From positions 7,444,225-7,508,224 of the forward strand of contig OY987308.1 in assembly GCA_963920635.1 (NCBI GenBank): 64,000 nucleotides of DNA. Reading direction: 5' to 3'. Below, one piece after another: positions 1-64,000 of the stretch. The stretch's first letter is position 1; each line of letters starts with the position of its first letter. Origin of the DNA: Pseudeuparius sepicola (lineage: Eukaryota; Arthropoda; Insecta; Coleoptera; Anthribidae). The position numbers were made by a program, and so were the translations under genes. The notes beneath the pieces are model-generated. The model made no database searches. It was not told the DNA's origin and worked only from the letters and a program-made list of their open reading frames with translations.

Positions 1-262
1 GCCTTTTGTCGTATTTTATTGCCCTTTATTGAGAGTGTTTTTACCATTGAGCGCGTTTTTACCATTGAGCGTGTTTTTACGATTTGCACTAAGAAATTCA
101 GATAATGTGTGCCTGCGGCCGTTTCAGAAAAGTGGTCGGTATAGACAGGTACAATATTATGGGATTTCCTAAATAATATTCGGGGAATTCCGGGGATTCC
201 AAATCGGTCGTTATAGGAGGGTGGTCCTTTTATACAGGTGGTCACTAACAGGGGTTTTACTG
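1..262 (-). mobile_element. End of a pogo/Tc1-mariner-like DNA transposon, cut by the window edge
   Basis: Read on the minus strand, the segment begins at 262 with CAGTAAAACCCCTG directly after a TA dinucleotide (263-264). That is the arrangement seen at ends of pogo/Tigger-type Tc1-mariner elements. Short phrases such as ACGACCG and GACCACC recur, as expected for subterminal binding sites. The other end and any transposase lie outside the window, so the family assignment is an inference from the terminus alone. Confidence 0.35.
31..90. repeat. 18-bp tandem repeat, three units
   Basis: The phrase GAGCGTGTTTTTACCATT repeats with a period of 18 bp at 31, 49 and 67 with one or two changes per unit. 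It lies inside the truncated transposon end and is probably a minisatellite within that element. Confidence 0.7.
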
Positions 263-412
263 TAATACTATTTAAATAAGTTGTATATTATTTCCTGATA
301 ACATAATTTAAATTAGGGATTAAGAATCTCTCGATCAGTGTTGCCAGATGTACGATAATTATCGGTTTTGTACGATAATCGAAGGTTAGGTGCGATGCAC
401 GATATCGCATGT

Positions 413-488
413 ACAGGGTGACCCCCCAAAGAGTACCACCCCCCTTTATTTTCTTAATTTTAAGGTATTTTAACCGGAGAAAAGGCAA
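413..488. mobile_element. Fragment of the foldback element's arm
   Basis: This stretch begins ACAGGGTGACCCCCC and is nearly identical to the part of the neighbouring 490-1917 element that starts at about 629. The fragment stops right where that element begins, so it is a second, solo piece of the same family. Confidence 0.55.
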
Positions 489-489
489 A

Positions 490-1917
490 GTATGTATTTT
501 GTTTTATTAAGGCGAATATTGATATTTCTCGTAACATCACATGTTATAGGTATGTTAGTAAATATTTAGTGGTTTATTTTTAAATTTCATATATTTTGAT
601 CCAAGGTACTTTTTGGCATTATTGTACAGGGTGGCCCCCCAAAAAGTACCACCCTCCTTTATTTTCTTAATTTTAAGGTATTTTAACCGGAGAAAAGGCA
701 CTTCTTTAGCATTTTTTTCCAAATTTTCAGAATCTGCTGTCAAAAAAACAATTGAGCACCAAACAAAAAAGTTACGGACCTAACCACACTTTTTTGAAAG
801 TGAAGCCCAACTTTCTTTTCCATATTCGGATAGGCAACTGAAATCTCTATACGGCGATATATATACAGGGTGTCCCTGGATAGATGTCGGAATAGGTGTA
901 AATAACAAACAAAAAATTTGTTTGATCTTAAAATGTTGGAAATCACTCCTGCATGATCTCATAATGAGACGTAGGCAAAATAAGTTTAATTAATCAATAT
1001 ACAGGGTGATTTGGAGGTAGATTTGAAAATATGCCCAAGAGTAAACTACAATTATTTTCAAAGATATGAAAAACTTTTATAACGAAAAGTTGTTTGGAAT
1101 AAGGAGTTATCCCAGAATCCCAACTTTGGGGCGACTCGGCCTACTTTGATTATTTTCTCTTTTCGTTCTTAGTTATTTTAATATGGTTATTATTGTAATG
1201 CAATCTTAGGAAATAACAATAATTTGTCTTTTTTATTGGATTATTTCCTCTAATATTACATCCGAAGTAAACACATTTCCGGCCATCGCTTTAGTTTTAA
1301 CTGAACAGGTAAAAATAAAAAAAATATCGCACAAATAATCAAAGTAGGCCGAGCCGCCCAAGATTTGGAATTCTGGCATAACTCCTTATTCCAAACAAAT
1401 TTTCCTTATAAAAGTTTTTCATATCTTTGAAAATAATTTTAGTTTACTCTTGGGCATATTTTCAAATCTATCTCCAAAACACCCTGTATATTGATTAATT
1501 CGAGTTATTTTTTACACCGACAACTATCCAGAGATGTATATATATCGCCGTATAGAGATTTCAGTTGCCTATCCAAATATGGAAAAGAAAGTTGGGCTTC
1601 GCTTTCAAAAAAGTGGGGTTAGGTCCGTAACTTTTTTGTTTGATGCTCGATTGTTTTTTTGACGGCAGATTCTGAAAATTTGGAAAAAATGGTAAAGAAG
1701 TGCCTTTTCTCCGGTTAAAATACCTTAAAATTAAGAAAATAAAGGAGGGTGGTACTCTTTGGGGGGCCACCCTGTACAATAATGCCAAAAAGTACCTTGG
1801 ATCAAAATATATGAAATTTAAAAATAAACCACTAAATATTTACTAACATACCTATAACATGTGATGTTACGAGAAATATCAATATTCGCCTTAATAAAAC
1901 AAAATACCTACATACTT
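490..1917. mobile_element. Foldback (long inverted-repeat) element, about 1.4 kb
   Basis: The sequence from about 490 to 1165 reappears as its reverse complement from about 1335 to 1917, leaving an unpaired centre of roughly 170 bp. Matching landmarks include TATGTATTTTGTTTTATTA at the left end and its complement near 1893-1915, the ACAGGGTGGCCCCCC block (left) against GGGGGGCCACCCTGT (right), and CGGCGATATATATACAGGG against its complement near 1540. There is no coding capacity: open frames in the arms are mirror images of each other. The element is non-autonomous, and no superfamily can be assigned from the ends. Confidence 0.75.
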
Positions 1918-2208
1918 TGACTTTGAATGCTAAAAATTTCCTAGTCCTAATCTATATCTACCTAGTTTGGCAAGACTGTACCTAAATTGTATCGGGGAAA
2001 ATTATCTACAAGTTTACTAATTTAAATTTTTTTAAACACAAAACTTCTCTCCAGAAAATAAATATCTGCCATATCCAGCCCCCCGACCCTACGCCACTGA
2101 ATATAAGTTTGTTTTCTCATTGATAAAGTATTATTATTTAAAATAACTTTATATGCCGCCCTCTAATAAAGAAGCACCAATGACGTAAATCGTACGATAA
2201 TCTCTATA

Positions 2209-2773
2209 CAGTGAGCGGCTAAATTATGGAACAAATTCGATAAAATATATACAGGGCGAAAAAATTAAAAATCCTCTGACACGTCAAACTTAATTAATCC
2301 GACACATAAATCTTCTCTGTGACGTCAATAATTTCCCAGATATGACGTCATTGACGTTTTTTCAAATGCCAACCTATACTTCTGATAGCTGATAGTGCCA
2401 TTTGAAAGAGGGGGTCTTTCTGCATATGGCACATTAAATTTAACCGTATCTTACATAAGGATATTTTCGAGATAAATGGCTGCCCTTTCTTGCTTGCTCG
2501 TTTTTTTAACTCGAAAATATCCTTATGTAAGACACCATTAAATTTAATGTGCCATATACAAAAAGACCCCTTCTTTCAAATGGCACCCTCAGAAGTATAG
2601 GTTACCATTTGAAAAAAACGTCAATGACGTCATATCTGGGAAATTAATGATGGTACAAAGAAGATTTATATGTGGGAATGTGCGCATTTAAAGAGTAAGG
2701 TTGACGTGTCCGAGGATTTGTCTTGTCCTGTATATATTTTATCGAGTTTGTTCCATAATTTAGCCGCTCACTG
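2209..2773. mobile_element. Tc1/mariner-type MITE, 565 bp, palindromic
   Basis: The ends are CAGTGAGCGGCTAAATTATG and its exact complement, each flanked by TA (2207-2208 and 2774-2775). This is the target duplication of Tc1/mariner elements. The inverted repeats extend inward for most of the element, for example TTACATAAGGATATTTTCGA near 2452 against its complement near 2510. No transposase is present, so it is non-autonomous. Confidence 0.8.
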
Positions 2774-2776
2774 TAT

Positions 2777-3330
2777 ATAAAAATCAATGTTGATAAGTAT
2801 GCAAGTATGTAAGTATCTTTGTCCTTTATGCGCTCCTAAACCGCCCGTCCGATTGCGATGAAATTTTGGTGGGTTGTTGTGCGCACGCCCGGGAAGGTTT
2901 CTGAATTAGTACGACCATTTTACGATGCGCCATTTGGGCCCTATTTCCGATTTTGGGTTTCCGCGATTTGGCGACGCCACGGAGATCGCCCTGTATACAG
3001 AGATCTCGGCGGCCGAGACGGTCCGAAGACGAGATCGGGAGCGTGGGGCAATGTTGCCAGATCTACCAGCCGAGCGACCGGACCGTGTTACCGGATCTAC
3101 CGATTTCGCGGTAGATCTACGAATTTCAGGCGAATCTGTGCGATCTGCGGCGGCAGCGAACCCGCCGCAACGGTGTCAGACCTTCGAGGAGCCTCGCGCG
3201 AGCCCCATAAAATAAGCGAAGCCGCCGCGCGCCATAGGCAACGATAATTTCGTGGCCTTTCGATAATGATTTGATGTGGGAAATCTGGCAACACTGCTCT
3301 CGATCGGCAATGGCGGCAATCGGCCATTTA
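2777..3330. other. GC-rich repeat-like segment without a recognisable gene
   Basis: A GC-rich block in AT-rich surroundings begins with GCTCCTAAACCGCCCGTCCG and GATGAAATTTTGGTGGG, phrases that resemble the starts of dispersed insect repeats (Helitron or SINE-like). It carries short repeats of GATCTACC / GATCTACG near 3060-3120. Open frames of about 130 codons exist on both strands but have no recognisable domain and look like a by-product of the high GC content. Class unknown. Confidence 0.35.
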
Positions 3331-3529
3331 GTAATACGAGGTTATGTTAGCTATGTGTGATTGGTTTCTTCTGCAGTCGTGTCGTGTTTAGTTAGATACT
3401 TATAAACAAGTGTCGAGTTATAGTGTCATCTTCGTTACAGCTGAGGATAAGGAAACGCATCTTTATACCTTTGTGAAGTGGTAAGTATCTGATAAATTTG
3501 TTATACACTTTCTACAAACTACAGAGTGT

Positions 3530-5224
3530 TTACTTTTATTAGTGTATAAATCCTTAAAATCTTTATTTTTGAAGATAATCGACTGACCTTTTTTTGTTTG
3601 AACGACTTTTTTTATACGCTCGATTTTCAGCAGTACTACTCTAGCGATTTTTTATTCAAAATCTGACACCATAGCGTTAATTAGGATCCGTGAAAGTCCC
3701 CATAATATGCAAAATTTGAATACAGAATATACAGGGCATTCCATTCTACAGGTCTTAAGATGATGATTTCAAGACAGTTGAATATTAATCAAGACCTCTC
3801 AAAGTCCCCAATACTTACGTGAAATTTGCATCAACAATATGCAACGATCTACACGATCCCAAAGTTGAGCAATATGCTGAATTTTTTGAAAGAGTCAAGT
3901 GTGCCATGGTAATATGTAAAAACTGCTGAATGCTTTTTTTGTTTCTGTAAAAATTTCCAAATTGTAGATTATAATTGGTAGCCATTTCTACTCCAAAACA
4001 AGTTCTAATTTATTTTTAGCTTTGACCAAAAAATTAAAAATTTGGTACTCAACCGTGGCAGATACGAAAAAACATCAAGAGACACTTTTTGTTCAGAATC
4101 AATGGCTCTTTTAGAATAAAGTTTATTGTCGCTTGAAAAAAAAAACATGTAAAACGTTTAAAAAGTCCTCATTGTTGATATTTGTAGCCTTTGCGATCTA
4201 GTGACAGTAAAAGTTAATAGAAAAAATCTGTGCACGCCATTGGATTCAGCACCCCTCAAAACGAGCCTGTACGAAATTTTAACAAAAAATTTCAAGTAAT
4301 AAGTTTAGTCGTTTTTGCGATGAAATTTCTATTTTTTTGTTTACTTTTGTTCTGTATAAGTATAAGACCAATATTAACATCACCAAGTTGTTAACGTTTC
4401 ATTTTATTTGTTTTTTTCATGGCTAACTATGAATTTTTGAAAACAAATAAGTATACACCTACTTAATGTGTATTTTTAATTTTTCTTCAAAATCGTTATT
4501 ATTTGAATTTTTTTGGTAACATTTGGTACAGGTCCATTTTGAGGGCTGCTGAATCCAGTGGCGTGCACAGATTTTTTCTAGAAAAATCGCTAATATGATT
4601 AATTACAATTTTGCTGCTATAAACTGGCATAGTAGGCCTTGGATTTATTATAAGAGGCATTTTTGCTCAAAAAATGCAGTTTATCAAGCTCTAAAATTTA
4701 AAATAAAAATCCGGGTCAAATCGCACAATTAATGAACTTTTTGCAGGGTCACCCGAAAATAAATGGGTCACATTGTATGTATATGAATGGTAGGCAGATC
4801 ATTACTACCAAATTAAATTCTCAATATGCCGGACTCCAGGCATCCTTGGCGTAATTTGTGCGGAAAATTCGAAATTCTGTTTTTTTAAGAGTTTTTCTCG
4901 CGAAATTGTGGTTAAAAAATTTGAAAAAAATGCATAACCTTTATTAAAATTAGTGAGGATATTTGTTGAAACGACTGTCAATTTTTGGGTCATACATGGA
5001 ATGCCTTGTAAATTTTGCATATGGGGGTTTTGAGGGGTCCCGATTAACACTATAGTGTCAGATTTTAAATTTAAAAAAAAAACGCTAGAGGGGTACACTG
5101 AAAATCGGGGGTAAGTATAAAAAAAATTCGTAGATGGCCAGAAGACCTTTCAAACAAAAAAAAGTTCAGTCGATTATCTCGAAAAATAAAGATTGTAGGT
5201 TTTTATACACAAATAAAAGTATAT
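3530..5224. mobile_element. Foldback element, about 1.7 kb, with nested older repeats
   Basis: The left arm (about 3530-3755) returns as the reverse complement at about 4965-5224. Matched landmarks are TTTATTTTTGAAGATAATCGAC at the ends and TCTGACACCATAGCGTTAAT against the block near 5050. The same TCTGACACCA phrase occurs in the arms of the 26788-28038 element, so the two belong to one family. Inside, a second inverted pair (about 4220-4300 and 4500-4580, around CCATTGGATTCAGC) and a segment near 4630-4780 similar to the 20823-21209 MITE show nested insertions. No coding sequence was found. Confidence 0.65.
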
Positions 5225-5388
5225 TTTAAATAATAATTTAATTTGAACAGCTACAAAAAACATCGTTTTGTTGAATCGCATCTCAATACATTATTTATAA
5301 TTTGGATGCAGAATAAAGACATTGAAAAAACTACATTTTTAGGGTTACCAGCGTTGTTGTCAAGCGATTGCCACTGGCGCCAAAAATC

Positions 5389-8300
5389 ATGAAAACTCTG
5401 TCGAAGAAAACGGCATATGGCATAGCTGCCAACTTTTTAGTGGAAAATTGTCCTCAGTTTAATTTTCTACAAAACTTGGACGAGTCTCTGATAGTAAAAA
5501 TCGTAGGACAGTTTATGCACACGCAATATGGCTACAAATCAATGGTACGCCGATTAATATATAGAGACAAGGGTTTTGGAAGGTACTACCTCAAATTTGT
5601 AGGAGCTAAAGACATAAAATCAAGCGAGAAGCCCATTTTTAATCAAGACAACCTGAAATTTTGCCTTGAAAGACTTAATATTTGGAATCTTAAATGCTAC
5701 AGATCCGGAGATTCTAAATATGACTCTGTCTGTAAACACTTTTGGATGAAGAATAATATTAAGAATAGAATTAAAATATATTCAATGTGGAATCGATTGA
5801 AGTTACATGACAAGGCAGAAGTAGATTTACCGTGTTCATTAATTACTAAGCAAAGCATCAAAAATGAGTTGACTTTATCCAGCGATGAAGAAAACATTAA
5901 TACGGACGTGGACACGAAGACAAACAGCGGCGCCATTTGTGATGCATACAGTAACGATCTATGTATTCTTTGCATCTGTTGAATGATCATACAAATATTT
6001 TAATGACTCAAATTTTAGATATGCCTTTTGTATTAGACAATAAGGATCATTCGAGCTCCAACTTTCAGGAGGGAAAGGACGCTTTGAATCCACCGAATTT
6101 GCAGAAATTGTCTCCAGCAGATTGGGATTTAAGTCCATTTACTCAGGTCCGCCTTGAAGAAAATAAGCCACAAAGTTTTCCGTGTAGTACCCCAACAACT
6201 GCATTTGAAAAAGAATCGATCCAACAATTGTTACAGTCAATAAATCCGCATGATATAAACGAGAATTTAGAAACTTTTAGTGATAAGGGCATAAATCAAG
6301 AACAAAAAGTAGATACAACTCCCCAAAATTTATATATACCAAAAGAAATATTAAATTTATCAAGCCCATCAACATCCGCAGGTTTACTACCACCAAATGC
6401 TCGAAATATATATCCAGCTTCAATTTCACATAAATATGGCGAATGCAATAATTTAGAAGGCTCATTTGTGATCGATCATAGAGCATTTGATAAAATTTTT
6501 GAAAACGGACATTTAATTTCTAAAAACTACCCTTACCTTTTAAGAAACCGAATTTTTAAATATGTCAACAATACTTGCATTTTTGTATTTAAATATGTTA
6601 AATACTTGAAAAAATCAGACGAAATACATGTGTTTTCAAAATGTAAACACATAAGTTGTAAAAAATTCAAATGTATTTTACATATAAATACAAGAAATGT
6701 AAATGTGTTCAGTACCTCTTTCCATTTTAGCCATAAAATCTCACAAACTTCCCAAGTAAGGGGTGTCGAGAGGAATATTTTTAAAAAGTCGCTATTACAT
6801 AGGAAGGCTTTTGATTTTAAAAAAGAAAAATTATTGATGGCGAATAAAAAAGTTATTTACCATGCTAAGCATTTACAAGGCATAAAATCTGACTCGACAA
6901 TCAGAAAAATTAAATCTGAAGCTTCTTCTCAACTTGATAGAAATAAAGATGACATAATTGATCTTATTAGGATGCAAGCAGAACATCCCGATTACATAAG
7001 AGAAATAAGCATACCGTTTAGTGTCAAGGTATATAGTGTAGAGCAACTGAAAGTATTAAAGGCGGAAAGTAAGGACTGTTTACCAGTAATATATTTTGAC
7101 GCTACAGGGAATATTGTGAGAAAACCTAATAGCAATTGTAAAAGAATTTATTTTTATACAGCAGTTATAAAAGTTAAAATATCCAAACGAATATTTCCGA
7201 TTTTCTCAATGGTATCTGCCATGCACGATTCGAATGCTATATTCAAGCTTTTTCATGATTTCAGGTATTTTTGCGAGTTTTATAATTTTTGGCCTGCATT
7301 TTCAACAGTTGTAACCGACTTTTCGTTCGCAAATTTACACGCAATTTCCAAAGCTTTAAATCGAATGACTCTTCCTGAATATATTCAAAGATGCTACAAT
7401 GCAATACATTTTCCATCAGATTTTGCACAACCAGAGATATTAATTGTTTTATGCTGTTCCCATTTTATGAAAATGGTTTCTAAAGACGTCGACAATATAT
7501 CGAGAAATGATGAGCAACGGCTTTATTTTAAAGATTTAGTTGCACTAGCAATATTAATAGACAATATCGAAAGTTTAAATATTTTTATGCAAAACGTAGC
7601 GGTTTTACTTTCCTCTAAATTTCAAAGTCAGCATGTAACCGACGCTATTAAAACTTTATCAAATATTACACTTAATATGAATTATAAAAATGTTTCAGAT
7701 GAGTTGGGCATAAAAGAACAAGATCCAATTGATTTTAAAGCGGAACAAGGGATCTTTAAGTCCAGCCCATTTTTTAAGAAATATTGTACAATATTAAATG
7801 CAGTATGGCACTTGACTGAAAACGAATCAGGATTGCCCAATATATTCTTCAATGAAGACTTCTTTTCGATCATATTAGACAAATATATTCCTTTATTCCC
7901 TTTGTGGTCATCTGTGATGTTTAAGGAAAAGAAGACATTGAGCAACTCAGTTGTGGAAAATTACTTCGGTCAACTAAAGGGTATTACATTAGGCGGAGAA
8001 AGAAATCTAAAATGTTCAAGATTTTTAAGGCTGTTAAGAAGAGATGTTTTGGCCTTAAAAGTTGAAGTGGATTTCAAGATTCCCAAAAGTAGACTAGCAC
8101 AGGAAAATACAGATGAAAAATGTTCACAAGAATTCTGGAATAAAAAATGTAAAAAAATTGGCACACATTTTGAAGGAAAATATTTACAAACTGCTAGTGG
8201 TGTTTTATGTAACAAGCCCAATTTACACGAAAGATCGCTTCCTGAAATTTGTGTGGCTTATCTACATAAAAACGCTCTTTCGGAAAAAGAAAAACAGGAT

Positions 8301-9782
8301 GTAGAAGCGAACACCAGACAGCAAAACTTATGCGAGAGATGGAAAGCCGAACGACGTATACGCATAACGGCCTCGAATTTCGGGAAAATATGTAAATTAA
8401 AAAATGAGATAAGCTATAAAGGAATAGTTCAGAGTATCGTAGGTCGCGGAATCGTACGCACACCAGCCATGGAGTATGGCATAATAAACGAAAATGTTGC
8501 TCGTGATTTATATTCTAAAATAAAAAAAGTTACCGTTCAAGTATCAGGATTAGTTGTCCATAAAACTTATCCCTTTATAGCTGCATCTCCAGATGGTCTT
8601 GTCGGAGAAGATGGAGTTCTGGAAATTAAATGCCCATACAAAATTAAAGATGAGAATCCCAATCAATGTGCCATAGATTTTTTAAATAAAAAGGGAGAAC
8701 TCAGTACAACACACAATTATTATTACCAAATACAGGGTTTATTGGAAGTTACGGATAGATGCTGGTGTGATTTAATAATTTATTCCAGAAAAGGCATCAA
8801 AGTAATAAGGATCAATAGAAACAAGAATTTTTGGAATATGAATGAAGGAAAATTAACCTCTTTTTATTTTTTTCATTTATTGCCAGAGCTCGTGTTACCA
8901 CACTGCAAATTAACAACAGAAGAAAAAAAGTGGAGAACTGAAAAAGACTTGTGTTTCTTCAAAAACGGATTGGTCAGTGACGTAAACTATTATAAAGAAC
9001 TGAAAAGCAAGAGATTATATACAGTGAGTGTACTGGAAGAAATAGAATATTCAATAAAAGAATTGCTAATCGATGACTTTTTATCATTAAATGAAAAACA
9101 ATTGTTGTCAAGTTTTGTCGTCGACCATTCCTTATTTTTATTGAACAAAAACAATACATTTCAACTTTTTTCTGTAGAAAAGAGTTCATTAATATTTGGA
9201 GATATTCAATTACACGAAAATTTTTTGGCCAGTATAATCCTTGAACATGAAAAAGTCGCAATGCCCATTGAAAGAAATGCCCACTACCTTTTGGCAATAG
9301 CTAATTTTAAGGATAAATCATTCACATTTATAGATTCCATAGGTAGAGAAAAAGATACTGTGAATTATTACATGGAGAAATTTCTCACTTTTTTAAAATT
9401 AATAAATGCAGACTTCAGTGGTTGGACACTGTTAACCCAGAACCACATTTTGCAAGAAGATGCATTCAACTGTGGAGTCTTATTAATATATTATTTTCGA
9501 CAGATATTAAGAAACGAAAGTTTAACTATACCCGTGGATCTTAATAAATATAGATTGGAAATAAAACATATGCTTTTAGAAGATTCGTGTGATGTGTCAT
9601 TCAGATGTTTTTTTTGTTCACAATCTTTACCATTAGAAAACACAAACCGTTATTTTCAATGTAATATTTGCAAAAGAGGTACCCACATAAAATGTTTACT
9701 AGACAATAAAGATATAAGGAACGGATTAACAATAAATGAAAAAACTTTGAATGGTTTATGTGATCTATGTAGGATTAATTAG
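5389..9782 (+). CDS. Multidomain transposase: DDE core + YqaJ nuclease + Ulp1 protease + zinc domain
   Basis: Two exons (5389-5950 and 6019-9782) joined by a 68-bp GT-AG phase-1 intron give about 1441 residues without a break. The N-terminal ~190 residues are unrecognised. A DDE-like core follows, with D548 (FDATG), D621 (VTDFS) and E834 (VVENYFGQ) as candidate catalytic residues. Residues ~990-1130 look like a YqaJ/lambda-exonuclease PD-(D/E)XK nuclease with D1046 (SPDGL) and E1056-x-K1058 (EIKCPY). Residues ~1270-1345 look like a C48/Ulp1 cysteine protease with H1276, D1293 and C1339 (NCG). The tail holds paired Cys residues plus a THIKC motif, like a PHD or RING finger. The mix recalls the MULE/Zisupton (KDZ) group, where Ulp1 domains are known; this superfamily placement is an inference. 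Everything is in frame, so the element may be young or the gene domesticated. The first ATG is at 5389. Confidence 0.75.
5951..6018 (+). other. Predicted 68-bp intron of the multidomain transposase gene
   Basis: The donor GTAACG follows position 5950 and the acceptor ATTTTAG ends at 6018. The upstream frame leaves one base and the downstream frame needs exactly two, so splicing joins two long open frames that otherwise overlap out of phase. The upstream frame would stop at 5982 without splicing. Confidence 0.7.
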
Positions 9783-10104
9783 TTTCGATGTTTGTTCAAT
9801 AGGTATTTTTAGTTTTAGTAGATTTAGTTTCATCCCTGTTGAGTATAATATTTTATATTTTTGTTCCTTTTTTGGACATATTGGATTTTATAAAACCAAG
9901 ACTAAGCTTTTCGTGATTTGTTACTAATGGATTATATATTTTTTGTTCTTTCTACTTTTAGTTTTGTTTTGTTTATATCTACACGTTAACTACATGTGCA
10001 TATTATGTACACAAACGTTTTTATATTTGTATATAAGAGAATATGAGAAAACACTGATTTTGTTAATATGTCTATGAAGTATTTTTATTACCTTCCTAAA
10101 TTTA
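9783..10104. other. AT-rich spacer, nothing recognised
   Basis: This is the 3' flank of the multidomain transposase gene up to the start of the satellite. It is T-rich on the plus strand with no open frame of note. No terminal inverted repeat could be matched to the upstream side of the gene by eye. Confidence 0.5.
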
Positions 10105-13100
10105 GAGTTCGCCCTTAGAACGACCCTTCGGACGGACTGCAAGAGATTTTCGCGTGCGGCCCTTTTCTCCACTCTAAAGCAGTAACTCACCCTGAAAATA
10201 TCAACCTGATATTCGAACGCCTAGTGTGTTTGCCGAATTTTTTAATTTTCCGGAGTTCGCCCTTAGAACGACCCTTCGGATGGACTGTAAGATATTTTCG
10301 CGTGCGGCACTTTTCTCCACTCTAAAGGAGTAACTCACCCTGAAAATATCAACCTGATATTCGAACGCCTAGTGTATTTGCCGAATTTTTTAAATTTCCG
10401 AAGTTCGCCCTTAGAACGACCCTTCGAACGGACTGCAAGAGATTTTCGCGTGCGGCCCTTTTCTCCACTCTAAAGCAGTAACTCACCCTGAAAATATCAA
10501 CCTGATATTCGAACGCCTAGTGTGTTTGCCGAATTTTTTATTTTTCCGGAGTTCGCCCTTAGAACGACCCTTCGGATGGACTGTAAGATATTTTCGCGTG
10601 CGGCACTTTTCTCCACTCTAAAGGAGTAACTCACCCTGAAAATATCAACCTGATATTCGAACGCCTAGTGTATTTGCCGAATTTTTTAAATTTCCGAAGT
10701 TCGCCCTTAGAACGACCCTTCGAACGGACTGCAAGAGATTTTCGCGTGCGGCCCTTTTCTCCACTCTAAAGCAGTAACTCACCCTGAAAATATCAACCTG
10801 ATATTCGAACGCCTAGTGTGTTTGCCGAATTTTTTATTTTTCCGGAGTTCGCCCTTAGAACGACCCTTCGGATGGACTGTAAGATATTTTCGCGTGCGGC
10901 ACTTTTCTCCACTCTAAAGGAGTCGCTCACCCTGAAAATATCAACCTGATATTCTGACGCCTAATGTGTTTGCAGCATTTTTTAAATTTCCCGAGTTCGC
11001 CCTTAGAACGACCCTTCGGACGGACTGCAAGAGATTTTCGCGTGCGGCCCTTTTCTCCACTCTAAAGCAGTAACTCACCCTGAAAATATCAACCTGATAT
11101 TCGAACGCCTAGTGTGTTTGCCGAATTTTTTATTTTTCCGGAGTTCGCCCTTAGAACGACCCTTCGGATGGACTGTAAGATATTTTCGCGTGCGGCACTT
11201 TTCTCCACTCTAAAGGAGTAACTCACCCTGAAAATATCAACCTGATATTCGAACGCCTAGTGTATTTGCCGAATTTTTTAAATTTCCGAAGTTCGCCCTT
11301 AGAACGACCCTTCGAACGGACTGTAAGAGGTTTTCGCGTGCGGCCCCTTTCTCCACTCTAAAGGAGTAACTCACCCTGAAAATATCAACCTGATATTCGA
11401 ACGCCTAGTGTATTTGCCGAATTTTTTAAATTTCCGAAGTTCGCCCTTAGAACGACCCTTCGAACGGACTGTAAGAGGTTTTCGCGTGCGGCCCCTTTCT
11501 CCACTCTAAAGGAGTAACTCACCCTGAAAATATCAGCTTGATATTCGAACGCCTAGTGTGTTTGCCGAATTATTTTAAATTTCCGGAGTTCTCCCTTAGA
11601 ACGACCCTTCAGACGGACTGCAAGAGATTTTCGCGTGCGGCCCTTTTCTCCACTCTAAAGCAGTAACTCACCCTGAAAATATCAACCTGATATTCGAACG
11701 CCTAGTGTGTTTGCCGAATTTTTTATTTTTCCGGAGTTCGCCCTTAGAACGACCCTTCGGATGGACTGTAAGATATTTTCGCGTGCGGCACTTTTCTCCA
11801 CTCTAAAGGAGTCGCTCACCCTGAAAATATCAACCTGATATTCTGACGCCTAATGTGTTTGCAGCATTTTTTAAATTTCCCGAGTTCGCCCTTAGAACGA
11901 CCCTTCGGACGGACTGCAAGAGATTTTCGCGTGCGGCCCTTTTCTCCACTCTAAAGCAGTAACTCACCCTGAAAATATCAACCTGATATTCGAACGCCTA
12001 GTGTGTTTGCCGAATTTTTTATTTTTCCGGAGTTCGCCCTTAGAACGACCCTTCGGATGGACTGTAAGATATTTTCGCGTGCGGCACTTTTCTCCACTCT
12101 AAAGGAGTCGCTCACCCTGAAAATATCAACCTGATATTCTGACGCCTAATGTGTTTGCAGCATTTTTTAAATTTCCCGAGTTCGCCCTTAGAACGACCCT
12201 TCGGACGGACTGCAAGAGATTTTCGCGTGCGGCCCTTTTCTCCACTCTAAAGCAGTAACTCACCCTGAAAATATCAACCTGATATTCGAACGCCTAGTGT
12301 GTTTGCCGAATTTTTTATTTTTCCGGAGTTCGCCCTTAGAACGACCCTTCGGATGGACTGTAAGATATTTTCGCGTGCGGCACTTTTCTCCACTCTAAAG
12401 GAGTAACTCACCCTGAAAATATCAACCTGATATTCGAACGCCTAGTGTATTTGCCGAATTTTTTAAATTTCCGAAGTTCGCCCTTAGAACGACCCTTCGA
12501 ACGGACTGTAAGAGGTTTTCGCGTGCGGCCCCTTTCTCCACTCTAAAGGAGTAACTCACCCTGAAAATATCAGCTTGATATTCGAACGCCTAGTGTGTTT
12601 GCCGAATTTTTTATTTTTCCGGAGTTCGCCCTTAGAACGACCCTTCGGATGGACTGTAAGATATTTTCGCGTGCGGCACTTTTCTCCACTCTAAAGGAGT
12701 AACTCACCCTGAAAATATCAACCTGATATTCGAACGCCTAGTGTATTTGCCGAATTTCGCCCTTAGAACGACCCTTCGAACGGACTGTAAGAGGTTTTCG
12801 CGTGCGGCCCCTTTCTCCACTCTAAAGGAGTAACTCACCCTGAAAATATCAACCTGATATTCGAACGCCTAGTGTATTTGCCGAATTTTTTAAATTTCCG
12901 AAGTTCGCCCTTAGAACGACCCTTCGAACGGACTGTAAGAGGTTTTCGCGTGCGGCCCCTTTCTCCACTCTAAAGGAGTAACTCACCCTGAAAATATCAG
13001 CTTGATATTCGAACGCCTAGTGTGTTTGCCGAATTATTTTAAATTTCCGGAGTTCTCCCTTAGAACGACCCTTCAGACGGACTGCAAGAGATTTTCGCGT

Positions 13101-15235
13101 GCGGCCCTTTTCTCCACTCTAAAGCAGTAACTCACCCTGAAAATATCAACCTGATATTCGAACGCCTAGTGTGTTTGCCGAATTTTTTATTTTTCCGGAG
13201 TTCGCCCTTAGAACGACCCTTCGGATGGACTGTAAGATATTTTCGCGTGCGGCACTTTTCTCCACTCTAAAGGAGTAACTCACCCTGAAAATATCAACCT
13301 GATATTCGAACGCCTAGTGTGTTTGCCGAATTTTTTATTTTTCCGGAGTTCGCCCTTAGAACGACCCTTCGGATGGACTGTAAGATATTTTCGCGTGCGG
13401 CACTTTTCTCCACTCTAAAGGAGTCGCTCACCCTGAAAATATCAACCTGATATTCTGACGCCTAATGTGTTTGCAGCATTTTTTAAATTTCCCGAGTTCG
13501 CCCTTAGAACGACCCTTCGGACGGACTGCAAGAGATTTTCGCGTGCGGCCCTTTTCTCCACTCTAAAGCAGTAACTCACCCTGAAAATATCAACCTGATA
13601 TTCGAACGCCTAGTGTGTTTGCCGAATTTTTTATTTTTCCGGAGTTCGCCCTTAGAACGACCCTTCGGATGGACTGTAAGATATTTTCGCGTGCGGCACT
13701 TTTTTCCACTCTAAAGGAGTAACTCACCCTGAAAATATCAACCTGATATTCGAACGCCTAGTGTATTTGCCGAATTTTTTAAATTTCCGAAGTTCGCCCT
13801 TAGAACGACCCTTCGAACGGACTGTAAGAGGTTTTCGCGTGCGGCCCCTTTCTCCACTCTAAAGGAGTAACTCACCCTGAAAATATCAACCTGATATTCG
13901 AACGCCTAGTGTATTTGCCGAATTTTTTAAATTTCCGAAGTTCGCCCTTAGAACGACCCTTCGAACGGACTGTAAGAGGTTTTCGCGTGCGGCCCCTTTC
14001 TCCACTCTAAAGGAGTAACTCACCCTGAAAATATCAGCTTGATATTCGAACGCCTAGTGTGTTTGCCGAATTATTTTAAATTTCCGGAGTTCTCCCTTAG
14101 AACGACCCTTCAGACGGACTGCAAGAGATTTTCGCGTGCGGCCCTTTTCTCCACTCTAAAGCAGTAACTCACCCTGAAAATATCAACCTGATATTCGAAC
14201 GCCTAGTGTGTTTGCCGAATTTTTTATTTTTCCGGAGTTCGCCCTTAGAACGACCCTTCGGATGGACTGTAAGATATTTTCGCGTGCGGCACTTTTCTCC
14301 ACTCTAAAGGAGTCGCTCACCCTGAAAATATCAACCTGATATTCTGACGCCTAATGTGTTTGCAGCATTTTTTAAATTTCCCGAGTTCGCCCTTAGAACG
14401 ACCCTTCGGACGGACTGCAAGAGATTTTCGCGTGCGGCCCTTTTCTCCACTCTAAAGCAGTAACTCACCCTGAAAATATCAACCTGATATTCGAACGCCT
14501 AGTGTGTTTGCCGAATTTTTTATTTTTCCGGAGTTCGCCCTTAGAACGACCCTTCGGATGGACTGTAAGATATTTTCGCGTGCGGCACTTTTCTCCACTC
14601 TAAAGGAGTCGCTCACCCTGAAAATATCAACCTGATATTCTGACGCCTAATGTGTTTGCAGCATTTTTTAAATTTCCCGAGTTCGCCCTTAGAACGACCC
14701 TTCGGACGGACTGCAAGAGATTTTCGCGTGCGGCCCTTTTCTCCACTCTAAAGCAGTAACTCACCCTGAAAATATCAACCTGATATTCGAACGCCTAGTG
14801 TGTTTGCCGAATTTTTTATTTTTCCGGAGTTCGCCCTTAGAACGACCCTTCGGATGGACTGTAAGATATTTTCGCGTGCGGCACTTTTCTCCACTCTAAA
14901 GGAGTAACTCACCCTGAAAATATCAACCTGATATTCGAACGCCTAGTGTATTTGCCGAATTTTTTAAATTTCCGAAGTTCGCCCTTAGAACGACCCTTCG
15001 AACGGACTGTAAGAGGTTTTCGCGTGCGGCCCCTTTCTCCACTCTAAAGGAGTAACTCACCCTGAAAATATCAGCTTGATATTCGAACGCCTAGTGTGTT
15101 TGCCGAATTATTTTAAATTTCCGGAGTTCTCCCTTAGAACGACCCTTCAGACGGACTGCAAGAGATTTTCGCGTGCGGCCCTTTTCTCCACTCTAAAGCA
15201 GTAACTCACCCTGAAAATATCAACCTGATATTCGA
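10105..15235. repeat. Satellite array of 148-bp monomers, about 35 copies, with higher-order structure
   Basis: Monomer starts (GAGTTCGCCCTTAGAACGACC) fall at 10105, 10253, 10401, 10549, 10697 and so on, exactly 148 bp apart. One unit near 12758 is shortened by 17 bp. Monomers fall into classes: A (GGACGGACTGCAAGAGATT), B (GGATGGACTGTAAGATATT), B' (as B but with GAGTCGCTC and CTGACGCCTAATG), C (GAACGGACTGTAAGAGGTT) and D (CAGACGGACTGCAAG). The series D-B'-A-B'-A-B-C occurs at about 11585 and again at about 14085, a higher-order unit of roughly 1.04 kb. The array has no coding capacity. Its length is close to nucleosomal DNA length, as in many centromeric or heterochromatic satellites. Confidence 0.95.
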
Positions 15236-15484
15236 ACGGCTAGTATGATTTCAGGATTTTTGAAATTTTTAACGTCCGCTGTTAATCTGTATAGTGTTGA
15301 GGTTAAATAATCGGGGCTTCCACATTATTTTGGGCAAACAATTTTATTGGTAGTTCGACAAAAATAGAGTGGCCGCTAAAATTGGGCGGCTAGTTTCAAA
15401 AAATGGCTGCCGAAGTTTGGCTGCCAACTTCACACAAAAACAGTTGGCTGCTGGGAGTTTTTGGCTGCCAGAAATTGGCTGCTA

Positions 15485-16641
<1,157 letters not shown>

Positions 16642-16859
16642 TCCGATTTGAGATTACAACTTATTGGTAACATCAACCCGAATATCACTAATTTAGTTGC
16701 AAAAAAGCAACACCAACCTTCACATTAAGGTATTTTTTCTACGAAAAAGTATTTTTTGTATTTGTAGTAATAAAATAAATTGTTCGAAATTTATTGCTGT
16801 GTTTTTTATTAAGGGGGTCCTTTTTAGAGTCTAAAAAATATAAACAGGGGAGGTAAACG

Positions 16860-17195
16860 ACCTGTACATTGGTACTCGAACTCGCTTCGCAAAAAGAGGG
16901 ATATTTTGTCTGCAGTAAAAACAGTATGCGATGCAAAAACAGACCCATTTTCCATTACTATTTACAAATCGTTGAAGACTGACTACAAAAAGGAGATAAT
17001 GCAGACTAAATCAGATGCTTATAACTCTTTCATAAAAAAAAACTCGGAAAACAAAGCTAGGGACAGTTGGAAAATAAAATAAACAAACGCAATACACAAC
17101 AAACCACTGATATTTCCGGTGAAGAATTCAATAGCTTCTTTTCCTTAATTGCAGATAATTTATCAAAGAATATTGAATCAATTAAATTCAGCGAT
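16860..17195 (+). pseudogene. Non-LTR retrotransposon fragment (linker between endonuclease and RT)
   Basis: The plus strand encodes pieces such as LKTDYKKEIMQTKSDAYNSF and ADNLSKNIESIKF, typical of the region between the endonuclease and reverse transcriptase domains in jockey/CR1-type elements. A frameshift or stop lies near 17080. The fragment ends at about 17200, where ATATACAGTGTGC suggests the terminus of another inserted element. No RT motif is present. Confidence 0.5.
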
Positions 17196-17202
17196 ACATA
17201 TA

Positions 17203-18600
17203 CAGTGTGCAGTAAATGTATGGACCGGGCCTTCTAAAATTTAAAGTAGGCTATCAAAAAAATTGAAATTTGGCAGACGTATATCCGACTTATTTCCGCA
17301 TATTTTGAAATCATTTTCAAATATCAACCCCCTTTATTACAGAATATACAGGGTGGAGGTCTCTTTTTAAATGGCAACAGGGGTACAAAATGCTAATTTC
17401 TGCAAGTCAAATCTTTTCTGCATCCAACTGTGTATTACAAAATAGGGGTCCCATAAGAAAAAAATCAAGAAACGTTATCGGATCAACGATTTCTGTCAGT
17501 GATGTTTCCCTTTGTACACTTTTTAACTTGATTCTGGAAAATTAAAAAACCAAATACAAATGATGTCTGCAAGATGAACAAACCCCCGCATTCAACAAGA
17601 TTAAATTTCAGTCCTTTAACATGGTCACACTACAAAAAAATATCTTGACAATATCGGAACACAAGAATCGCAGACCCACTTTGAGATACAACCAAAGCCT
17701 GAATCGATCTCACTTGGATCATAAAATAAGTAAGTATATTCGACTTACATTTGAGCATATCTTTTAATTAACTATTATCTTCGGTAATAAAATCTCACAT
17801 AGAACAAACTACAATAAAAATTATAAATCGACTACTTTAAAACAGGTGTTATTTATTTATATTATCATCGTCATATATTTGATGTGTATATCACATAATA
17901 TCTCCTATCGCACCCGCCTACAAATTAGTGAAAATTACTGCTAATACTAACAAAAATCGCAAATCAGTACGTATTTTACAAAATATTATCAAAATAGTAT
18001 CAAAAGCTAAATATCATGCTTTATAATAAAATAAAACAATATTCAAGATTGTTAATTTTACATTCAAATCTACTAAGTAAAACGAGGTGCGATTCTTTAT
18101 TAAATAAAAGAAAAGTTTATCATTTTAATCACTCTCAATATTCTAAATTACACATAATAATAAGAATCTCAACCATGGCCACCGTATTAAATTACTCACT
18201 TATATTACTACATATCGATCGTGTAAAATGAAACACAGCTTTCATGTGGCTATTACTACCATTAAAGAATATAAAGGACATTGAAAATAGATAACTTTCC
18301 TCCATATAACCAATTAGATACCTGCATTTTTTTATTTTCGTCTTTTTCAATCATTTTATTTCTAATAATATATCGATGCCTTTCCTTTATATTGATAAAT
18401 AGATAAGTAACTATATAATTTTCAAAGGCAATACACGTAAAACGAATCAACTATTTGACGTTTCATTGTAATAGAACAAAAAAGATACATTTCTCTGGGC
18501 AAATTTCAAAGTTTACAACGTTTTAATCATTCTATTACTAAATTTTACCCTACACCATTATATCCATTATATTCTCTAAACAAAACTAGATAGTTAATTA
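17203..18600. other. AT-rich stretch without a gene
   Basis: It starts with a TACAGTGTGCAGTAAATG end-like motif and has an ATATACAGGGTGGAGG motif near 17345, both resembling transposon termini whose partners I could not find. The remainder to 18600 is very AT-rich with only short chance frames. Nothing else can be supported. Confidence 0.4.
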
Positions 18601-18623
18601 ATCAAAAACTAGAAACAACCAAC

Positions 18624-19237
18624 ATGAGCAGCGACGAGAACTCCCACATGGAAGAAGATGAAAACATCGACCCTCAGCAGAAGGACTCGGTGTTTGTGTT
18701 CAAAGGAGGAGAACCAGGAGCCGGGCCCGGCCCAGGACTCAATGTTCCGGGACAAATTCCTCCCAAAACTGTAGGTCCGGAAGAGCTTGAGGCTATGCTG
18801 GAGCAATCCTTTTTATAAACAAAAGTTACCAAGCCTAAACTGACGCAAATGAAGAGAAAAGAACAGCCCGAGAAAGAACCGGAAACAGCAAGAACACGAT
18901 CTGCTGCCAAAAAGGCAAAGGATGATGCAGGACCAAGTGGTTGGCACAGATTCTGGAGCATCTGGTGAGTCTATCCAAGACTCTAGAAACGATGAAGACA
19001 ACTCACGACAGAGACCACTCCAGCCTCATCCTTAAGCTGGACGACGCGCTACGGCAAAATCAGCTCATGAAGACGCGGATAGAATCATTGAAACAGGCCA
19101 AGCAGTTTGTGGCACTAACAAAGTCACCGTTGTATCCCGCACTGCCAGAAACCGCACCTCCAGATCACACGCCTCTTGCCTCAGGAATACCTGGCACAAG
19201 CCACACTCTAGCTGCGGACGGGACTGTACTCATATGA
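18624..19237 (+). pseudogene. Decayed ORF with acidic N-terminus, basic linker and coiled coil; unknown
   Basis: An ATG at 18624 opens an acidic, Pro/Gly-rich stretch that stops at 18818. The next ~120 bp encode a basic stretch (around RTRSAAKKAKDD) in another frame, and a third frame (18941-19237) encodes a leucine-rich helical segment (LEHLVSLSKTLETMKTTHD) with a proline-rich tail. Together they look like one protein of about 200 residues broken by two frameshifts. AATAAA repeats follow at about 19250. The layout (acidic disordered start, central coiled coil) resembles retroelement ORF1 proteins or phosphoproteins of negative-strand RNA viruses, but no diagnostic motif supports either. Function unknown. 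Confidence 0.35.
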
Positions 19238-19507
19238 GGAACAACACATAAATAAATAAATAAAAGATAAATAATATCCGACACAATCCAGAGAAGACAC
19301 ACTCTGTATATTCGACATAAGATATATACAACAAACACGCTCTCTGAATACATTAAAGTATCCCTATTAAGTCGTTAACTATTTTTAAATCGAACAATGA
19401 TTGAAATTTCCCACAAACCAAATAATATAGTATGCCATTAAAACTGCATTCATCTTCTGTTTCAAAACTAATGTCAATTTATCAGTTTCTTTTGAAAACT
19501 ATTAAAT

Positions 19508-19694
19508 ATGGAAGAACAAAAAGATAAGGGCAATAGAAACGAAGAAATATCGATGGACCCTGTAAGTTTTACATTTAAAAAAATACATATGAACTATCTA
19601 AAATTCCATTATTTTAAAACAGCAATCTGAAAAACCTGACATTATACAGACACCCTCAGCCACAGCCCCAAATACGACCAATACAAAAAAATAG
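19508..19694 (+). CDS. Small predicted spliced ORF, unknown
   Basis: An ATG at 19508 starts an 18-codon exon ending at 19561, followed by a consensus donor GTAAGT and an acceptor AAACAG at 19622. Exon 2 continues in phase for 23 codons to a TAG at 19692. A further donor-like GTGAGT (19708) and acceptor TTTGCAG (about 19770) follow, so the real transcript could be longer and differ at the 3' end. The predicted peptide is hydrophilic and Thr/Pro-rich. It may belong with the decayed ORF just upstream, but it could also be chance. Confidence 0.2.
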
Positions 19695-20820
19695 ACCGAA
19701 TAAAAAGTGAGTGATAACTATTTTCATTTATTTTTATTATAAACTTTGACATATAAATATTTTTTTGCAGAAAAAGAAATAATAAAAAAGTATGCTAATA
19801 AAAAGTGGAAATTAGAAAAAAACATAAAGCAAGCAATAAAAGCAGCCGACCTTCTGCAGCCCCAATCAAAATAATGATAATCAATAATTATATAAATAAA
19901 AAATAAATTACATTCTATTCTATATTATATTCTGTCTTATCATTTCAACTTCTTTCTCTTTCTATATATACTATTTCGAAATAAATTAAAGTTTTTCGCG
20001 AAAGCGATTTTCCATTAATTTCACCAAATCGGAAGAATAAATTAAATGGTCCATTTTTAAGTGAGAACCTTTAAATTTAATTTCATTAGTAACATAAAAA
20101 AACGACTCATTTTGGAGCCCAACCTCAACCACTTTTGCATTTCGATCGAAAATGAAACTGAAGACAATCTGAAATTTTCAAAACGACAAGTTCCGCGCCA
20201 AATGCGCGTTCGACCATCACAAACGCCGGCGTTCATCTCTTGGAAAATGAAATATCGAAAATACAATCCCATTATTTCAAAGTCACTGATAATTTTCCTA
20301 AAAAACCATGATTTCTAAATCGAGAACTTATCGACAGAAGGCACATAACAACATACATTAAAATGAGAACGGGACACTACCTCTCGCCAAAAAACATGAA
20401 TAGAATTGGTGTATAAAAGATTCCACGATATGTGAGTATGAAGAAAAAGGAAATCTATGGCCTATCATTTCCGAATGTCCATTATACTACTATCACCGTC
20501 GATGGAGGAAGGAGCTATTACCCACATTTTAACCTATACAATCAGTTGGCAACTAACATTACATAGAAGACCCCTACTGATGTGAAATAGAGAATCAGAA
20601 ACATGAAAAAAGTACATAAATTCCTAAATCACAATGAGCCGAAATTATAATTAGATTTCTATTCCGATATGGACGTGGCGTAGAAATCAGACAATTCCTA
20701 CTGAAAACTAAAAGGAAACACGAAACTACATAACAACGGCGTAATCTCTGGATTTTTCCATTTCAAAATCCGTTACTCGTTTTTATTTTTTTATTAACAT
20801 AAAGTCATAATTTTCAAACA
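19695..20820. other. AT-rich stretch without a recognised gene
   Basis: An 85-codon open frame at 20061-20318 has no recognisable domain and overlaps an equally long minus-strand frame, so it is not called. Nothing else stands out before the MITE at 20823. Confidence 0.4.
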
Positions 20821-20822
20821 TA

Positions 20823-21209
20823 CAGTGTGACCCATTTGTTTTGGGGTCAGTCTGTAAAAAGTGTATCAATCGTGCGATTTGGCTGATTTTTTTTTTAAAT
20901 TGTAGAGCTCGATGAACTGCACATTTTGAACAAAAATTGCCTGGTTCGCATAAAATCCAAAGCCTACTATGACCGTTTTTATGAGCAAAATTTTAAGAAA
21001 CCATATTAGCGTTTTTTTTTAAAAAAATCTGTGTGCGCCAATGGATTGAGCACCCCTCGAAATGGGTATGTACAAAATTTCATCAAAATATTTCAAGTAA
21101 TAACGATTTTGTAGAAAAATTAAAAATGCAGCCAAGGTACGTCTTTATTTTCAAAAATTCAAAGTTGGCCATGGAAAATAATTGACCCCAAAACAAATGG
21201 GTCACCCTG
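20823..21209. mobile_element. Tc1/mariner-type MITE, 387 bp
   Basis: The ends CAGTGTGACCCATTTGTTTT and its near-exact complement (AAAACAAATGGGTCACCCTG) are each flanked by TA (20821-20822 and 21210-21211). Internal sequence resembles the inside of the 3530-5224 element, so this is one copy of a dispersed family. No coding sequence is present. Confidence 0.8.
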
Positions 21210-21285
21210 TATATCTCATACTTAATAACTAATTTATTTTTCGTACAGCTTCAATTCATTTGGAAGTAGGCCTCTGTAGGAAAAT

Positions 21286-22180
21286 TTACGTCGTCTTTGG
21301 TCGTGTTTTCATATTGGGGGCCCTGTCAAAAATTCTTTCTGGTTGTGAGGTTTCCTCGTAGATTTTCCAAATTTTCTTCGGCATGGTAGATTTCTCTTGT
21401 TGTTCGATATTATAAAGTGGAGCTTTGGACGCTGGTGTCGCAAATGGCTTTTTATTTTGTTGACTTTTGAGTACATCTCGAAGTTGTGCTAATGGGAGTT
21501 GGTTTTGGAAATAAGCTGGAAGGAGTATTTTTTGGTGCCCATACTTTCTGAGTTGTCTTTCCAAAAACTTGTTGGTTAGTAAAAATTTTTTGAGGTTGCA
21601 AGTTTGGTTTAGGCGTTACAGGTATATGTCCTGTTGGAAATTTGTGGGGTGCCTGTTGATAATAAGTTGAGAATGGGGTTTTCTTGGAACTTGTACTTGA
21701 GGTGTGTAATTTCTTTGAAGATAACGAATATTATTTTCTTCATGAATGTATTGCATAACGAGTGCAAGTGTAGTTGGCCGCATAGCTCTTATTGTGGAAC
21801 CAAGAGGTTCACGAGGTCCAGCTAAGAAAGTTGTAAGTGCTTGTGTTCTGAAAAAGTCATTTTTGTTATTTCTTATATTTTCTATGTTGTCAATATGGAT
21901 GTAGTTTCAGATTGTATTTAACAGTCCCAGACAACGTTCATAAAAATTGATTGGAGCTTCGTTTGGAGCTTGTCGTAAATTAACTAAGTCTCTGGAATTT
22001 TATAAAGTCGTGAAGTTCGTTGGGATTTCCATCGAAATTCGGGAGGATGTTAAGAACTGTGAAATCGAATTGTGGTCTTGCCATAATTTCTTCAGATAAA
22101 CTTTCTGAATTCGAGCAAATTTGCAAGTTGCAGAGGAGTTCGCTTAAGCTTAACTCTGCACTTGGGTCCGACAGTAATTA
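21286..22180 (-). pseudogene. Ty3/gypsy gag relic
   Basis: Reading the minus strand, pieces such as NLRQAPNEAPINFYERCLGL, LTTFLAGPREPLGSTIRAM and QYIHEENNIRYLQ are typical of gag proteins of insect Ty3/gypsy (17.6/errantivirus-like) elements. Several stops and frameshifts interrupt it, and the last 90 codons (21286-21564) are the longest open piece. Pol is absent: the relic ends near 21250 next to a MITE. A primer-binding-site-like sequence lies upstream at 22381-22393, consistent with a truncated 5' end of one element. Confidence 0.6.
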
Positions 22181-22380
22181 AGGAACAGAGTAGTCTGACA
22201 TAAAATACTCACAGTAAGATGGTTATGCCCAATTGCATTCCGTCTTCTGCTTTCTTGAAAAGCTAATCAGAGTCCTGGGGGTGAGCGTCCACGAATTAAC
22301 AGTTTTTAAGCGGTCCGATGGCGAATTAACGTTTAAAAACGAAGAGTATCCCGTCGCGGACACTTTCACGATCCTACCAG

Positions 22381-22393
22381 CAAGACTGCGCCA
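22381..22393 (-). other. Primer-binding-site-like sequence of the gag relic
   Basis: The minus strand reads TGGCGCAGTCTTG, a tRNA-Ser-type primer site like those of 17.6-group gypsy elements. The same TGGCGCAGTC occurs after the left LTR of the element at 44576. It marks the LTR boundary: plus-strand sequence after 22393 should be the LTR. Confidence 0.55.
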
Positions 22394-23240
22394 GTTAGGA
22401 TAACCGAACAAAATTGGTTATTAGGGTTGTAAGATAATTGCAATACAATAAAAATATCAAGACTGACTTAAGGCAGGCCAGCGCGAGAATATATAATCTT
22501 TGTTGGTGTTCAGTCGGCAAAACAGTCTCTCGTGCTTTCTAGACAATATTAGCTTCTGTAACTTCTAATTTGTTAGGTACTATAAATATTTTATTTTGTT
22601 AGAGGTTTTTGATAACATCTTCGAATTACGCAGTACAAAAGTTTCTTGTCATGGGTCATACTCAGAATGAAGGGAATTCAACTCATTCAGTTATCGAAAA
22701 AAAGGTAATACTTCCATAATAACTTTTCAAGTAAATACGCTTCTGCTTATCCCAACGGAGCTATACAAAGAATTTAATTTTATTTAAGGTACTGTTTTGA
22801 GAAACATTTTTTGTACAGTTAAAGTCTCCACACCAAAATGAAACTTCTTTATAACATAAAATATAATATGGGGCTTAGTTGGTATTATTACGTGCATGTG
22901 TTTTTTGCAAATAGTATTCATAATAATTCATTGCTTTCAGGTTCGTCTTTATTTAAAATCAGGACCCATTTTCGTTCCAGAACAATTCATCCAGCGAACC
23001 TTATTATGTTCGAGAACTTACTCATGGCTGAGTAAGGATCGAAATTTAATGTAAACTCTGACGGAGACCAGCTATCAATAAACGATTTAAGAGTTGTCAG
23101 AGTTCAAAAAAAAACGAACCATACAAATTCTTTTACAAAACTTCGTTCTCTGATCCCCAATTCAAAGCGGTGGAAATTTTACAAAAATCGACCCCAAACA
23201 AAAAGACGAAAAGTCGATGAGCTTAAACATCCAGCAATAC
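22394..23240. other. Putative LTR of the gag relic, then sequence without a gene
   Basis: By position, 22394 to perhaps 22600 should be the 5' LTR of the minus-strand gypsy relic, but no second LTR is present for comparison. The rest is AT-rich; a 65-codon frame at 22838 has no recognisable content. Confidence 0.3.
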
Positions 23241-23244
23241 CAAC

Positions 23245-23567
23245 ACTGAAAAAAGAATATAACCATAAATGTCAACTAAATTAAAAGAAAGTAAAGATTT
23301 TGAAGTTTTTGTTAGAAAAGGGATATATTCCGAAATACTATGGATTCTTTTCATAAACTAGCAAGCTTTCAATTTTTAATACACAGATTAGCAAATTACC
23401 CTCTTAATTCAGAAAAATATAATATAGAAGTTAGTAGTAGAAAGTTTGGGAAAGAACCGGATAATACCAAATATGGTTCCATTCCGTACAACCCGCGGTT
23501 CACGAAAGGTCTAGAAAAAGTGTTTAAACATTCTGGACTAAAATTAGTATATAAATCTTCAGATAAT
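23245..23567 (+). pseudogene. Reverse-transcriptase C-terminal fragment (Penelope- or non-LTR-like)
   Basis: The open piece from 23340 has SFHKLASFQFLIHRLANYPL followed by an IPYNPRFTKGLEKVFKHSGL segment. This is the arrangement found just downstream of the RT domain in Penelope-like and some non-LTR elements ('iHRl..yPL' then 'iPY..g.s..l.k.f...g'). It breaks off exactly where the Polinton terminal repeat begins at 23568, so the Polinton inserted into or beside this older element. Confidence 0.5.
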
Positions 23568-23705
23568 AGTAGTGTAGGTATGGGGGCTTGAACTCACATT
23601 TGACCTTCACCCCTGTAGAGTTCAAACTCCCAAAGTCAAATTCCAAGGTGGTGGCATACAGGTAAACAAAGTCTAGACGTCCGGCCCAAGTGACCATATA
23701 CCTGG
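23568..23705 (+). repeat. Polinton left terminal inverted repeat
   Basis: It begins AGTAGTGTAGGTATGGGGG and ends near ATATACCTGG. It is nearly identical to the reverse complement of 56231-56368, with identical length and only a few differences around the GGCCCAAGTGACC segment. Confidence 0.9.
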
Positions 23706-24311
23706 GCCGCATTCCAAAATGAATTATCAGGGTGTAAATTACTTTTCTAAAAACTTAGAAAATATAAAGTAAAATCAATCCCATATAGTTATATTTAAAA
23801 ATACATTCGGCCATGGCCTATGAAAGTGAAAACAAAATTCTCAAGACGACTATTAGCATATTATTATGCACCTTACTTATAACTATCGGAATTTAAAACC
23901 CAATTTAAATTCCAGACAGATTAATTTTGAGCATCCATTAATTTACTTAAAGGTCAGCAACGAAAAAAACTGCAACATAATCATGGATGGAAAATTTTCA
24001 ACACAGGCGCGCGACAGATATTTTTTAAGAACGGATTTATTCATCAATTTAAGGATTGCACAGCTCAAATAGGGATAAATGTAAATTTTAAAACTTAAAA
24101 ACACATAAGCGTTTATGGACCTTACGCCCAAACGAATAATTAACCAAAAATAGTTATTGAATATTTCAAATATTATAAATCGACAAGCCGATTTATTATT
24201 AGATTTATCCAAGTTATTATTAAAAAAATAATGTTTAATTTTTTTTCATAATACCTTAGTTCCTTGTTTATAGTTTTGCTTTTTTTAATAGTTTGCTTCT
24301 ATTAACCCGCC
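23706..24311. other. Polinton spacer between left TIR and polB
   Basis: The sequence is AT-rich. Opposing 68- and 89-codon frames near 23870-24210 overlap each other and have no recognisable domain, so neither is called. The region is the natural place for a promoter for the rightward polB gene block. Confidence 0.4.
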
Positions 24312-24548
24312 ATGGTAGTGTTATGCACCCTTTGTCTTAAAGAATTCAAAAATATACAAACCGTAAAATAGCATCTACGCCAAAATTGCTGTAACAGAAA
24401 ACATATACAGACAAATATAGAGGATTATATTATAAATCGTAAGTGTTTATAAACTAATGTATTGTTACACAATTTTATATGTTTTAAACAAATTTCAGTC
24501 GATAATGTTCTGCCAGCAGATGAAATTAACCCTTCAAAAGCGGAAACA

Positions 24549-24795
24549 GGATCTAGTACGGGTAATTTATTAAAAAACTTGAATTATTTTAACCGCAATT
24601 ATAATATTGCTATATAACTTTATACATAATTTCAGGCGATTTTGTTGCAGAGAGAATTAGCCCTTCAACATCTAAAACAATTAATACGGAACCAGGATCT
24701 AGTACGGGTAATTTATTAAAAAACTTGAATTATTTTAACCGCAATTATATTACTATATAACTTTATAAATAATTTCAGGCGATTTTGTTGCAGAT
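24549..24795 (+). repeat. Tandem duplication of an exon-intron unit in polB
   Basis: A 146-bp unit starting GGATCTAGTACGGGTAATTT occurs at 24549 and again at 24695, with the second copy running to about 24795. Each unit carries the end of an exon, a short intron and the start of the next exon (GCGATTTTGTTGCAGA). The duplication therefore multiplied a small phase-1 exon without shifting the frame. Confidence 0.8.
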
Positions 24796-26787
24796 AGTAA
24801 ATATTGCTGTAAATGTAAAATAAATGTGGACAAGAAACAATGGGTAGCTCACGTACGAACCAATAACCACAAAGTAAAATGTTTTACTTTCTTGGAGGAG
24901 GGTATTGAAATTTTGCGAAGTGCCTTCAAATATCGAATTGTTACTTACAAAGTGTCACCGAAAAATTACACTATCGATATTAAAACATTTCAAGAGGAGA
25001 TTATGGATAAAGTGTTAACTTTACTCAAGGAAGAACAGCTGAGGCATACAGCTATTAAAATCAAGTTTGAATTATATGGTATTTATTATTCGAAACCACT
25101 AGATCTTATGGATGTTAAGTCTTTCAATACCAAATTCGAAGTAATTGTGGATTCTACGGACATTGAAGCTTTATATGGACACTTGTTTGTGGTACTTGAG
25201 AAGAAATCGGATGAATTTGCTGAACGTGACTCTGGTAAAAATAAATATAAACCTTGTATAATTATTTTCATTTGTTGTCTAATTATTTTCATTTTCGATA
25301 TAATTATTTTGATTTAGTTTTTCTACTATTTTTAGGATGGATCTTGATACAGATTCTTCACCTAGAAATTAACGTCAATAAATATAATCCTCTACGAATT
25401 TCATCATATATTCCCCTACCTAAAGAAATCCAGAAAAAGAGAGCTGTAATCAACATTCTGAACAATGATGAGTGCTGTTTTGGATGGAGTTTAATGGCTG
25501 CTGTGCACCAACCGCTAGCAAATGCAGAGAGGACATCATCATACCCTTGTTTTAAGGGCAGGTTTGATTTTAGCGGTATAAACTTTCCTGTCTCAATAGA
25601 AGATGTGTCAAAATTTGAGAGTCAAAACAATATCTCAATAAACGTTTTCGGATGTGAACCTTATTATAAGGAAAACAAAACAATGTATAAAATTGTCGGT
25701 CCCTTGTACTACACTAAACAAAAGAAAAATCTGCATATAAATTTGTTATTGATTGAGGACGGTACAGGTAATCAACACTATTGCTATATAAAAGATTTAG
25801 GTAGATTAGTTTCTTCTCAAATATCCAAACATAAATGTAAAAAATATCTATGCGACGGATGTTTACAGAATTTCCCTTCTGCTGAAAAATTGAAAAGGCA
25901 TATGAAATTTGACTGCAACTTTGAAAGAATTGATTTTCCATCAGATAATTTAATTACAGATAAATTTGATAATATGGTTCCCGAAAATATTTTAAAATTT
26001 GAAAATATTCAAAAACAATACAAAGTTCCCTTCGTAATTTACGCTGATTTTGAATGCATTTTAAAACCAGTAAATCGTGATAATCAAGCTTTAGACCCAC
26101 TTTCTAGTTATACAGTCAAAACAGCTGAACATATACCCCATTCTTTCGCTTACTTTATAAAATGTTCATTTAATGATAATTTATCAAAATTAAAAATTTA
26201 TAGAGGAGAGAATTGTGCTCAAACATTTATAGATTGGATAGAAAATGACGTAAAAAGAATTTATAATAATTATTTAAGTAAGAACCTTCCCATGATACTT
26301 TTATATTAATTCAACAAAAACAGTATGAAGACTCTACGAATTGTTACATTTGTGGAAAAGTCTTCCAAGATAGTCCAAATTTAAAAAAATGTAAGGACCA
26401 TAATCATCTTAATGGTGCTTTTAGAGGAGCGGCGCATTCCATTTGTAATTTACATTTTCAACCACCAACATTTGTTCCGATTATTTTACATAATTTAAAA
26501 AATTACGACTCGCATTTGTTTATTAAGTCTTTATGCTTCAATAAAGAGAAAATTAATGTGATAGGTCATACAAAAGAAAAATAGATATCCTTTAGTAAAC
26601 AAATTTTGATGGAAGAAAATGTTGGACTAAAGTTGAACTTCATAGACTCTTTTCAATTTCTACCAGCATCTCTTGAATCTATGGCGGATATATTAGAAGA
26701 CAACCAATGTATAGAAATTCGTAAGTGTTTTCCAAATGATTTACAATTTCATTATATTAGACAAAAAGGTGTATTTCCATATTCATA

Positions 26788-28038
26788 CAGTGTGTGCCGT
26801 TTTTCATGTTAACACCCCTGAAAATCTAAGTAGGCTGAAGGAATTGAACGGGGCAATTTTTTTATAGATATGTCCCTGAAAGGTCATCATTTTCGTAGTA
26901 TTGGTTTGGCATTGCCGCGAAAGCCTGGCCTACTGCGATTTTATAAAGGGGTGCGTTTTTCGAAAAACCATATTAGGCATTTTTTTATTTAAAATCTGAC
27001 ACCACAGCGTTAATCAGGACACACCGAAACTCCCATATACCAAATTTGAACAAAAAATATACAGGGAGTTCCATTCTGCAGGGTGTCAAAGTTGAGCAAA
27101 ATAGGAATTTTAAAGGCATCTGGCGAGTCAAGTGTGCCATGGAATTACCTCAAAACAGTTGAATGGTCAATAGGACCACTGAAAGTGTTGCTGTGCAAGG
27201 ATTCAATACAAAAATATACAGGGTATTTTTCTCTGAGCCATCTCAAAATTCTGAAATTTTATGAAACCTATACGGATCAAGAGTGCTCTGGAATCATTGA
27301 AAAAAGATCGATAAACACAAAAGTAATGCCAACAATGCCATACAAAATGCCAACTAACAAATAAAAACAATTTAAAATAATGGACTTTTTCAACAAAGTC
27401 ACTGTCTAAGATGATACATTTTCTGTGCGTTTCCGGTTGTGGCACACCAGCCACCTTAACTGATTTGGACTTACTAACTGGCAGGCTTCTGTATTTTTTA
27501 GATTAGTTCATTTATAGTGTGTGGAGCAGTTTTGATATACTCGATTTTTCTCCTGTATAAAGTTCCAAAAATTCAGTATTTTGAGATGGCACGAATAAGA
27601 ACACTCTGTATATTTTGTATTGGACCTTTGCTCACCAACACCTTGAGTGGTCCTATTGACCATTCAACTGTTTTGAGGTAATTCCATGGCAGACTTGACT
27701 CGCCAGATGCCTTTAAAATTCCTATTTTGCTCAACTTTGACACCCTGCAGAATGGAACTCCCTGTATATTTTTTGTTCAAATTTGGTATTGGGGGTTTCG
27801 GTGTGTCCTGATTAACGCTGTGGTGTCAGATTTTAAATAAAAAAATGCCTAATATGGTTTTTCGAAAAACGCACCCTTTTAAAAAATCGCAGTAGGCCAG
27901 GCTTTCGCGGCAATGCCAAACCAATACTACGAAAATGATGACCTTTCAGGGACATATCTATAAAAAAATTACCCCGTTCAATTCCTTCAGCCTACTTAGA
28001 TTTTCAGGGGTGTTAACATGAAAAAACGGGACACACAG
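26788..28038. mobile_element. Foldback element (1251 bp) inserted in polB
   Basis: The terminal repeats CAGTGTGTGCCG and, inverted, CTGTGTGTCCCG are flanked by TA (26786-26787 and 28039-28040), a Tc1/mariner-type target. Arms of roughly 460 bp are near-complements, for example AACACCCCTGAAAATCTAAG near 26810 and its complement near 27995. The polB reading frame on the two sides is in phase once the element and one TA are ignored, so the insertion site is exact. It shares the TCTGACACCA block with the 3530-5224 element. No coding sequence is present. Confidence 0.9.
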
Positions 28039-29917
28039 TATGTTGATTCCTATGATAAGTTGTTGGAAGAAGCTTTTCCCGCAATTGATAAGTTTTATAA
28101 TGAGTTAAAAGATGAAAATATCTCACAAGATGATTATAAACGAGGTAAAGAGGTATGGGACATATTTAACTGCAAAAATTTAGGTGATTATTCAGATTGC
28201 TATCTCCGCTCTGACGTCATGATTTTATGTGACGTGTTTGAAAGCTTTAGAAGTAATTCAATTAGAACCTACCAGCTAGATCCGGCACAGTATCTCACTT
28301 CTCCGAGTTTATCTTGCGACGCCATGTTAAAAATGACAGATATAAAATTAGAATTATTGATAGAACCTGATATGATTCATTTTTTCAAAAAGGCCATAAG
28401 GGGCGGAGTGAGCACGAGAAAATCCGAAGCGAACAATATTTTTTTACAGAATTTTAATCCATCAAAAGAAAACAAATTTATAATGTATTTAGATGCGACA
28501 AACTTATATGGTTTTGCTATGAGAGAATATCTGCCCGAGAAAGATTTTGTTTGGCTTTCCCAAGATGAAATTGAACAAATCGATATTTTTTCACTTTCCG
28601 ATACATCACCTATAGGTTATGTTTTCGAAGTAGATTTACAATATCCTGAAAAACTTCACAATTTGCATAACGAGCTCCCCTTTTGTCCTGAAAACTTTAT
28701 ACCCCCAAATTCCAAATGTTCGAAACTAATACCAAATTTAAATAATAAGTATAATTATATTATACACTATTTATATTTGCAGCAATGTCTAAAATTCGGT
28801 CTCAAATTAACCAAAATTCATAGAGCTATTAAATTTAGTCAATCACCATGGTTAAGAAAATATATTGATAATAATACAAATATAAGAAATGCTGCAAAAT
28901 CTAAGTTCGAAAAAATCAAGTAAAATTGTTAACAAATAGTATTTATGGAAAAACCATGGAAAATGTGGACAAAAGAGTTGATATTCGCCTCTTGTCTCAT
29001 TGGGAGCCTAACAAAAATAGTAATTGTGCAGAAAAACTAATAGCAAAACCAGTTTAAAGATTTATCTATATTTTCTGAAAATTTAATCGCTGTTCAATTA
29101 CAAAAAGTATGTATAATGTATAATAAACCAATTTATGTTGGTTTCACCATTCTAGATCTTTCTAAAATGGTGATGTATAATTTCTACTACAACTACCTTA
29201 AACCAAAGTATGGAGACAATGTTGCTCTATTGTATATGGACACCGACTCTTTTATTTTAGAAGTAACAACAGAAAACTTTTACAATGATATAAGAGAAAA
29301 TTTAGATATTTTCGATACCTCGAATTATGCTCTAAACAATGTTTATAATATTCCTCAGAACTTATCAGTTGTGGGTAAATTTAAGGATGAAATGGCTGGC
29401 GAACCAATAGAATCTTTTTATGGTACTGCAGCTAAATCATATTGTGTAAAAACGAAAGATGATATTCTGAAAAAAGCTAAAGGTATTAAGAAAAATACGG
29501 TTAGAAAACAACTGGATTTTTCCCATTACAAGGAAGTTGTCGAAAAAAATTCTAAAGTGTATTGTAACATGTATATTTTTAAATCGCATTTACACAATAT
29601 GTTTACTGAAGTCATAAATAAGTTAGCACTATCATCTGATGATGATAAACGGTATCATATCCCTAGTACTCTAAAAACTCTAGCATGGGGGCATAGGGAT
29701 ATTTCTGATTATGAAAACCCTAAAGTTGAAAAAATAATGGATATGTTAATTAAAAACGGTTGTGATTTAACTCTTGAAGACCCCGATACTAATTTAGATA
29801 ACTTGATAAAAATTGGTGAGTTTTTAGAAGACTACCATGAACCAAAACCCAAGAAAAGTAAAAAATAGCAATTCTTATATAAAGGTAGGATCAGCTTATC
29901 GCTTAGTTGATTTCAAC

Positions 29918-30307
29918 ATGGCAAACCGAATACAGTTCGATGGTGAGCCTGTAAGTCAGTCTAGTAATTTGAAAAATTTCGAAGAGAGATTGTTAACTTT
30001 CAAAAACTGGAAAGGAAAAGTAAATCCGATAGATTTAGCCGGAGCTGGTTTTCATTTTACAGGATGCTTAAATTCATGTCAATGTGTTTATTGTGATGTG
30101 GAAATATACAAGTGGGAAATGGAAGATTCTCCATTGATGGAACATTTCAAATATAATAAAGCTTGTGATTTTATACAAGCACTTCGTTTAGCCAGCATGT
30201 ATAAGAGTAATACAAACCCTGCACCCAGTATCACTAATTTTTCTACTATTTGTGTATGTTTTATTATACTGATTGTATTTTTTGCTCTATTTAAGGGATT
30301 TTATTAA
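29918..30307 (+). CDS. BIR-domain (IAP-like) membrane protein of the Polinton
   Basis: About 129 residues from the ATG at 29918; an in-frame upstream ATG at 29837 overlaps the end of polB and is also possible. One BIR domain spans residues ~15-80, with the hallmark GAGFHFTG, a CxxC pair (CQCVYC), W, an ExxxxxxH segment and a final Cys (CDF) that would bind zinc. A hydrophobic segment (CVCFIILIVFFALF) near the C-terminus predicts a membrane anchor. BIR proteins of baculoviruses and cells block caspases; an anti-apoptotic role here is an inference. There is no RING domain. The gene is intact while its neighbours are broken. It lies in the rightward block straight after polB. Confidence 0.8.
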   Translation: MANRIQFDGEPVSQSSNLKNFEERLLTFKNWKGKVNPIDLAGAGFHFTGCLNSCQCVYCDVEIYKWEMEDSPLMEHFKYNKACDFIQALRLASMYKSNTNPAPSITNFSTICVCFIILIVFFALFKGFY

Positions 30308-30484
30308 TATTGTGTTTGTATATTTTTAAATGTACCACTTTATACTTTTATATACTACTACTTTATACTACTACTATATTAATAAAATATTTAACCCGTG
30401 AGTTGTTTTATTTCTGACATAAAACCACCTCTAAATCGTTTTAGGATTTAGTTGATCCTAAGCTTTCAAGTGATAAAGTTGAAA

Positions 30485-30886
30485 ATGACGTCATTAATAA
30501 TATTAACAGCCTTAGTGGGCAGCAATCTGTTTATAAACTATTTGCCTCGAGTTAAAGAAGGATATTTATGCTTGAGTAACAACAAAACTGAAAAAAGTGA
30601 TTGTAATCATCCTATGAAAGTGACAAATTTTAATAATACCGGATATCCAGTGTTTACTTATAAAATAGACAGTGTTCGTTTGACTTATAATAATTATTAT
30701 AAACTGAAATATATCTTTAACAATAACACAATTCAGACATCCGAGTGGATCGCTTTACAAACAAATCGAGATACTTGTATTTGTAACCACACTTCTTGTT
30801 ATGTTGCGAGTTATGTTTCAATCAGTTTATTAGCACTATTTACTATATTATTTATCTCATGGATAATATACAGACGCACGTATTAA
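30485..30886 (+). CDS. Predicted type I membrane glycoprotein, unknown
   Basis: The ATG at 30485 starts a hydrophobic leader (LIILTALVGSNLF) typical of a signal peptide. The ectodomain of ~90 residues has several Asn-X-Ser/Thr sites (for example NKTE, NHTS) and about six Cys. A second hydrophobic segment near the C-terminus (YVSISLLALFTILFISWIIY) is followed by a short basic tail (RRTY). The ORF is intact, 133 residues. I do not recognise the family. Its place between the BIR protein and an unknown ORF makes it an accessory Polinton gene; an envelope or cell-surface role is only a guess from topology. Confidence 0.6.
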   Translation: MTSLIILTALVGSNLFINYLPRVKEGYLCLSNNKTEKSDCNHPMKVTNFNNTGYPVFTYKIDSVRLTYNNYYKLKYIFNNNTIQTSEWIALQTNRDTCICNHTSCYVASYVSISLLALFTILFISWIIYRRTY

Positions 30887-30976
30887 CTTTACAAGAAAAG
30901 TGGTGGAGGAGATAGGTATATATTCACCCCGTATTTATGTGAGTATTATTAGTGTAAAGACTGTGATTGTGTTAAA

Positions 30977-31636
30977 ATGTCGACTAACGAAAATCAGTAC
31001 TCTTTCCTAAACGAGTATCTTCAGTTACCCCCCAGTAATAATCTAAAGTGTAAGAGTAGTGATTCTAAACATGATAATGTGATCTTGAATACTCGAATAT
31101 TCAACTTGAACAAATGTGGTACCAAGTACATCGAAATCGGCTTAAATAGTAATTTCGAATGCTGTGTGAAAATTGGTGGTTATGGTGGCATATCGATTTT
31201 GCTTACTGAAGAATAATGGAGCTTGCTTTTAAAAAATCAGGGATACATATTAAACTATTTTTATTCCCAAGATGATGATATATCTCCTATCGAACTTAAA
31301 CAACTCAAAATATATTTCGAAAAGCTTGAAGATAATGTACGTGTAATAAAATGTTTTAAAAATGGATATTACGTGTACTTGGGATGTGAAACAGTTTCCA
31401 ATTTGTGGCAGTTAGTACCTCTCCTTAACAATCGAATAGATGCAGTAAAGAAGCAGCAGTTTGGACAATATTTCGACACGTTTCAATCATCACTCAACCG
31501 AAACTATAAGGATGTTGTTAGTACTATTTATAATGTTTTGTTGGCAAGAAAAGATCAAGCTATCGAAAATGATTTAATTATGATGGAATTAGTACTACTT
31601 CACCCAAACTTGCTGGAACACAAACTAGAAGTATGA
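30977..31636 (+). pseudogene. Unknown Polinton ORF with one in-frame stop
   Basis: The ATG at 30977 opens 79 codons that end in TAA at 31214; the same frame then stays open to TGA at 31634. The simplest reading is one ~219-residue protein with a single nonsense change (CAA or GAA to TAA). The first half is rich in Asn/Ser with a Gly-rich YGG stretch. The second half is helical, acidic and then basic, with no catalytic motif. The end overlaps the next ATG as ATGA. Function unknown. Confidence 0.55.
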
Positions 31637-31911
31637 AGAAGGTGACATTTGGAAGCATTAAGATTCATGTTATGGTAAAATGGAGTTTCGCATACAATAA
31701 AGCTAGAAAGAACAACTATGAATCTGCAGTACTCAATCGTCTTCGATTTGAAAGAAGAATTCAATTTAGTGAAATTTTATTAAGTAATGTATTAAGTCAT
31801 AATTATAGATGTAGAATATATGAAACTCGTTTTAAAAACATGTATTTGATTTCAGGGGTGGTAAATAATATACTAGAACTGATTATTAATTTTTTTTTAT
31901 TCTTTCATTAA
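31633..31911 (+). CDS. Small unknown Polinton ORF
   Basis: The ATG at 31633 overlaps the stop of the preceding frame (ATGA), the same tight spacing seen elsewhere in this Polinton, which supports translation. The 92-residue product is basic (R/K-rich middle) with a hydrophobic end (LELIINFFLFF). It converges with the minus-strand gene ending at 31908. No family recognised. Confidence 0.4.
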   Translation: MKKVTFGSIKIHVMVKWSFAYNKARKNNYESAVLNRLRFERRIQFSEILLSNVLSHNYRCRIYETRFKNMYLISGVVNNILELIINFFLFFH

Positions 31912-32349
31912 AAAATATCATACAAGTAAAAAACATTTGATAACGCACACATACATTTTTCTTTCGAATGGAAAAAACAGGTTGGTTCTTGATGTTTTAA
32001 GGGTGGTTGTTCATCAAGCTCGGGTCTTGATGAGTCTTGATGAGTATTTTCTAATATATTCAGCTTTCTCGCTTCCTTTATTGTATACTCGATCACTCTT
32101 GTCGGTAATGTGTTGAACAATGTTGGAAAATTTGTGTAGAGGAATAAAACCATCCATCCACCTAATTCCATGATGGTTTTCTGTGAGCCAAACTGCTTGT
32201 TTATGAAGGTAAGTAGGTAAGAGGTTCATTTGAAATGGCGGTTTAAACACATAATGTGAAATTTTTTTACCATCATAGGCAGCAAATTCTTTAACAATAA
32301 ATTTATTGTTTTCAACTTTAAATCCTTGCACATCGACTACCACACTCAT
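31908..32349 (-). pseudogene. Conserved Polinton protein of unknown function, frameshifted
   Basis: From the ATG at 32349 the minus strand encodes a start around VVVDVQGFK followed by AVWLTENHHGI and KGSEKAEY blocks. I recall these from a family of uncharacterised proteins in insect Polintons that may be nuclease-like (acidic residue near the start, paired His in the middle), but this is memory, not a search. A frameshift near 32030 moves the C-terminus (Cys/His-rich, CFFHSKEKCMCAL) into another frame ending at 31908. It is the last gene of the leftward virion block. Confidence 0.5.
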
Positions 32350-32533
32350 ATTTTTAAATTAGAAAATTCCTTAAAAACTTCTTTTTTCTTTTGATAATAG
32401 TCAATATAACTTTTTATTTTTTTTTAAATCTCTGAAATTGTTCAATCCTCTCTTGAAGGAGCATTGTAAACTAATGGAAAATTTTAGATAACTAACTTTT
32501 TATTATTAAATTTGACACATGCGCACTTCAAAT

Positions 32534-33730
32534 TTATCGCACAATTTTTGTCAGTGGGTTGTAAGCAAATAGTTTATCATGTAGTATTAAACAATAAGCT
32601 GATGTTTTGTCAGGTATATCTTTACTTGTTTCAAATTCTACTCTCACAACAATAGGTCCTACTTCGACAGCATCTTTCTGATACATACAATTTATGTATG
32701 CAATAGGTGCAATTTCTTTAAATGTTTTAGGCGAGAAAACAGGTTCCACCGATCCATCGTAATAAGATTTTCTGAATGATGAGAACATTTCATAGAGATA
32801 GGCATACTTATTATTTTCGAAATCCAAGTAAATGTCAGGGTATGGATATTTATCTGAATTCAAAAACACTCTAATATTTCTAAGGTTACAATTATCAAAT
32901 TTACTCATATCGGCAGTAACATTCCCCCTTTTGTTTGTTTGAAATGCAACAATCACGTGACGCGGTGTTTTAAGTTTTGTTGAAGTTTTTACAGGCCAAT
33001 TATGTCTGGTAGTTTTCAGTAACTTCGGATATTCTATAAGTTCCCAACTTCTAAATGCAATAAAAATTTCATCTCCTTTATTAATTAGCTTTGTAAAATA
33101 TAATTCCCTTTCTCTATCAACGATGACGTGAGGTACAACACACTATATTTTCGACACCGTTATCTTTGGAATTTCGTTTGGGTCTGTGCTGATGACGGCA
33201 TTTTTATCATCGTTTGTTCTAACTAAAATTAATTCTTGCCTAGCATTTAAAAGAACCGTTTTAAAATCCTCAAAAAATCCCATTATTATGTTCATAGGAA
33301 TGCACACATTAAAGTGTCCTTTGGAGTCAACCAATGATTGATTTAACAACCAACCGGCATTGTGTAATTTTTTTACTTCATTTTCGGTGTGAGACAGATA
33401 ACCCTGAATTGTGGAACTTATACCAACGTCCCTAACGGAATCGATAGTAACACCATTTAATTGATACCGGATTTCCTTGAATATGAAAGCAATTCCATTA
33501 TTTACAAACTCTAATTTTGCTGAAACTTTATCATTCTGATCTGTTAATTTTCCCTCGATGTATAGAAAACTTTCACAGGGTAAAGTATATTTACCAATTT
33601 CCTGTATAGAAATAATAATTTCATCATTGTATTCAAATTTTTTCGAAGACTGTGAATCATAAGTGTGTAATTCTTTTCGCCAAGCAGAATTGTCCACAAG
33701 ATAGTTTTTATTTATATTTAGGTATTCCAT
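32534..33730 (-). pseudogene. Polinton major capsid protein, frameshifted
   Basis: The ATG at 33730 begins 195 codons; the frame breaks near 33145 and resumes in another frame to 32534, about 398 residues in all. Segments such as FRSWELIEYPKLLKTTRHNW, KTSTKLKTPRHVIVAFQTNK and the end AYCLILHDKLFAYNPLT are typical of the double-jelly-roll major capsid protein of insect Polintons, which builds icosahedral virions in related viruses. The start overlaps the stop of the preceding basic-protein frame as TAATG. The single frameshift would prevent production. Confidence 0.8.
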
Positions 33731-33798
33731 TATTTAACTAACGAAAACCTTAGAGATTTCAAAAATAGTTTATTTTTACGCGTTAACCGCTTGGTATT

Positions 33799-34325
33799 CT
33801 GCCGTGAAAAGGTAAAGGGCAGTAAGTGACACTTTTTTGAAAACTTAGGTTTTGGCAGAAACACTACTGGCAGTAAGTGCTTTATTTTTTGCACCGGGTT
33901 TGGTTAAGCTAGTCGGCTTTAAAATATCAAATAATATCGAGGGCAATTAGCAGTAAGTGATAAAATTACTTATTATAACAAGGCAAATGGCAGTATCTTA
34001 CTTTTATATCACATACTCCCCTTTGATAAATTGCTAAATTATATAAAATAGATACAAAACATTGCAAAAAGGCAGTAAGTGACACGATGAGAAAATACTG
34101 CTTTTTGCAACAACAAACAGCTAATGTAAAATTATTAGAATTGTTAGGTAAAAGGCAGTATATGAAAGGATAAGAAGATACTGCCTTTTGAAGTAACAAC
34201 AGCAGATGTAAAAGCACATAAGCGTAAGGTAAAAGGCAGTAACATCCTTACATTCTCACATACTGCCATTTGCCTTTTAAAACAGCTGATATTTTGAACT
34301 ACATACTGCCCGGCATTCTTTTGTT
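33799..34325. repeat. Subterminal GGCAGTA repeats of the DNA transposon
   Basis: The phrase GGCAGTAAGTGA or GGCAGTA recurs near 33819, 33869, 33949, 33989, 34072, 34153 and 34228, and inverted (TACTGCC) near 34190, 34260 and 34303. The right end repeats it near 41882 and 42062. Such clusters near the ends are typical of transposase binding sites. Confidence 0.7.
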
Positions 34326-36849
34326 TATAACCTAACTTTTAACTTTTACATGTATAGACGTGGTTAAGATTTTGCCGATAACGCACGTGCGGTAATAATA
34401 AATTATTAGTGTTTTAAAACAGTGATATTTAACTTGATACTTTGTGCACATAATAACTATCAAGAAATGTTTTCTTCAAGGACAAAACGGATATTATCCT
34501 TAGTTCCAGTGGAAGAAAACGACCAAGATACACTTAGTAAAGAGGATATTATTAAAGTGATTCCAAGTGGTTCAGTAGGTAAGATATTTTGAACATATTT
34601 CAGTTAGAATAATAGTTAAAATAATATTCCCATTTTCTGTATAAGTTACATTATTTTTTCGACAAATATTTTTAGAACATGAATGCGAAACAGATTTTTT
34701 GACATCTATACAAAGCAGGGACATAATAGATAAAGGAACTAGTACTAACTATCCAGATAACATTGATGTAAGCCCTCCAAAAGTGATAGTTCTCTCAAAC
34801 ATCATATTAGTTGATGCAGAAATCAATCAATCAAACACGAACAAAAACGAGGATTTTAATCCGAATTCCCCAAAAGGTAAGACTAATTTAATTTCCTTAA
34901 AAAAAACAATTTTATGTTCCAATAATTAGCTTTTAAAACAAAATTTTTACAATATTGTTGTTTTAGAATCGGCTTTAAACTTTGAATCAACATCGATACA
35001 ACTCAGGAATACCAATGATGATATTGACGATGATTTTGTCACTGGATTTTCCGATGATTCGCTTAAAGATAAAAATTATGAACCTGAGAGCGAATCTGGA
35101 TCAGAAGGAGAGTTAGAACAGGAGAATATCACCAAAACAAATTTCCCTAAAGATCAGATAACTGTCGAACAACCACAACGTATTAGAAAGAGAAGACTTA
35201 AAACAATATCAGAAAGAATTTCAAGAGATAGGGAAAGACATGAAATGAAAAGTCCTTGTAGATGTCAGAGTATATGTATAAATAAAATAAATGAAGACCG
35301 AAGACGCAAAATTTGGAATGAATTTTATCAAATGGATCACAATAGAAGACAAGCTTGGTTGCATAGTCGGATAGTTCAGAAAGACAAAAAACGTAAAATA
35401 ACGAAAGTTGAAGTTAGCAAACGAACAAAATCTTTGGTTTATAGTTTACCGGATGAAAAAGGTCAATTGCAAGAGGTGTGCAAGGTATTTTTCCTGAAGA
35501 CACTTGGCTGTCATGAAAAAAATGATAAAATGATAACGACAATGTTAAGAAATTCAACTGGTTTATTATTAACACCGCAGTTAGATAGACGTGGTTCAGC
35601 ACCTGCAAACAAATGTGATCGCAATTTAATGAGGGAACATATTCAGTCATTTAATCCTTGTATTAGTCATTACCGTAGGGAACATGCCCCCAATCGCCTT
35701 TATCTTCCAAGCGACATTACAGCAAAATCCATGCATTTGGATTATAATTATAAATATGCAGATAAAAAGGTGTCCTATCAAACATATCGTAAAGCTCTAA
35801 AGGAAATGAGCATAAGTTTTACGAAACTAGGCAATGAGGAATGCGATACATGCGTGCAACATATTCATCATGTTAAATCGCATACTGAAAATGAAGTGGA
35901 GCAGTTAACAGTTGAAGCAGGACAAGATCCCAATAATTCTACATTAGCAGTGGATATAACAACAAATCATTCATCTCAGAAAATATTAAACCAATCAACC
36001 ATAAACTATTCAAATCTTACTCAGTCTTCTTTGAAGTATCAGGAAGCTTGTGTTGACTGTAAGAAATGGCTAGAACATTCTGAGAAAGCGAAAATATCAA
36101 GGACTGAATATAGAAAAGATTTAGCAAAAGGAAAATTCACAACTGAAACTGTCAGAAGTGTAGATTTGCAAAAAATTATAATGCTGCCTCGCATACCTGG
36201 AAGCAAAAAAAGTTGCTTCACCAAACGTATTGTAGTATTTCACCAAACATTTGCCACAATGGAAGAGAAAGGATCCAAAAATAATAACAAGCATATTTCT
36301 GTTTTATGGAATGAAGCAATTGCTGGCAGGAAAGCTGAAGAAATTGCATCTGCATTCTATAAAGCACTTCTTGAAGAAAGAGACGTCAACCATGTATTAT
36401 ATTGGTGTGACAATTGTTCTGCACAAAATAAGAACTGGTGTTTATTTACAATGTTGGTTACGATGGTGAATTCCACTCTTATAAAGGCCAATGACATAAC
36501 TGTTAAATTCTTCGAAGCTGGACATACATTCATGAGTGCAGACTCTGTACACCATGGAGTGGAAATGTCGATGAAGAATATGCCCGGGGGAAATACTTAT
36601 GATTATCAGGATTTTGTGACTGCAGTAGAAATTTCTAATGGAAAAAAGGTGAATGCCATAAAGATGAAGAATGAAGACTTCCTAGCATGGGTTAGTGGAG
36701 ACACCAAATCGAGGTTAAAGAATAAAAACAAACCTTACCTTTGCAATATATCTGTAGTTCAGTTTAGAAGAGGTAGTAGATCGATGTTTTATAAAAATAA
36801 TATGACTGAAGAAGGCTTTACTGAATTTAATTTTCTAAAGATACACTTT

Positions 36850-37074
36850 GTGATATATGGTAGGGCTTGTTGAGAATTTACAGAAACACGCACTACGTCA
36901 CAAAAACATCTATTTAAAAATCTCACAATTTAAGTATACAATCGTACTATGCTATCGAATACCCGTAGCCAACTGTGTCTTCGACACAGTGCAGACCAAA
37001 ATAAACACCTTAGTTTTTTACATCGTACCTATACGGCGAAACAATAATCTCAATAAGATATGAATATATCACAC
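36850..37074 (-). repeat. 3' LTR of the Ty3/gypsy element
   Basis: It begins GTGATATATGGTAGGGCTTG and ends GAATATATCACAC; by eye every base matches the copy at 41261-41485. It lies at the 3' end of the minus-strand gag-pol. Confidence 0.9.
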
Positions 37075-37111
37075 ACCTCCCCCCTACATAAAATGTTCAA
37101 ATGAAAAAAAA

Positions 37112-40100
37112 TTACAATTTGTCGTATACTAATCTATCAATTTGTTTTCTTTCGCGTTTAGGGCGTTCACCTTGAGCACTACACTGCACATTTTCCACTT
37201 TTTCTACATCATCTACTGGACTAGGCATATCATCCACAATATTTTCAGATACTTCAAAATTTTCTTGCTGATTGCCATTTATTAAAGAAGATTCATACAA
37301 GTGAATTTTTTTTATTTGATTGACGTGAATGTAAGTCGTTTTACCAATTTTTTTTACAATGGTTCCCTTTATCCAAGTAACTTTATTTATTTTTCTATAA
37401 TCTTTAACAATTACGGTTTCGCCAACATTAAATAATACAACTCGACGACCTTTGTGGTACTTTCTTTGTTTATTTTGACTTATTAAAACTTTATTTTGTA
37501 GATCGTTATTACTTATAGACTTTTCGGGTCTAAGCAAATCAAAACGCGTTCGTAATTTCCGGTTAAACATTAATTCTGCTGGGCTAAGTCCTGTACTGCA
37601 GTGTTTTGTGTTTCTATAATCGAACAAAAAATTATTCAATGCCCAGTTAATGTCTAATGTACTATTTTTCCCTAACGCATTTTTGAGAGCGTTTTTTATC
37701 GTTTTAACTGCGTTTTCCGCCGCTCCGTTTGAAGATGGGTGAAAAGGAGGAGATGTAACATGTTGCAAACTATTCTTTGATAAAAATAACTGAAATTCGT
37801 TTGAACAAAATGTCGTTGCATTATCTGTCACTATTTTGTGTGGAAGACCAAAACGGGCAAATAATGATCGCAAAACTTCAATCGTTACTTTGGAGGTTAT
37901 TGAATTGAGAGGAAACACCTCAACCCATTTTGAATATGCATCCATTACAATTAAAAACTGTTTATTCAAAAACGGCCCCATGAAATCTAAATGCAAGCGG
38001 GACCATACTTCTTGCGGATAAGGCCATGGGGTAAGTATTGCCTTGTCTGGTGATTTTTTATGAATTAAACAATTTTCACATGATTGACAAATTTGTTCAA
38101 TCTGTTTGTCTAAACCAGGCCACCAGAAGTATGATCGGGCTAGGCTTTTCATTTTTACTACGCCCATGTGACTGGCATGAAGCTGTTTAAGTAATTCGGG
38201 ACGTAATATAAAAGGAATTATTATTCGATTATTCCATATTACACAGTCGGATTCTAAACTAAGATCATTTCTGATACGAAAATACGTTTTAAGTTCATCT
38301 GGAACCTTGTTCGGCCAGCCGTTCTTTATAAAATTTATAACTTTATTTAAACTTGCATCTTTGGCAGTTTTCAATTTAACAAGATTAAAATTAATTGGAA
38401 AATCTGTATTATTAGAAAAATAATTTACAAAATTGATTTCGTCGGCATGGCTGTCTTCGTTCGGGTTTTCCAGAGGTAACCTTGATAGAGAATCGGCATA
38501 ATTTTGATTCGATTTCACAAAACAAATTTCATAATCAAAATTTGACAAGATAATTGACCATCTTCTTAATCGATTTGCTGAAAATTGGGGAATACCCTTT
38601 TCTGGATTAAAAATGTACGTTAGCGGTTTATGGTCAGTTACTAAATAAAATTTAACTCCATAAATGTACTGAAAAAATTTTGATACTCCAAAAACTAAAG
38701 AAAGAGCCTCTTTTTCAATTTGGCTATATTTTTCTTCAGATTTTGACAGTGTGCGGCTTGCGTAAGCAATAGGTCTTTCGGATTTGTCTGGCATAATATG
38801 GCTAAGAACAGCACCAATACCATAATTTGACGAATCTGTACATAATCTTATGGGTAAATCCGGATTAAAATGCACCAGAACATCAGCCGACGCAAGTAAT
38901 TTTTTTACCTTGCAAAAAGCTTTGTCACATTCTTGTGACCAAACCCAATCTATATCTGCTTTTAACAGCTGGTACAACGGATGTAAAATCATGGATAAAT
39001 TTCTTATAAATTTTCCATAAAAATTTACCATTCCAAGAAAAGATTTTAATTGTGTTACATTACCCGGAATTGGAGCATTTTTTATGGCTAAAATCTTTTC
39101 TTCGGAAGTATATACACCGCGACTGTCAATAATGTAACCTAAGTAAGATATTGAAGGTTTGAAAAATTCACATTTATTCAAACACAAACGTAGGCCAGCC
39201 TCTTGTAATCTAAACAGAACTTTTCTTAATCGTTCAATGTGTTGTTGTCGGTCACACCCGGTAACCAAAATATCATCAAGAAAAACAATGGTTCCGTCAA
39301 TATCTTGCAACAAAGAATCCATAATTTTTTGAAATTTCGCCGGCAAACTAGCAATACCAAAAGGAGCTCTCGTGTAACGAAATAAACCCTTGTGGGTGGA
39401 TATTGTAACTAATTCCCGAGATTTGTCATCCAATAATATTTGCTGATAAGCTGAAGACAAATCTAATTTTGTAAAATGTGTACCGCCCTGTAATTTAACT
39501 AGAAGCTCCTCCACTCTTGGAAGGGGGTATTTATCGATTTCAATGTAAGGATTCACACTAACTTTAAAATCACCACAAATTCGTACTGCACCATTTTGTT
39601 TCAAAACTGGAACAATTGGTGTTCCCCATTCGCTAAATTGAACAGATTCTATTACTCCTTGAGCTTGTAATCGCTCCAGTTCTTGTTCAACTTTTCCCTT
39701 TATCGCAAAAGGTAATGGGCGAGGTCGAAAAAATTTTGGTTTGACTAAACTATTTTTTAAATCTAAAGAAATAGTTCCTTTGGTAAATGTACCCAAACCT
39801 GGCAAAAAAACTTGTTTATATTTCTGAAGTAAAATTTTTAAATCAGCAGGTAGCTCAGCCTCAACAAAATTAAGGTTTTCTTTTGGAACAACGACAAGTC
39901 CAAATAGATAATAAAAATCTCTACCTAACAAAGGTGGTCCAATTGAATTACTTATTACATGAATTTTTAATTCTTTTTCCTGATTATTAAAGAAAATTTT
40001 ACAAGTAAAATATCCTGTCGTTGTTAGATAATTTCCATCATAAACAATAAAAAAGGTATCAGGTGGCATTAAGGATTTATGAGAAAAATTAGATATAAAA

Positions 40101-41179
40101 TAATTTTCCGAAACAACACTACGCGCAGAACCTGTGTCTAATGTGTAAACACAAGACTTTTTATCGACAAAAATTTTTATTTTAATCGGAGGATTTCGTG
40201 TAGAATCTCGCTTCGAATCTAACGAAAACAATGAAGCCCCCGATTCTTCTAAAAAATGCTGGCTATTATTTTGATATGCCTTATTATTATTGTATTTTTT
40301 AGAACACATTGGAGCCAAATGCCCTTTATTTTTACATTTGTAGCAAAAACATTCGCGGAATGAGCACTTATCTGCCTGATGGTTTCTTCGTCCGCATACA
40401 CCGCATTTCGGTGCCCTTGGAGCGCCTGCCGCGGTACCATAATATGATGGCCCGGGCCCGGCGACGGCGGCGATGGCGGTTTGGTGGGGGGCGCGGGGGG
40501 TACCCTGCGCTCTGGCCGCCGCCTGCTGACTGCCGCTCCTGCCGGTACCGCCGCCCCCGATTCCGCGAGTGTGCGCAGAACCATTCCTTATCGATCGGCT
40601 GCTGGCGTACTGAAGTTCCACTGGTTCCTTTTTGATACCCAAATTCTCGTAGGAATTTAAATGCTGGTGTGCGGCGGCCTTGGCCGTCGCTATCTCTACG
40701 ACATTCTCCAATGTCACTGTTTTCTTTTCTTCAAAAAGTCGGTCTTGAATTGCGCCTTTGTCATATCCAATAATGAACTGGTCTCTCAGAATCTGCTGTA
40801 GCTGATTTGTTTCAAAATAGCACAAGTTGGCTAATTCACGAACTCTTGCACACCATTCTCTTGCTGATTCGGTAGGTAGTTTTCGGGAAGTATAAAACTT
40901 ATAACGTGCTGCAAAAACTGACATTGTGGGTTTGAAATACTCCGATAACAGTTTCACCAATTCATCGTATTTCTTTTTTTCGGGTTCAGTCGGCAAACAC
41001 AAATTATGCACCAATTTATATGCGTCTTCTGTGAGTGCGTTAAGCAGTATAGCTCTTCTTCTATCCACATCAATGATTTCATTTGCTAGAAAATAATTTT
41101 CCAGTCTTCTTTTGAAAATAACCCAATCGGCATTGGCAGGGTCGAATTCTCGAAGATGTCCAAAATTCGTGGTTGCCAT
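37112..41179 (-). CDS. Gag-Pol polyprotein of the Ty3/gypsy element, intact
   Basis: 1355 codons from the ATG at 41179. Gag occupies the first ~240 residues; Cys/His zinc knuckles (CGVCGRRNHQADKC and a second, CYKCKNKGHLAPMC) lie at ~256-290. The aspartic protease DTGSA is near 350. Reverse transcriptase has FLDD near 634 where many families have YxDD. RNase H has TDSS near 781 and a TDHKPL segment. Integrase has the HHCC zinc finger near 1000-1037 and D, D, E in LDFMG, TDN and AAENAVK near 1063, 1118 and 1153. This resembles K02A2.6-like or mag-type elements. A GC-rich, Gly/Ala/Pro-rich insert (40430-40590) in gag contrasts with the AT-rich remainder. All catalytic motifs are present and the frame is open, so it could be functional. 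Confidence 0.95.
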   Translation of the reverse strand: MATTNFGHLREFDPANADWVIFKRRLENYFLANEIIDVDRRRAILLNALTEDAYKLVHNLCLPTEPEKKKYDELVKLLSEYFKPTMSVFAARYKFYTSRKLPTESAREWCARVRELANLCYFETNQLQQILRDQFIIGYDKGAIQDRLFEEKKTVTLENVVEIATAKAAAHQHLNSYENLGIKKEPVELQYASSRSIRNGSAHTRGIGGGGTGRSGSQQAAARAQGTPRAPHQTAIAAVAGPGPSYYGTAAGAPRAPKCGVCGRRNHQADKCSFRECFCYKCKNKGHLAPMCSKKYNNNKAYQNNSQHFLEESGASLFSLDSKRDSTRNPPIKIKIFVDKKSCVYTLDTGSARSVVSENYFISNFSHKSLMPPDTFFIVYDGNYLTTTGYFTCKIFFNNQEKELKIHVISNSIGPPLLGRDFYYLFGLVVVPKENLNFVEAELPADLKILLQKYKQVFLPGLGTFTKGTISLDLKNSLVKPKFFRPRPLPFAIKGKVEQELERLQAQGVIESVQFSEWGTPIVPVLKQNGAVRICGDFKVSVNPYIEIDKYPLPRVEELLVKLQGGTHFTKLDLSSAYQQILLDDKSRELVTISTHKGLFRYTRAPFGIASLPAKFQKIMDSLLQDIDGTIVFLDDILVTGCDRQQHIERLRKVLFRLQEAGLRLCLNKCEFFKPSISYLGYIIDSRGVYTSEEKILAIKNAPIPGNVTQLKSFLGMVNFYGKFIRNLSMILHPLYQLLKADIDWVWSQECDKAFCKVKKLLASADVLVHFNPDLPIRLCTDSSNYGIGAVLSHIMPDKSERPIAYASRTLSKSEEKYSQIEKEALSLVFGVSKFFQYIYGVKFYLVTDHKPLTYIFNPEKGIPQFSANRLRRWSIILSNFDYEICFVKSNQNYADSLSRLPLENPNEDSHADEINFVNYFSNNTDFPINFNLVKLKTAKDASLNKVINFIKNGWPNKVPDELKTYFRIRNDLSLESDCVIWNNRIIIPFILRPELLKQLHASHMGVVKMKSLARSYFWWPGLDKQIEQICQSCENCLIHKKSPDKAILTPWPYPQEVWSRLHLDFMGPFLNKQFLIVMDAYSKWVEVFPLNSITSKVTIEVLRSLFARFGLPHKIVTDNATTFCSNEFQLFLSKNSLQHVTSPPFHPSSNGAAENAVKTIKNALKNALGKNSTLDINWALNNFLFDYRNTKHCSTGLSPAELMFNRKLRTRFDLLRPEKSISNNDLQNKVLISQNKQRKYHKGRRVVLFNVGETVIVKDYRKINKVTWIKGTIVKKIGKTTYIHVNQIKKIHLYESSLINGNQQENFEVSENIVDDMPSPVDDVEKVENVQCSAQGERPKRERKQIDRLVYDKL

Positions 41180-41260
41180 CTTGCACTTCTACTTGCGTGG
41201 ATTTTGCGGAAAATCGTTAATATGAACTTCTTTTCCCGCATGTAACTCGTCGCCACTTTT

Positions 41261-41485
41261 GTGATATATGGTAGGGCTTGTTGAGAATTTACAGAAACAC
41301 GCACTACGTCACAAAAACATCTATTTAAAAATCTCACAATTTAAGTATACAATCGTACTATGCTATCGAATACCCGTAGCCAACTGTGTCTTCGACACAG
41401 TGCAGACCAAAATAAACACCTTAGTTTTTTACATCGTACCTATACGGCGAAACAATAATCTCAATAAGATATGAATATATCACAC
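41261..41485 (-). repeat. 5' LTR of the Ty3/gypsy element
   Basis: Identical by eye to 36850-37074. Being upstream of the minus-strand gag-pol it should carry the promoter. The split transposase frame resumes right after the ACTTT that follows it. Confidence 0.9.
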
Positions 41486-42089
41486 ACTTTAAACTTGATA
41501 TTCCACAACAACTACGATTGAATGCAAGAGGAGTTCCGCCCGATAAAAAAAAAGATATCATTTCAAATCTTTGCCCATTGATGCCCGAAAACAGACGAGA
41601 ATTTTGGTTACAGTTGCCGGAAACTTATGGAGTAGATGACCTGATTGATAAAGAATAAAACGAATTATTATTTTGTCTCATTTAACTATATGAAAACTTT
41701 TATTCAAGAAACTGTGTTTATTTTTTCTTCGATATTGTTTTAAATTATTTCCCTAACACATTGCAGTCAATTAATATCTTATGCATTTAATAATACTACA
41801 TCATTTTAATATTTATTTGCTTACTGCTGAAAACAATTTACCTCGATATACCATTTTTTTTTAAAAGAATTTTGGCAAAAGGCAGTAAGTGATTTTTCTC
41901 TGCAGGATATACATTTCGTGATTACTTAATATACTGTAATAAAAAGAGGTTTTTTAAATACAATTTTAGATACATAACATTAAATATTAATCAAAGGCAG
42001 ATTAGAGTGTAAATAAATTTCTTAAAACATTAATATTTCCATTTTTACTTTTCTGCACATACTGCCCTTTACCTTTTCACGGCAGCATT

Positions 42090-42181
42090 AACTTTAGTAC
42101 TGAGTTGACGAGGTTGTCGCGTTTTCTTATAAACTTTAGTACTGACTTGACGAGGATGCCGCGTTTTCTTACAAACTTTAG
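42090..42181 (-). repeat. 42-bp tandem repeat within the basic-protein gene
   Basis: AACTTTAGTACTGA starts at 42090 and 42132, and AACTTTAG again at 42174, a 42-bp period. Being a multiple of three, it repeats 14 residues (KKTR.PRQ.STKV pattern) without changing the frame. Confidence 0.8.
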
Positions 42182-42214
42182 CTTGTTTAGTATGTAGATT
42201 ATATCTTACAACCA

Positions 42215-42892
42215 TTATTCTGAAAATTTTTTCACGTGCAGTCTTATCGTAACTGTTTCCCCACTGAAATAAACTAAATCTCCGTCTTGATCGAGTATTT
42301 GAATATTGACATTACTTATAATTTTTACATTGACAGGAAAATAAATAATATTCTGAGGTGTCTCTATAATTTTAAAACCTGGTCCTACGCTAGGAGAAAA
42401 TTGATGAACAATATGGACCGGTGTACCATTATAGTATGAACCTGCCGCTATGCTGCAGTCGATACATATAGCATTCACTTTAATTACATTTGCTGGATAA
42501 TCCGACACATGTTTTCCTGGTTCTAGAATACCGTTCTTAAAACCTAAAATTTTTCCGATTGATCCATCATCAAATTGAATCGGTTTCCCATTTTCAATAA
42601 TGGTATGAAGTGTGTTATTATTAGATGAAATTCTCAGAACAGAATCAATAGTTTCTAATTCCTCACGTACAAATTTATTTTTATCATCTAACTCATATGC
42701 ACCGGAGGGTATAGTTATTGTTACATGTCCACAAGTAAATTTATTATTTCTTTCGTCGATATTAGGAATTGCGTTAAATGTTTCAAAATTTATTAAACCA
42801 ACAACGTACTCACCATCATCTAAATAAATTGGTGGGTTAAAATTAGCTGACAATACATTTGTCGTACCTGATAAGACTAATGTGAAAGACAT
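42215..42892 (-). CDS. Polinton penton / minor capsid protein
   Basis: 225 residues from the ATG at 42892, intact. The start (SFTLVLSGTTNVLSANFNPP) followed by the LDDGEYVVGLINFETFNAIPNI block, and the later YYNGTPVHIVHQFSP segment, match the single-jelly-roll minor capsid (penton) proteins of insect Polintons. Penton proteins sit at virion vertices. Its stop overlaps the ATG of the basic-protein frame (TAATG), pointing to coupled expression in the leftward virion block. It is one of the few undamaged genes here. Confidence 0.8.
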   Translation of the reverse strand: MSFTLVLSGTTNVLSANFNPPIYLDDGEYVVGLINFETFNAIPNIDERNNKFTCGHVTITIPSGAYELDDKNKFVREELETIDSVLRISSNNNTLHTIIENGKPIQFDDGSIGKILGFKNGILEPGKHVSDYPANVIKVNAICIDCSIAAGSYYNGTPVHIVHQFSPSVGPGFKIIETPQNIIYFPVNVKIISNVNIQILDQDGDLVYFSGETVTIRLHVKKFSE

Positions 42893-42928
42893 GATACTAC
42901 TTGTACAACCAACTCTTTTCTAACTTAC

Positions 42929-43334
42929 TTAGCACCGTGTCGAATTCTTATAAAGAAATTTTAAAACCAAATGTCCGCAATTATTAGAATTATATTTTTG
43001 AAATCGGTCATAATTGTATGTTATATTATTATTACCATCGCTAAAGAAATATTTTATAACTTCTCAAATTTCCGTAACTATCGAAATAATTAATATATTT
43101 TCCTTTTTTTATATAACATGTCCAGTGAGAACCGTCTCCCCGATCATCATCTAAATTTATAATGCCTGATTCGTATTTTTTTATTTTTTTCGGTAATTGG
43201 TTACGCATAAACACATTTCGAAAATAGGGATTTTTTAATATTTCTACATATTTTAACAAATCAATATTGGTGAGTGGGCGGTGTGGTAGTCTTTTTAGCA
43301 GTTTTTTTGTTATGGTTTTAAGTAAAGACCGCAA
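42929..43334 (-). pseudogene. Polinton adenovirus-type cysteine protease, frameshifted
   Basis: The ATG at 43334 lies inside the end of the preceding gene (17-bp overlap). The catalytic His is in GSHWTCY and an acidic residue follows in NYFDSYG, as in the C5/Ulp1 fold. The frame then breaks near 43050; the catalytic Cys (NNCGHLVLKFLY) lies in the next frame, which ends at 42929. In adenoviruses and Polintons this enzyme cleaves virion precursors. One frameshift separates His from Cys, so no active enzyme is made. Confidence 0.8.
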
Positions 43335-44091
43335 CCTTGTTTGTAAGGTTTAAATAAAGTCCTTTTCCAACTTTTAATTGTTCAATGGCTCTGTTATGTC
43401 TCTTTGCTTCTTCTAGCGTATCCCTTGCTGCTTTTGCATCGTTGACCGCTTTTGCAATTCCAGCCGCTCCTCCAGTTAGTGCTCCTAGTGCTGACAGACC
43501 CGCGAACAGAGGAATTAGGGGTAGTAAGCCCCCTTGATATGTTGGGAATTTTATTATACGTCCTCTAGGTTTCTTAATTCGTTTTCGCTTTAATGCTGTT
43601 AAAGCTGATGTTGCAACTTTTTTAATGCCTGTATGTTTTGTTCCAATAATTGCATTTCTTGCTACAGCCTCAATAAACGATATAGCTTTTCCTATTTTAG
43701 TTTTCCTCTTTTTATTTCGTAAACCCATTCCTAATTTTCTTTTTACCTTCATTGCACCCGCAACACCTACAGCAGCTATCCGCTCTCCTATTTTACCTGA
43801 TTCAATTCTTTCTATAGCTTTTTGTTCTAATAGTTTGTCTGCTTGATGTCGATTTTCTAAATCTTCAAACTTTGAGTATGCTATATCGTGTTCTTTACAA
43901 GCTTCGTCTAAAGGGTTAATGCCGCGATCCCCCCTTAATAACCTCTTTTTGAGTTTGGTCCCAGGACCGCAAAAATTGTATGACGGCAAGTGCAGTTCCA
44001 CCGGCAACTTATTTATGAATTTATTAAGAAGTCCGGAACCTTTCTTACCGAATAATCTTTTGGAACTAACCAAACCATCGTAGGAGGACAT
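43318..44091 (-). CDS. PLA2-domain and pX-like minor virion protein
   Basis: 257 residues, intact, first gene of the leftward block. Residues ~38-75 have a parvovirus-VP1-type phospholipase A2 core: YNFCGPGTKL (Ca-binding loop) and DEACKEHDIAY with the catalytic His-Asp pair. Residues ~105-190 are very basic (for example RNKKRKTKIGK, KRKRIKKPRGR). A Gly/Ala-rich hydrophobic stretch (GGLLPLIPLFAGLSALGAL, about 193-215) resembles adenovirus core protein pX. PLA2 domains in virions help membrane crossing during entry; a similar role here is an inference. It starts ~85 bp from the oppositely oriented ATPase gene, so a shared bidirectional promoter is likely. Confidence 0.8.
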   Translation of the reverse strand: MSSYDGLVSSKRLFGKKGSGLLNKFINKLPVELHLPSYNFCGPGTKLKKRLLRGDRGINPLDEACKEHDIAYSKFEDLENRHQADKLLEQKAIERIESGKIGERIAAVGVAGAMKVKRKLGMGLRNKKRKTKIGKAISFIEAVARNAIIGTKHTGIKKVATSALTALKRKRIKKPRGRIIKFPTYQGGLLPLIPLFAGLSALGALTGGAAGIAKAVNDAKAARDTLEEAKRHNRAIEQLKVGKGLYLNLTNKVAVFT

Positions 44092-44575
44092 ACTTATATA
44101 ACTGACGAATATTTTATATGAAATCGCTTAAATATAACAGGGGTTCTGTTTTGATTAGTATATAAAGTGTGAGCATGAAGATCGTTAAACAAAATTTTTC
44201 TCTTCCTGTTAAAAACCATGATTTGGAAATAGCTACATTCCGGAAACACGGAAATTTATTCCCAGGAAATTGTAAGCGGGCTTTAATTATCGGACCCTCC
44301 GGTTGTGGCAAGACAAATGTTATGATTAGTCTCATAGAAGAACCTCATGGTTTACGCTTTGAAAATATATATATTTATTCAAAATCTCTAAATCAGTCAA
44401 AATATCAATACCTACGTGAACTCTTCAAACCTCTTAGAAAAATTGGATACTTTGAAAGTGAAAAGGAAGATGAAATAGTGTCGCCAAACGATATAAAATT
44501 AAATTCTCTAATAATATTTGATGATGTGGTGTGTTGCAGTCAAAGCTTTATAAGAAATTACTTTTGTTTTGGGCG

Positions 44576-44742
44576 AGTAACATCCCTGTATTTGTACATG
44601 TAGCTAAAGATAACATTACGCTGAGTCTGCTTCTCTGAATTTATAAATATAACCCATGTAATTTCAACAGACACTTCTTGTTCGCTGCTCGTCATTAAAC
44701 ATTGTTTTTAAAAACGGTTTCTTTCATTGACAGCCCTTAACT
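44576..44742 (+). repeat. 5' LTR of the errantivirus
   Basis: 167 bp, AGTAACATCCCTG...CCCTTAACT, the same by eye as 51934-52100. It is followed directly by the tRNA-Ser-type primer site, whose first T is the last LTR base. Confidence 0.9.
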
Positions 44743-45190
44743 GGCGCAGTCGTTTGGACTTTTAGCGAAACGAAAAACCAAAAATCGGTACCTTTCGGTC
44801 TCTTTCAAGAGTTCATTCGCAAAAGAACCAATCGGTCGGCGATTCGCGCGCGCGGAATCCAAAAATCGGCACTTTCGCCACGTGAACGTCGATACCAAGG
44901 GCCAACGGTCAGTGAAGCAGCCGTCGAGACGACAGGAGCAAGATAGTCAGCAAGGGTGGTCTAGCATCGATCCAACCCTCCTCTGCAGCAGAACAAGCAT
45001 CGTATGTGAGCAGAACCCTAGGTTAAGACGCCTGGTTGGAGACACACATCGCTCGTCCTAGAGGCACCGTAGTTTAAGAAGAAAAAAGAAGAGTGAAAAT
45101 GAGAATCATCGTTTTTCTACTAGTGTAAGTGTAAATTGTGCTTTTTGTTTTAACTTTTTGTGCGTGTTTTACCCAAACTGGAAGATTTAG
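44743..45190 (+). other. Errantivirus leader with possible splice donor
   Basis: The untranslated leader runs from the primer site to gag. An ATG at 45099 begins a short hydrophobic peptide (MRIIVFLL) and meets a donor-like GTAAGT at 45125. In errantiviruses env is made from a spliced RNA, so this could be the env leader exon, but I could not find an acceptor near 50210 that keeps the frame, so it stays a suggestion. Confidence 0.3.
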
Positions 45191-45200
45191 AAAATTTAAT

Positions 45201-46296
45201 ATGCTCTGTAGAAAACTTAACTTTAAATTAAATTCAGAACTTGGAAATCCAATAATCATGCCAAACGGTAATGCAATCAATTATAACCTTTTAAAATATC
45301 AAGCTGATAATATACCCCCTTTCGATGGTAACCCAAAACTCTTGCAAGGATTTGTAAACGCTTGTGAAAATTTTCTGAAAGCCTTCCAAAATGTCCAAAA
45401 TGCAGCAGACCCGATTAATATGTTTATTTGACACAATTTTGAGTAAGTTAAGAGATAGAGCGGCAGACCTTATTGCATCACGTTCAGAATTAAATAATTG
45501 GATTTTAATAAAAAACGCACTAATAGCTACTTTTGCCGATCAACGAAGTATTGATTGTCTTATTCAGGACCTAATTTCGTTAAGACCATTTCGTAATGAA
45601 ACACTCTTACAGTTCGGAATGCGAATCCAAGATACGCGTAGCCTCCTTTTTGCAAAACTTAATGGCACTAACGAGGACCGCAATATAAAAATTGTTAAAA
45701 TTAATCATTATGAAGAATTTGCTCTGAAAACCTTCATTAACGGTTTACCTTACAATATGCAGCTTGTAGTTAGGCTTAAACAACCTGATTCTCTTGAACA
45801 GGCAATGTCGTTTGTGACAGAAGAAGAAAATTTTGTTTATTTCAAGACAGGCCAAAATCAAAATTTTAGACAACCAGTACATAATAGTATTCCATACAGA
45901 CCAAAACCAACAAATTTACCGAGACCTAACAATCCTAATTTTAAACCACCACCATTTCCACAGCCAAACTTTCATTTTCCACAATATATTCCCCCAACAT
46001 TTAACCAACCACCTACATTTGGACGTTCTCCCACATTTGGAACACCTTTTAATCATTTTAATGAACCAAGACCAAGTTTCCCAAACTTTATGCAACAAAG
46101 ACCGAATTTTCAAAATTTTACTCAACAAAGACCAACTTTCACACAAAACTTCCAAAGACCTTTCCAACCCCAATTTAGACCAAACTTTCCCCAAAAAACT
46201 AATGTTACTAACATGTCTAGAACGAAACCAGAACCAATGGATACCTCAACAAGTACACTTGTAAAACAACCCCAACGTACATTTCAAAGTCAGTAA
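45201..46296 (+). pseudogene. Errantivirus gag, frameshifted
   Basis: An open piece ends at 45431 and another frame continues to 46296, so one indel lies near 45415. The helical capsid-like part includes DLISLRPFRNETLLQFGMRI and LKTFINGLPYNMQL, typical of errantivirus gag. The C-terminal third is a low-complexity region rich in Pro, Phe, Asn and Gln with repeated QQRPNFQNF-like units. There is no zinc knuckle, as in most errantiviruses. Confidence 0.75.
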
Positions 46297-46538
46297 CTTT
46301 TTAACCAAGACGTAATCGAAAATTTCCCCAAATCTGACTCAGTTCAATATCCGGAATATACTGATTATTCTCCCGATTATGACTATTATTACAATGACGC
46401 TTACGAAAACTATTGCTACCCTCAATACGGTATATGTGAATGCCCGAACCAAGAAGAAACCCAACCAGAAATTACTGAAAATCAGGATTTTCCAGATACT
46501 GGTCAGGATTCCAATACGAAATAATACACCTGAATAAA

Positions 46539-49500
46539 TTGTCAATAAAACTTACTTATATTTATATACCCGAATTAGACGCTAAATTTTTAATCGATTC
46601 TGGAAGCACATGTTCCTTTTTAAGCCCAAAATTAGCCTTTAAATATTTCCCAAATTATGTCGAAAGTGAACTTTTCTTAGTACAAACAGCGCACGCGACA
46701 TCTTTCCATGACAAAATTGCTATTTTGCCACTATTTCCAATTTTCAATACAGAAGGTATACATAAATACTACATATTTGATTTTTCAGAAAAATTTGATG
46801 GACTTATAGGTTTAGATTTAATACTTCAATTAGGCGCAGATATTTGTTATAGTAATAACACTTTAGTTAGCCCAAATTCAATTATACCAATTTATAGGCA
46901 AAACGAAAATGATTTAGAACCACAAAATTCGACACAATTTGAAACAATAACTGAAATAATTCCTCCGAGAATGGTACAAAAAATTAAAATACCCGTTAGT
47001 TTACGTAACGGCACAGGAATCTTAAATTACACAAAACTAGGAAAAGCTGAAATTCCCGAATGTTTAGTTAATGTTGAAAATAATTTTGCTCTTACCACTA
47101 TTTTAAACCCAACGGAAAACTCCATTAAAATCGATATTTTTGAACCATTTTCTACAGAATCAGTAAACCCAAGTGAACTGAATTTTTTCGAAAATGTTGA
47201 AGGACATGCCCTAGATAAATCTATCGATAATCGATTAAAAGCTAATCTCAGAAATTTAAGACTAGAACATTGTAACAGCGAAGAACGCGAACAAATCAGA
47301 AAGCTTTGCTTAGAATTTAGAGATATCTTTCATTGTGAAGATATTCCCTTGAGTTTTACCAATCAGGTCAAACACGAAATTAAATTAACTAATGAGTCCC
47401 CAATTTTCACTAAAAGCTACAGATATCCAGAAGTTCACCGACAAGAGGTAAAAGATCAAATTTCAAAATTACTATCACAAAATATAATTCAAAATTCCAA
47501 TTCACCTTGGTCATCCCCGATATGGGTTGTCCCAAAAAAATGGACGCCTCTGGAAAACAAAAATGGCGCATGGTAATTGACTACAGGAAACTCAACGAAC
47601 GAACAATAGATGACAAATACCCACTACCGAACATAACTGACATTCTAGACAAATTAGGACGCAGTCAGTATTTCACTACATTATACCTCGCGAACGGATT
47701 CCACCAAATTGAAATGCAACCAACCGATATCCCAAAAACAGCTTTCAGCACAGACACAGGGCATTACGAATTTTTGACAATGCCCTTCGGCCTTAAGAAC
47801 GCGCCAGCAACTTTTCAGCGAGTTATAAATAATATTTTCCGTGGACCACAAAACGAAACCTGCTTTGTTTATTTGGACGATATCATTATATTTAGCACAT
47901 CCCTTCAGGAACATATTCAACGACTAAAAGACATTTTTGTAAGACTTCGTAATTCTAAATTAAAAATACAGCTCGATAAGTCAGAATTTCTCCGAAAGGA
48001 AGTACAGTATCTCGGACACATAGTAACACCTGATGGAATTAAACCCGATCCTAGTAAAATCTCCGCAGTTAAGAATTTCCCGGTACCTACCACTTCTAAA
48101 GAAATTAAATCTTATCTAGGCTTATTAGGTTACTACCGTCGCTTCGTGAAGGATTTTGCAAAGATAACAAAACCTCTAACACAATGTCTTAAAAAAGACG
48201 CTAAAATCCAACATACTAAAGAATTTTTAAACGCATTTGAACATAGCAAAAATTTATTAATTAATTATCCGATTTTAATTTATCCCGATTATTCAAAGCC
48301 ATTTATATTAACCACGGATGCAAGTAACTTTGCTTTAGGAGCAGTTCTTTCACAGGGCCAAGTACCTAACGACAAACCCGTAGCATTCGCTTCGCGCACC
48401 CTAAATGAATCAGAAATAAAATATTCGACTATTGAGAAAGAACTACTAGCAATCGTTTATGCCTGCAAGTACTTTCGGCCATATTTGTTTGGACGAAAAT
48501 TTTATATTTACACGGATCATAGACCACTTGTTTGGTTATTTAACTTAAAAGAGCCAAATTCAAAATTAGTCAGATGGAGATTACGTTTAGAAGAGTTTGA
48601 TTATCAAATTATGTATAAAAAAGGTTGTCAAAATAAAAATGCGGACGCACTATCACGAATTCAACTTAACATATACGAAAATCAATCTAGTGTAAATAAT
48701 CCCGGTGAAGTAGATAGACATTTTAGATTACCTTCAAAATGTATGCGAAAACACTGAAACTTTCGAAGAGCCAACAACGAGCGAACAGGAACCCAAAATT
48801 AAAATATTGTCGGATATACAAATTAAACCCCCACATGACACAATTACTGACACGGTACATACTTCGAACACGGACACTAGAAATGACGGAATCAGCATTC
48901 TTGACGAAATTATAAACAATAAATCCCATCAATATTTAATAAAAAGAAATCTACACGACCAAATAAAAGTAACCTTTGAAATCCTCGACAAAAACGTCAG
49001 AAACCCAGAAATAATAAATAAATTCATAAAAGAATATATTTCAGGTGACAAAAACTCGTATTTATATTTTTTCGAAGAAGATCTATTTCCCCTTTTCAAT
49101 AAAGTTTACATGAATAATTTTAAAGATTTAAAATTAATTCGTTGTACTAAATTAGTAAATAACGTTACAAATGAAGAAGACAGAAAAATGTTTATTATGC
49201 ATCAACATGAAAATAAAACTAATCACAGAGGCATTTCTGAGACATATGCAAGATTAAAACAAAATTATTATTGGTCAAAAATGAAAGACGATGTTACCCA
49301 ATTTATCAATGATTGTGTAAAATGCCAGACCCAAAAATATAGTCGACAAAAATCATACATCCCTTTAGTTAGAACTGAAACGCCAACAAAACCATTTCAA
49401 ATTTTACATATGGACACATTTATATTCGAAAATCAAAACTTTTTAACAATATTTGACAAATTCTCAATATTCGGGCAAGCCTTTCCCTACGATAAAAATG

Positions 49501-50213
49501 CAAAGTCGGTATGCGACAAGTTAATAATATTTTTCTCATTTTTTGGATGCCCAGAAACAATTGTGTCTGATAGCGGAGCAGAGTTTAAAAATGAACTTCT
49601 CAAAGAACTACTAAAAACTCAAAAAATTAACATTCATTTTACCACTCCGGGCCATCACGAGTCTAATTCCCCAGTAGAGCGCTTTCACTCAACTTTAATA
49701 GAGCACTTGAGATTATTAAGGCAAAAATATAAGTCCAGAACAATTTCTGAGTTAATCCCCTACGCAATAATAGCATATAACAGTACCACCCATAGTACGA
49801 CAAAATTCTCCCCTCATGAACTCGTGCTAGGTCATACTAACTCTAGAGATCCTTTCGACCTTATATCAACCACTTTTTACACAGATTACGTCGACTCACA
49901 TAACGAAAAATTAAGTACCCTATACGAAACAGCGTTCGAAAATACAGAAAAAGTAAAAACTAAAATGCTAGAAAGAACAAATGTTAAAGGCGAACAAACT
50001 GAATTTAAGTTGAACCAAAAAGTGTATAAAAAATCTTCCGCTCGAAATAAAAGTAAACAAAAATACATCGGCCCTTTTGAGATCATTGAAATTCTTGAAA
50101 AGAACAAAGTCAAAATTAAAAACTTAAAAATTCCCCAAAACACGGAAGTAATACACATAAAGGAATTAAAACGCCCACTTGTTACACATGGTCCGCCCGC
50201 AGAATCTCAGTAG
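46539..50213 (+). pseudogene. Errantivirus pol with two frameshifts and a changed RT catalytic residue
   Basis: Protease (FLIDSGSTCSF, about 46585) shares a frame with the RT start up to about 47570. RT-RNase H then continues in a second frame (about 47540-48690), and integrase lies in a third stretch (48807-50213). RT has YLDD (about 47868), but motif A reads [10 protein letters not shown] where the family has Asp, a D-to-Y change at about 47680 that removes a catalytic residue. RNase H shows TDASNFALG and TDHRPLVW. Integrase has the H/C zinc segment (CVKCQ) and Asp, Asp, Glu in HMDTF, SDSGAEF and PVERFHS. The frameshifts, together with the lost Asp, make it inactive. Confidence 0.85.
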
Positions 50214-50242
50214 AATCAGCTGCCGGATCAAATTTCCACAAC

Positions 50243-51888
50243 ATGAACGATAGCCCAGGCATACTGCCTTATAAACTAGGTAACACGCATAAGGTTATTA
50301 ACCATTGGACATTCATACAGATATTTAATATATCCAGTATCATTACTGAATTTAAGGCTTTATCATTAAAATATAATATGATTATATCTCACATAAAAAA
50401 CAACACGGACTATGACAGGGAATTCTATAATTCGTACATACTTATCGACAATATAGAAAATAAAATAGAGGAACAAATTTCACAAATAACTCCTTCCGCG
50501 AACTTATCTAGGAAAAAACGCGGCTTAATTAACGGTTTAGGGAATATAATCAAGAGTTTAACAGGAAATTTAGATCAAGAAGATGCAGCTAAATACGATA
50601 GTGAAATCTCAGTTTTAAAAGAAAACCAAAATAATCTGAAATTATCAATGGATAAACAATTAACAATACTATCAAGCTCTATTATAACATTCCAAGAAAT
50701 CGTAGCAAATGTATCTCACAACCAACAAATTTTGGAATCAAAGATATCTGAAATGATAAGGGTAATCCATAACTATGAACTAGAAACTTTAGATATTTCT
50801 ATCCAGACAAGGATGCAAATGGTTTTAACGCAAATTTTAATGATGTATCAGAACATTTATGATATTTTAGACAAAATTGAAGTCGCTGTATCTTTCGCAA
50901 AAATTAATAATTTCCATAATGCAATAATACATCCTATTAAACTACTAAAACAAATAAAATCTGTTGCCTCTTCTTTACAAAATGAAAAATTACCGTTTGA
51001 CCCGGTTATGGAAAATATTTTAAACTTTGAAGAAATATTGGAAATAAAATGCTATTCTAAATTTGAAGAAATAATTTTTATTATAGAAATACCGTTAGTT
51101 GAAATGAGTCTTACAATCTTTTTCACATGTTTCCACTACCAACCCCTAACCAAAATTTCTATAAGGTAATATTTCCCAGTTCAAATTATTTAATGTACAA
51201 TCAAAAAAGATATGGATTTTCGGACAAACCCTGTAAGAAAATTATAAATGATGAATTTCTTTGTTTTGATAATATACACACAGAATATGTTAACGATGAC
51301 TTACCCTGTGAGATCGGATTATTAAAATATAAACATAAGAATAATTGTAACCAAATCGCCATCAATATATCTGAGATTCAAGTAGAAAAAATTGACGAAA
51401 GTAAATGGATAGTCATTATTCCCAGTGAGACCTTAGCTGTCAAAAATTGTTACAATACTAAAGAAACTGTTCTGCTTAGCGGAACCTACTTAATACAACT
51501 GGAATTCCCTTGTTCCCTAAAAATCAACGAGACAATTATTAAATCTTATAAAAATGTACAAACAATGTTTAAAAAAATACCATTACCAAAAATGCAAATC
51601 AATGTATCAGATAATTATATTTTACAGAATATGTCTCCAGTAAATTTAAATGTAATTCATACTGACAGACTAAATAACTTCTTGAATGAAATCAATACAC
51701 AAAAGTTAGAAAATTCTAAGTTACTTAATTATCCAGTTTATAATAACAAAATAAGTTTATGGACAATATTATTGTATGTGTTAATCATAATTGCAGTTTT
51801 ATATTTTATATGCAAGTATCTAAGACCTAGTTTTTCAAAATTATCTATTTCCAAAAATAAAAATAATACAAAAGAAATTATTGTCTAG
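50243..51888 (+). pseudogene. env: Errantivirus env, frameshifted
   Basis: Two overlapping frames (50243-51169 and 51127-51888) together look like the baculovirus-F-like envelope protein of insect errantiviruses. A furin-type site (RKKRG, about 50512) is followed by a Gly-rich stretch (LINGLGNII), then a long helical region. The second frame carries paired Cys and a transmembrane helix near 51760-51820 (LWTILLYVLIIIAVLYFI). The frame break near 51130 separates the two. No signal peptide is encoded at the first ATG; it may come from the leader by splicing. Confidence 0.75.
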
Positions 51889-51933
51889 GTCATAGAAACT
51901 TATAAAGTTTATATGTCCCTCTAAGGGTGGAGG

Positions 51934-52100
51934 AGTAACATCCCTGTATTTGTACATGTAGCTAAAGATAACATTACGCTGAGTCTGCTTCTCTGAATTT
52001 ATAAATATAACCCATGTAATTTCAACAGACACTTCTTGTTCGCTGCTCGTCATTAAACATTGTTTTTAAAAACGGTTTCTTTCATTGACAGCCCTTAACT
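51934..52100 (+). repeat. 3' LTR of the errantivirus
   Basis: 167 bp matching the 5' LTR, preceded by the polypurine run AAGGGTGGAGG and followed by the GGCG target duplication, after which the packaging ATPase frame resumes. Confidence 0.9.
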
Positions 52101-52435
52101 GGCGTCATAAATGTACTGATTGTTTTTATTTATGCCAGACTTATACTGCAATTCCCAAACAACTTATATGAGATAATGCAAATTTATTAATAATATTTCA
52201 ACAAGATAATACGAATTTAAAACATATATATGATGATCATGTGAATGTAGATATGACATTTCATCAATTTAAGGATATATGTTCCTTGTGTTGGAATGAT
52301 GAATACGGATTTCTTGTGATTGATAAAGATAGTCCATTAAATAATGGGCGCTAAAAAAAAGGATTCGATCAATTTTTTCTCATATATAATCCCATTAATC
52401 TGTAGTAGTAAACAGCACATTATATCACTTCGAAG

Positions 52436-53587
52436 ATGGATGAACAACTAGCAAAAGATTTGGTAAAAACTCGTGAAATTTTAAAGCAAAAATATCGTTC
52501 TTTACGTTCAGATAAGTCACAAACTCAGAGGCGTTTGGAAGAAGAGTATAAACAAATAACTCAGCCTTTACAAAAGTTGCTTTCGAATATAAAACAAGAA
52601 CCTAAAATTGAACCAAAATTTGAAGCCCAAGTTAAACAAAAAGCGGAAAGTTTTAGAGGAATCCCTTCTTCATCTCCACGAAGCTCTTTACTGGTTCATA
52701 AACGGTTACAACCATTATTACCTTTCGGTGGATTGTCGTTTTTGGAAGATAGTTTTATCCCTGAACAAGGAGACCCCTTTGAATCAACTAGTCAAGACAC
52801 CGTGACTGATAAGACTATTAATGATGCTGTTGAACAAAGTCGACAATATTTTGAGGATTTATCGAGACAACCTGGTTATCAATTATGGCTTGAAGAATTT
52901 AATCCTCTTCCACGAACCTACATTGATGGACAGACACGAGGAACCTCTACAGATTATGATTACGTATATGGTATAAAACATGATATACCTACAGGCAAAT
53001 TTTCGATAGGAAACGCTTTAGTTGATTTTGTTGGAAAAGATATTCAAATATTTAGGAAAAATACACTTCAACCTGATATGAAACGATTGTATGAAGGCAG
53101 ACCTGGACTTTACGAGTTATTGTTTAAACAAAACCCTCTGGGGCATACAAATGTAGACTTGGATAATTATATGAATATTTTGGATAAAACTTCGACAAAT
53201 AGACGAAACAATGATCCTGCCGAACAAGTACAGGGCTCTTTGAATTCCAAATATATAACAATTGTGCGACCATGGCTCGTTAAAAAGAATATTTAACAAA
53301 ATGAAGTATTACGAACATTAGTAGAACCATCTGTGCTCAGAGAAAGATCAATGTCTGCTAGTTCACTGCCGCGACCAACTACAAGATCGGTTACACGATC
53401 AAAGAAAGGAGGAGGTATGATGAGTCTATCTAACAAAAAGTTAGATTACGTATATTATAATGATCCCAATGAAATTGTCGAAAGACTAAAATTACTTCTG
53501 GCATCTCAAATCGCTGGTCATACTGGTCACCATAATGAAATGATGTCTATTGTCGAGGAACTTCGCGAGGCAAAAATTATTCAATAA
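52436..53587 (+). pseudogene. Polinton DUF8207-like protein with one in-frame stop
   Basis: The ATG at 52436 starts a ~383-codon frame interrupted only by a TAA at 53294. The N-terminus is a charged coiled coil (about residues 5-45). The middle has a YGIKHDIPTGKFSIG segment and GRPGLYELLFKQNP. The C-terminus has DYVYYNDPNEIVERLKLL and a helical ELREAKIIQ end. This order is that of a conserved Polinton family (DUF8207, formerly a 'PY' gene) of unknown function, probably a virion or packaging factor because it follows the ATPase. A single nonsense change (CAA to TAA would do it) breaks it. Confidence 0.7.
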
Positions 53588-53636
53588 GTGCAATGTTAAA
53601 TCTAAATCTTCTTAGTATGTATTGAACATTCAAGTG

Positions 53637-54052
53637 ATGACAATCGATAAATTTGGAGCGCATATATTTAGAAAAGGATATCAATCTTTGGATGAATCAA
53701 CATCTTCTAATAAACTTTACAATGTAGTAGATATAAAGAACGTTAAATTATACTATAATTTAGTTTTACCATTTATCGGTGATTTTAATAAAAACACTAA
53801 AACTACGCTTTGTTGCAAGATCAAAGGGAGAGCTATATTTTTCCTCTTAAGGAATGTAATATTATAAGTTTATGTAAGTTTATAAATTTCCCAGTAGCAT
53901 AATTTTGTTAATAAATGATCAGAAAATTTCAAATCCTGTCGGAACACAATTACATCTAAAAGATAAAATTTCATTCCAATCAGCGGGTACAAAACCTTTG
54001 AAGAGCTTTTATGGTGAATTATTGATAAAGTGTTCAATAGATATAGAATAAT
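53637..54052 (+). pseudogene. Conserved Polinton protein upstream of integrase (fibre-like?), frameshifted
   Basis: The ATG at 53637 begins MTIDKFGAHIFRKG, a start I associate with a conserved insect Polinton gene lying before the integrase, sometimes likened to a tail-fibre protein. The first frame ends at 53867; the rest follows in another frame after about 53880, with its stop overlapping the integrase ATG (TAATG at 54050-54054). One or two indels separate them. Function unknown. Confidence 0.45.
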
Positions 54053-54981
54053 GTCGTACCTTAAAAAACAAGTTGTTGAAGAACTTCATAAACCAGCACG
54101 AGTACATTATCAGAGAAGGCGTGTAATTGTTAAAGGTCTTACTGACCTTTGGCAAGCTGATTTGGTTGAAATGCTTCCTTATTCTAAATTTAATAAAGGT
54201 AATAGATATATTTTAGTTGTAATCAATGTATTGTCTAAATATGTATGGGTACAACCAGTAAAATCAAAAAGTGGGAAAGATCGTTGCTACAGCTATGAAA
54301 AATGTACTAATTCAGGCTAAAACATCACCTAAAAATCTTCAAACTCATATGGGAAAAGAATTTTATAATAAAGAATTTGGTAAACTTATGACGGAATTTC
54401 AAATAAACCATTACAGTTCATTTTCGAATATGAAAGCTAGTGTTGTAGAACGGGTTAATCGTACTCTGAAAAATTCAATGTGGAAACAATTTAGTTTGCA
54501 AGGGAACTATAAATGGATACCCATATTACAAGAAATCGTCGATAAATATAATAATACGAAACATAGAACAACATCATTTAAACCTAAGAGCGTTAATAAA
54601 AACAATGAAAAATCAATATTGCAAGAGGTATATACTTACCCAAAAACCTTTAATATCAGAACATTATTTTCACCTGGTGACTATGTGCGCATCAGTAAAC
54701 ATAGGGAAGCTTTTAAAAAGGGATATACACCAAACTGGTCAAATGAAATATTTAAAGTGAAAAGGGTAAATCTCACCAATCCAACTACATATTTGTTAGA
54801 AGATGAAAAAGATGTTGAAATAAAAGGAGGATTTTATGGAAAAGAACTTCAAAAAGTGAAATATCCTGATGTATATTTAATTGAAAAAATTGTAAGAAAA
54901 AAAGGAAATAAACTCTATGTTAAATGGTTGGGGATGGATAGTACTAATAACACATGGATTGACAAGAATCAACTTGCATAA
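54052..54981 (+). pseudogene. Polinton retroviral-type integrase with chromodomain-like tail, frameshifted
   Basis: From the ATG at 54052 the first catalytic Asp lies in LWQADLVEM. The frame breaks near 54280 and continues to 54981. The second catalytic position reads QTHMGKEFYN, where the family has TD.G.EF, so the Asp has become His. The Glu is kept in SVVERVNRTLK. The C-terminus (about 54870-54980) has a chromodomain-like YLIEKIVRKKGNKLYVKWLG and DSTNNTWI. Polinton integrases insert the element and the chromodomain may steer target choice. With the frameshift and the missing Asp this copy is dead. Confidence 0.85.
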
Positions 54982-55085
54982 TATAATTATAATTATTATG
55001 AAAAATAAAAATAATTTTCTTTTAGACTACATCTTTTATTACATCATATATTTTATTTTACAGGTATAAAATAATAATCCACTAT

Positions 55086-55357
55086 CTAAGTACATAATTT
55101 GATAATATAAATTTTCTCTGAAAATTCAAAAATAATTGCATTGAATATAGAGGTTTCTTCATCTAAATCTGCAAAGCGTTTTTCTAAGGCTTGATATTCC
55201 TCATCCAACTGGGGTTGAGCTTGATATAGATCATAAAGATAAGCTGCTTCTCTACTTTTGTATTTTTTTTTATAAATTGTGAGTAATTGTCTTCGAACTT
55301 AACCAAACATTTTCTCTTTCTTCCTGATGAATGATCAGTGTTTGCGCATTCAGACAT
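55086..55357 (-). pseudogene. Small helical Polinton ORF, frameshifted
   Basis: The minus-strand ATG at 55357 opens a charged peptide; within a run of A residues near 55265 the frame shifts, after which a heptad-like acidic helix (AQPQLDEEYQALEKRFADLD) continues to a TAG at 55086. About 90 residues in all. No family recognised. It lies next to another minus-strand unknown ORF at the right end, a usual site for accessory genes. Confidence 0.35.
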
Positions 55358-55442
55358 TTTACACTTTATTGCCTACTTAGTTTTAAAATTAGAAAAATTT
55401 TTAGATTTCATAAAAATACAATAAATGAGAGTATCTGTTACA

Positions 55443-55814
55443 TTAGTCACTATCACCATCACTATCACTGTCATAAAATATATCTATAAGCGTGTTAATG
55501 TCCAAAACGCTGGCTATGTCTTCAATCGATATATATCTTCCTATTTACTTTAAATTACTATCCAAATCCAATTTTTTGAGCCCCAAAGCAAAACTTTTTA
55601 TATCCTTATCTTCCAAAAATTGTTCACACAATTCCAGAGCACTTCCATACTTTTCCGCACGCTCGATACACTCTTCTTCTGGTACAAATTTACCACCTCC
55701 ATATATCGCCTCATGTTCAGCATCAAATTTTAAGTTGGAAAAAAAATGTCTTAACTTTTCAACACCGCTTTGTAGATCATGTACTTCAGGATATTTCGTA
55801 TAACACATCCACAT
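55443..55814 (-). pseudogene. Acidic unknown Polinton ORF with one in-frame stop
   Basis: From the ATG at 55814, 89 codons run to a TAA at 55545. The same frame is then open for 33 more codons to a TAA at 55443, ending in an acidic DSDSDGDSD tail. The whole would be about 123 residues, helical (KLRHFFSNLKFDAEHEAIYG and ALELCEQFLEDKD segments). No recognised domain; possibly an accessory gene under a promoter in the right terminal repeat. Confidence 0.45.
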
Positions 55815-56230
55815 GTTAGTCTATATTGTTACACATCGTATACGAAACTGAGGAAGCTCTGTATTATTTTATTTAAAAAATCAATTTTGTTGGTGGGGAT
55901 TAATGGTGGGGTGGGGGGTATATGAACTCCTAATTGCATTAGGTATTTTTATTAAATAAAAAAAATCCTGGGTAGTAATAATTAATCAGATTCATATAGA
56001 ATGTACCCAGATTATGGGACACTTGATTCCGACATCGTTATCTCTCTCTTTCTCATATATGTAAATAAAAGTGGAATGCAGGACCTATGTTTATTACAAA
56101 AATGTAGAGGAATGCACATTTTAGTTGTTATTGCATTTAATTAAAATTAATGGGATGTCCAAAATTAATCTACCTGGTATCTAAATTGAGTTCTAAATTC
56201 AGATAACAAATAAATTATGCAAATTACCCT
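55815..56230. other. Polinton spacer before the right TIR
   Basis: No gene. A G-rich run (GGTGGGGTGGGGGGT, about 55904) stands out in otherwise AT-rich DNA. Upstream sequences for the leftward ORF at 55814 would lie here. Confidence 0.4.
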
Positions 56231-56368
56231 CCAGGTATATGGTCACTTGGGTCAGACGTCTAGACTTTGTTTACCTGTATGCCACCACCTTGGAATTTGA
56301 CTTTGGGAGTTTGAACTCTACAGGGGTGAAGGTCAAATGTGAGTTCAAGCCCCCATACCTACACTACT
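56231..56368 (-). repeat. Polinton right terminal inverted repeat
   Basis: It starts CCAGGTATATGGTCACTTGG and ends CCCCCATACCTACACTACT. It mirrors the left terminal repeat over 138 bp, and just outside it the two flanks differ completely. Confidence 0.9.
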
Positions 56369-56379
56369 AATATGAAAGG

Positions 56380-57110
56380 AAATTGAAAGAACCGTGTACA
56401 AGCTGCAGGATGAAATGTCACGAAAAAATTAGCGACGAAGAGAGAAAGATTATATTTCAAGAATATTGGAATTTAGGGGATAGTAACAGACAACGAGAAT
56501 TTATATCGCGGCATGTTGTCGTAGAACACTAACCCGAACAAGGAAGCGCAAAATAGGAAATGATGAACACGACATTGCCTCTGATTCCGAGATTGGGGAG
56601 CTAAAGTCAAGGGGATATTTTTACGAACATTTATTACTTCTCAAAAAATGGAATCAAACAAAAAGTTTGCAAAACTTTCTTCCTCAATACGCTCTCTATT
56701 AGCGCCCAAGTAGTTAAGACGGTTCTTTTAAAAACCATCAATGCAGGGTGTGCTGTCAAAAATTCCCTAATTAGTGAAGACATCAAGCAAACTGTAAGTG
56801 AGCACATTAACTCGTTTGAGACCATAGACAGCCACTATTGTAGACAGAACAGTGCAAGAAAGTATTTACCACCAACTATAAACGTCGCCAAAATGTACTC
56901 TCTGTATATTGAACATTGTAAACATTAGAAGAAACTGCCTCAGAATCCATTTATAGAATGATTTTCAATAACGAATTTAATTTATCTTTTTTCCTACCCA
57001 AAAAAATTATGTGACCTATGTCACAAATATGACGTTTTCTCTTGAAGAAAAGCAAGAAATGGAAAACGAATATCTTTTACATATATAAAACAGTTACTGT
57101 TGTATCGAAA
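56380..57110 (+). pseudogene. Relic of the same transposase family as 34467-41658
   Basis: The first piece has CTSCRMKCHEKISDEERKII and YWNLGDSNRQREFI, matching the CxxxxCxxKI region of the transposase inside the Polinton. Further on, pieces such as VSEHINSFETIDSHYCRQNS and KYLPPTINVAKMYSLYIEHC match its MREHIQSF..SHYRR block. Many stops and frame changes separate them. It abuts the Polinton right end, so the Polinton sits against or within it. Confidence 0.6.
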
Positions 57111-57289
57111 TAGTGGACAACTTTGAAAATATACAGGAAGCTGAGCGTACTTTGCGCACAATTAATACCGATGACATTCCTATAATGATGACACCTGAAA
57201 ACTTCCCATTCGTGACTAGTGATCCTCTGCTTTAGAAAATGAGATTGACATTGAAAAAAATATTAATCATGGGACAGAAAAACAATTCC

Positions 57290-57962
57290 AAAGCGTCGAC
57301 CCGTTCGGTGTTGCTTTGATTTCTTTAGATGTTCCATCGACTTCCTTAGATGTTCCATCAACTTCTTTAGGTGTCCCTTCAACTTTTGCTTTAGATCATG
57401 AAATTGATGTTGATAAACAGGATAATCACGAGCCAAAAAAACAATATGAAAGTGAAATAATACTTGCAAGGTACTCTCCATCGCCTAGTTTAGATTCGCC
57501 GTCAGAAAAAACACGATTTTCCCAAAAAAATAAATATAAATAAGAAAATGCCCAAATTTGAATTTGCTCATTTCACGAAATTTCCGATTCTGAAACTTAA
57601 TTTTCGAGCCCTAATCTGGAAGTGAGTCAAAACGATCTCGCTACGGGAACTGTAGGTGAATCAGTAGTTAAAAAAAGAGCCCACAAAGTCATGAAATTGC
57701 TTGTTGCTAATAAATCTGTCCAGGAATATCCTTGCAAAGGCAGATCATGTCAAAATTCATACGCAAAAAAATTTATTGGGGCTTAGGTAATCGAAAAAAC
57801 AATGGGATTGGATTATAAGACATGTGAGAGAGGTATAAATTAAAAGAAGGCGAACACGTGATGCTAATGTGAGCAGAATGGATATATCTTTCAAATATTT
57901 TTTGCCGCTGAATGATGAAGACGTTGAAGTTTGCCAACAATTTGTTTTAAAAACACTATTAT
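57290..57962 (+). pseudogene. Second relic of the same transposase family, N-terminal half
   Basis: 57316-57543 encodes a low-complexity Ser/Pro stretch with an 18-bp repeat (DVPSTSL units). It is followed at about 57675 by KKRAHKVMKLLVANKSVQEY and a Cys pair, and at about 57840-57960 by IKRRRTRDANVSRM and EDVEVCQQFVLKTL. The last matches the VCKVFFLKTL segment of the Polinton-borne transposase. It is cut at 57962 by the start of a direct-repeat-flanked segment. Confidence 0.5.
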
Positions 57963-57966
57963 AAAG

Positions 57967-58033
57967 TTCTTTTTTACTTCGGAATTAAACTTTTTACAAA
58001 ATTACTTTTTCTTTGCAGTCGGTCTGATTTTCG
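57967..58033 (+). repeat. Direct repeat, copy 1 (67 bp)
   Basis: TTTTTTACTTCGGAATTAAAC through GGTCTGATTTTCG recurs at 58499-58565 with two base changes. The spacing (about 530 bp) would suit a short duplication or the inner edges of a degenerate element; no coding sequence lies between. Confidence 0.8.
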
Positions 58034-58498
58034 TCCGGCGGTACCACGCTATTACTTATTTCAGCAAATAAAGTAAGCAATCCGGTCAGCAATAAAAAAG
58101 ATGCGGTGCGTGCTAAAAAAATTGCTTGGTCACGGACTCGCAGAATAATACGAACAGAGCGCGGGGACAAAAAATGAAATCAAATAAAAATAGCCCGGTC
58201 CGACTTGCCAACGATCGTGGATTTCATACAAAGCAAGGTCCGTTCATTTCGGCTGGCCTCCGGTGTTTTTTTGGTATTCCAAAAAAAAAAAATAAAACGC
58301 AGGCTTCTCAATTTCATTCGTTTCGGAAAAAACTAACTGTACGCAAAGCACACCATAAATTTACACAGTAAAATTTTTCGGAAAGCAATTACTAATATTC
58401 ACGTTGGTCCCCCCTGGTTAAATAAGTTCGGTTTTGTTTTATTTTACTCCACCTCAAAACACCACGGTCCCTGCTCGGGCGCCACTTTTTATAGCTTT

Positions 58499-58565
58499 AT
58501 TTTTTACTTCGGAATTAAACTTTTTGCAAAATTACTTTTTCTTTGCAGCCGGTCTGATTTTCGAA
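58499..58565 (+). repeat. Direct repeat, copy 2 (67 bp)
   Basis: Second copy of the repeat at 57967, with a C for T change in GCAGCCGGTC and an A-to-G change in TTTTGCAAAA. It is followed by different sequence (AATATTCTAGAATTG). Confidence 0.8.
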
Positions 58566-59768
58566 TATTCTAGAATTGACAAATGGAAATTTATACTGTT
58601 TAATGTATTTCCCGTTCTGATTTCCCTTTCTAGATGCAGGGGGGCTTCCTTATAGCCTCCTTTATTAAGACCGGGAAAACCAGAACCCTGGCGGAACGGA
58701 ATGCTCAGGCGCCAGTTTTTTAGAGCGGTATGCTCCGCTTTTACCCAGGATAGCTTTCGTAAGATAAAAATAATTCCAGAGTGCAAATGTGGCGTGTTTG
58801 AGAGGTAGGAGCCAAATTAAACAATATTTCCAGACATCGTATATTGAATAAACAAAGTAATAAACTCTTAAGTAAATAACACAGAATAAGTCCGGCGAGT
58901 CGCGATCGGGGGGCCCACGGGAACTCTGGAATTTAGCGGGATCAAAGACCCGGTGGAAGCAGAGCAGGCTGTCTTATAGCCGGCAACCACGTGACCAAGC
59001 GGCGTGCGGCGGCAGCCCATTGGTCGGCGTCGCCGACGTGAATTCGCAAGCGATCCCATCCACATCGGTCTCGCTGCGGCGGCTGACGGCCGGGCAGAGC
59101 GGCTAAGGGATGAACCACCCCTGGCGCGTCCTCAGCGGCGGCTTCCTTGTATCGGCGATGTCCTAAATACCCGGTTTCCCAAAAAGAACGGCGATCCTAG
59201 CCCCAGTTTAAGCATCCTGCGGATCTACCCTTATTCGGCGTTCCTACCCCTCTCAGATAGACTAAACATTTTTGATAAATGAATTCTAGCTGGAAACAAC
59301 CCCACAATTAACTGTATTAATTGCAAATGACTAGGAATAAAGAACGCGGCCCTCCGCGGCAAAAGTAAAAAAAATAATTATCGGCATGGATATAAAAACT
59401 ACGGCGGCCGGACTCTAGAAATAGCGTGGCGAAAGAATCAAACCAGTGTAAAATAAAAATAAAAGCCAGGGAATTTAGTAACTTCGTTACACTATGCATA
59501 TCCCAAATGACGTTGCGCCACTTATACAATAGATAATTCGCTTTGAAAGTAGTACCTAGCAGAAGATGGCATCAGAGGTAAGCATAAACCGCATCATAAA
59601 TTAACAGCTATCGAAAGTCAAAATTTCGAACGACATATTAAAGGGATTACGTCTGGTAATTTAAAAGCAGGCATAAGAGCCAAGTTATGAATGCATTAAA
59701 TTAAAGGGAAAAGCAAGAAACATTATGTGAAATTATTTAGTCTTAAATTTTCAAAGATTGCAGATAGA
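58566..59768. other. No gene; contains a GC-rich island (about 58880-59280)
   Basis: The block from 58880 to 59280 is strongly GC-rich (GCGGCGTGCGGCGGCAGCCC, GGCGTCGCCGACG) in an AT-rich setting. Open frames there are on both strands and have no recognisable domain. It could be a fragment of a GC-rich retroelement or a regulatory island; nothing distinguishes these. Confidence 0.35.
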
Positions 59769-61141
59769 ATGGCTCTACAGTATTTAACTAGCCAAAAAGG
59801 CAAAGCGAAATTGCTTTTAAACGGATACTTGTATATCGAAGATAAAGCAGTTGGCGCAAAAAAGTACTGGAAATGTGAGTACTTTGCTCAGAAGAAATGC
59901 AGAGGCCGAGCCATAACAGAAGCAGATTCTCTCACCAAAGAAAGTGCCCACAACCATGGAGGGAATGCCACTGAGGATCAAGCCTTAATAGTCAAAAATA
60001 AAATTAAGGAATCGGCCAGAACAACCCGAGATACTCCGCATTACATCATTTCAGCAGTATCCTCAAATGTCGACCACCTTAATGCCGCAACTTTACCCAC
60101 TGTGGACAGTCTGAAGCGAACCGTACGGCGAGAAAGAACAAGACAAAATATGGAGCCAACATCACCAAACAACCTAGAAGATTTGGATATCCAAGAAAAA
60201 TATACCATGACAAGCAATGGTGAGTGTTTCCTTTTATTCGATTCAGGACCTGGCAAGGACAGAATAATAATTTTTACCACCAAACAAAATCTAGACCTGT
60301 TACAAAGAGCCGAACATATTTACATGGATGGAACATTTAAAACAACCCCTCAGATATTTTTCCAAGTATATACTATGCACGCATTTTTCAAGTAAAAAGT
60401 AAACCGCTAGTTTATGCCCTACTTTCAAACAAGACCAAAGATACCTACATCAGATTTCTAGAACCTGTGAAGAATTTATCACCAGAACTCCGTCCAAAAT
60501 CTTTCCTAATAGACTTCGAAATGGCAATGGTTGCGTCCATAAAAAAGGTATTTCCATTATCAGTTATTCGGGGATGCTTTTTTCATTTCTGTCAAAAATA
60601 AAATATAAAATTGTGGTTTAAAGCAAAAATACGATACGGAGAGAGAATTCGCACATCAAATGAAACGCCTCGCAGCATTGGCCTTTATTCCAACAGCACA
60701 TGTGCAACAGTTTTTTAATGCTGTAGCTGAAACCATACCCGAAGAAGCAAACCAGGTCGTGGACTATTTCGAGGAAACTTGGATTGGCACTATAAGAAGA
60801 AATCGCCCAAGACCACCCACATTTCCTATCGAAATGTGGAACTGCTACTCTGCAGTTGCTGACGACATCCCCAAAACAAATAACCACATAAAAGGATGGC
60901 ACATGGCTTTCGAGAGCCAATTGTCAGCCTGCCACCCATCTGGAAATTCATAGAAGGCATTCAAAGAGAGCAGGCCTTGACAGAAATGAGAATATCTCAA
61001 TTTGGGTCAGGAATATCCGCAACTCCGAGGAAGAAAAAATACGTCGCTCTTGACCTAAGAACCAAAAATATCTTGGAAAATTTTTCTACAAATGATCCCA
61101 TTCAAATTGTGAATAATTTAGCTGTAAATATTTCTTTATAG
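59769..61141 (+). pseudogene. FLYWCH / MULE-type transposase, broken
   Basis: The ATG at 59769 starts a FLYWCH-like zinc domain: YLTSQKGKAKLLLNGYLYI, WKCEYF...C and a late HNH (AHNHGG). The MULE DDE core begins with the catalytic Asp in IYMDGTFKTTPQIFFQVY. The frame shifts at about 60390; the next piece has the second Asp (FLIDFEMAM) and the C/H segment (RGCFFHFCQK), and then stops follow. A third frame (60660-60950) carries EETWIGTIRRNRPRPPTFPI and NNHIKGWH, and the end lies in a fourth piece to 61141. At least three frameshifts make it non-functional. The family is common in aphids and other insects. Confidence 0.8.
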
Positions 61142-61440
61142 TGTAGTGTACTAAGCTTGTAGTAATTAGAAATAAAATATTTATGGCAATATTTATACCG
61201 GTGTTTAATTTGCATAATTCAATCTTCCAGTGAATCCAAAAGAAATATTTTAAATTATCAAAATTAATTCATTTAATTTATTTATAACCAGGTACCTAGT
61301 AGTTTAATAATCGTCCTAAGGTCTAAAGCCAGCCACATATTGGTACCTAGTTTATGATAATTCCACTTGACACTATTTCAATAAAGCCCAAATGTTTAAT
61401 CGCTGAAATGCATCAACTTATATTAACAAATAAGAAATAA

Positions 61441-61555
61441 GAATATTCGAACATATGTCCATTCGAACATATGTCCCTTCGAACATATGTCCGTTCCATT
61501 ATTTGTCCGTTCGATTATTTGTCCTTCGAAATTTTGACATTCGATATTGTGTCCG
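61441..61555 (+). repeat. Minisatellite with TTCGAACATATGTCC units
   Basis: About six imperfect units of 16-18 bp: TTCGAACATATGTCC occurs three times, followed by degenerate TTCCATTATTTGTCC, TTCGATTATTTGTCC and TTCGATATTGTGTCC. It directly precedes a transposase fragment. Confidence 0.85.
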
Positions 61556-61690
61556 GACCCGTACAGTTACAAGTACAAAGAAGAAAGTAAAGATTTGTTT
61601 CTTACTGACCACAAAATCGCCAAAGACAAATCTTTTGTATGTACGAGTTTTGACCTTCAAAAGGTATTAAACACTCCCCATGGGCAAAAT
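61547..61690 (+). pseudogene. Fragment of the Polinton-borne transposase family
   Basis: The open piece contains KSFVCTSFDLQKVLNTPHGQ, which aligns with the SVDLQKIIMLP segment around a candidate catalytic Asp in the 34467-41658 transposase. It ends at an ATACAGGGTGTTCC motif (61690), a typical transposon terminus in this window, so another insertion truncates it. Confidence 0.5.
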
Positions 61691-62061
61691 ACAGGGTGTT
61701 CCTCATCCTATACGCATAAACTTGGGAAATTGTAGCATAGGACAAATAATGGCCAATTATCGAAAAAAAATGTAATAAAATATTTTTTGTTTTGGAGATT
61801 ATATAAATTTATTTCAAATCAAAAACTCAGAACTAAAATTTAGTGTAATAAAATAAAAATGATGTTAGCTCATCATAATAACTGTTCAAAGTTATTTCCT
61901 TGATTTTCGTTACACAGTTGAGCCCTGCGAATGAAATGACATAATTTTTGATATATTAACCAATCAGGTGATGATTTTAGCGATTATTTCACTCATACTG
62001 CTTGCATCCAATAAGGTAGCTCCTTCCATAAAAATCCAACTAATGATATGCCTCTGCTAGC
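61691..62061. other. Sequence without a gene after an ACAGGGTG terminus
   Basis: It begins with ACAGGGTGTTCCTCATCC. No matching inverted end was found before 62061. AT-rich, no coding sequence. Confidence 0.35.
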
Positions 62062-62111
62062 GATAATTTGCACTAGTGCAATTACCGGTAATTGCACTTG
62101 TGCAAATTATC
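62062..62111. repeat. 50-bp palindrome, one mismatch
   Basis: GATAATTTGCACTAGTGCAA then TTACC meets GGTAATTGCACTTGTGCAAA then TTATC with no loop. 24 of 25 positions pair; the single mismatch is T/A at arm position 13. No target duplication is recognised. Confidence 0.9.
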
Positions 62112-62389
62112 ACTTCGTTGCTTAGCAACCGCGAATCTGTGGGATACAAACACGTAGGTACCTACTTCTTAAAGTTTGTGTGTTTCACACTGTTCTAAAT
62201 TATGCAGCTTATAAATTATGTTGCGGTATTATTAAGCATTATATCAATGAACTTATATAACTTTTACATTGCTAAATTCTTGTTATTTAGACCTCCGCCT
62301 CCGTTTAAATTTATGACACATTCAGAAAATAAACCAACGCGACAGGGTGTAGGTATAATCGCATTTGCCTTGGATACCCAAGCGGCATG

Positions 62390-62581
62390 TTTGTTTACTC
62401 AAACGCTACAGTCGAAGCTGTCAAAAAACTCGTTTAAAATGAGTCGTTTTGGAAATGTAAACATAGAAAAAAATAATACAGAAATTATTAAATCGTATTT
62501 TTTTCTATGTTTACATTTCCAAAACGACTCATTTTAAACGAGTTTATTGACAGCTTCGACTGTAGCGTTTGAGTAAACAAA
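62390..62581. mobile_element. Perfect-arm hairpin element, 192 bp
   Basis: The left arm from TTTGTTTACTCAAACGCTAC to ATGTTTACATTTCC's complement (about 62390-62475) returns at about 62495-62581 as its reverse complement with almost no change: one base or short-run difference near AAAAACTCG / CGAGTTTATTG. The loop is about 20 bp (ATAATACAGAAATTATTAAA). No coding. It could be a MITE that is all arms, or a source of double-stranded RNA. Confidence 0.85.
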
Positions 62582-62990
62582 GATAGAGAGATAAAATAAA
62601 AGCCCAATTTGTACGAGTGGTTTTGCTAATGGGCAAAATAGGGCTTGCGAATAAAATGATCGATAAAATTTCCGGCACTAGTTATATTACATACGATAAT
62701 ACCACTAGTGGTATTTTCACTGAAATCCTACTCTCTTAGTTACGTCCTAGTTACGCTAAACCAACATTGTGGCAGCTAAAACTGAGAACCCGATAACTTC
62801 TTCACATTACCAAATTTAATATAGGACTAGAAGATATGTTTTCAGTTAACACATTGATCGCTAAATACCTATTACCACCAAAAAACATATTCAGAACCGA
62901 AAGCTCAACCTAAATGACAGCTGTCAAATAGACTTTACCTTTGAAGCATGGTGGTTAAATTTATATACGGGTAGTTAAGTAAAACATTCA
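62582..62990. other. Sequence without a gene
   Basis: It contains a short palindrome ATACCACTAGTGGTAT (about 62698-62713) and nothing else I can support. Confidence 0.4.
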
Positions 62991-63066
62991 TCTGATCTCA
63001 ATGGGATAGGGGCCTGATTCTCGCTTTGCTTGTGAGAGGTCCTGGGTTCAAATCCCAGTTGTGACG
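62991..63066 (+). tRNA. tRNA-Pro-like pseudogene or SINE head
   Basis: GATTCTCGCTT, GAGAGGTCC and GGGTTCAAATCCCAG match the anticodon-arm and T-arm of tRNA-Pro, including the B-box. The anticodon loop reads TTTGCTT instead of TTTGGGT, so the Pro anticodon TGG is lost, and the acceptor strands do not pair. It is therefore not a working tRNA-Pro. It may be a decayed gene or the tRNA-derived start of a SINE; there is no obvious SINE body or A-rich tail after it. Confidence 0.5.
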
Positions 63067-64000
63067 CATTTTTATTTTCTAAATTACATTTTCGAAGAGC
63101 CGAAATATTTAAATTTATTCCTAAGAAGTTGGCTTGATAACGGGTTAGTGTCTATGTATACTCCTATTTTCGCGAGCAAAACCTTACAGGGCTTAGACGG
63201 GTTTTGTTTGATTTAAGTCCCACGTCATGAAAATATTCCCGTCCCAAGTAAATGTTCTTATGTCGAGAAAACGGATGTTTTTCGAAAGCTGTTTTAAACT
63301 CGTATTTATTAAAAGGGAAAAATGCCAAAACACCGAAAATTCATAATTTAAACCCCCGCTCCATCTACGAGATTTAACCTCGCACGACACAATTCTTCAA
63401 AACAATCCACAAAGGGCGCAATGTACAAAACGAGACAAAATCTTCTCTACAAGGGTTTAATGGTATTGATATTATGCTGTCACCGCTGCCTCCCCTATGA
63501 TAACCCGTCTCGAGAAAACGACATGTTTTGAGATTAACTTAAAACAAATTTGAAGATTTTGCTTGCGAAAATACGCTTAATATTATACAGGGACCGGCAG
63601 AAAGTTGGACACAAAAATTTAATATTTTTAAGCTCTGATTTCAATTAATTTAAATTTCTAGCTGCTAATCAAAGAAAATTAAAGTTTAGTAGCAAATTCA
63701 TGTGTTATCCGATGATAAGTTGCGCTTGCGGTATTTTATTTTTTTTTGCAATACACAGGGTGGTCGAAAAAATACAAAAAAAGTAAAATTTCTTTTTTTT
63801 AACTAGGTGGCTGTGACTATAAATCTGACATACACCTTTGATTTCAAACAACTTTTCTAAGTAACTTTTTACCGTATTTTAAAAAATAAGGGTACTTTAC
63901 TCTTGAGTTATTTTGACATTTTTGAATCTACCTCGTATCCAAAAAGAGATATTTAAATTTTGTTGTATGCGTTTTGAGTTTGAAATGATGCACCAACTTT
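63067..64000. other. Sequence without a recognised gene
   Basis: Transposon-terminus-like motifs TATACAGGGACCGGC (about 63585) and ACACAGGGTGGTCG (about 63754) suggest ends of two further elements. A 65-codon minus-strand frame near 63193-63390 has no domain. Nothing else is supported to the window end. Confidence 0.4.

Follow-up and report, generated by a model that had tools for sequence, protein, structure and literature searches.

The 64,000-nucleotide stretch of the Pseudeuparius sepicola genome analysed here (the window) carries what is probably an autonomous, recently mobile DNA transposon of the Rehavkus type, related to Mutator, that is 19.3 kb long and has inverted arms composed of capped arrays of a 148-bp satellite. 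The element comprises 19,338 bp; it starts 3840 bp to the left of window base 1 (G000 C10:7440384) and ends at position 15497. The parts that lie in the window are as follows, with relatives of the gene product designated by P numbers.

1–15497, plus strand: in-window part of the transposon, with ends taken from the comparison of eight copies
5389–5950, plus strand: exon 1 of the transposase gene, homologous to the N termini of P0001, P0002, and P0005
5951–6018, plus strand: predicted intron of 68 bp (GT..AG), in a region across which relatives are continuous as one frame
6019–9782, plus strand: exon 2 including the stop codon, giving with exon 1 a product of 1441 residues
6435–6782, plus strand: segment before the DDE core with conserved C-x-H, C, and H residues (conserved alignment columns; no Pfam match)
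6783–8117, plus strand: DDE domain (RNase-H fold) with D548 (7098–7100), D621 (7317–7319), and E834 (7956–7958) and a CxxH motif between
8340–8888, plus strand: YqaJ/lambda-type exonuclease domain with D1046, E1056, K1058, and Q1091, from profile and model
8973–9578, plus strand: Ulp1/SENP-type cysteine protease domain with H1276, D1293, Q1333, and C1339
9579–9779, plus strand: C-terminal PHD-like zinc finger (Pfam PHD 0.024, below cut-off)
10105–15268, plus strand: right-arm array of the 148-bp satellite, a tandem repeat of 35 copies
15269–15497, plus strand: right terminal cap, an inverted copy of the left cap, with the terminus ACCGGTGTGAAGTTAGCAGCC read inwards
15498–15506, plus strand: right copy of the 9-bp target duplication CAGACATTA, inside a hAT-like reading frame

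Removal of the 68-bp GT..AG intron from 5389–9782 gives the 1441-residue product, and exon 2 is contained in an open frame of 1275 codons. P0001, which is one frame of 1459 residues, aligned with residues 2–1441 of the spliced product, 39% of positions being identical, and this alignment argues for the predicted intron and for the unity of the gene. An earlier reading of the same DNA (the sequence-only reading) had proposed one intact multidomain transposase with an exonuclease, a Ulp1-type protease, and a zinc finger. This proved right, seven of the eight copies encoding 1441 residues, and the one clean intron that it described is likewise upheld, as a prediction, by the single-frame P0001. 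One case that it had named against itself was that the domains are separate genes joined by assembly. Such a fusion, whether by assembly error or by chance read-through, is highly improbable because the same exon-2 frame occurs in the seven other genomic copies, six of which give the full 1441-residue product, and because full-length relatives in a single frame exist elsewhere, even though the exact splice is a prediction and several in-frame splice options are available; for exon 2, an assembly join was rejected.

The genome search for copies covered 769 Mb in 16 contigs, with 37 of 592 candidates scored, and its counts are lower bounds. At least seven other copies of exon 2 were found, at a reported identity of 100%, one of them split into two pieces. 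Each of these seven shows 3–6 substitutions in total relative to the window copy over a core of 6804 + 3150 bp, and two of them have core gaps (23, 13, and 1 bases); the silent differences at 5433 and 7391 are peculiar to the window copy. The copies that encode 1441 residues, the window's included, show at most one amino acid change, and in the remaining copy, at C11:36.18M, 13 bp are deleted at the glutamate of the DDE triad. Total copy lengths range from 14.7 to 21.6 kb, the 14.7-kb copy being the one with the broken gene.

The identity among copies extends beyond the gene through upstream sequence and the 148-bp satellite and stops at 15497; the match of one copy stretched to 15501 by chance, its true end being at the same terminal motif. 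On the left side, the element leaves the window via a second, inverted array of the satellite (23.8 inverted copies) that ends ~61 bp before window base 1. Both ends of the element read ACCGGTGTGAAGTTAGCAGCC inwards, and the satellite-free cap is ~0.25 kb in length. In five of the eight copies, the two caps match without a difference over 236 bp. In the other three, an ungapped count gave 74–128 mismatches, which we read as length changes because the first monomer of one arm starts at 237, 256, or 307 rather than at 253. An exact 9-bp target duplication was found in all eight copies and in none of 56 mismatched left-right pairs, and the joined flanks of the window copy (the empty site) give 231 open codons across the site, a 231-residue hAT-like frame. 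The sequence-only reading was thus correct as to the intact gene but missed the 148-bp satellite and ~19 kb of the same element around the gene; the other copies, terminal repeats, and target duplications that it had proposed to look for are present, as inverted arms and exact 9-bp duplications in all eight copies.

Pieces of a hAT-like transposase ORF are located at 15507–16641 and in L029 before 6160, the transposon having inserted in that frame. Nested palindromic repeats, common to the copies, occupy 481–1924, 2205–2777, 3531–5221, and 4218–4580 in the 5′ part of the element, and the last of these has a relative at 20818–21178. The palindromes at 3531–5221 and 4218–4580 were considered as TIRs of the element and rejected as nested repeats within it, and element boundaries close to the gene were rejected because the identity among copies extends far beyond it. 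Elsewhere in the window, genes like those of Polinton/Maverick elements are found at 24769–34000 and 42215–54981, including a double-jelly-roll capsid-like ORF (33143–33733, minus strand, 8.5e-35), a weak ATPase match (44166–44603, plus strand), and polymerase- and integrase-like ORFs recognised by eye only. Between the Polinton-like genes are a Gypsy-type LTR ORF of 1358 residues with reverse transcriptase, RNase H, and integrase (37112–41188, minus strand) and a second LTR-type ORF set, identified by eye (45379–51888, plus strand). An ORF with a FLYWCH zinc finger (59700–60395, 9.8e-17) and one with DUF7869 (34930–36873, 6.3e-6) are probably further transposon genes.

The terminal 30-mer has 173 occurrences in the genome at up to 3 mismatches, and the reversed control has none. 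Seven further elements were hand-picked from the first 100 listed places of this 30-mer, and each is flanked by an exact 9-bp duplication, in the 26.0-kb element only with respect to the outer of two left ends. Three of the seven hold other gene lineages (18.5, 22.3, and 26.0 kb), and the other four (3.1–13.9 kb) gave no match in the gene search with its 37 scored candidates. In the 26.0-kb element, the two left ends, at C1:80424695 and C1:80424866, are 171 bp apart, and the duplication fits the outer one only. At four places (G000 C2:16.75M, C1:43.25M, C8:20.53M, and C7:41.92M), related transposase genes occur as head-to-head pairs ~0.8–4.9 kb apart; these are perhaps palindromic elements with a gene inside each arm.

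The sequence-only reading had taken the protein for the best candidate in the window for an undescribed system, a view that does not survive comparison with the hallmarks published for Rehavkus, as given in the available excerpts of PMC6446971 and PMC10218199. The assignment, a probable one, is made by these published features. The excerpt of PMC6446971 attributes to Rehavkus 9-bp duplications, a PHD finger, and a terminal minisatellite, tabulates its TIR length as 26–400 bp, and presents it as scarcely described outside Repbase; that of PMC10218199 gives Rehavkus-1_TC a length of 9.5 kb and inverted termini that contain a satellite of 164-bp units, mostly five and eight monomers. The present family shares with Rehavkus-1_TC and Rehavkus-1_HR, as described in these excerpts, the 9-bp duplications (8/8 copies and 7/7 picked elements) and the possession of one gene, the PHD-type finger being above cut-off in some relatives and below it in the window copy, and it shares with Rehavkus-1_TC a satellite in inverted termini, with 148-bp arrays in both arms here and 164-bp units there. 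Rehavkus hosts are arthropods or annelids, and the named relatives of the window protein come from beetles. The arms, at 1987–6360 bp, lie outside the tabulated TIR range, into which the cap alone would fit, but because the termini of Rehavkus-1_TC carry satellite arrays, we take the tabulated length as descriptive rather than defining. In contrast with Rehavkus-1_TC as excerpted, intact copies are 18–22 kb long rather than 9.5 kb and the arms hold 12–41 monomers rather than mostly 5 and 8. The fused YqaJ domain also goes unmentioned in the available portions of the published Rehavkus descriptions, and Tribolium P0035 is without it. Canonical arthropod Mutator-like elements, according to the excerpt of PMC13359780, likewise have a DDE core with CxxH, 9-bp duplications, and terminal inverted repeats; that survey, in which Rehavkus serves as outgroup, covers elements of 1.4–10.0 kb whose TIRs reach at most 1193 bp. 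By description, the foldback element Tetris of Drosophila virilis is similar in its long inverted arms, its tandem repeats, and its role as a transposon source of satellite (PMC4079207, in excerpt).

All three enzyme folds (DDE, exonuclease, and Ulp1) were recovered in structure models, that of the C-terminal half having been built from only 7 sequences with a pLDDT of 66. The DDE domain has the CxxH motif and an RNase-H fold nearest to IS256-type transposases, with low TM-scores in the Foldseek alignments (0.23–0.31 for the best). The sequence-only reading had suggested searches with the KDZ, MULE, YqaJ, and Peptidase_C48 profiles. At E up to 10, neither KDZ nor MULE nor Transposase_mut is among the Pfam matches of the window copy, and a MULE or Transposase_mut match was seen in 1 of 28 aligned proteins (E 0.068); a KDZ or canonical MULE identity was therefore rejected, and in lacking a MULE match the window copy differs from canonical Mutator-like elements. 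The YqaJ profile matched the window copy with 66 bits against a cut-off of 22. The acidic residues, lysine, and glutamine of this domain we take to be equivalent to the active site of lambda exonuclease, as is consistent with the alignment. In fold, active-site residues, and profile match, the domain resembles lambda exonuclease, LHK-Exo, and RecE-like phage exonucleases, but it is one domain of a eukaryotic transposase, and no partner annealing protein was recognised in the element. Peptidase_C48 gave no match in the window copy, where the Ulp1 domain is instead apparent from the SENP-type fold of the model and the H-D-Q-C residues of the alignment; these are features of Ulp1/SENP SUMO proteases, and the corresponding activity is predicted. 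The C-terminal finger scored 15.1 bits with the PHD profile (cut-off 24), and the segment at 6435–6782 may be a zinc-binding DNA-binding region.

Three protein searches gave at least 7, at least 24, and 34 matches, the named relatives being the beetles Ceutorhynchus assimilis, Phaedon cochleariae, Psylliodes chrysocephalus, and Tribolium castaneum. When 25 relatives were scanned one by one with Pfam, YqaJ was above cut-off in 16 and Peptidase_C48 in 9. In a set of 20 YqaJ-bearing sequences, every member has the E, E, K, and Q residues of the exonuclease, and 19 have the D (G in P0001). In the same set, the Ulp1 histidine is found in 20/20 and the Q and C in 19/19 (P0004 ends early), whereas the aspartate is retained in 16/20 and replaced by asparagine in four, a departure from Ulp1/SENP SUMO proteases. 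Mean pairwise identity over the 20 sequences is 0.45 for YqaJ, 0.43 for DDE, 0.35 for Ulp1, and 0.22 for the N-terminal linker; conservation is thus as strict in the exonuclease as in the transposase core. A PHD stretch occurs between DDE and YqaJ in 12 of the 16 YqaJ-bearing relatives scanned, above cut-off in 6; the window copy (8118–8340) and P0003 are without one.

The slot that follows DDE and precedes the catalytic Ulp1 domain appears from the domain comparisons to be modular, holding YqaJ, a degenerate Ulp1-like domain, or a ubiquitin hydrolase according to lineage. (i) P0034, P0035 (Tribolium castaneum), P0036, and P0038 have DDE and no YqaJ match. In the first three, the intervening region, taken as a three-sequence profile, was matched by hhalign to Ulp1 (probability 98.8%, E 6e-17) and not to YqaJ (0.5%); this second Ulp1-like domain is without catalytic residues in the alignment. 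(ii) P0038 has the order DDE-Ulp1-PHD. (iii) P0040 (1873 residues) combines DDE, PHD, a ubiquitin carboxyl-terminal hydrolase (UCH, 5.3e-17), and Ulp1 (1.5e-12) in one protein. A 35-row tree rejected a single origin of YqaJ (p 1e-36), but it counted as YqaJ-less nine short or truncated proteins of uncertain state (three of which, P0006, P0007, and P0033, were scanned and had no YqaJ), and it was therefore given no weight. In a 24-row DDE tree that dropped 11 rows (the nine short or truncated ones, P0039, and P0040), one YqaJ clade was not rejected (p 0.092), and the best free tree requires two changes. On the trees of 24 and 35 rows, gain and loss of YqaJ are indistinguishable.

The 16 arms of the eight copies are 1987–6360 bp long with 12–41 monomers each. 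They were cut into 433 monomers, which comprise 51 distinct sequences; with up to 3 mismatches allowed, these fall into 20 types. Thirteen of the 16 arms open with a common outer block of five monomer types, and the innermost monomers are constant on each side (AIJK on the left and HAL on the right, 8/8 in both cases). In the arm middles, monomers are duplicated and deleted in blocks among copies. The turnover of the arms is thus faster than substitution in the core: the arms are block-shuffled while the cores differ by 3–6 substitutions in ~10 kb.

The target duplications and the DDE core together indicate cut-and-paste insertion with a 9-bp stagger, a reaction that is well established for the DDE enzyme class. 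The DDE domain would excise and insert the element, the Ulp1 domain may strip SUMO or a related modifier from the transposase itself or from chromatin or repair proteins of the host, and the zinc fingers would bind DNA or chromatin. The coupling of excision with end resection and the control of host SUMO signalling, both suggested in the sequence-only reading, are likewise hypothetical. The role that we prefer for the exonuclease is that it would degrade one of the strands at the DNA ends that transposition generates. Our hypothesis connecting the exonuclease with arm rearrangement, which we put forward tentatively, is that resection would expose the satellite repeats of the arms and that annealing or templated repair would then give the block duplications and deletions. 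Against this step, Tribolium has satellite arms, yet the relative found there, a possible but uncertain counterpart of the Rehavkus-1_TC protein, is without YqaJ. We consider unlikely the fuller scheme in which the element is a self-contained generator of satellite DNA, its exonuclease resecting the arms at each move so that they are rebuilt, lengthened, and spread, and its protease detaching the complex of the transposase from chromatin or repair factors that carry SUMO.

There is a reasonable case, somewhat short of probable, that the exonuclease trims the non-transferred strand or flaps during cut-and-paste and that the arms change by host slippage or unequal exchange. In many genomes, satellite arrays change spontaneously. 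The direct role gains from the fusion to the transposase and from conservation equal to that of DDE but is set against the YqaJ-less relatives with DDE (P0034, P0035, P0036, and P0038; putatively mobile), the existence of which implies that the exonuclease is not required for the basic reaction in every lineage. Change of the arms by the host accords with the satellite arms of Tribolium Rehavkus, as excerpted from PMC10218199, together with the YqaJ-less relative found there. It is doubtful that the two additional enzymes, exonuclease and protease, stand outside the transposition chemistry and serve to counter host control, for example SUMO-dependent silencing or extrachromosomal DNA competitors: the exchange of YqaJ, degenerate Ulp1-like, and ubiquitin hydrolase domains in one slot is as expected of accessory modules, but the strict conservation of YqaJ over long divergence is less typical of fast-evolving counter-defence modules, and any host target is hypothetical.

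In the open-access literature (the architecture may be described in the Repbase Reports), no match was found for the combination of YqaJ, transposase, and Ulp1, for a transposon with lambda exonuclease, PHD finger, and Ulp1, for a Mutator-like transposase with a SUMO protease in insects, or for Rehavkus together with YqaJ, Ulp1, or Peptidase C48. The link between YqaJ and transposases is not wholly new, since, in the available excerpts, YqaJ is a term by which transposon-related families are filtered in weevils (PMC13289751) and fusion with transposases is stated to be possible for YqaJ and alkaline exonuclease genes (PMC7826175). New here are an exonuclease as conserved as the DDE core, the exchange of modules among relatives, and the block rearrangement of arms between near-identical copies. 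The analysis thus provides what is probably a recently active Rehavkus-type family whose genes are intact and whose ends and insertion sites are defined exactly, and it suggests that such transposases swap whole enzyme modules (exonuclease, degenerate protease, and ubiquitin hydrolase) at one place. Because the arms have been rearranged while the rest of the element is nearly unchanged, how transposons found satellite DNA becomes a testable question.
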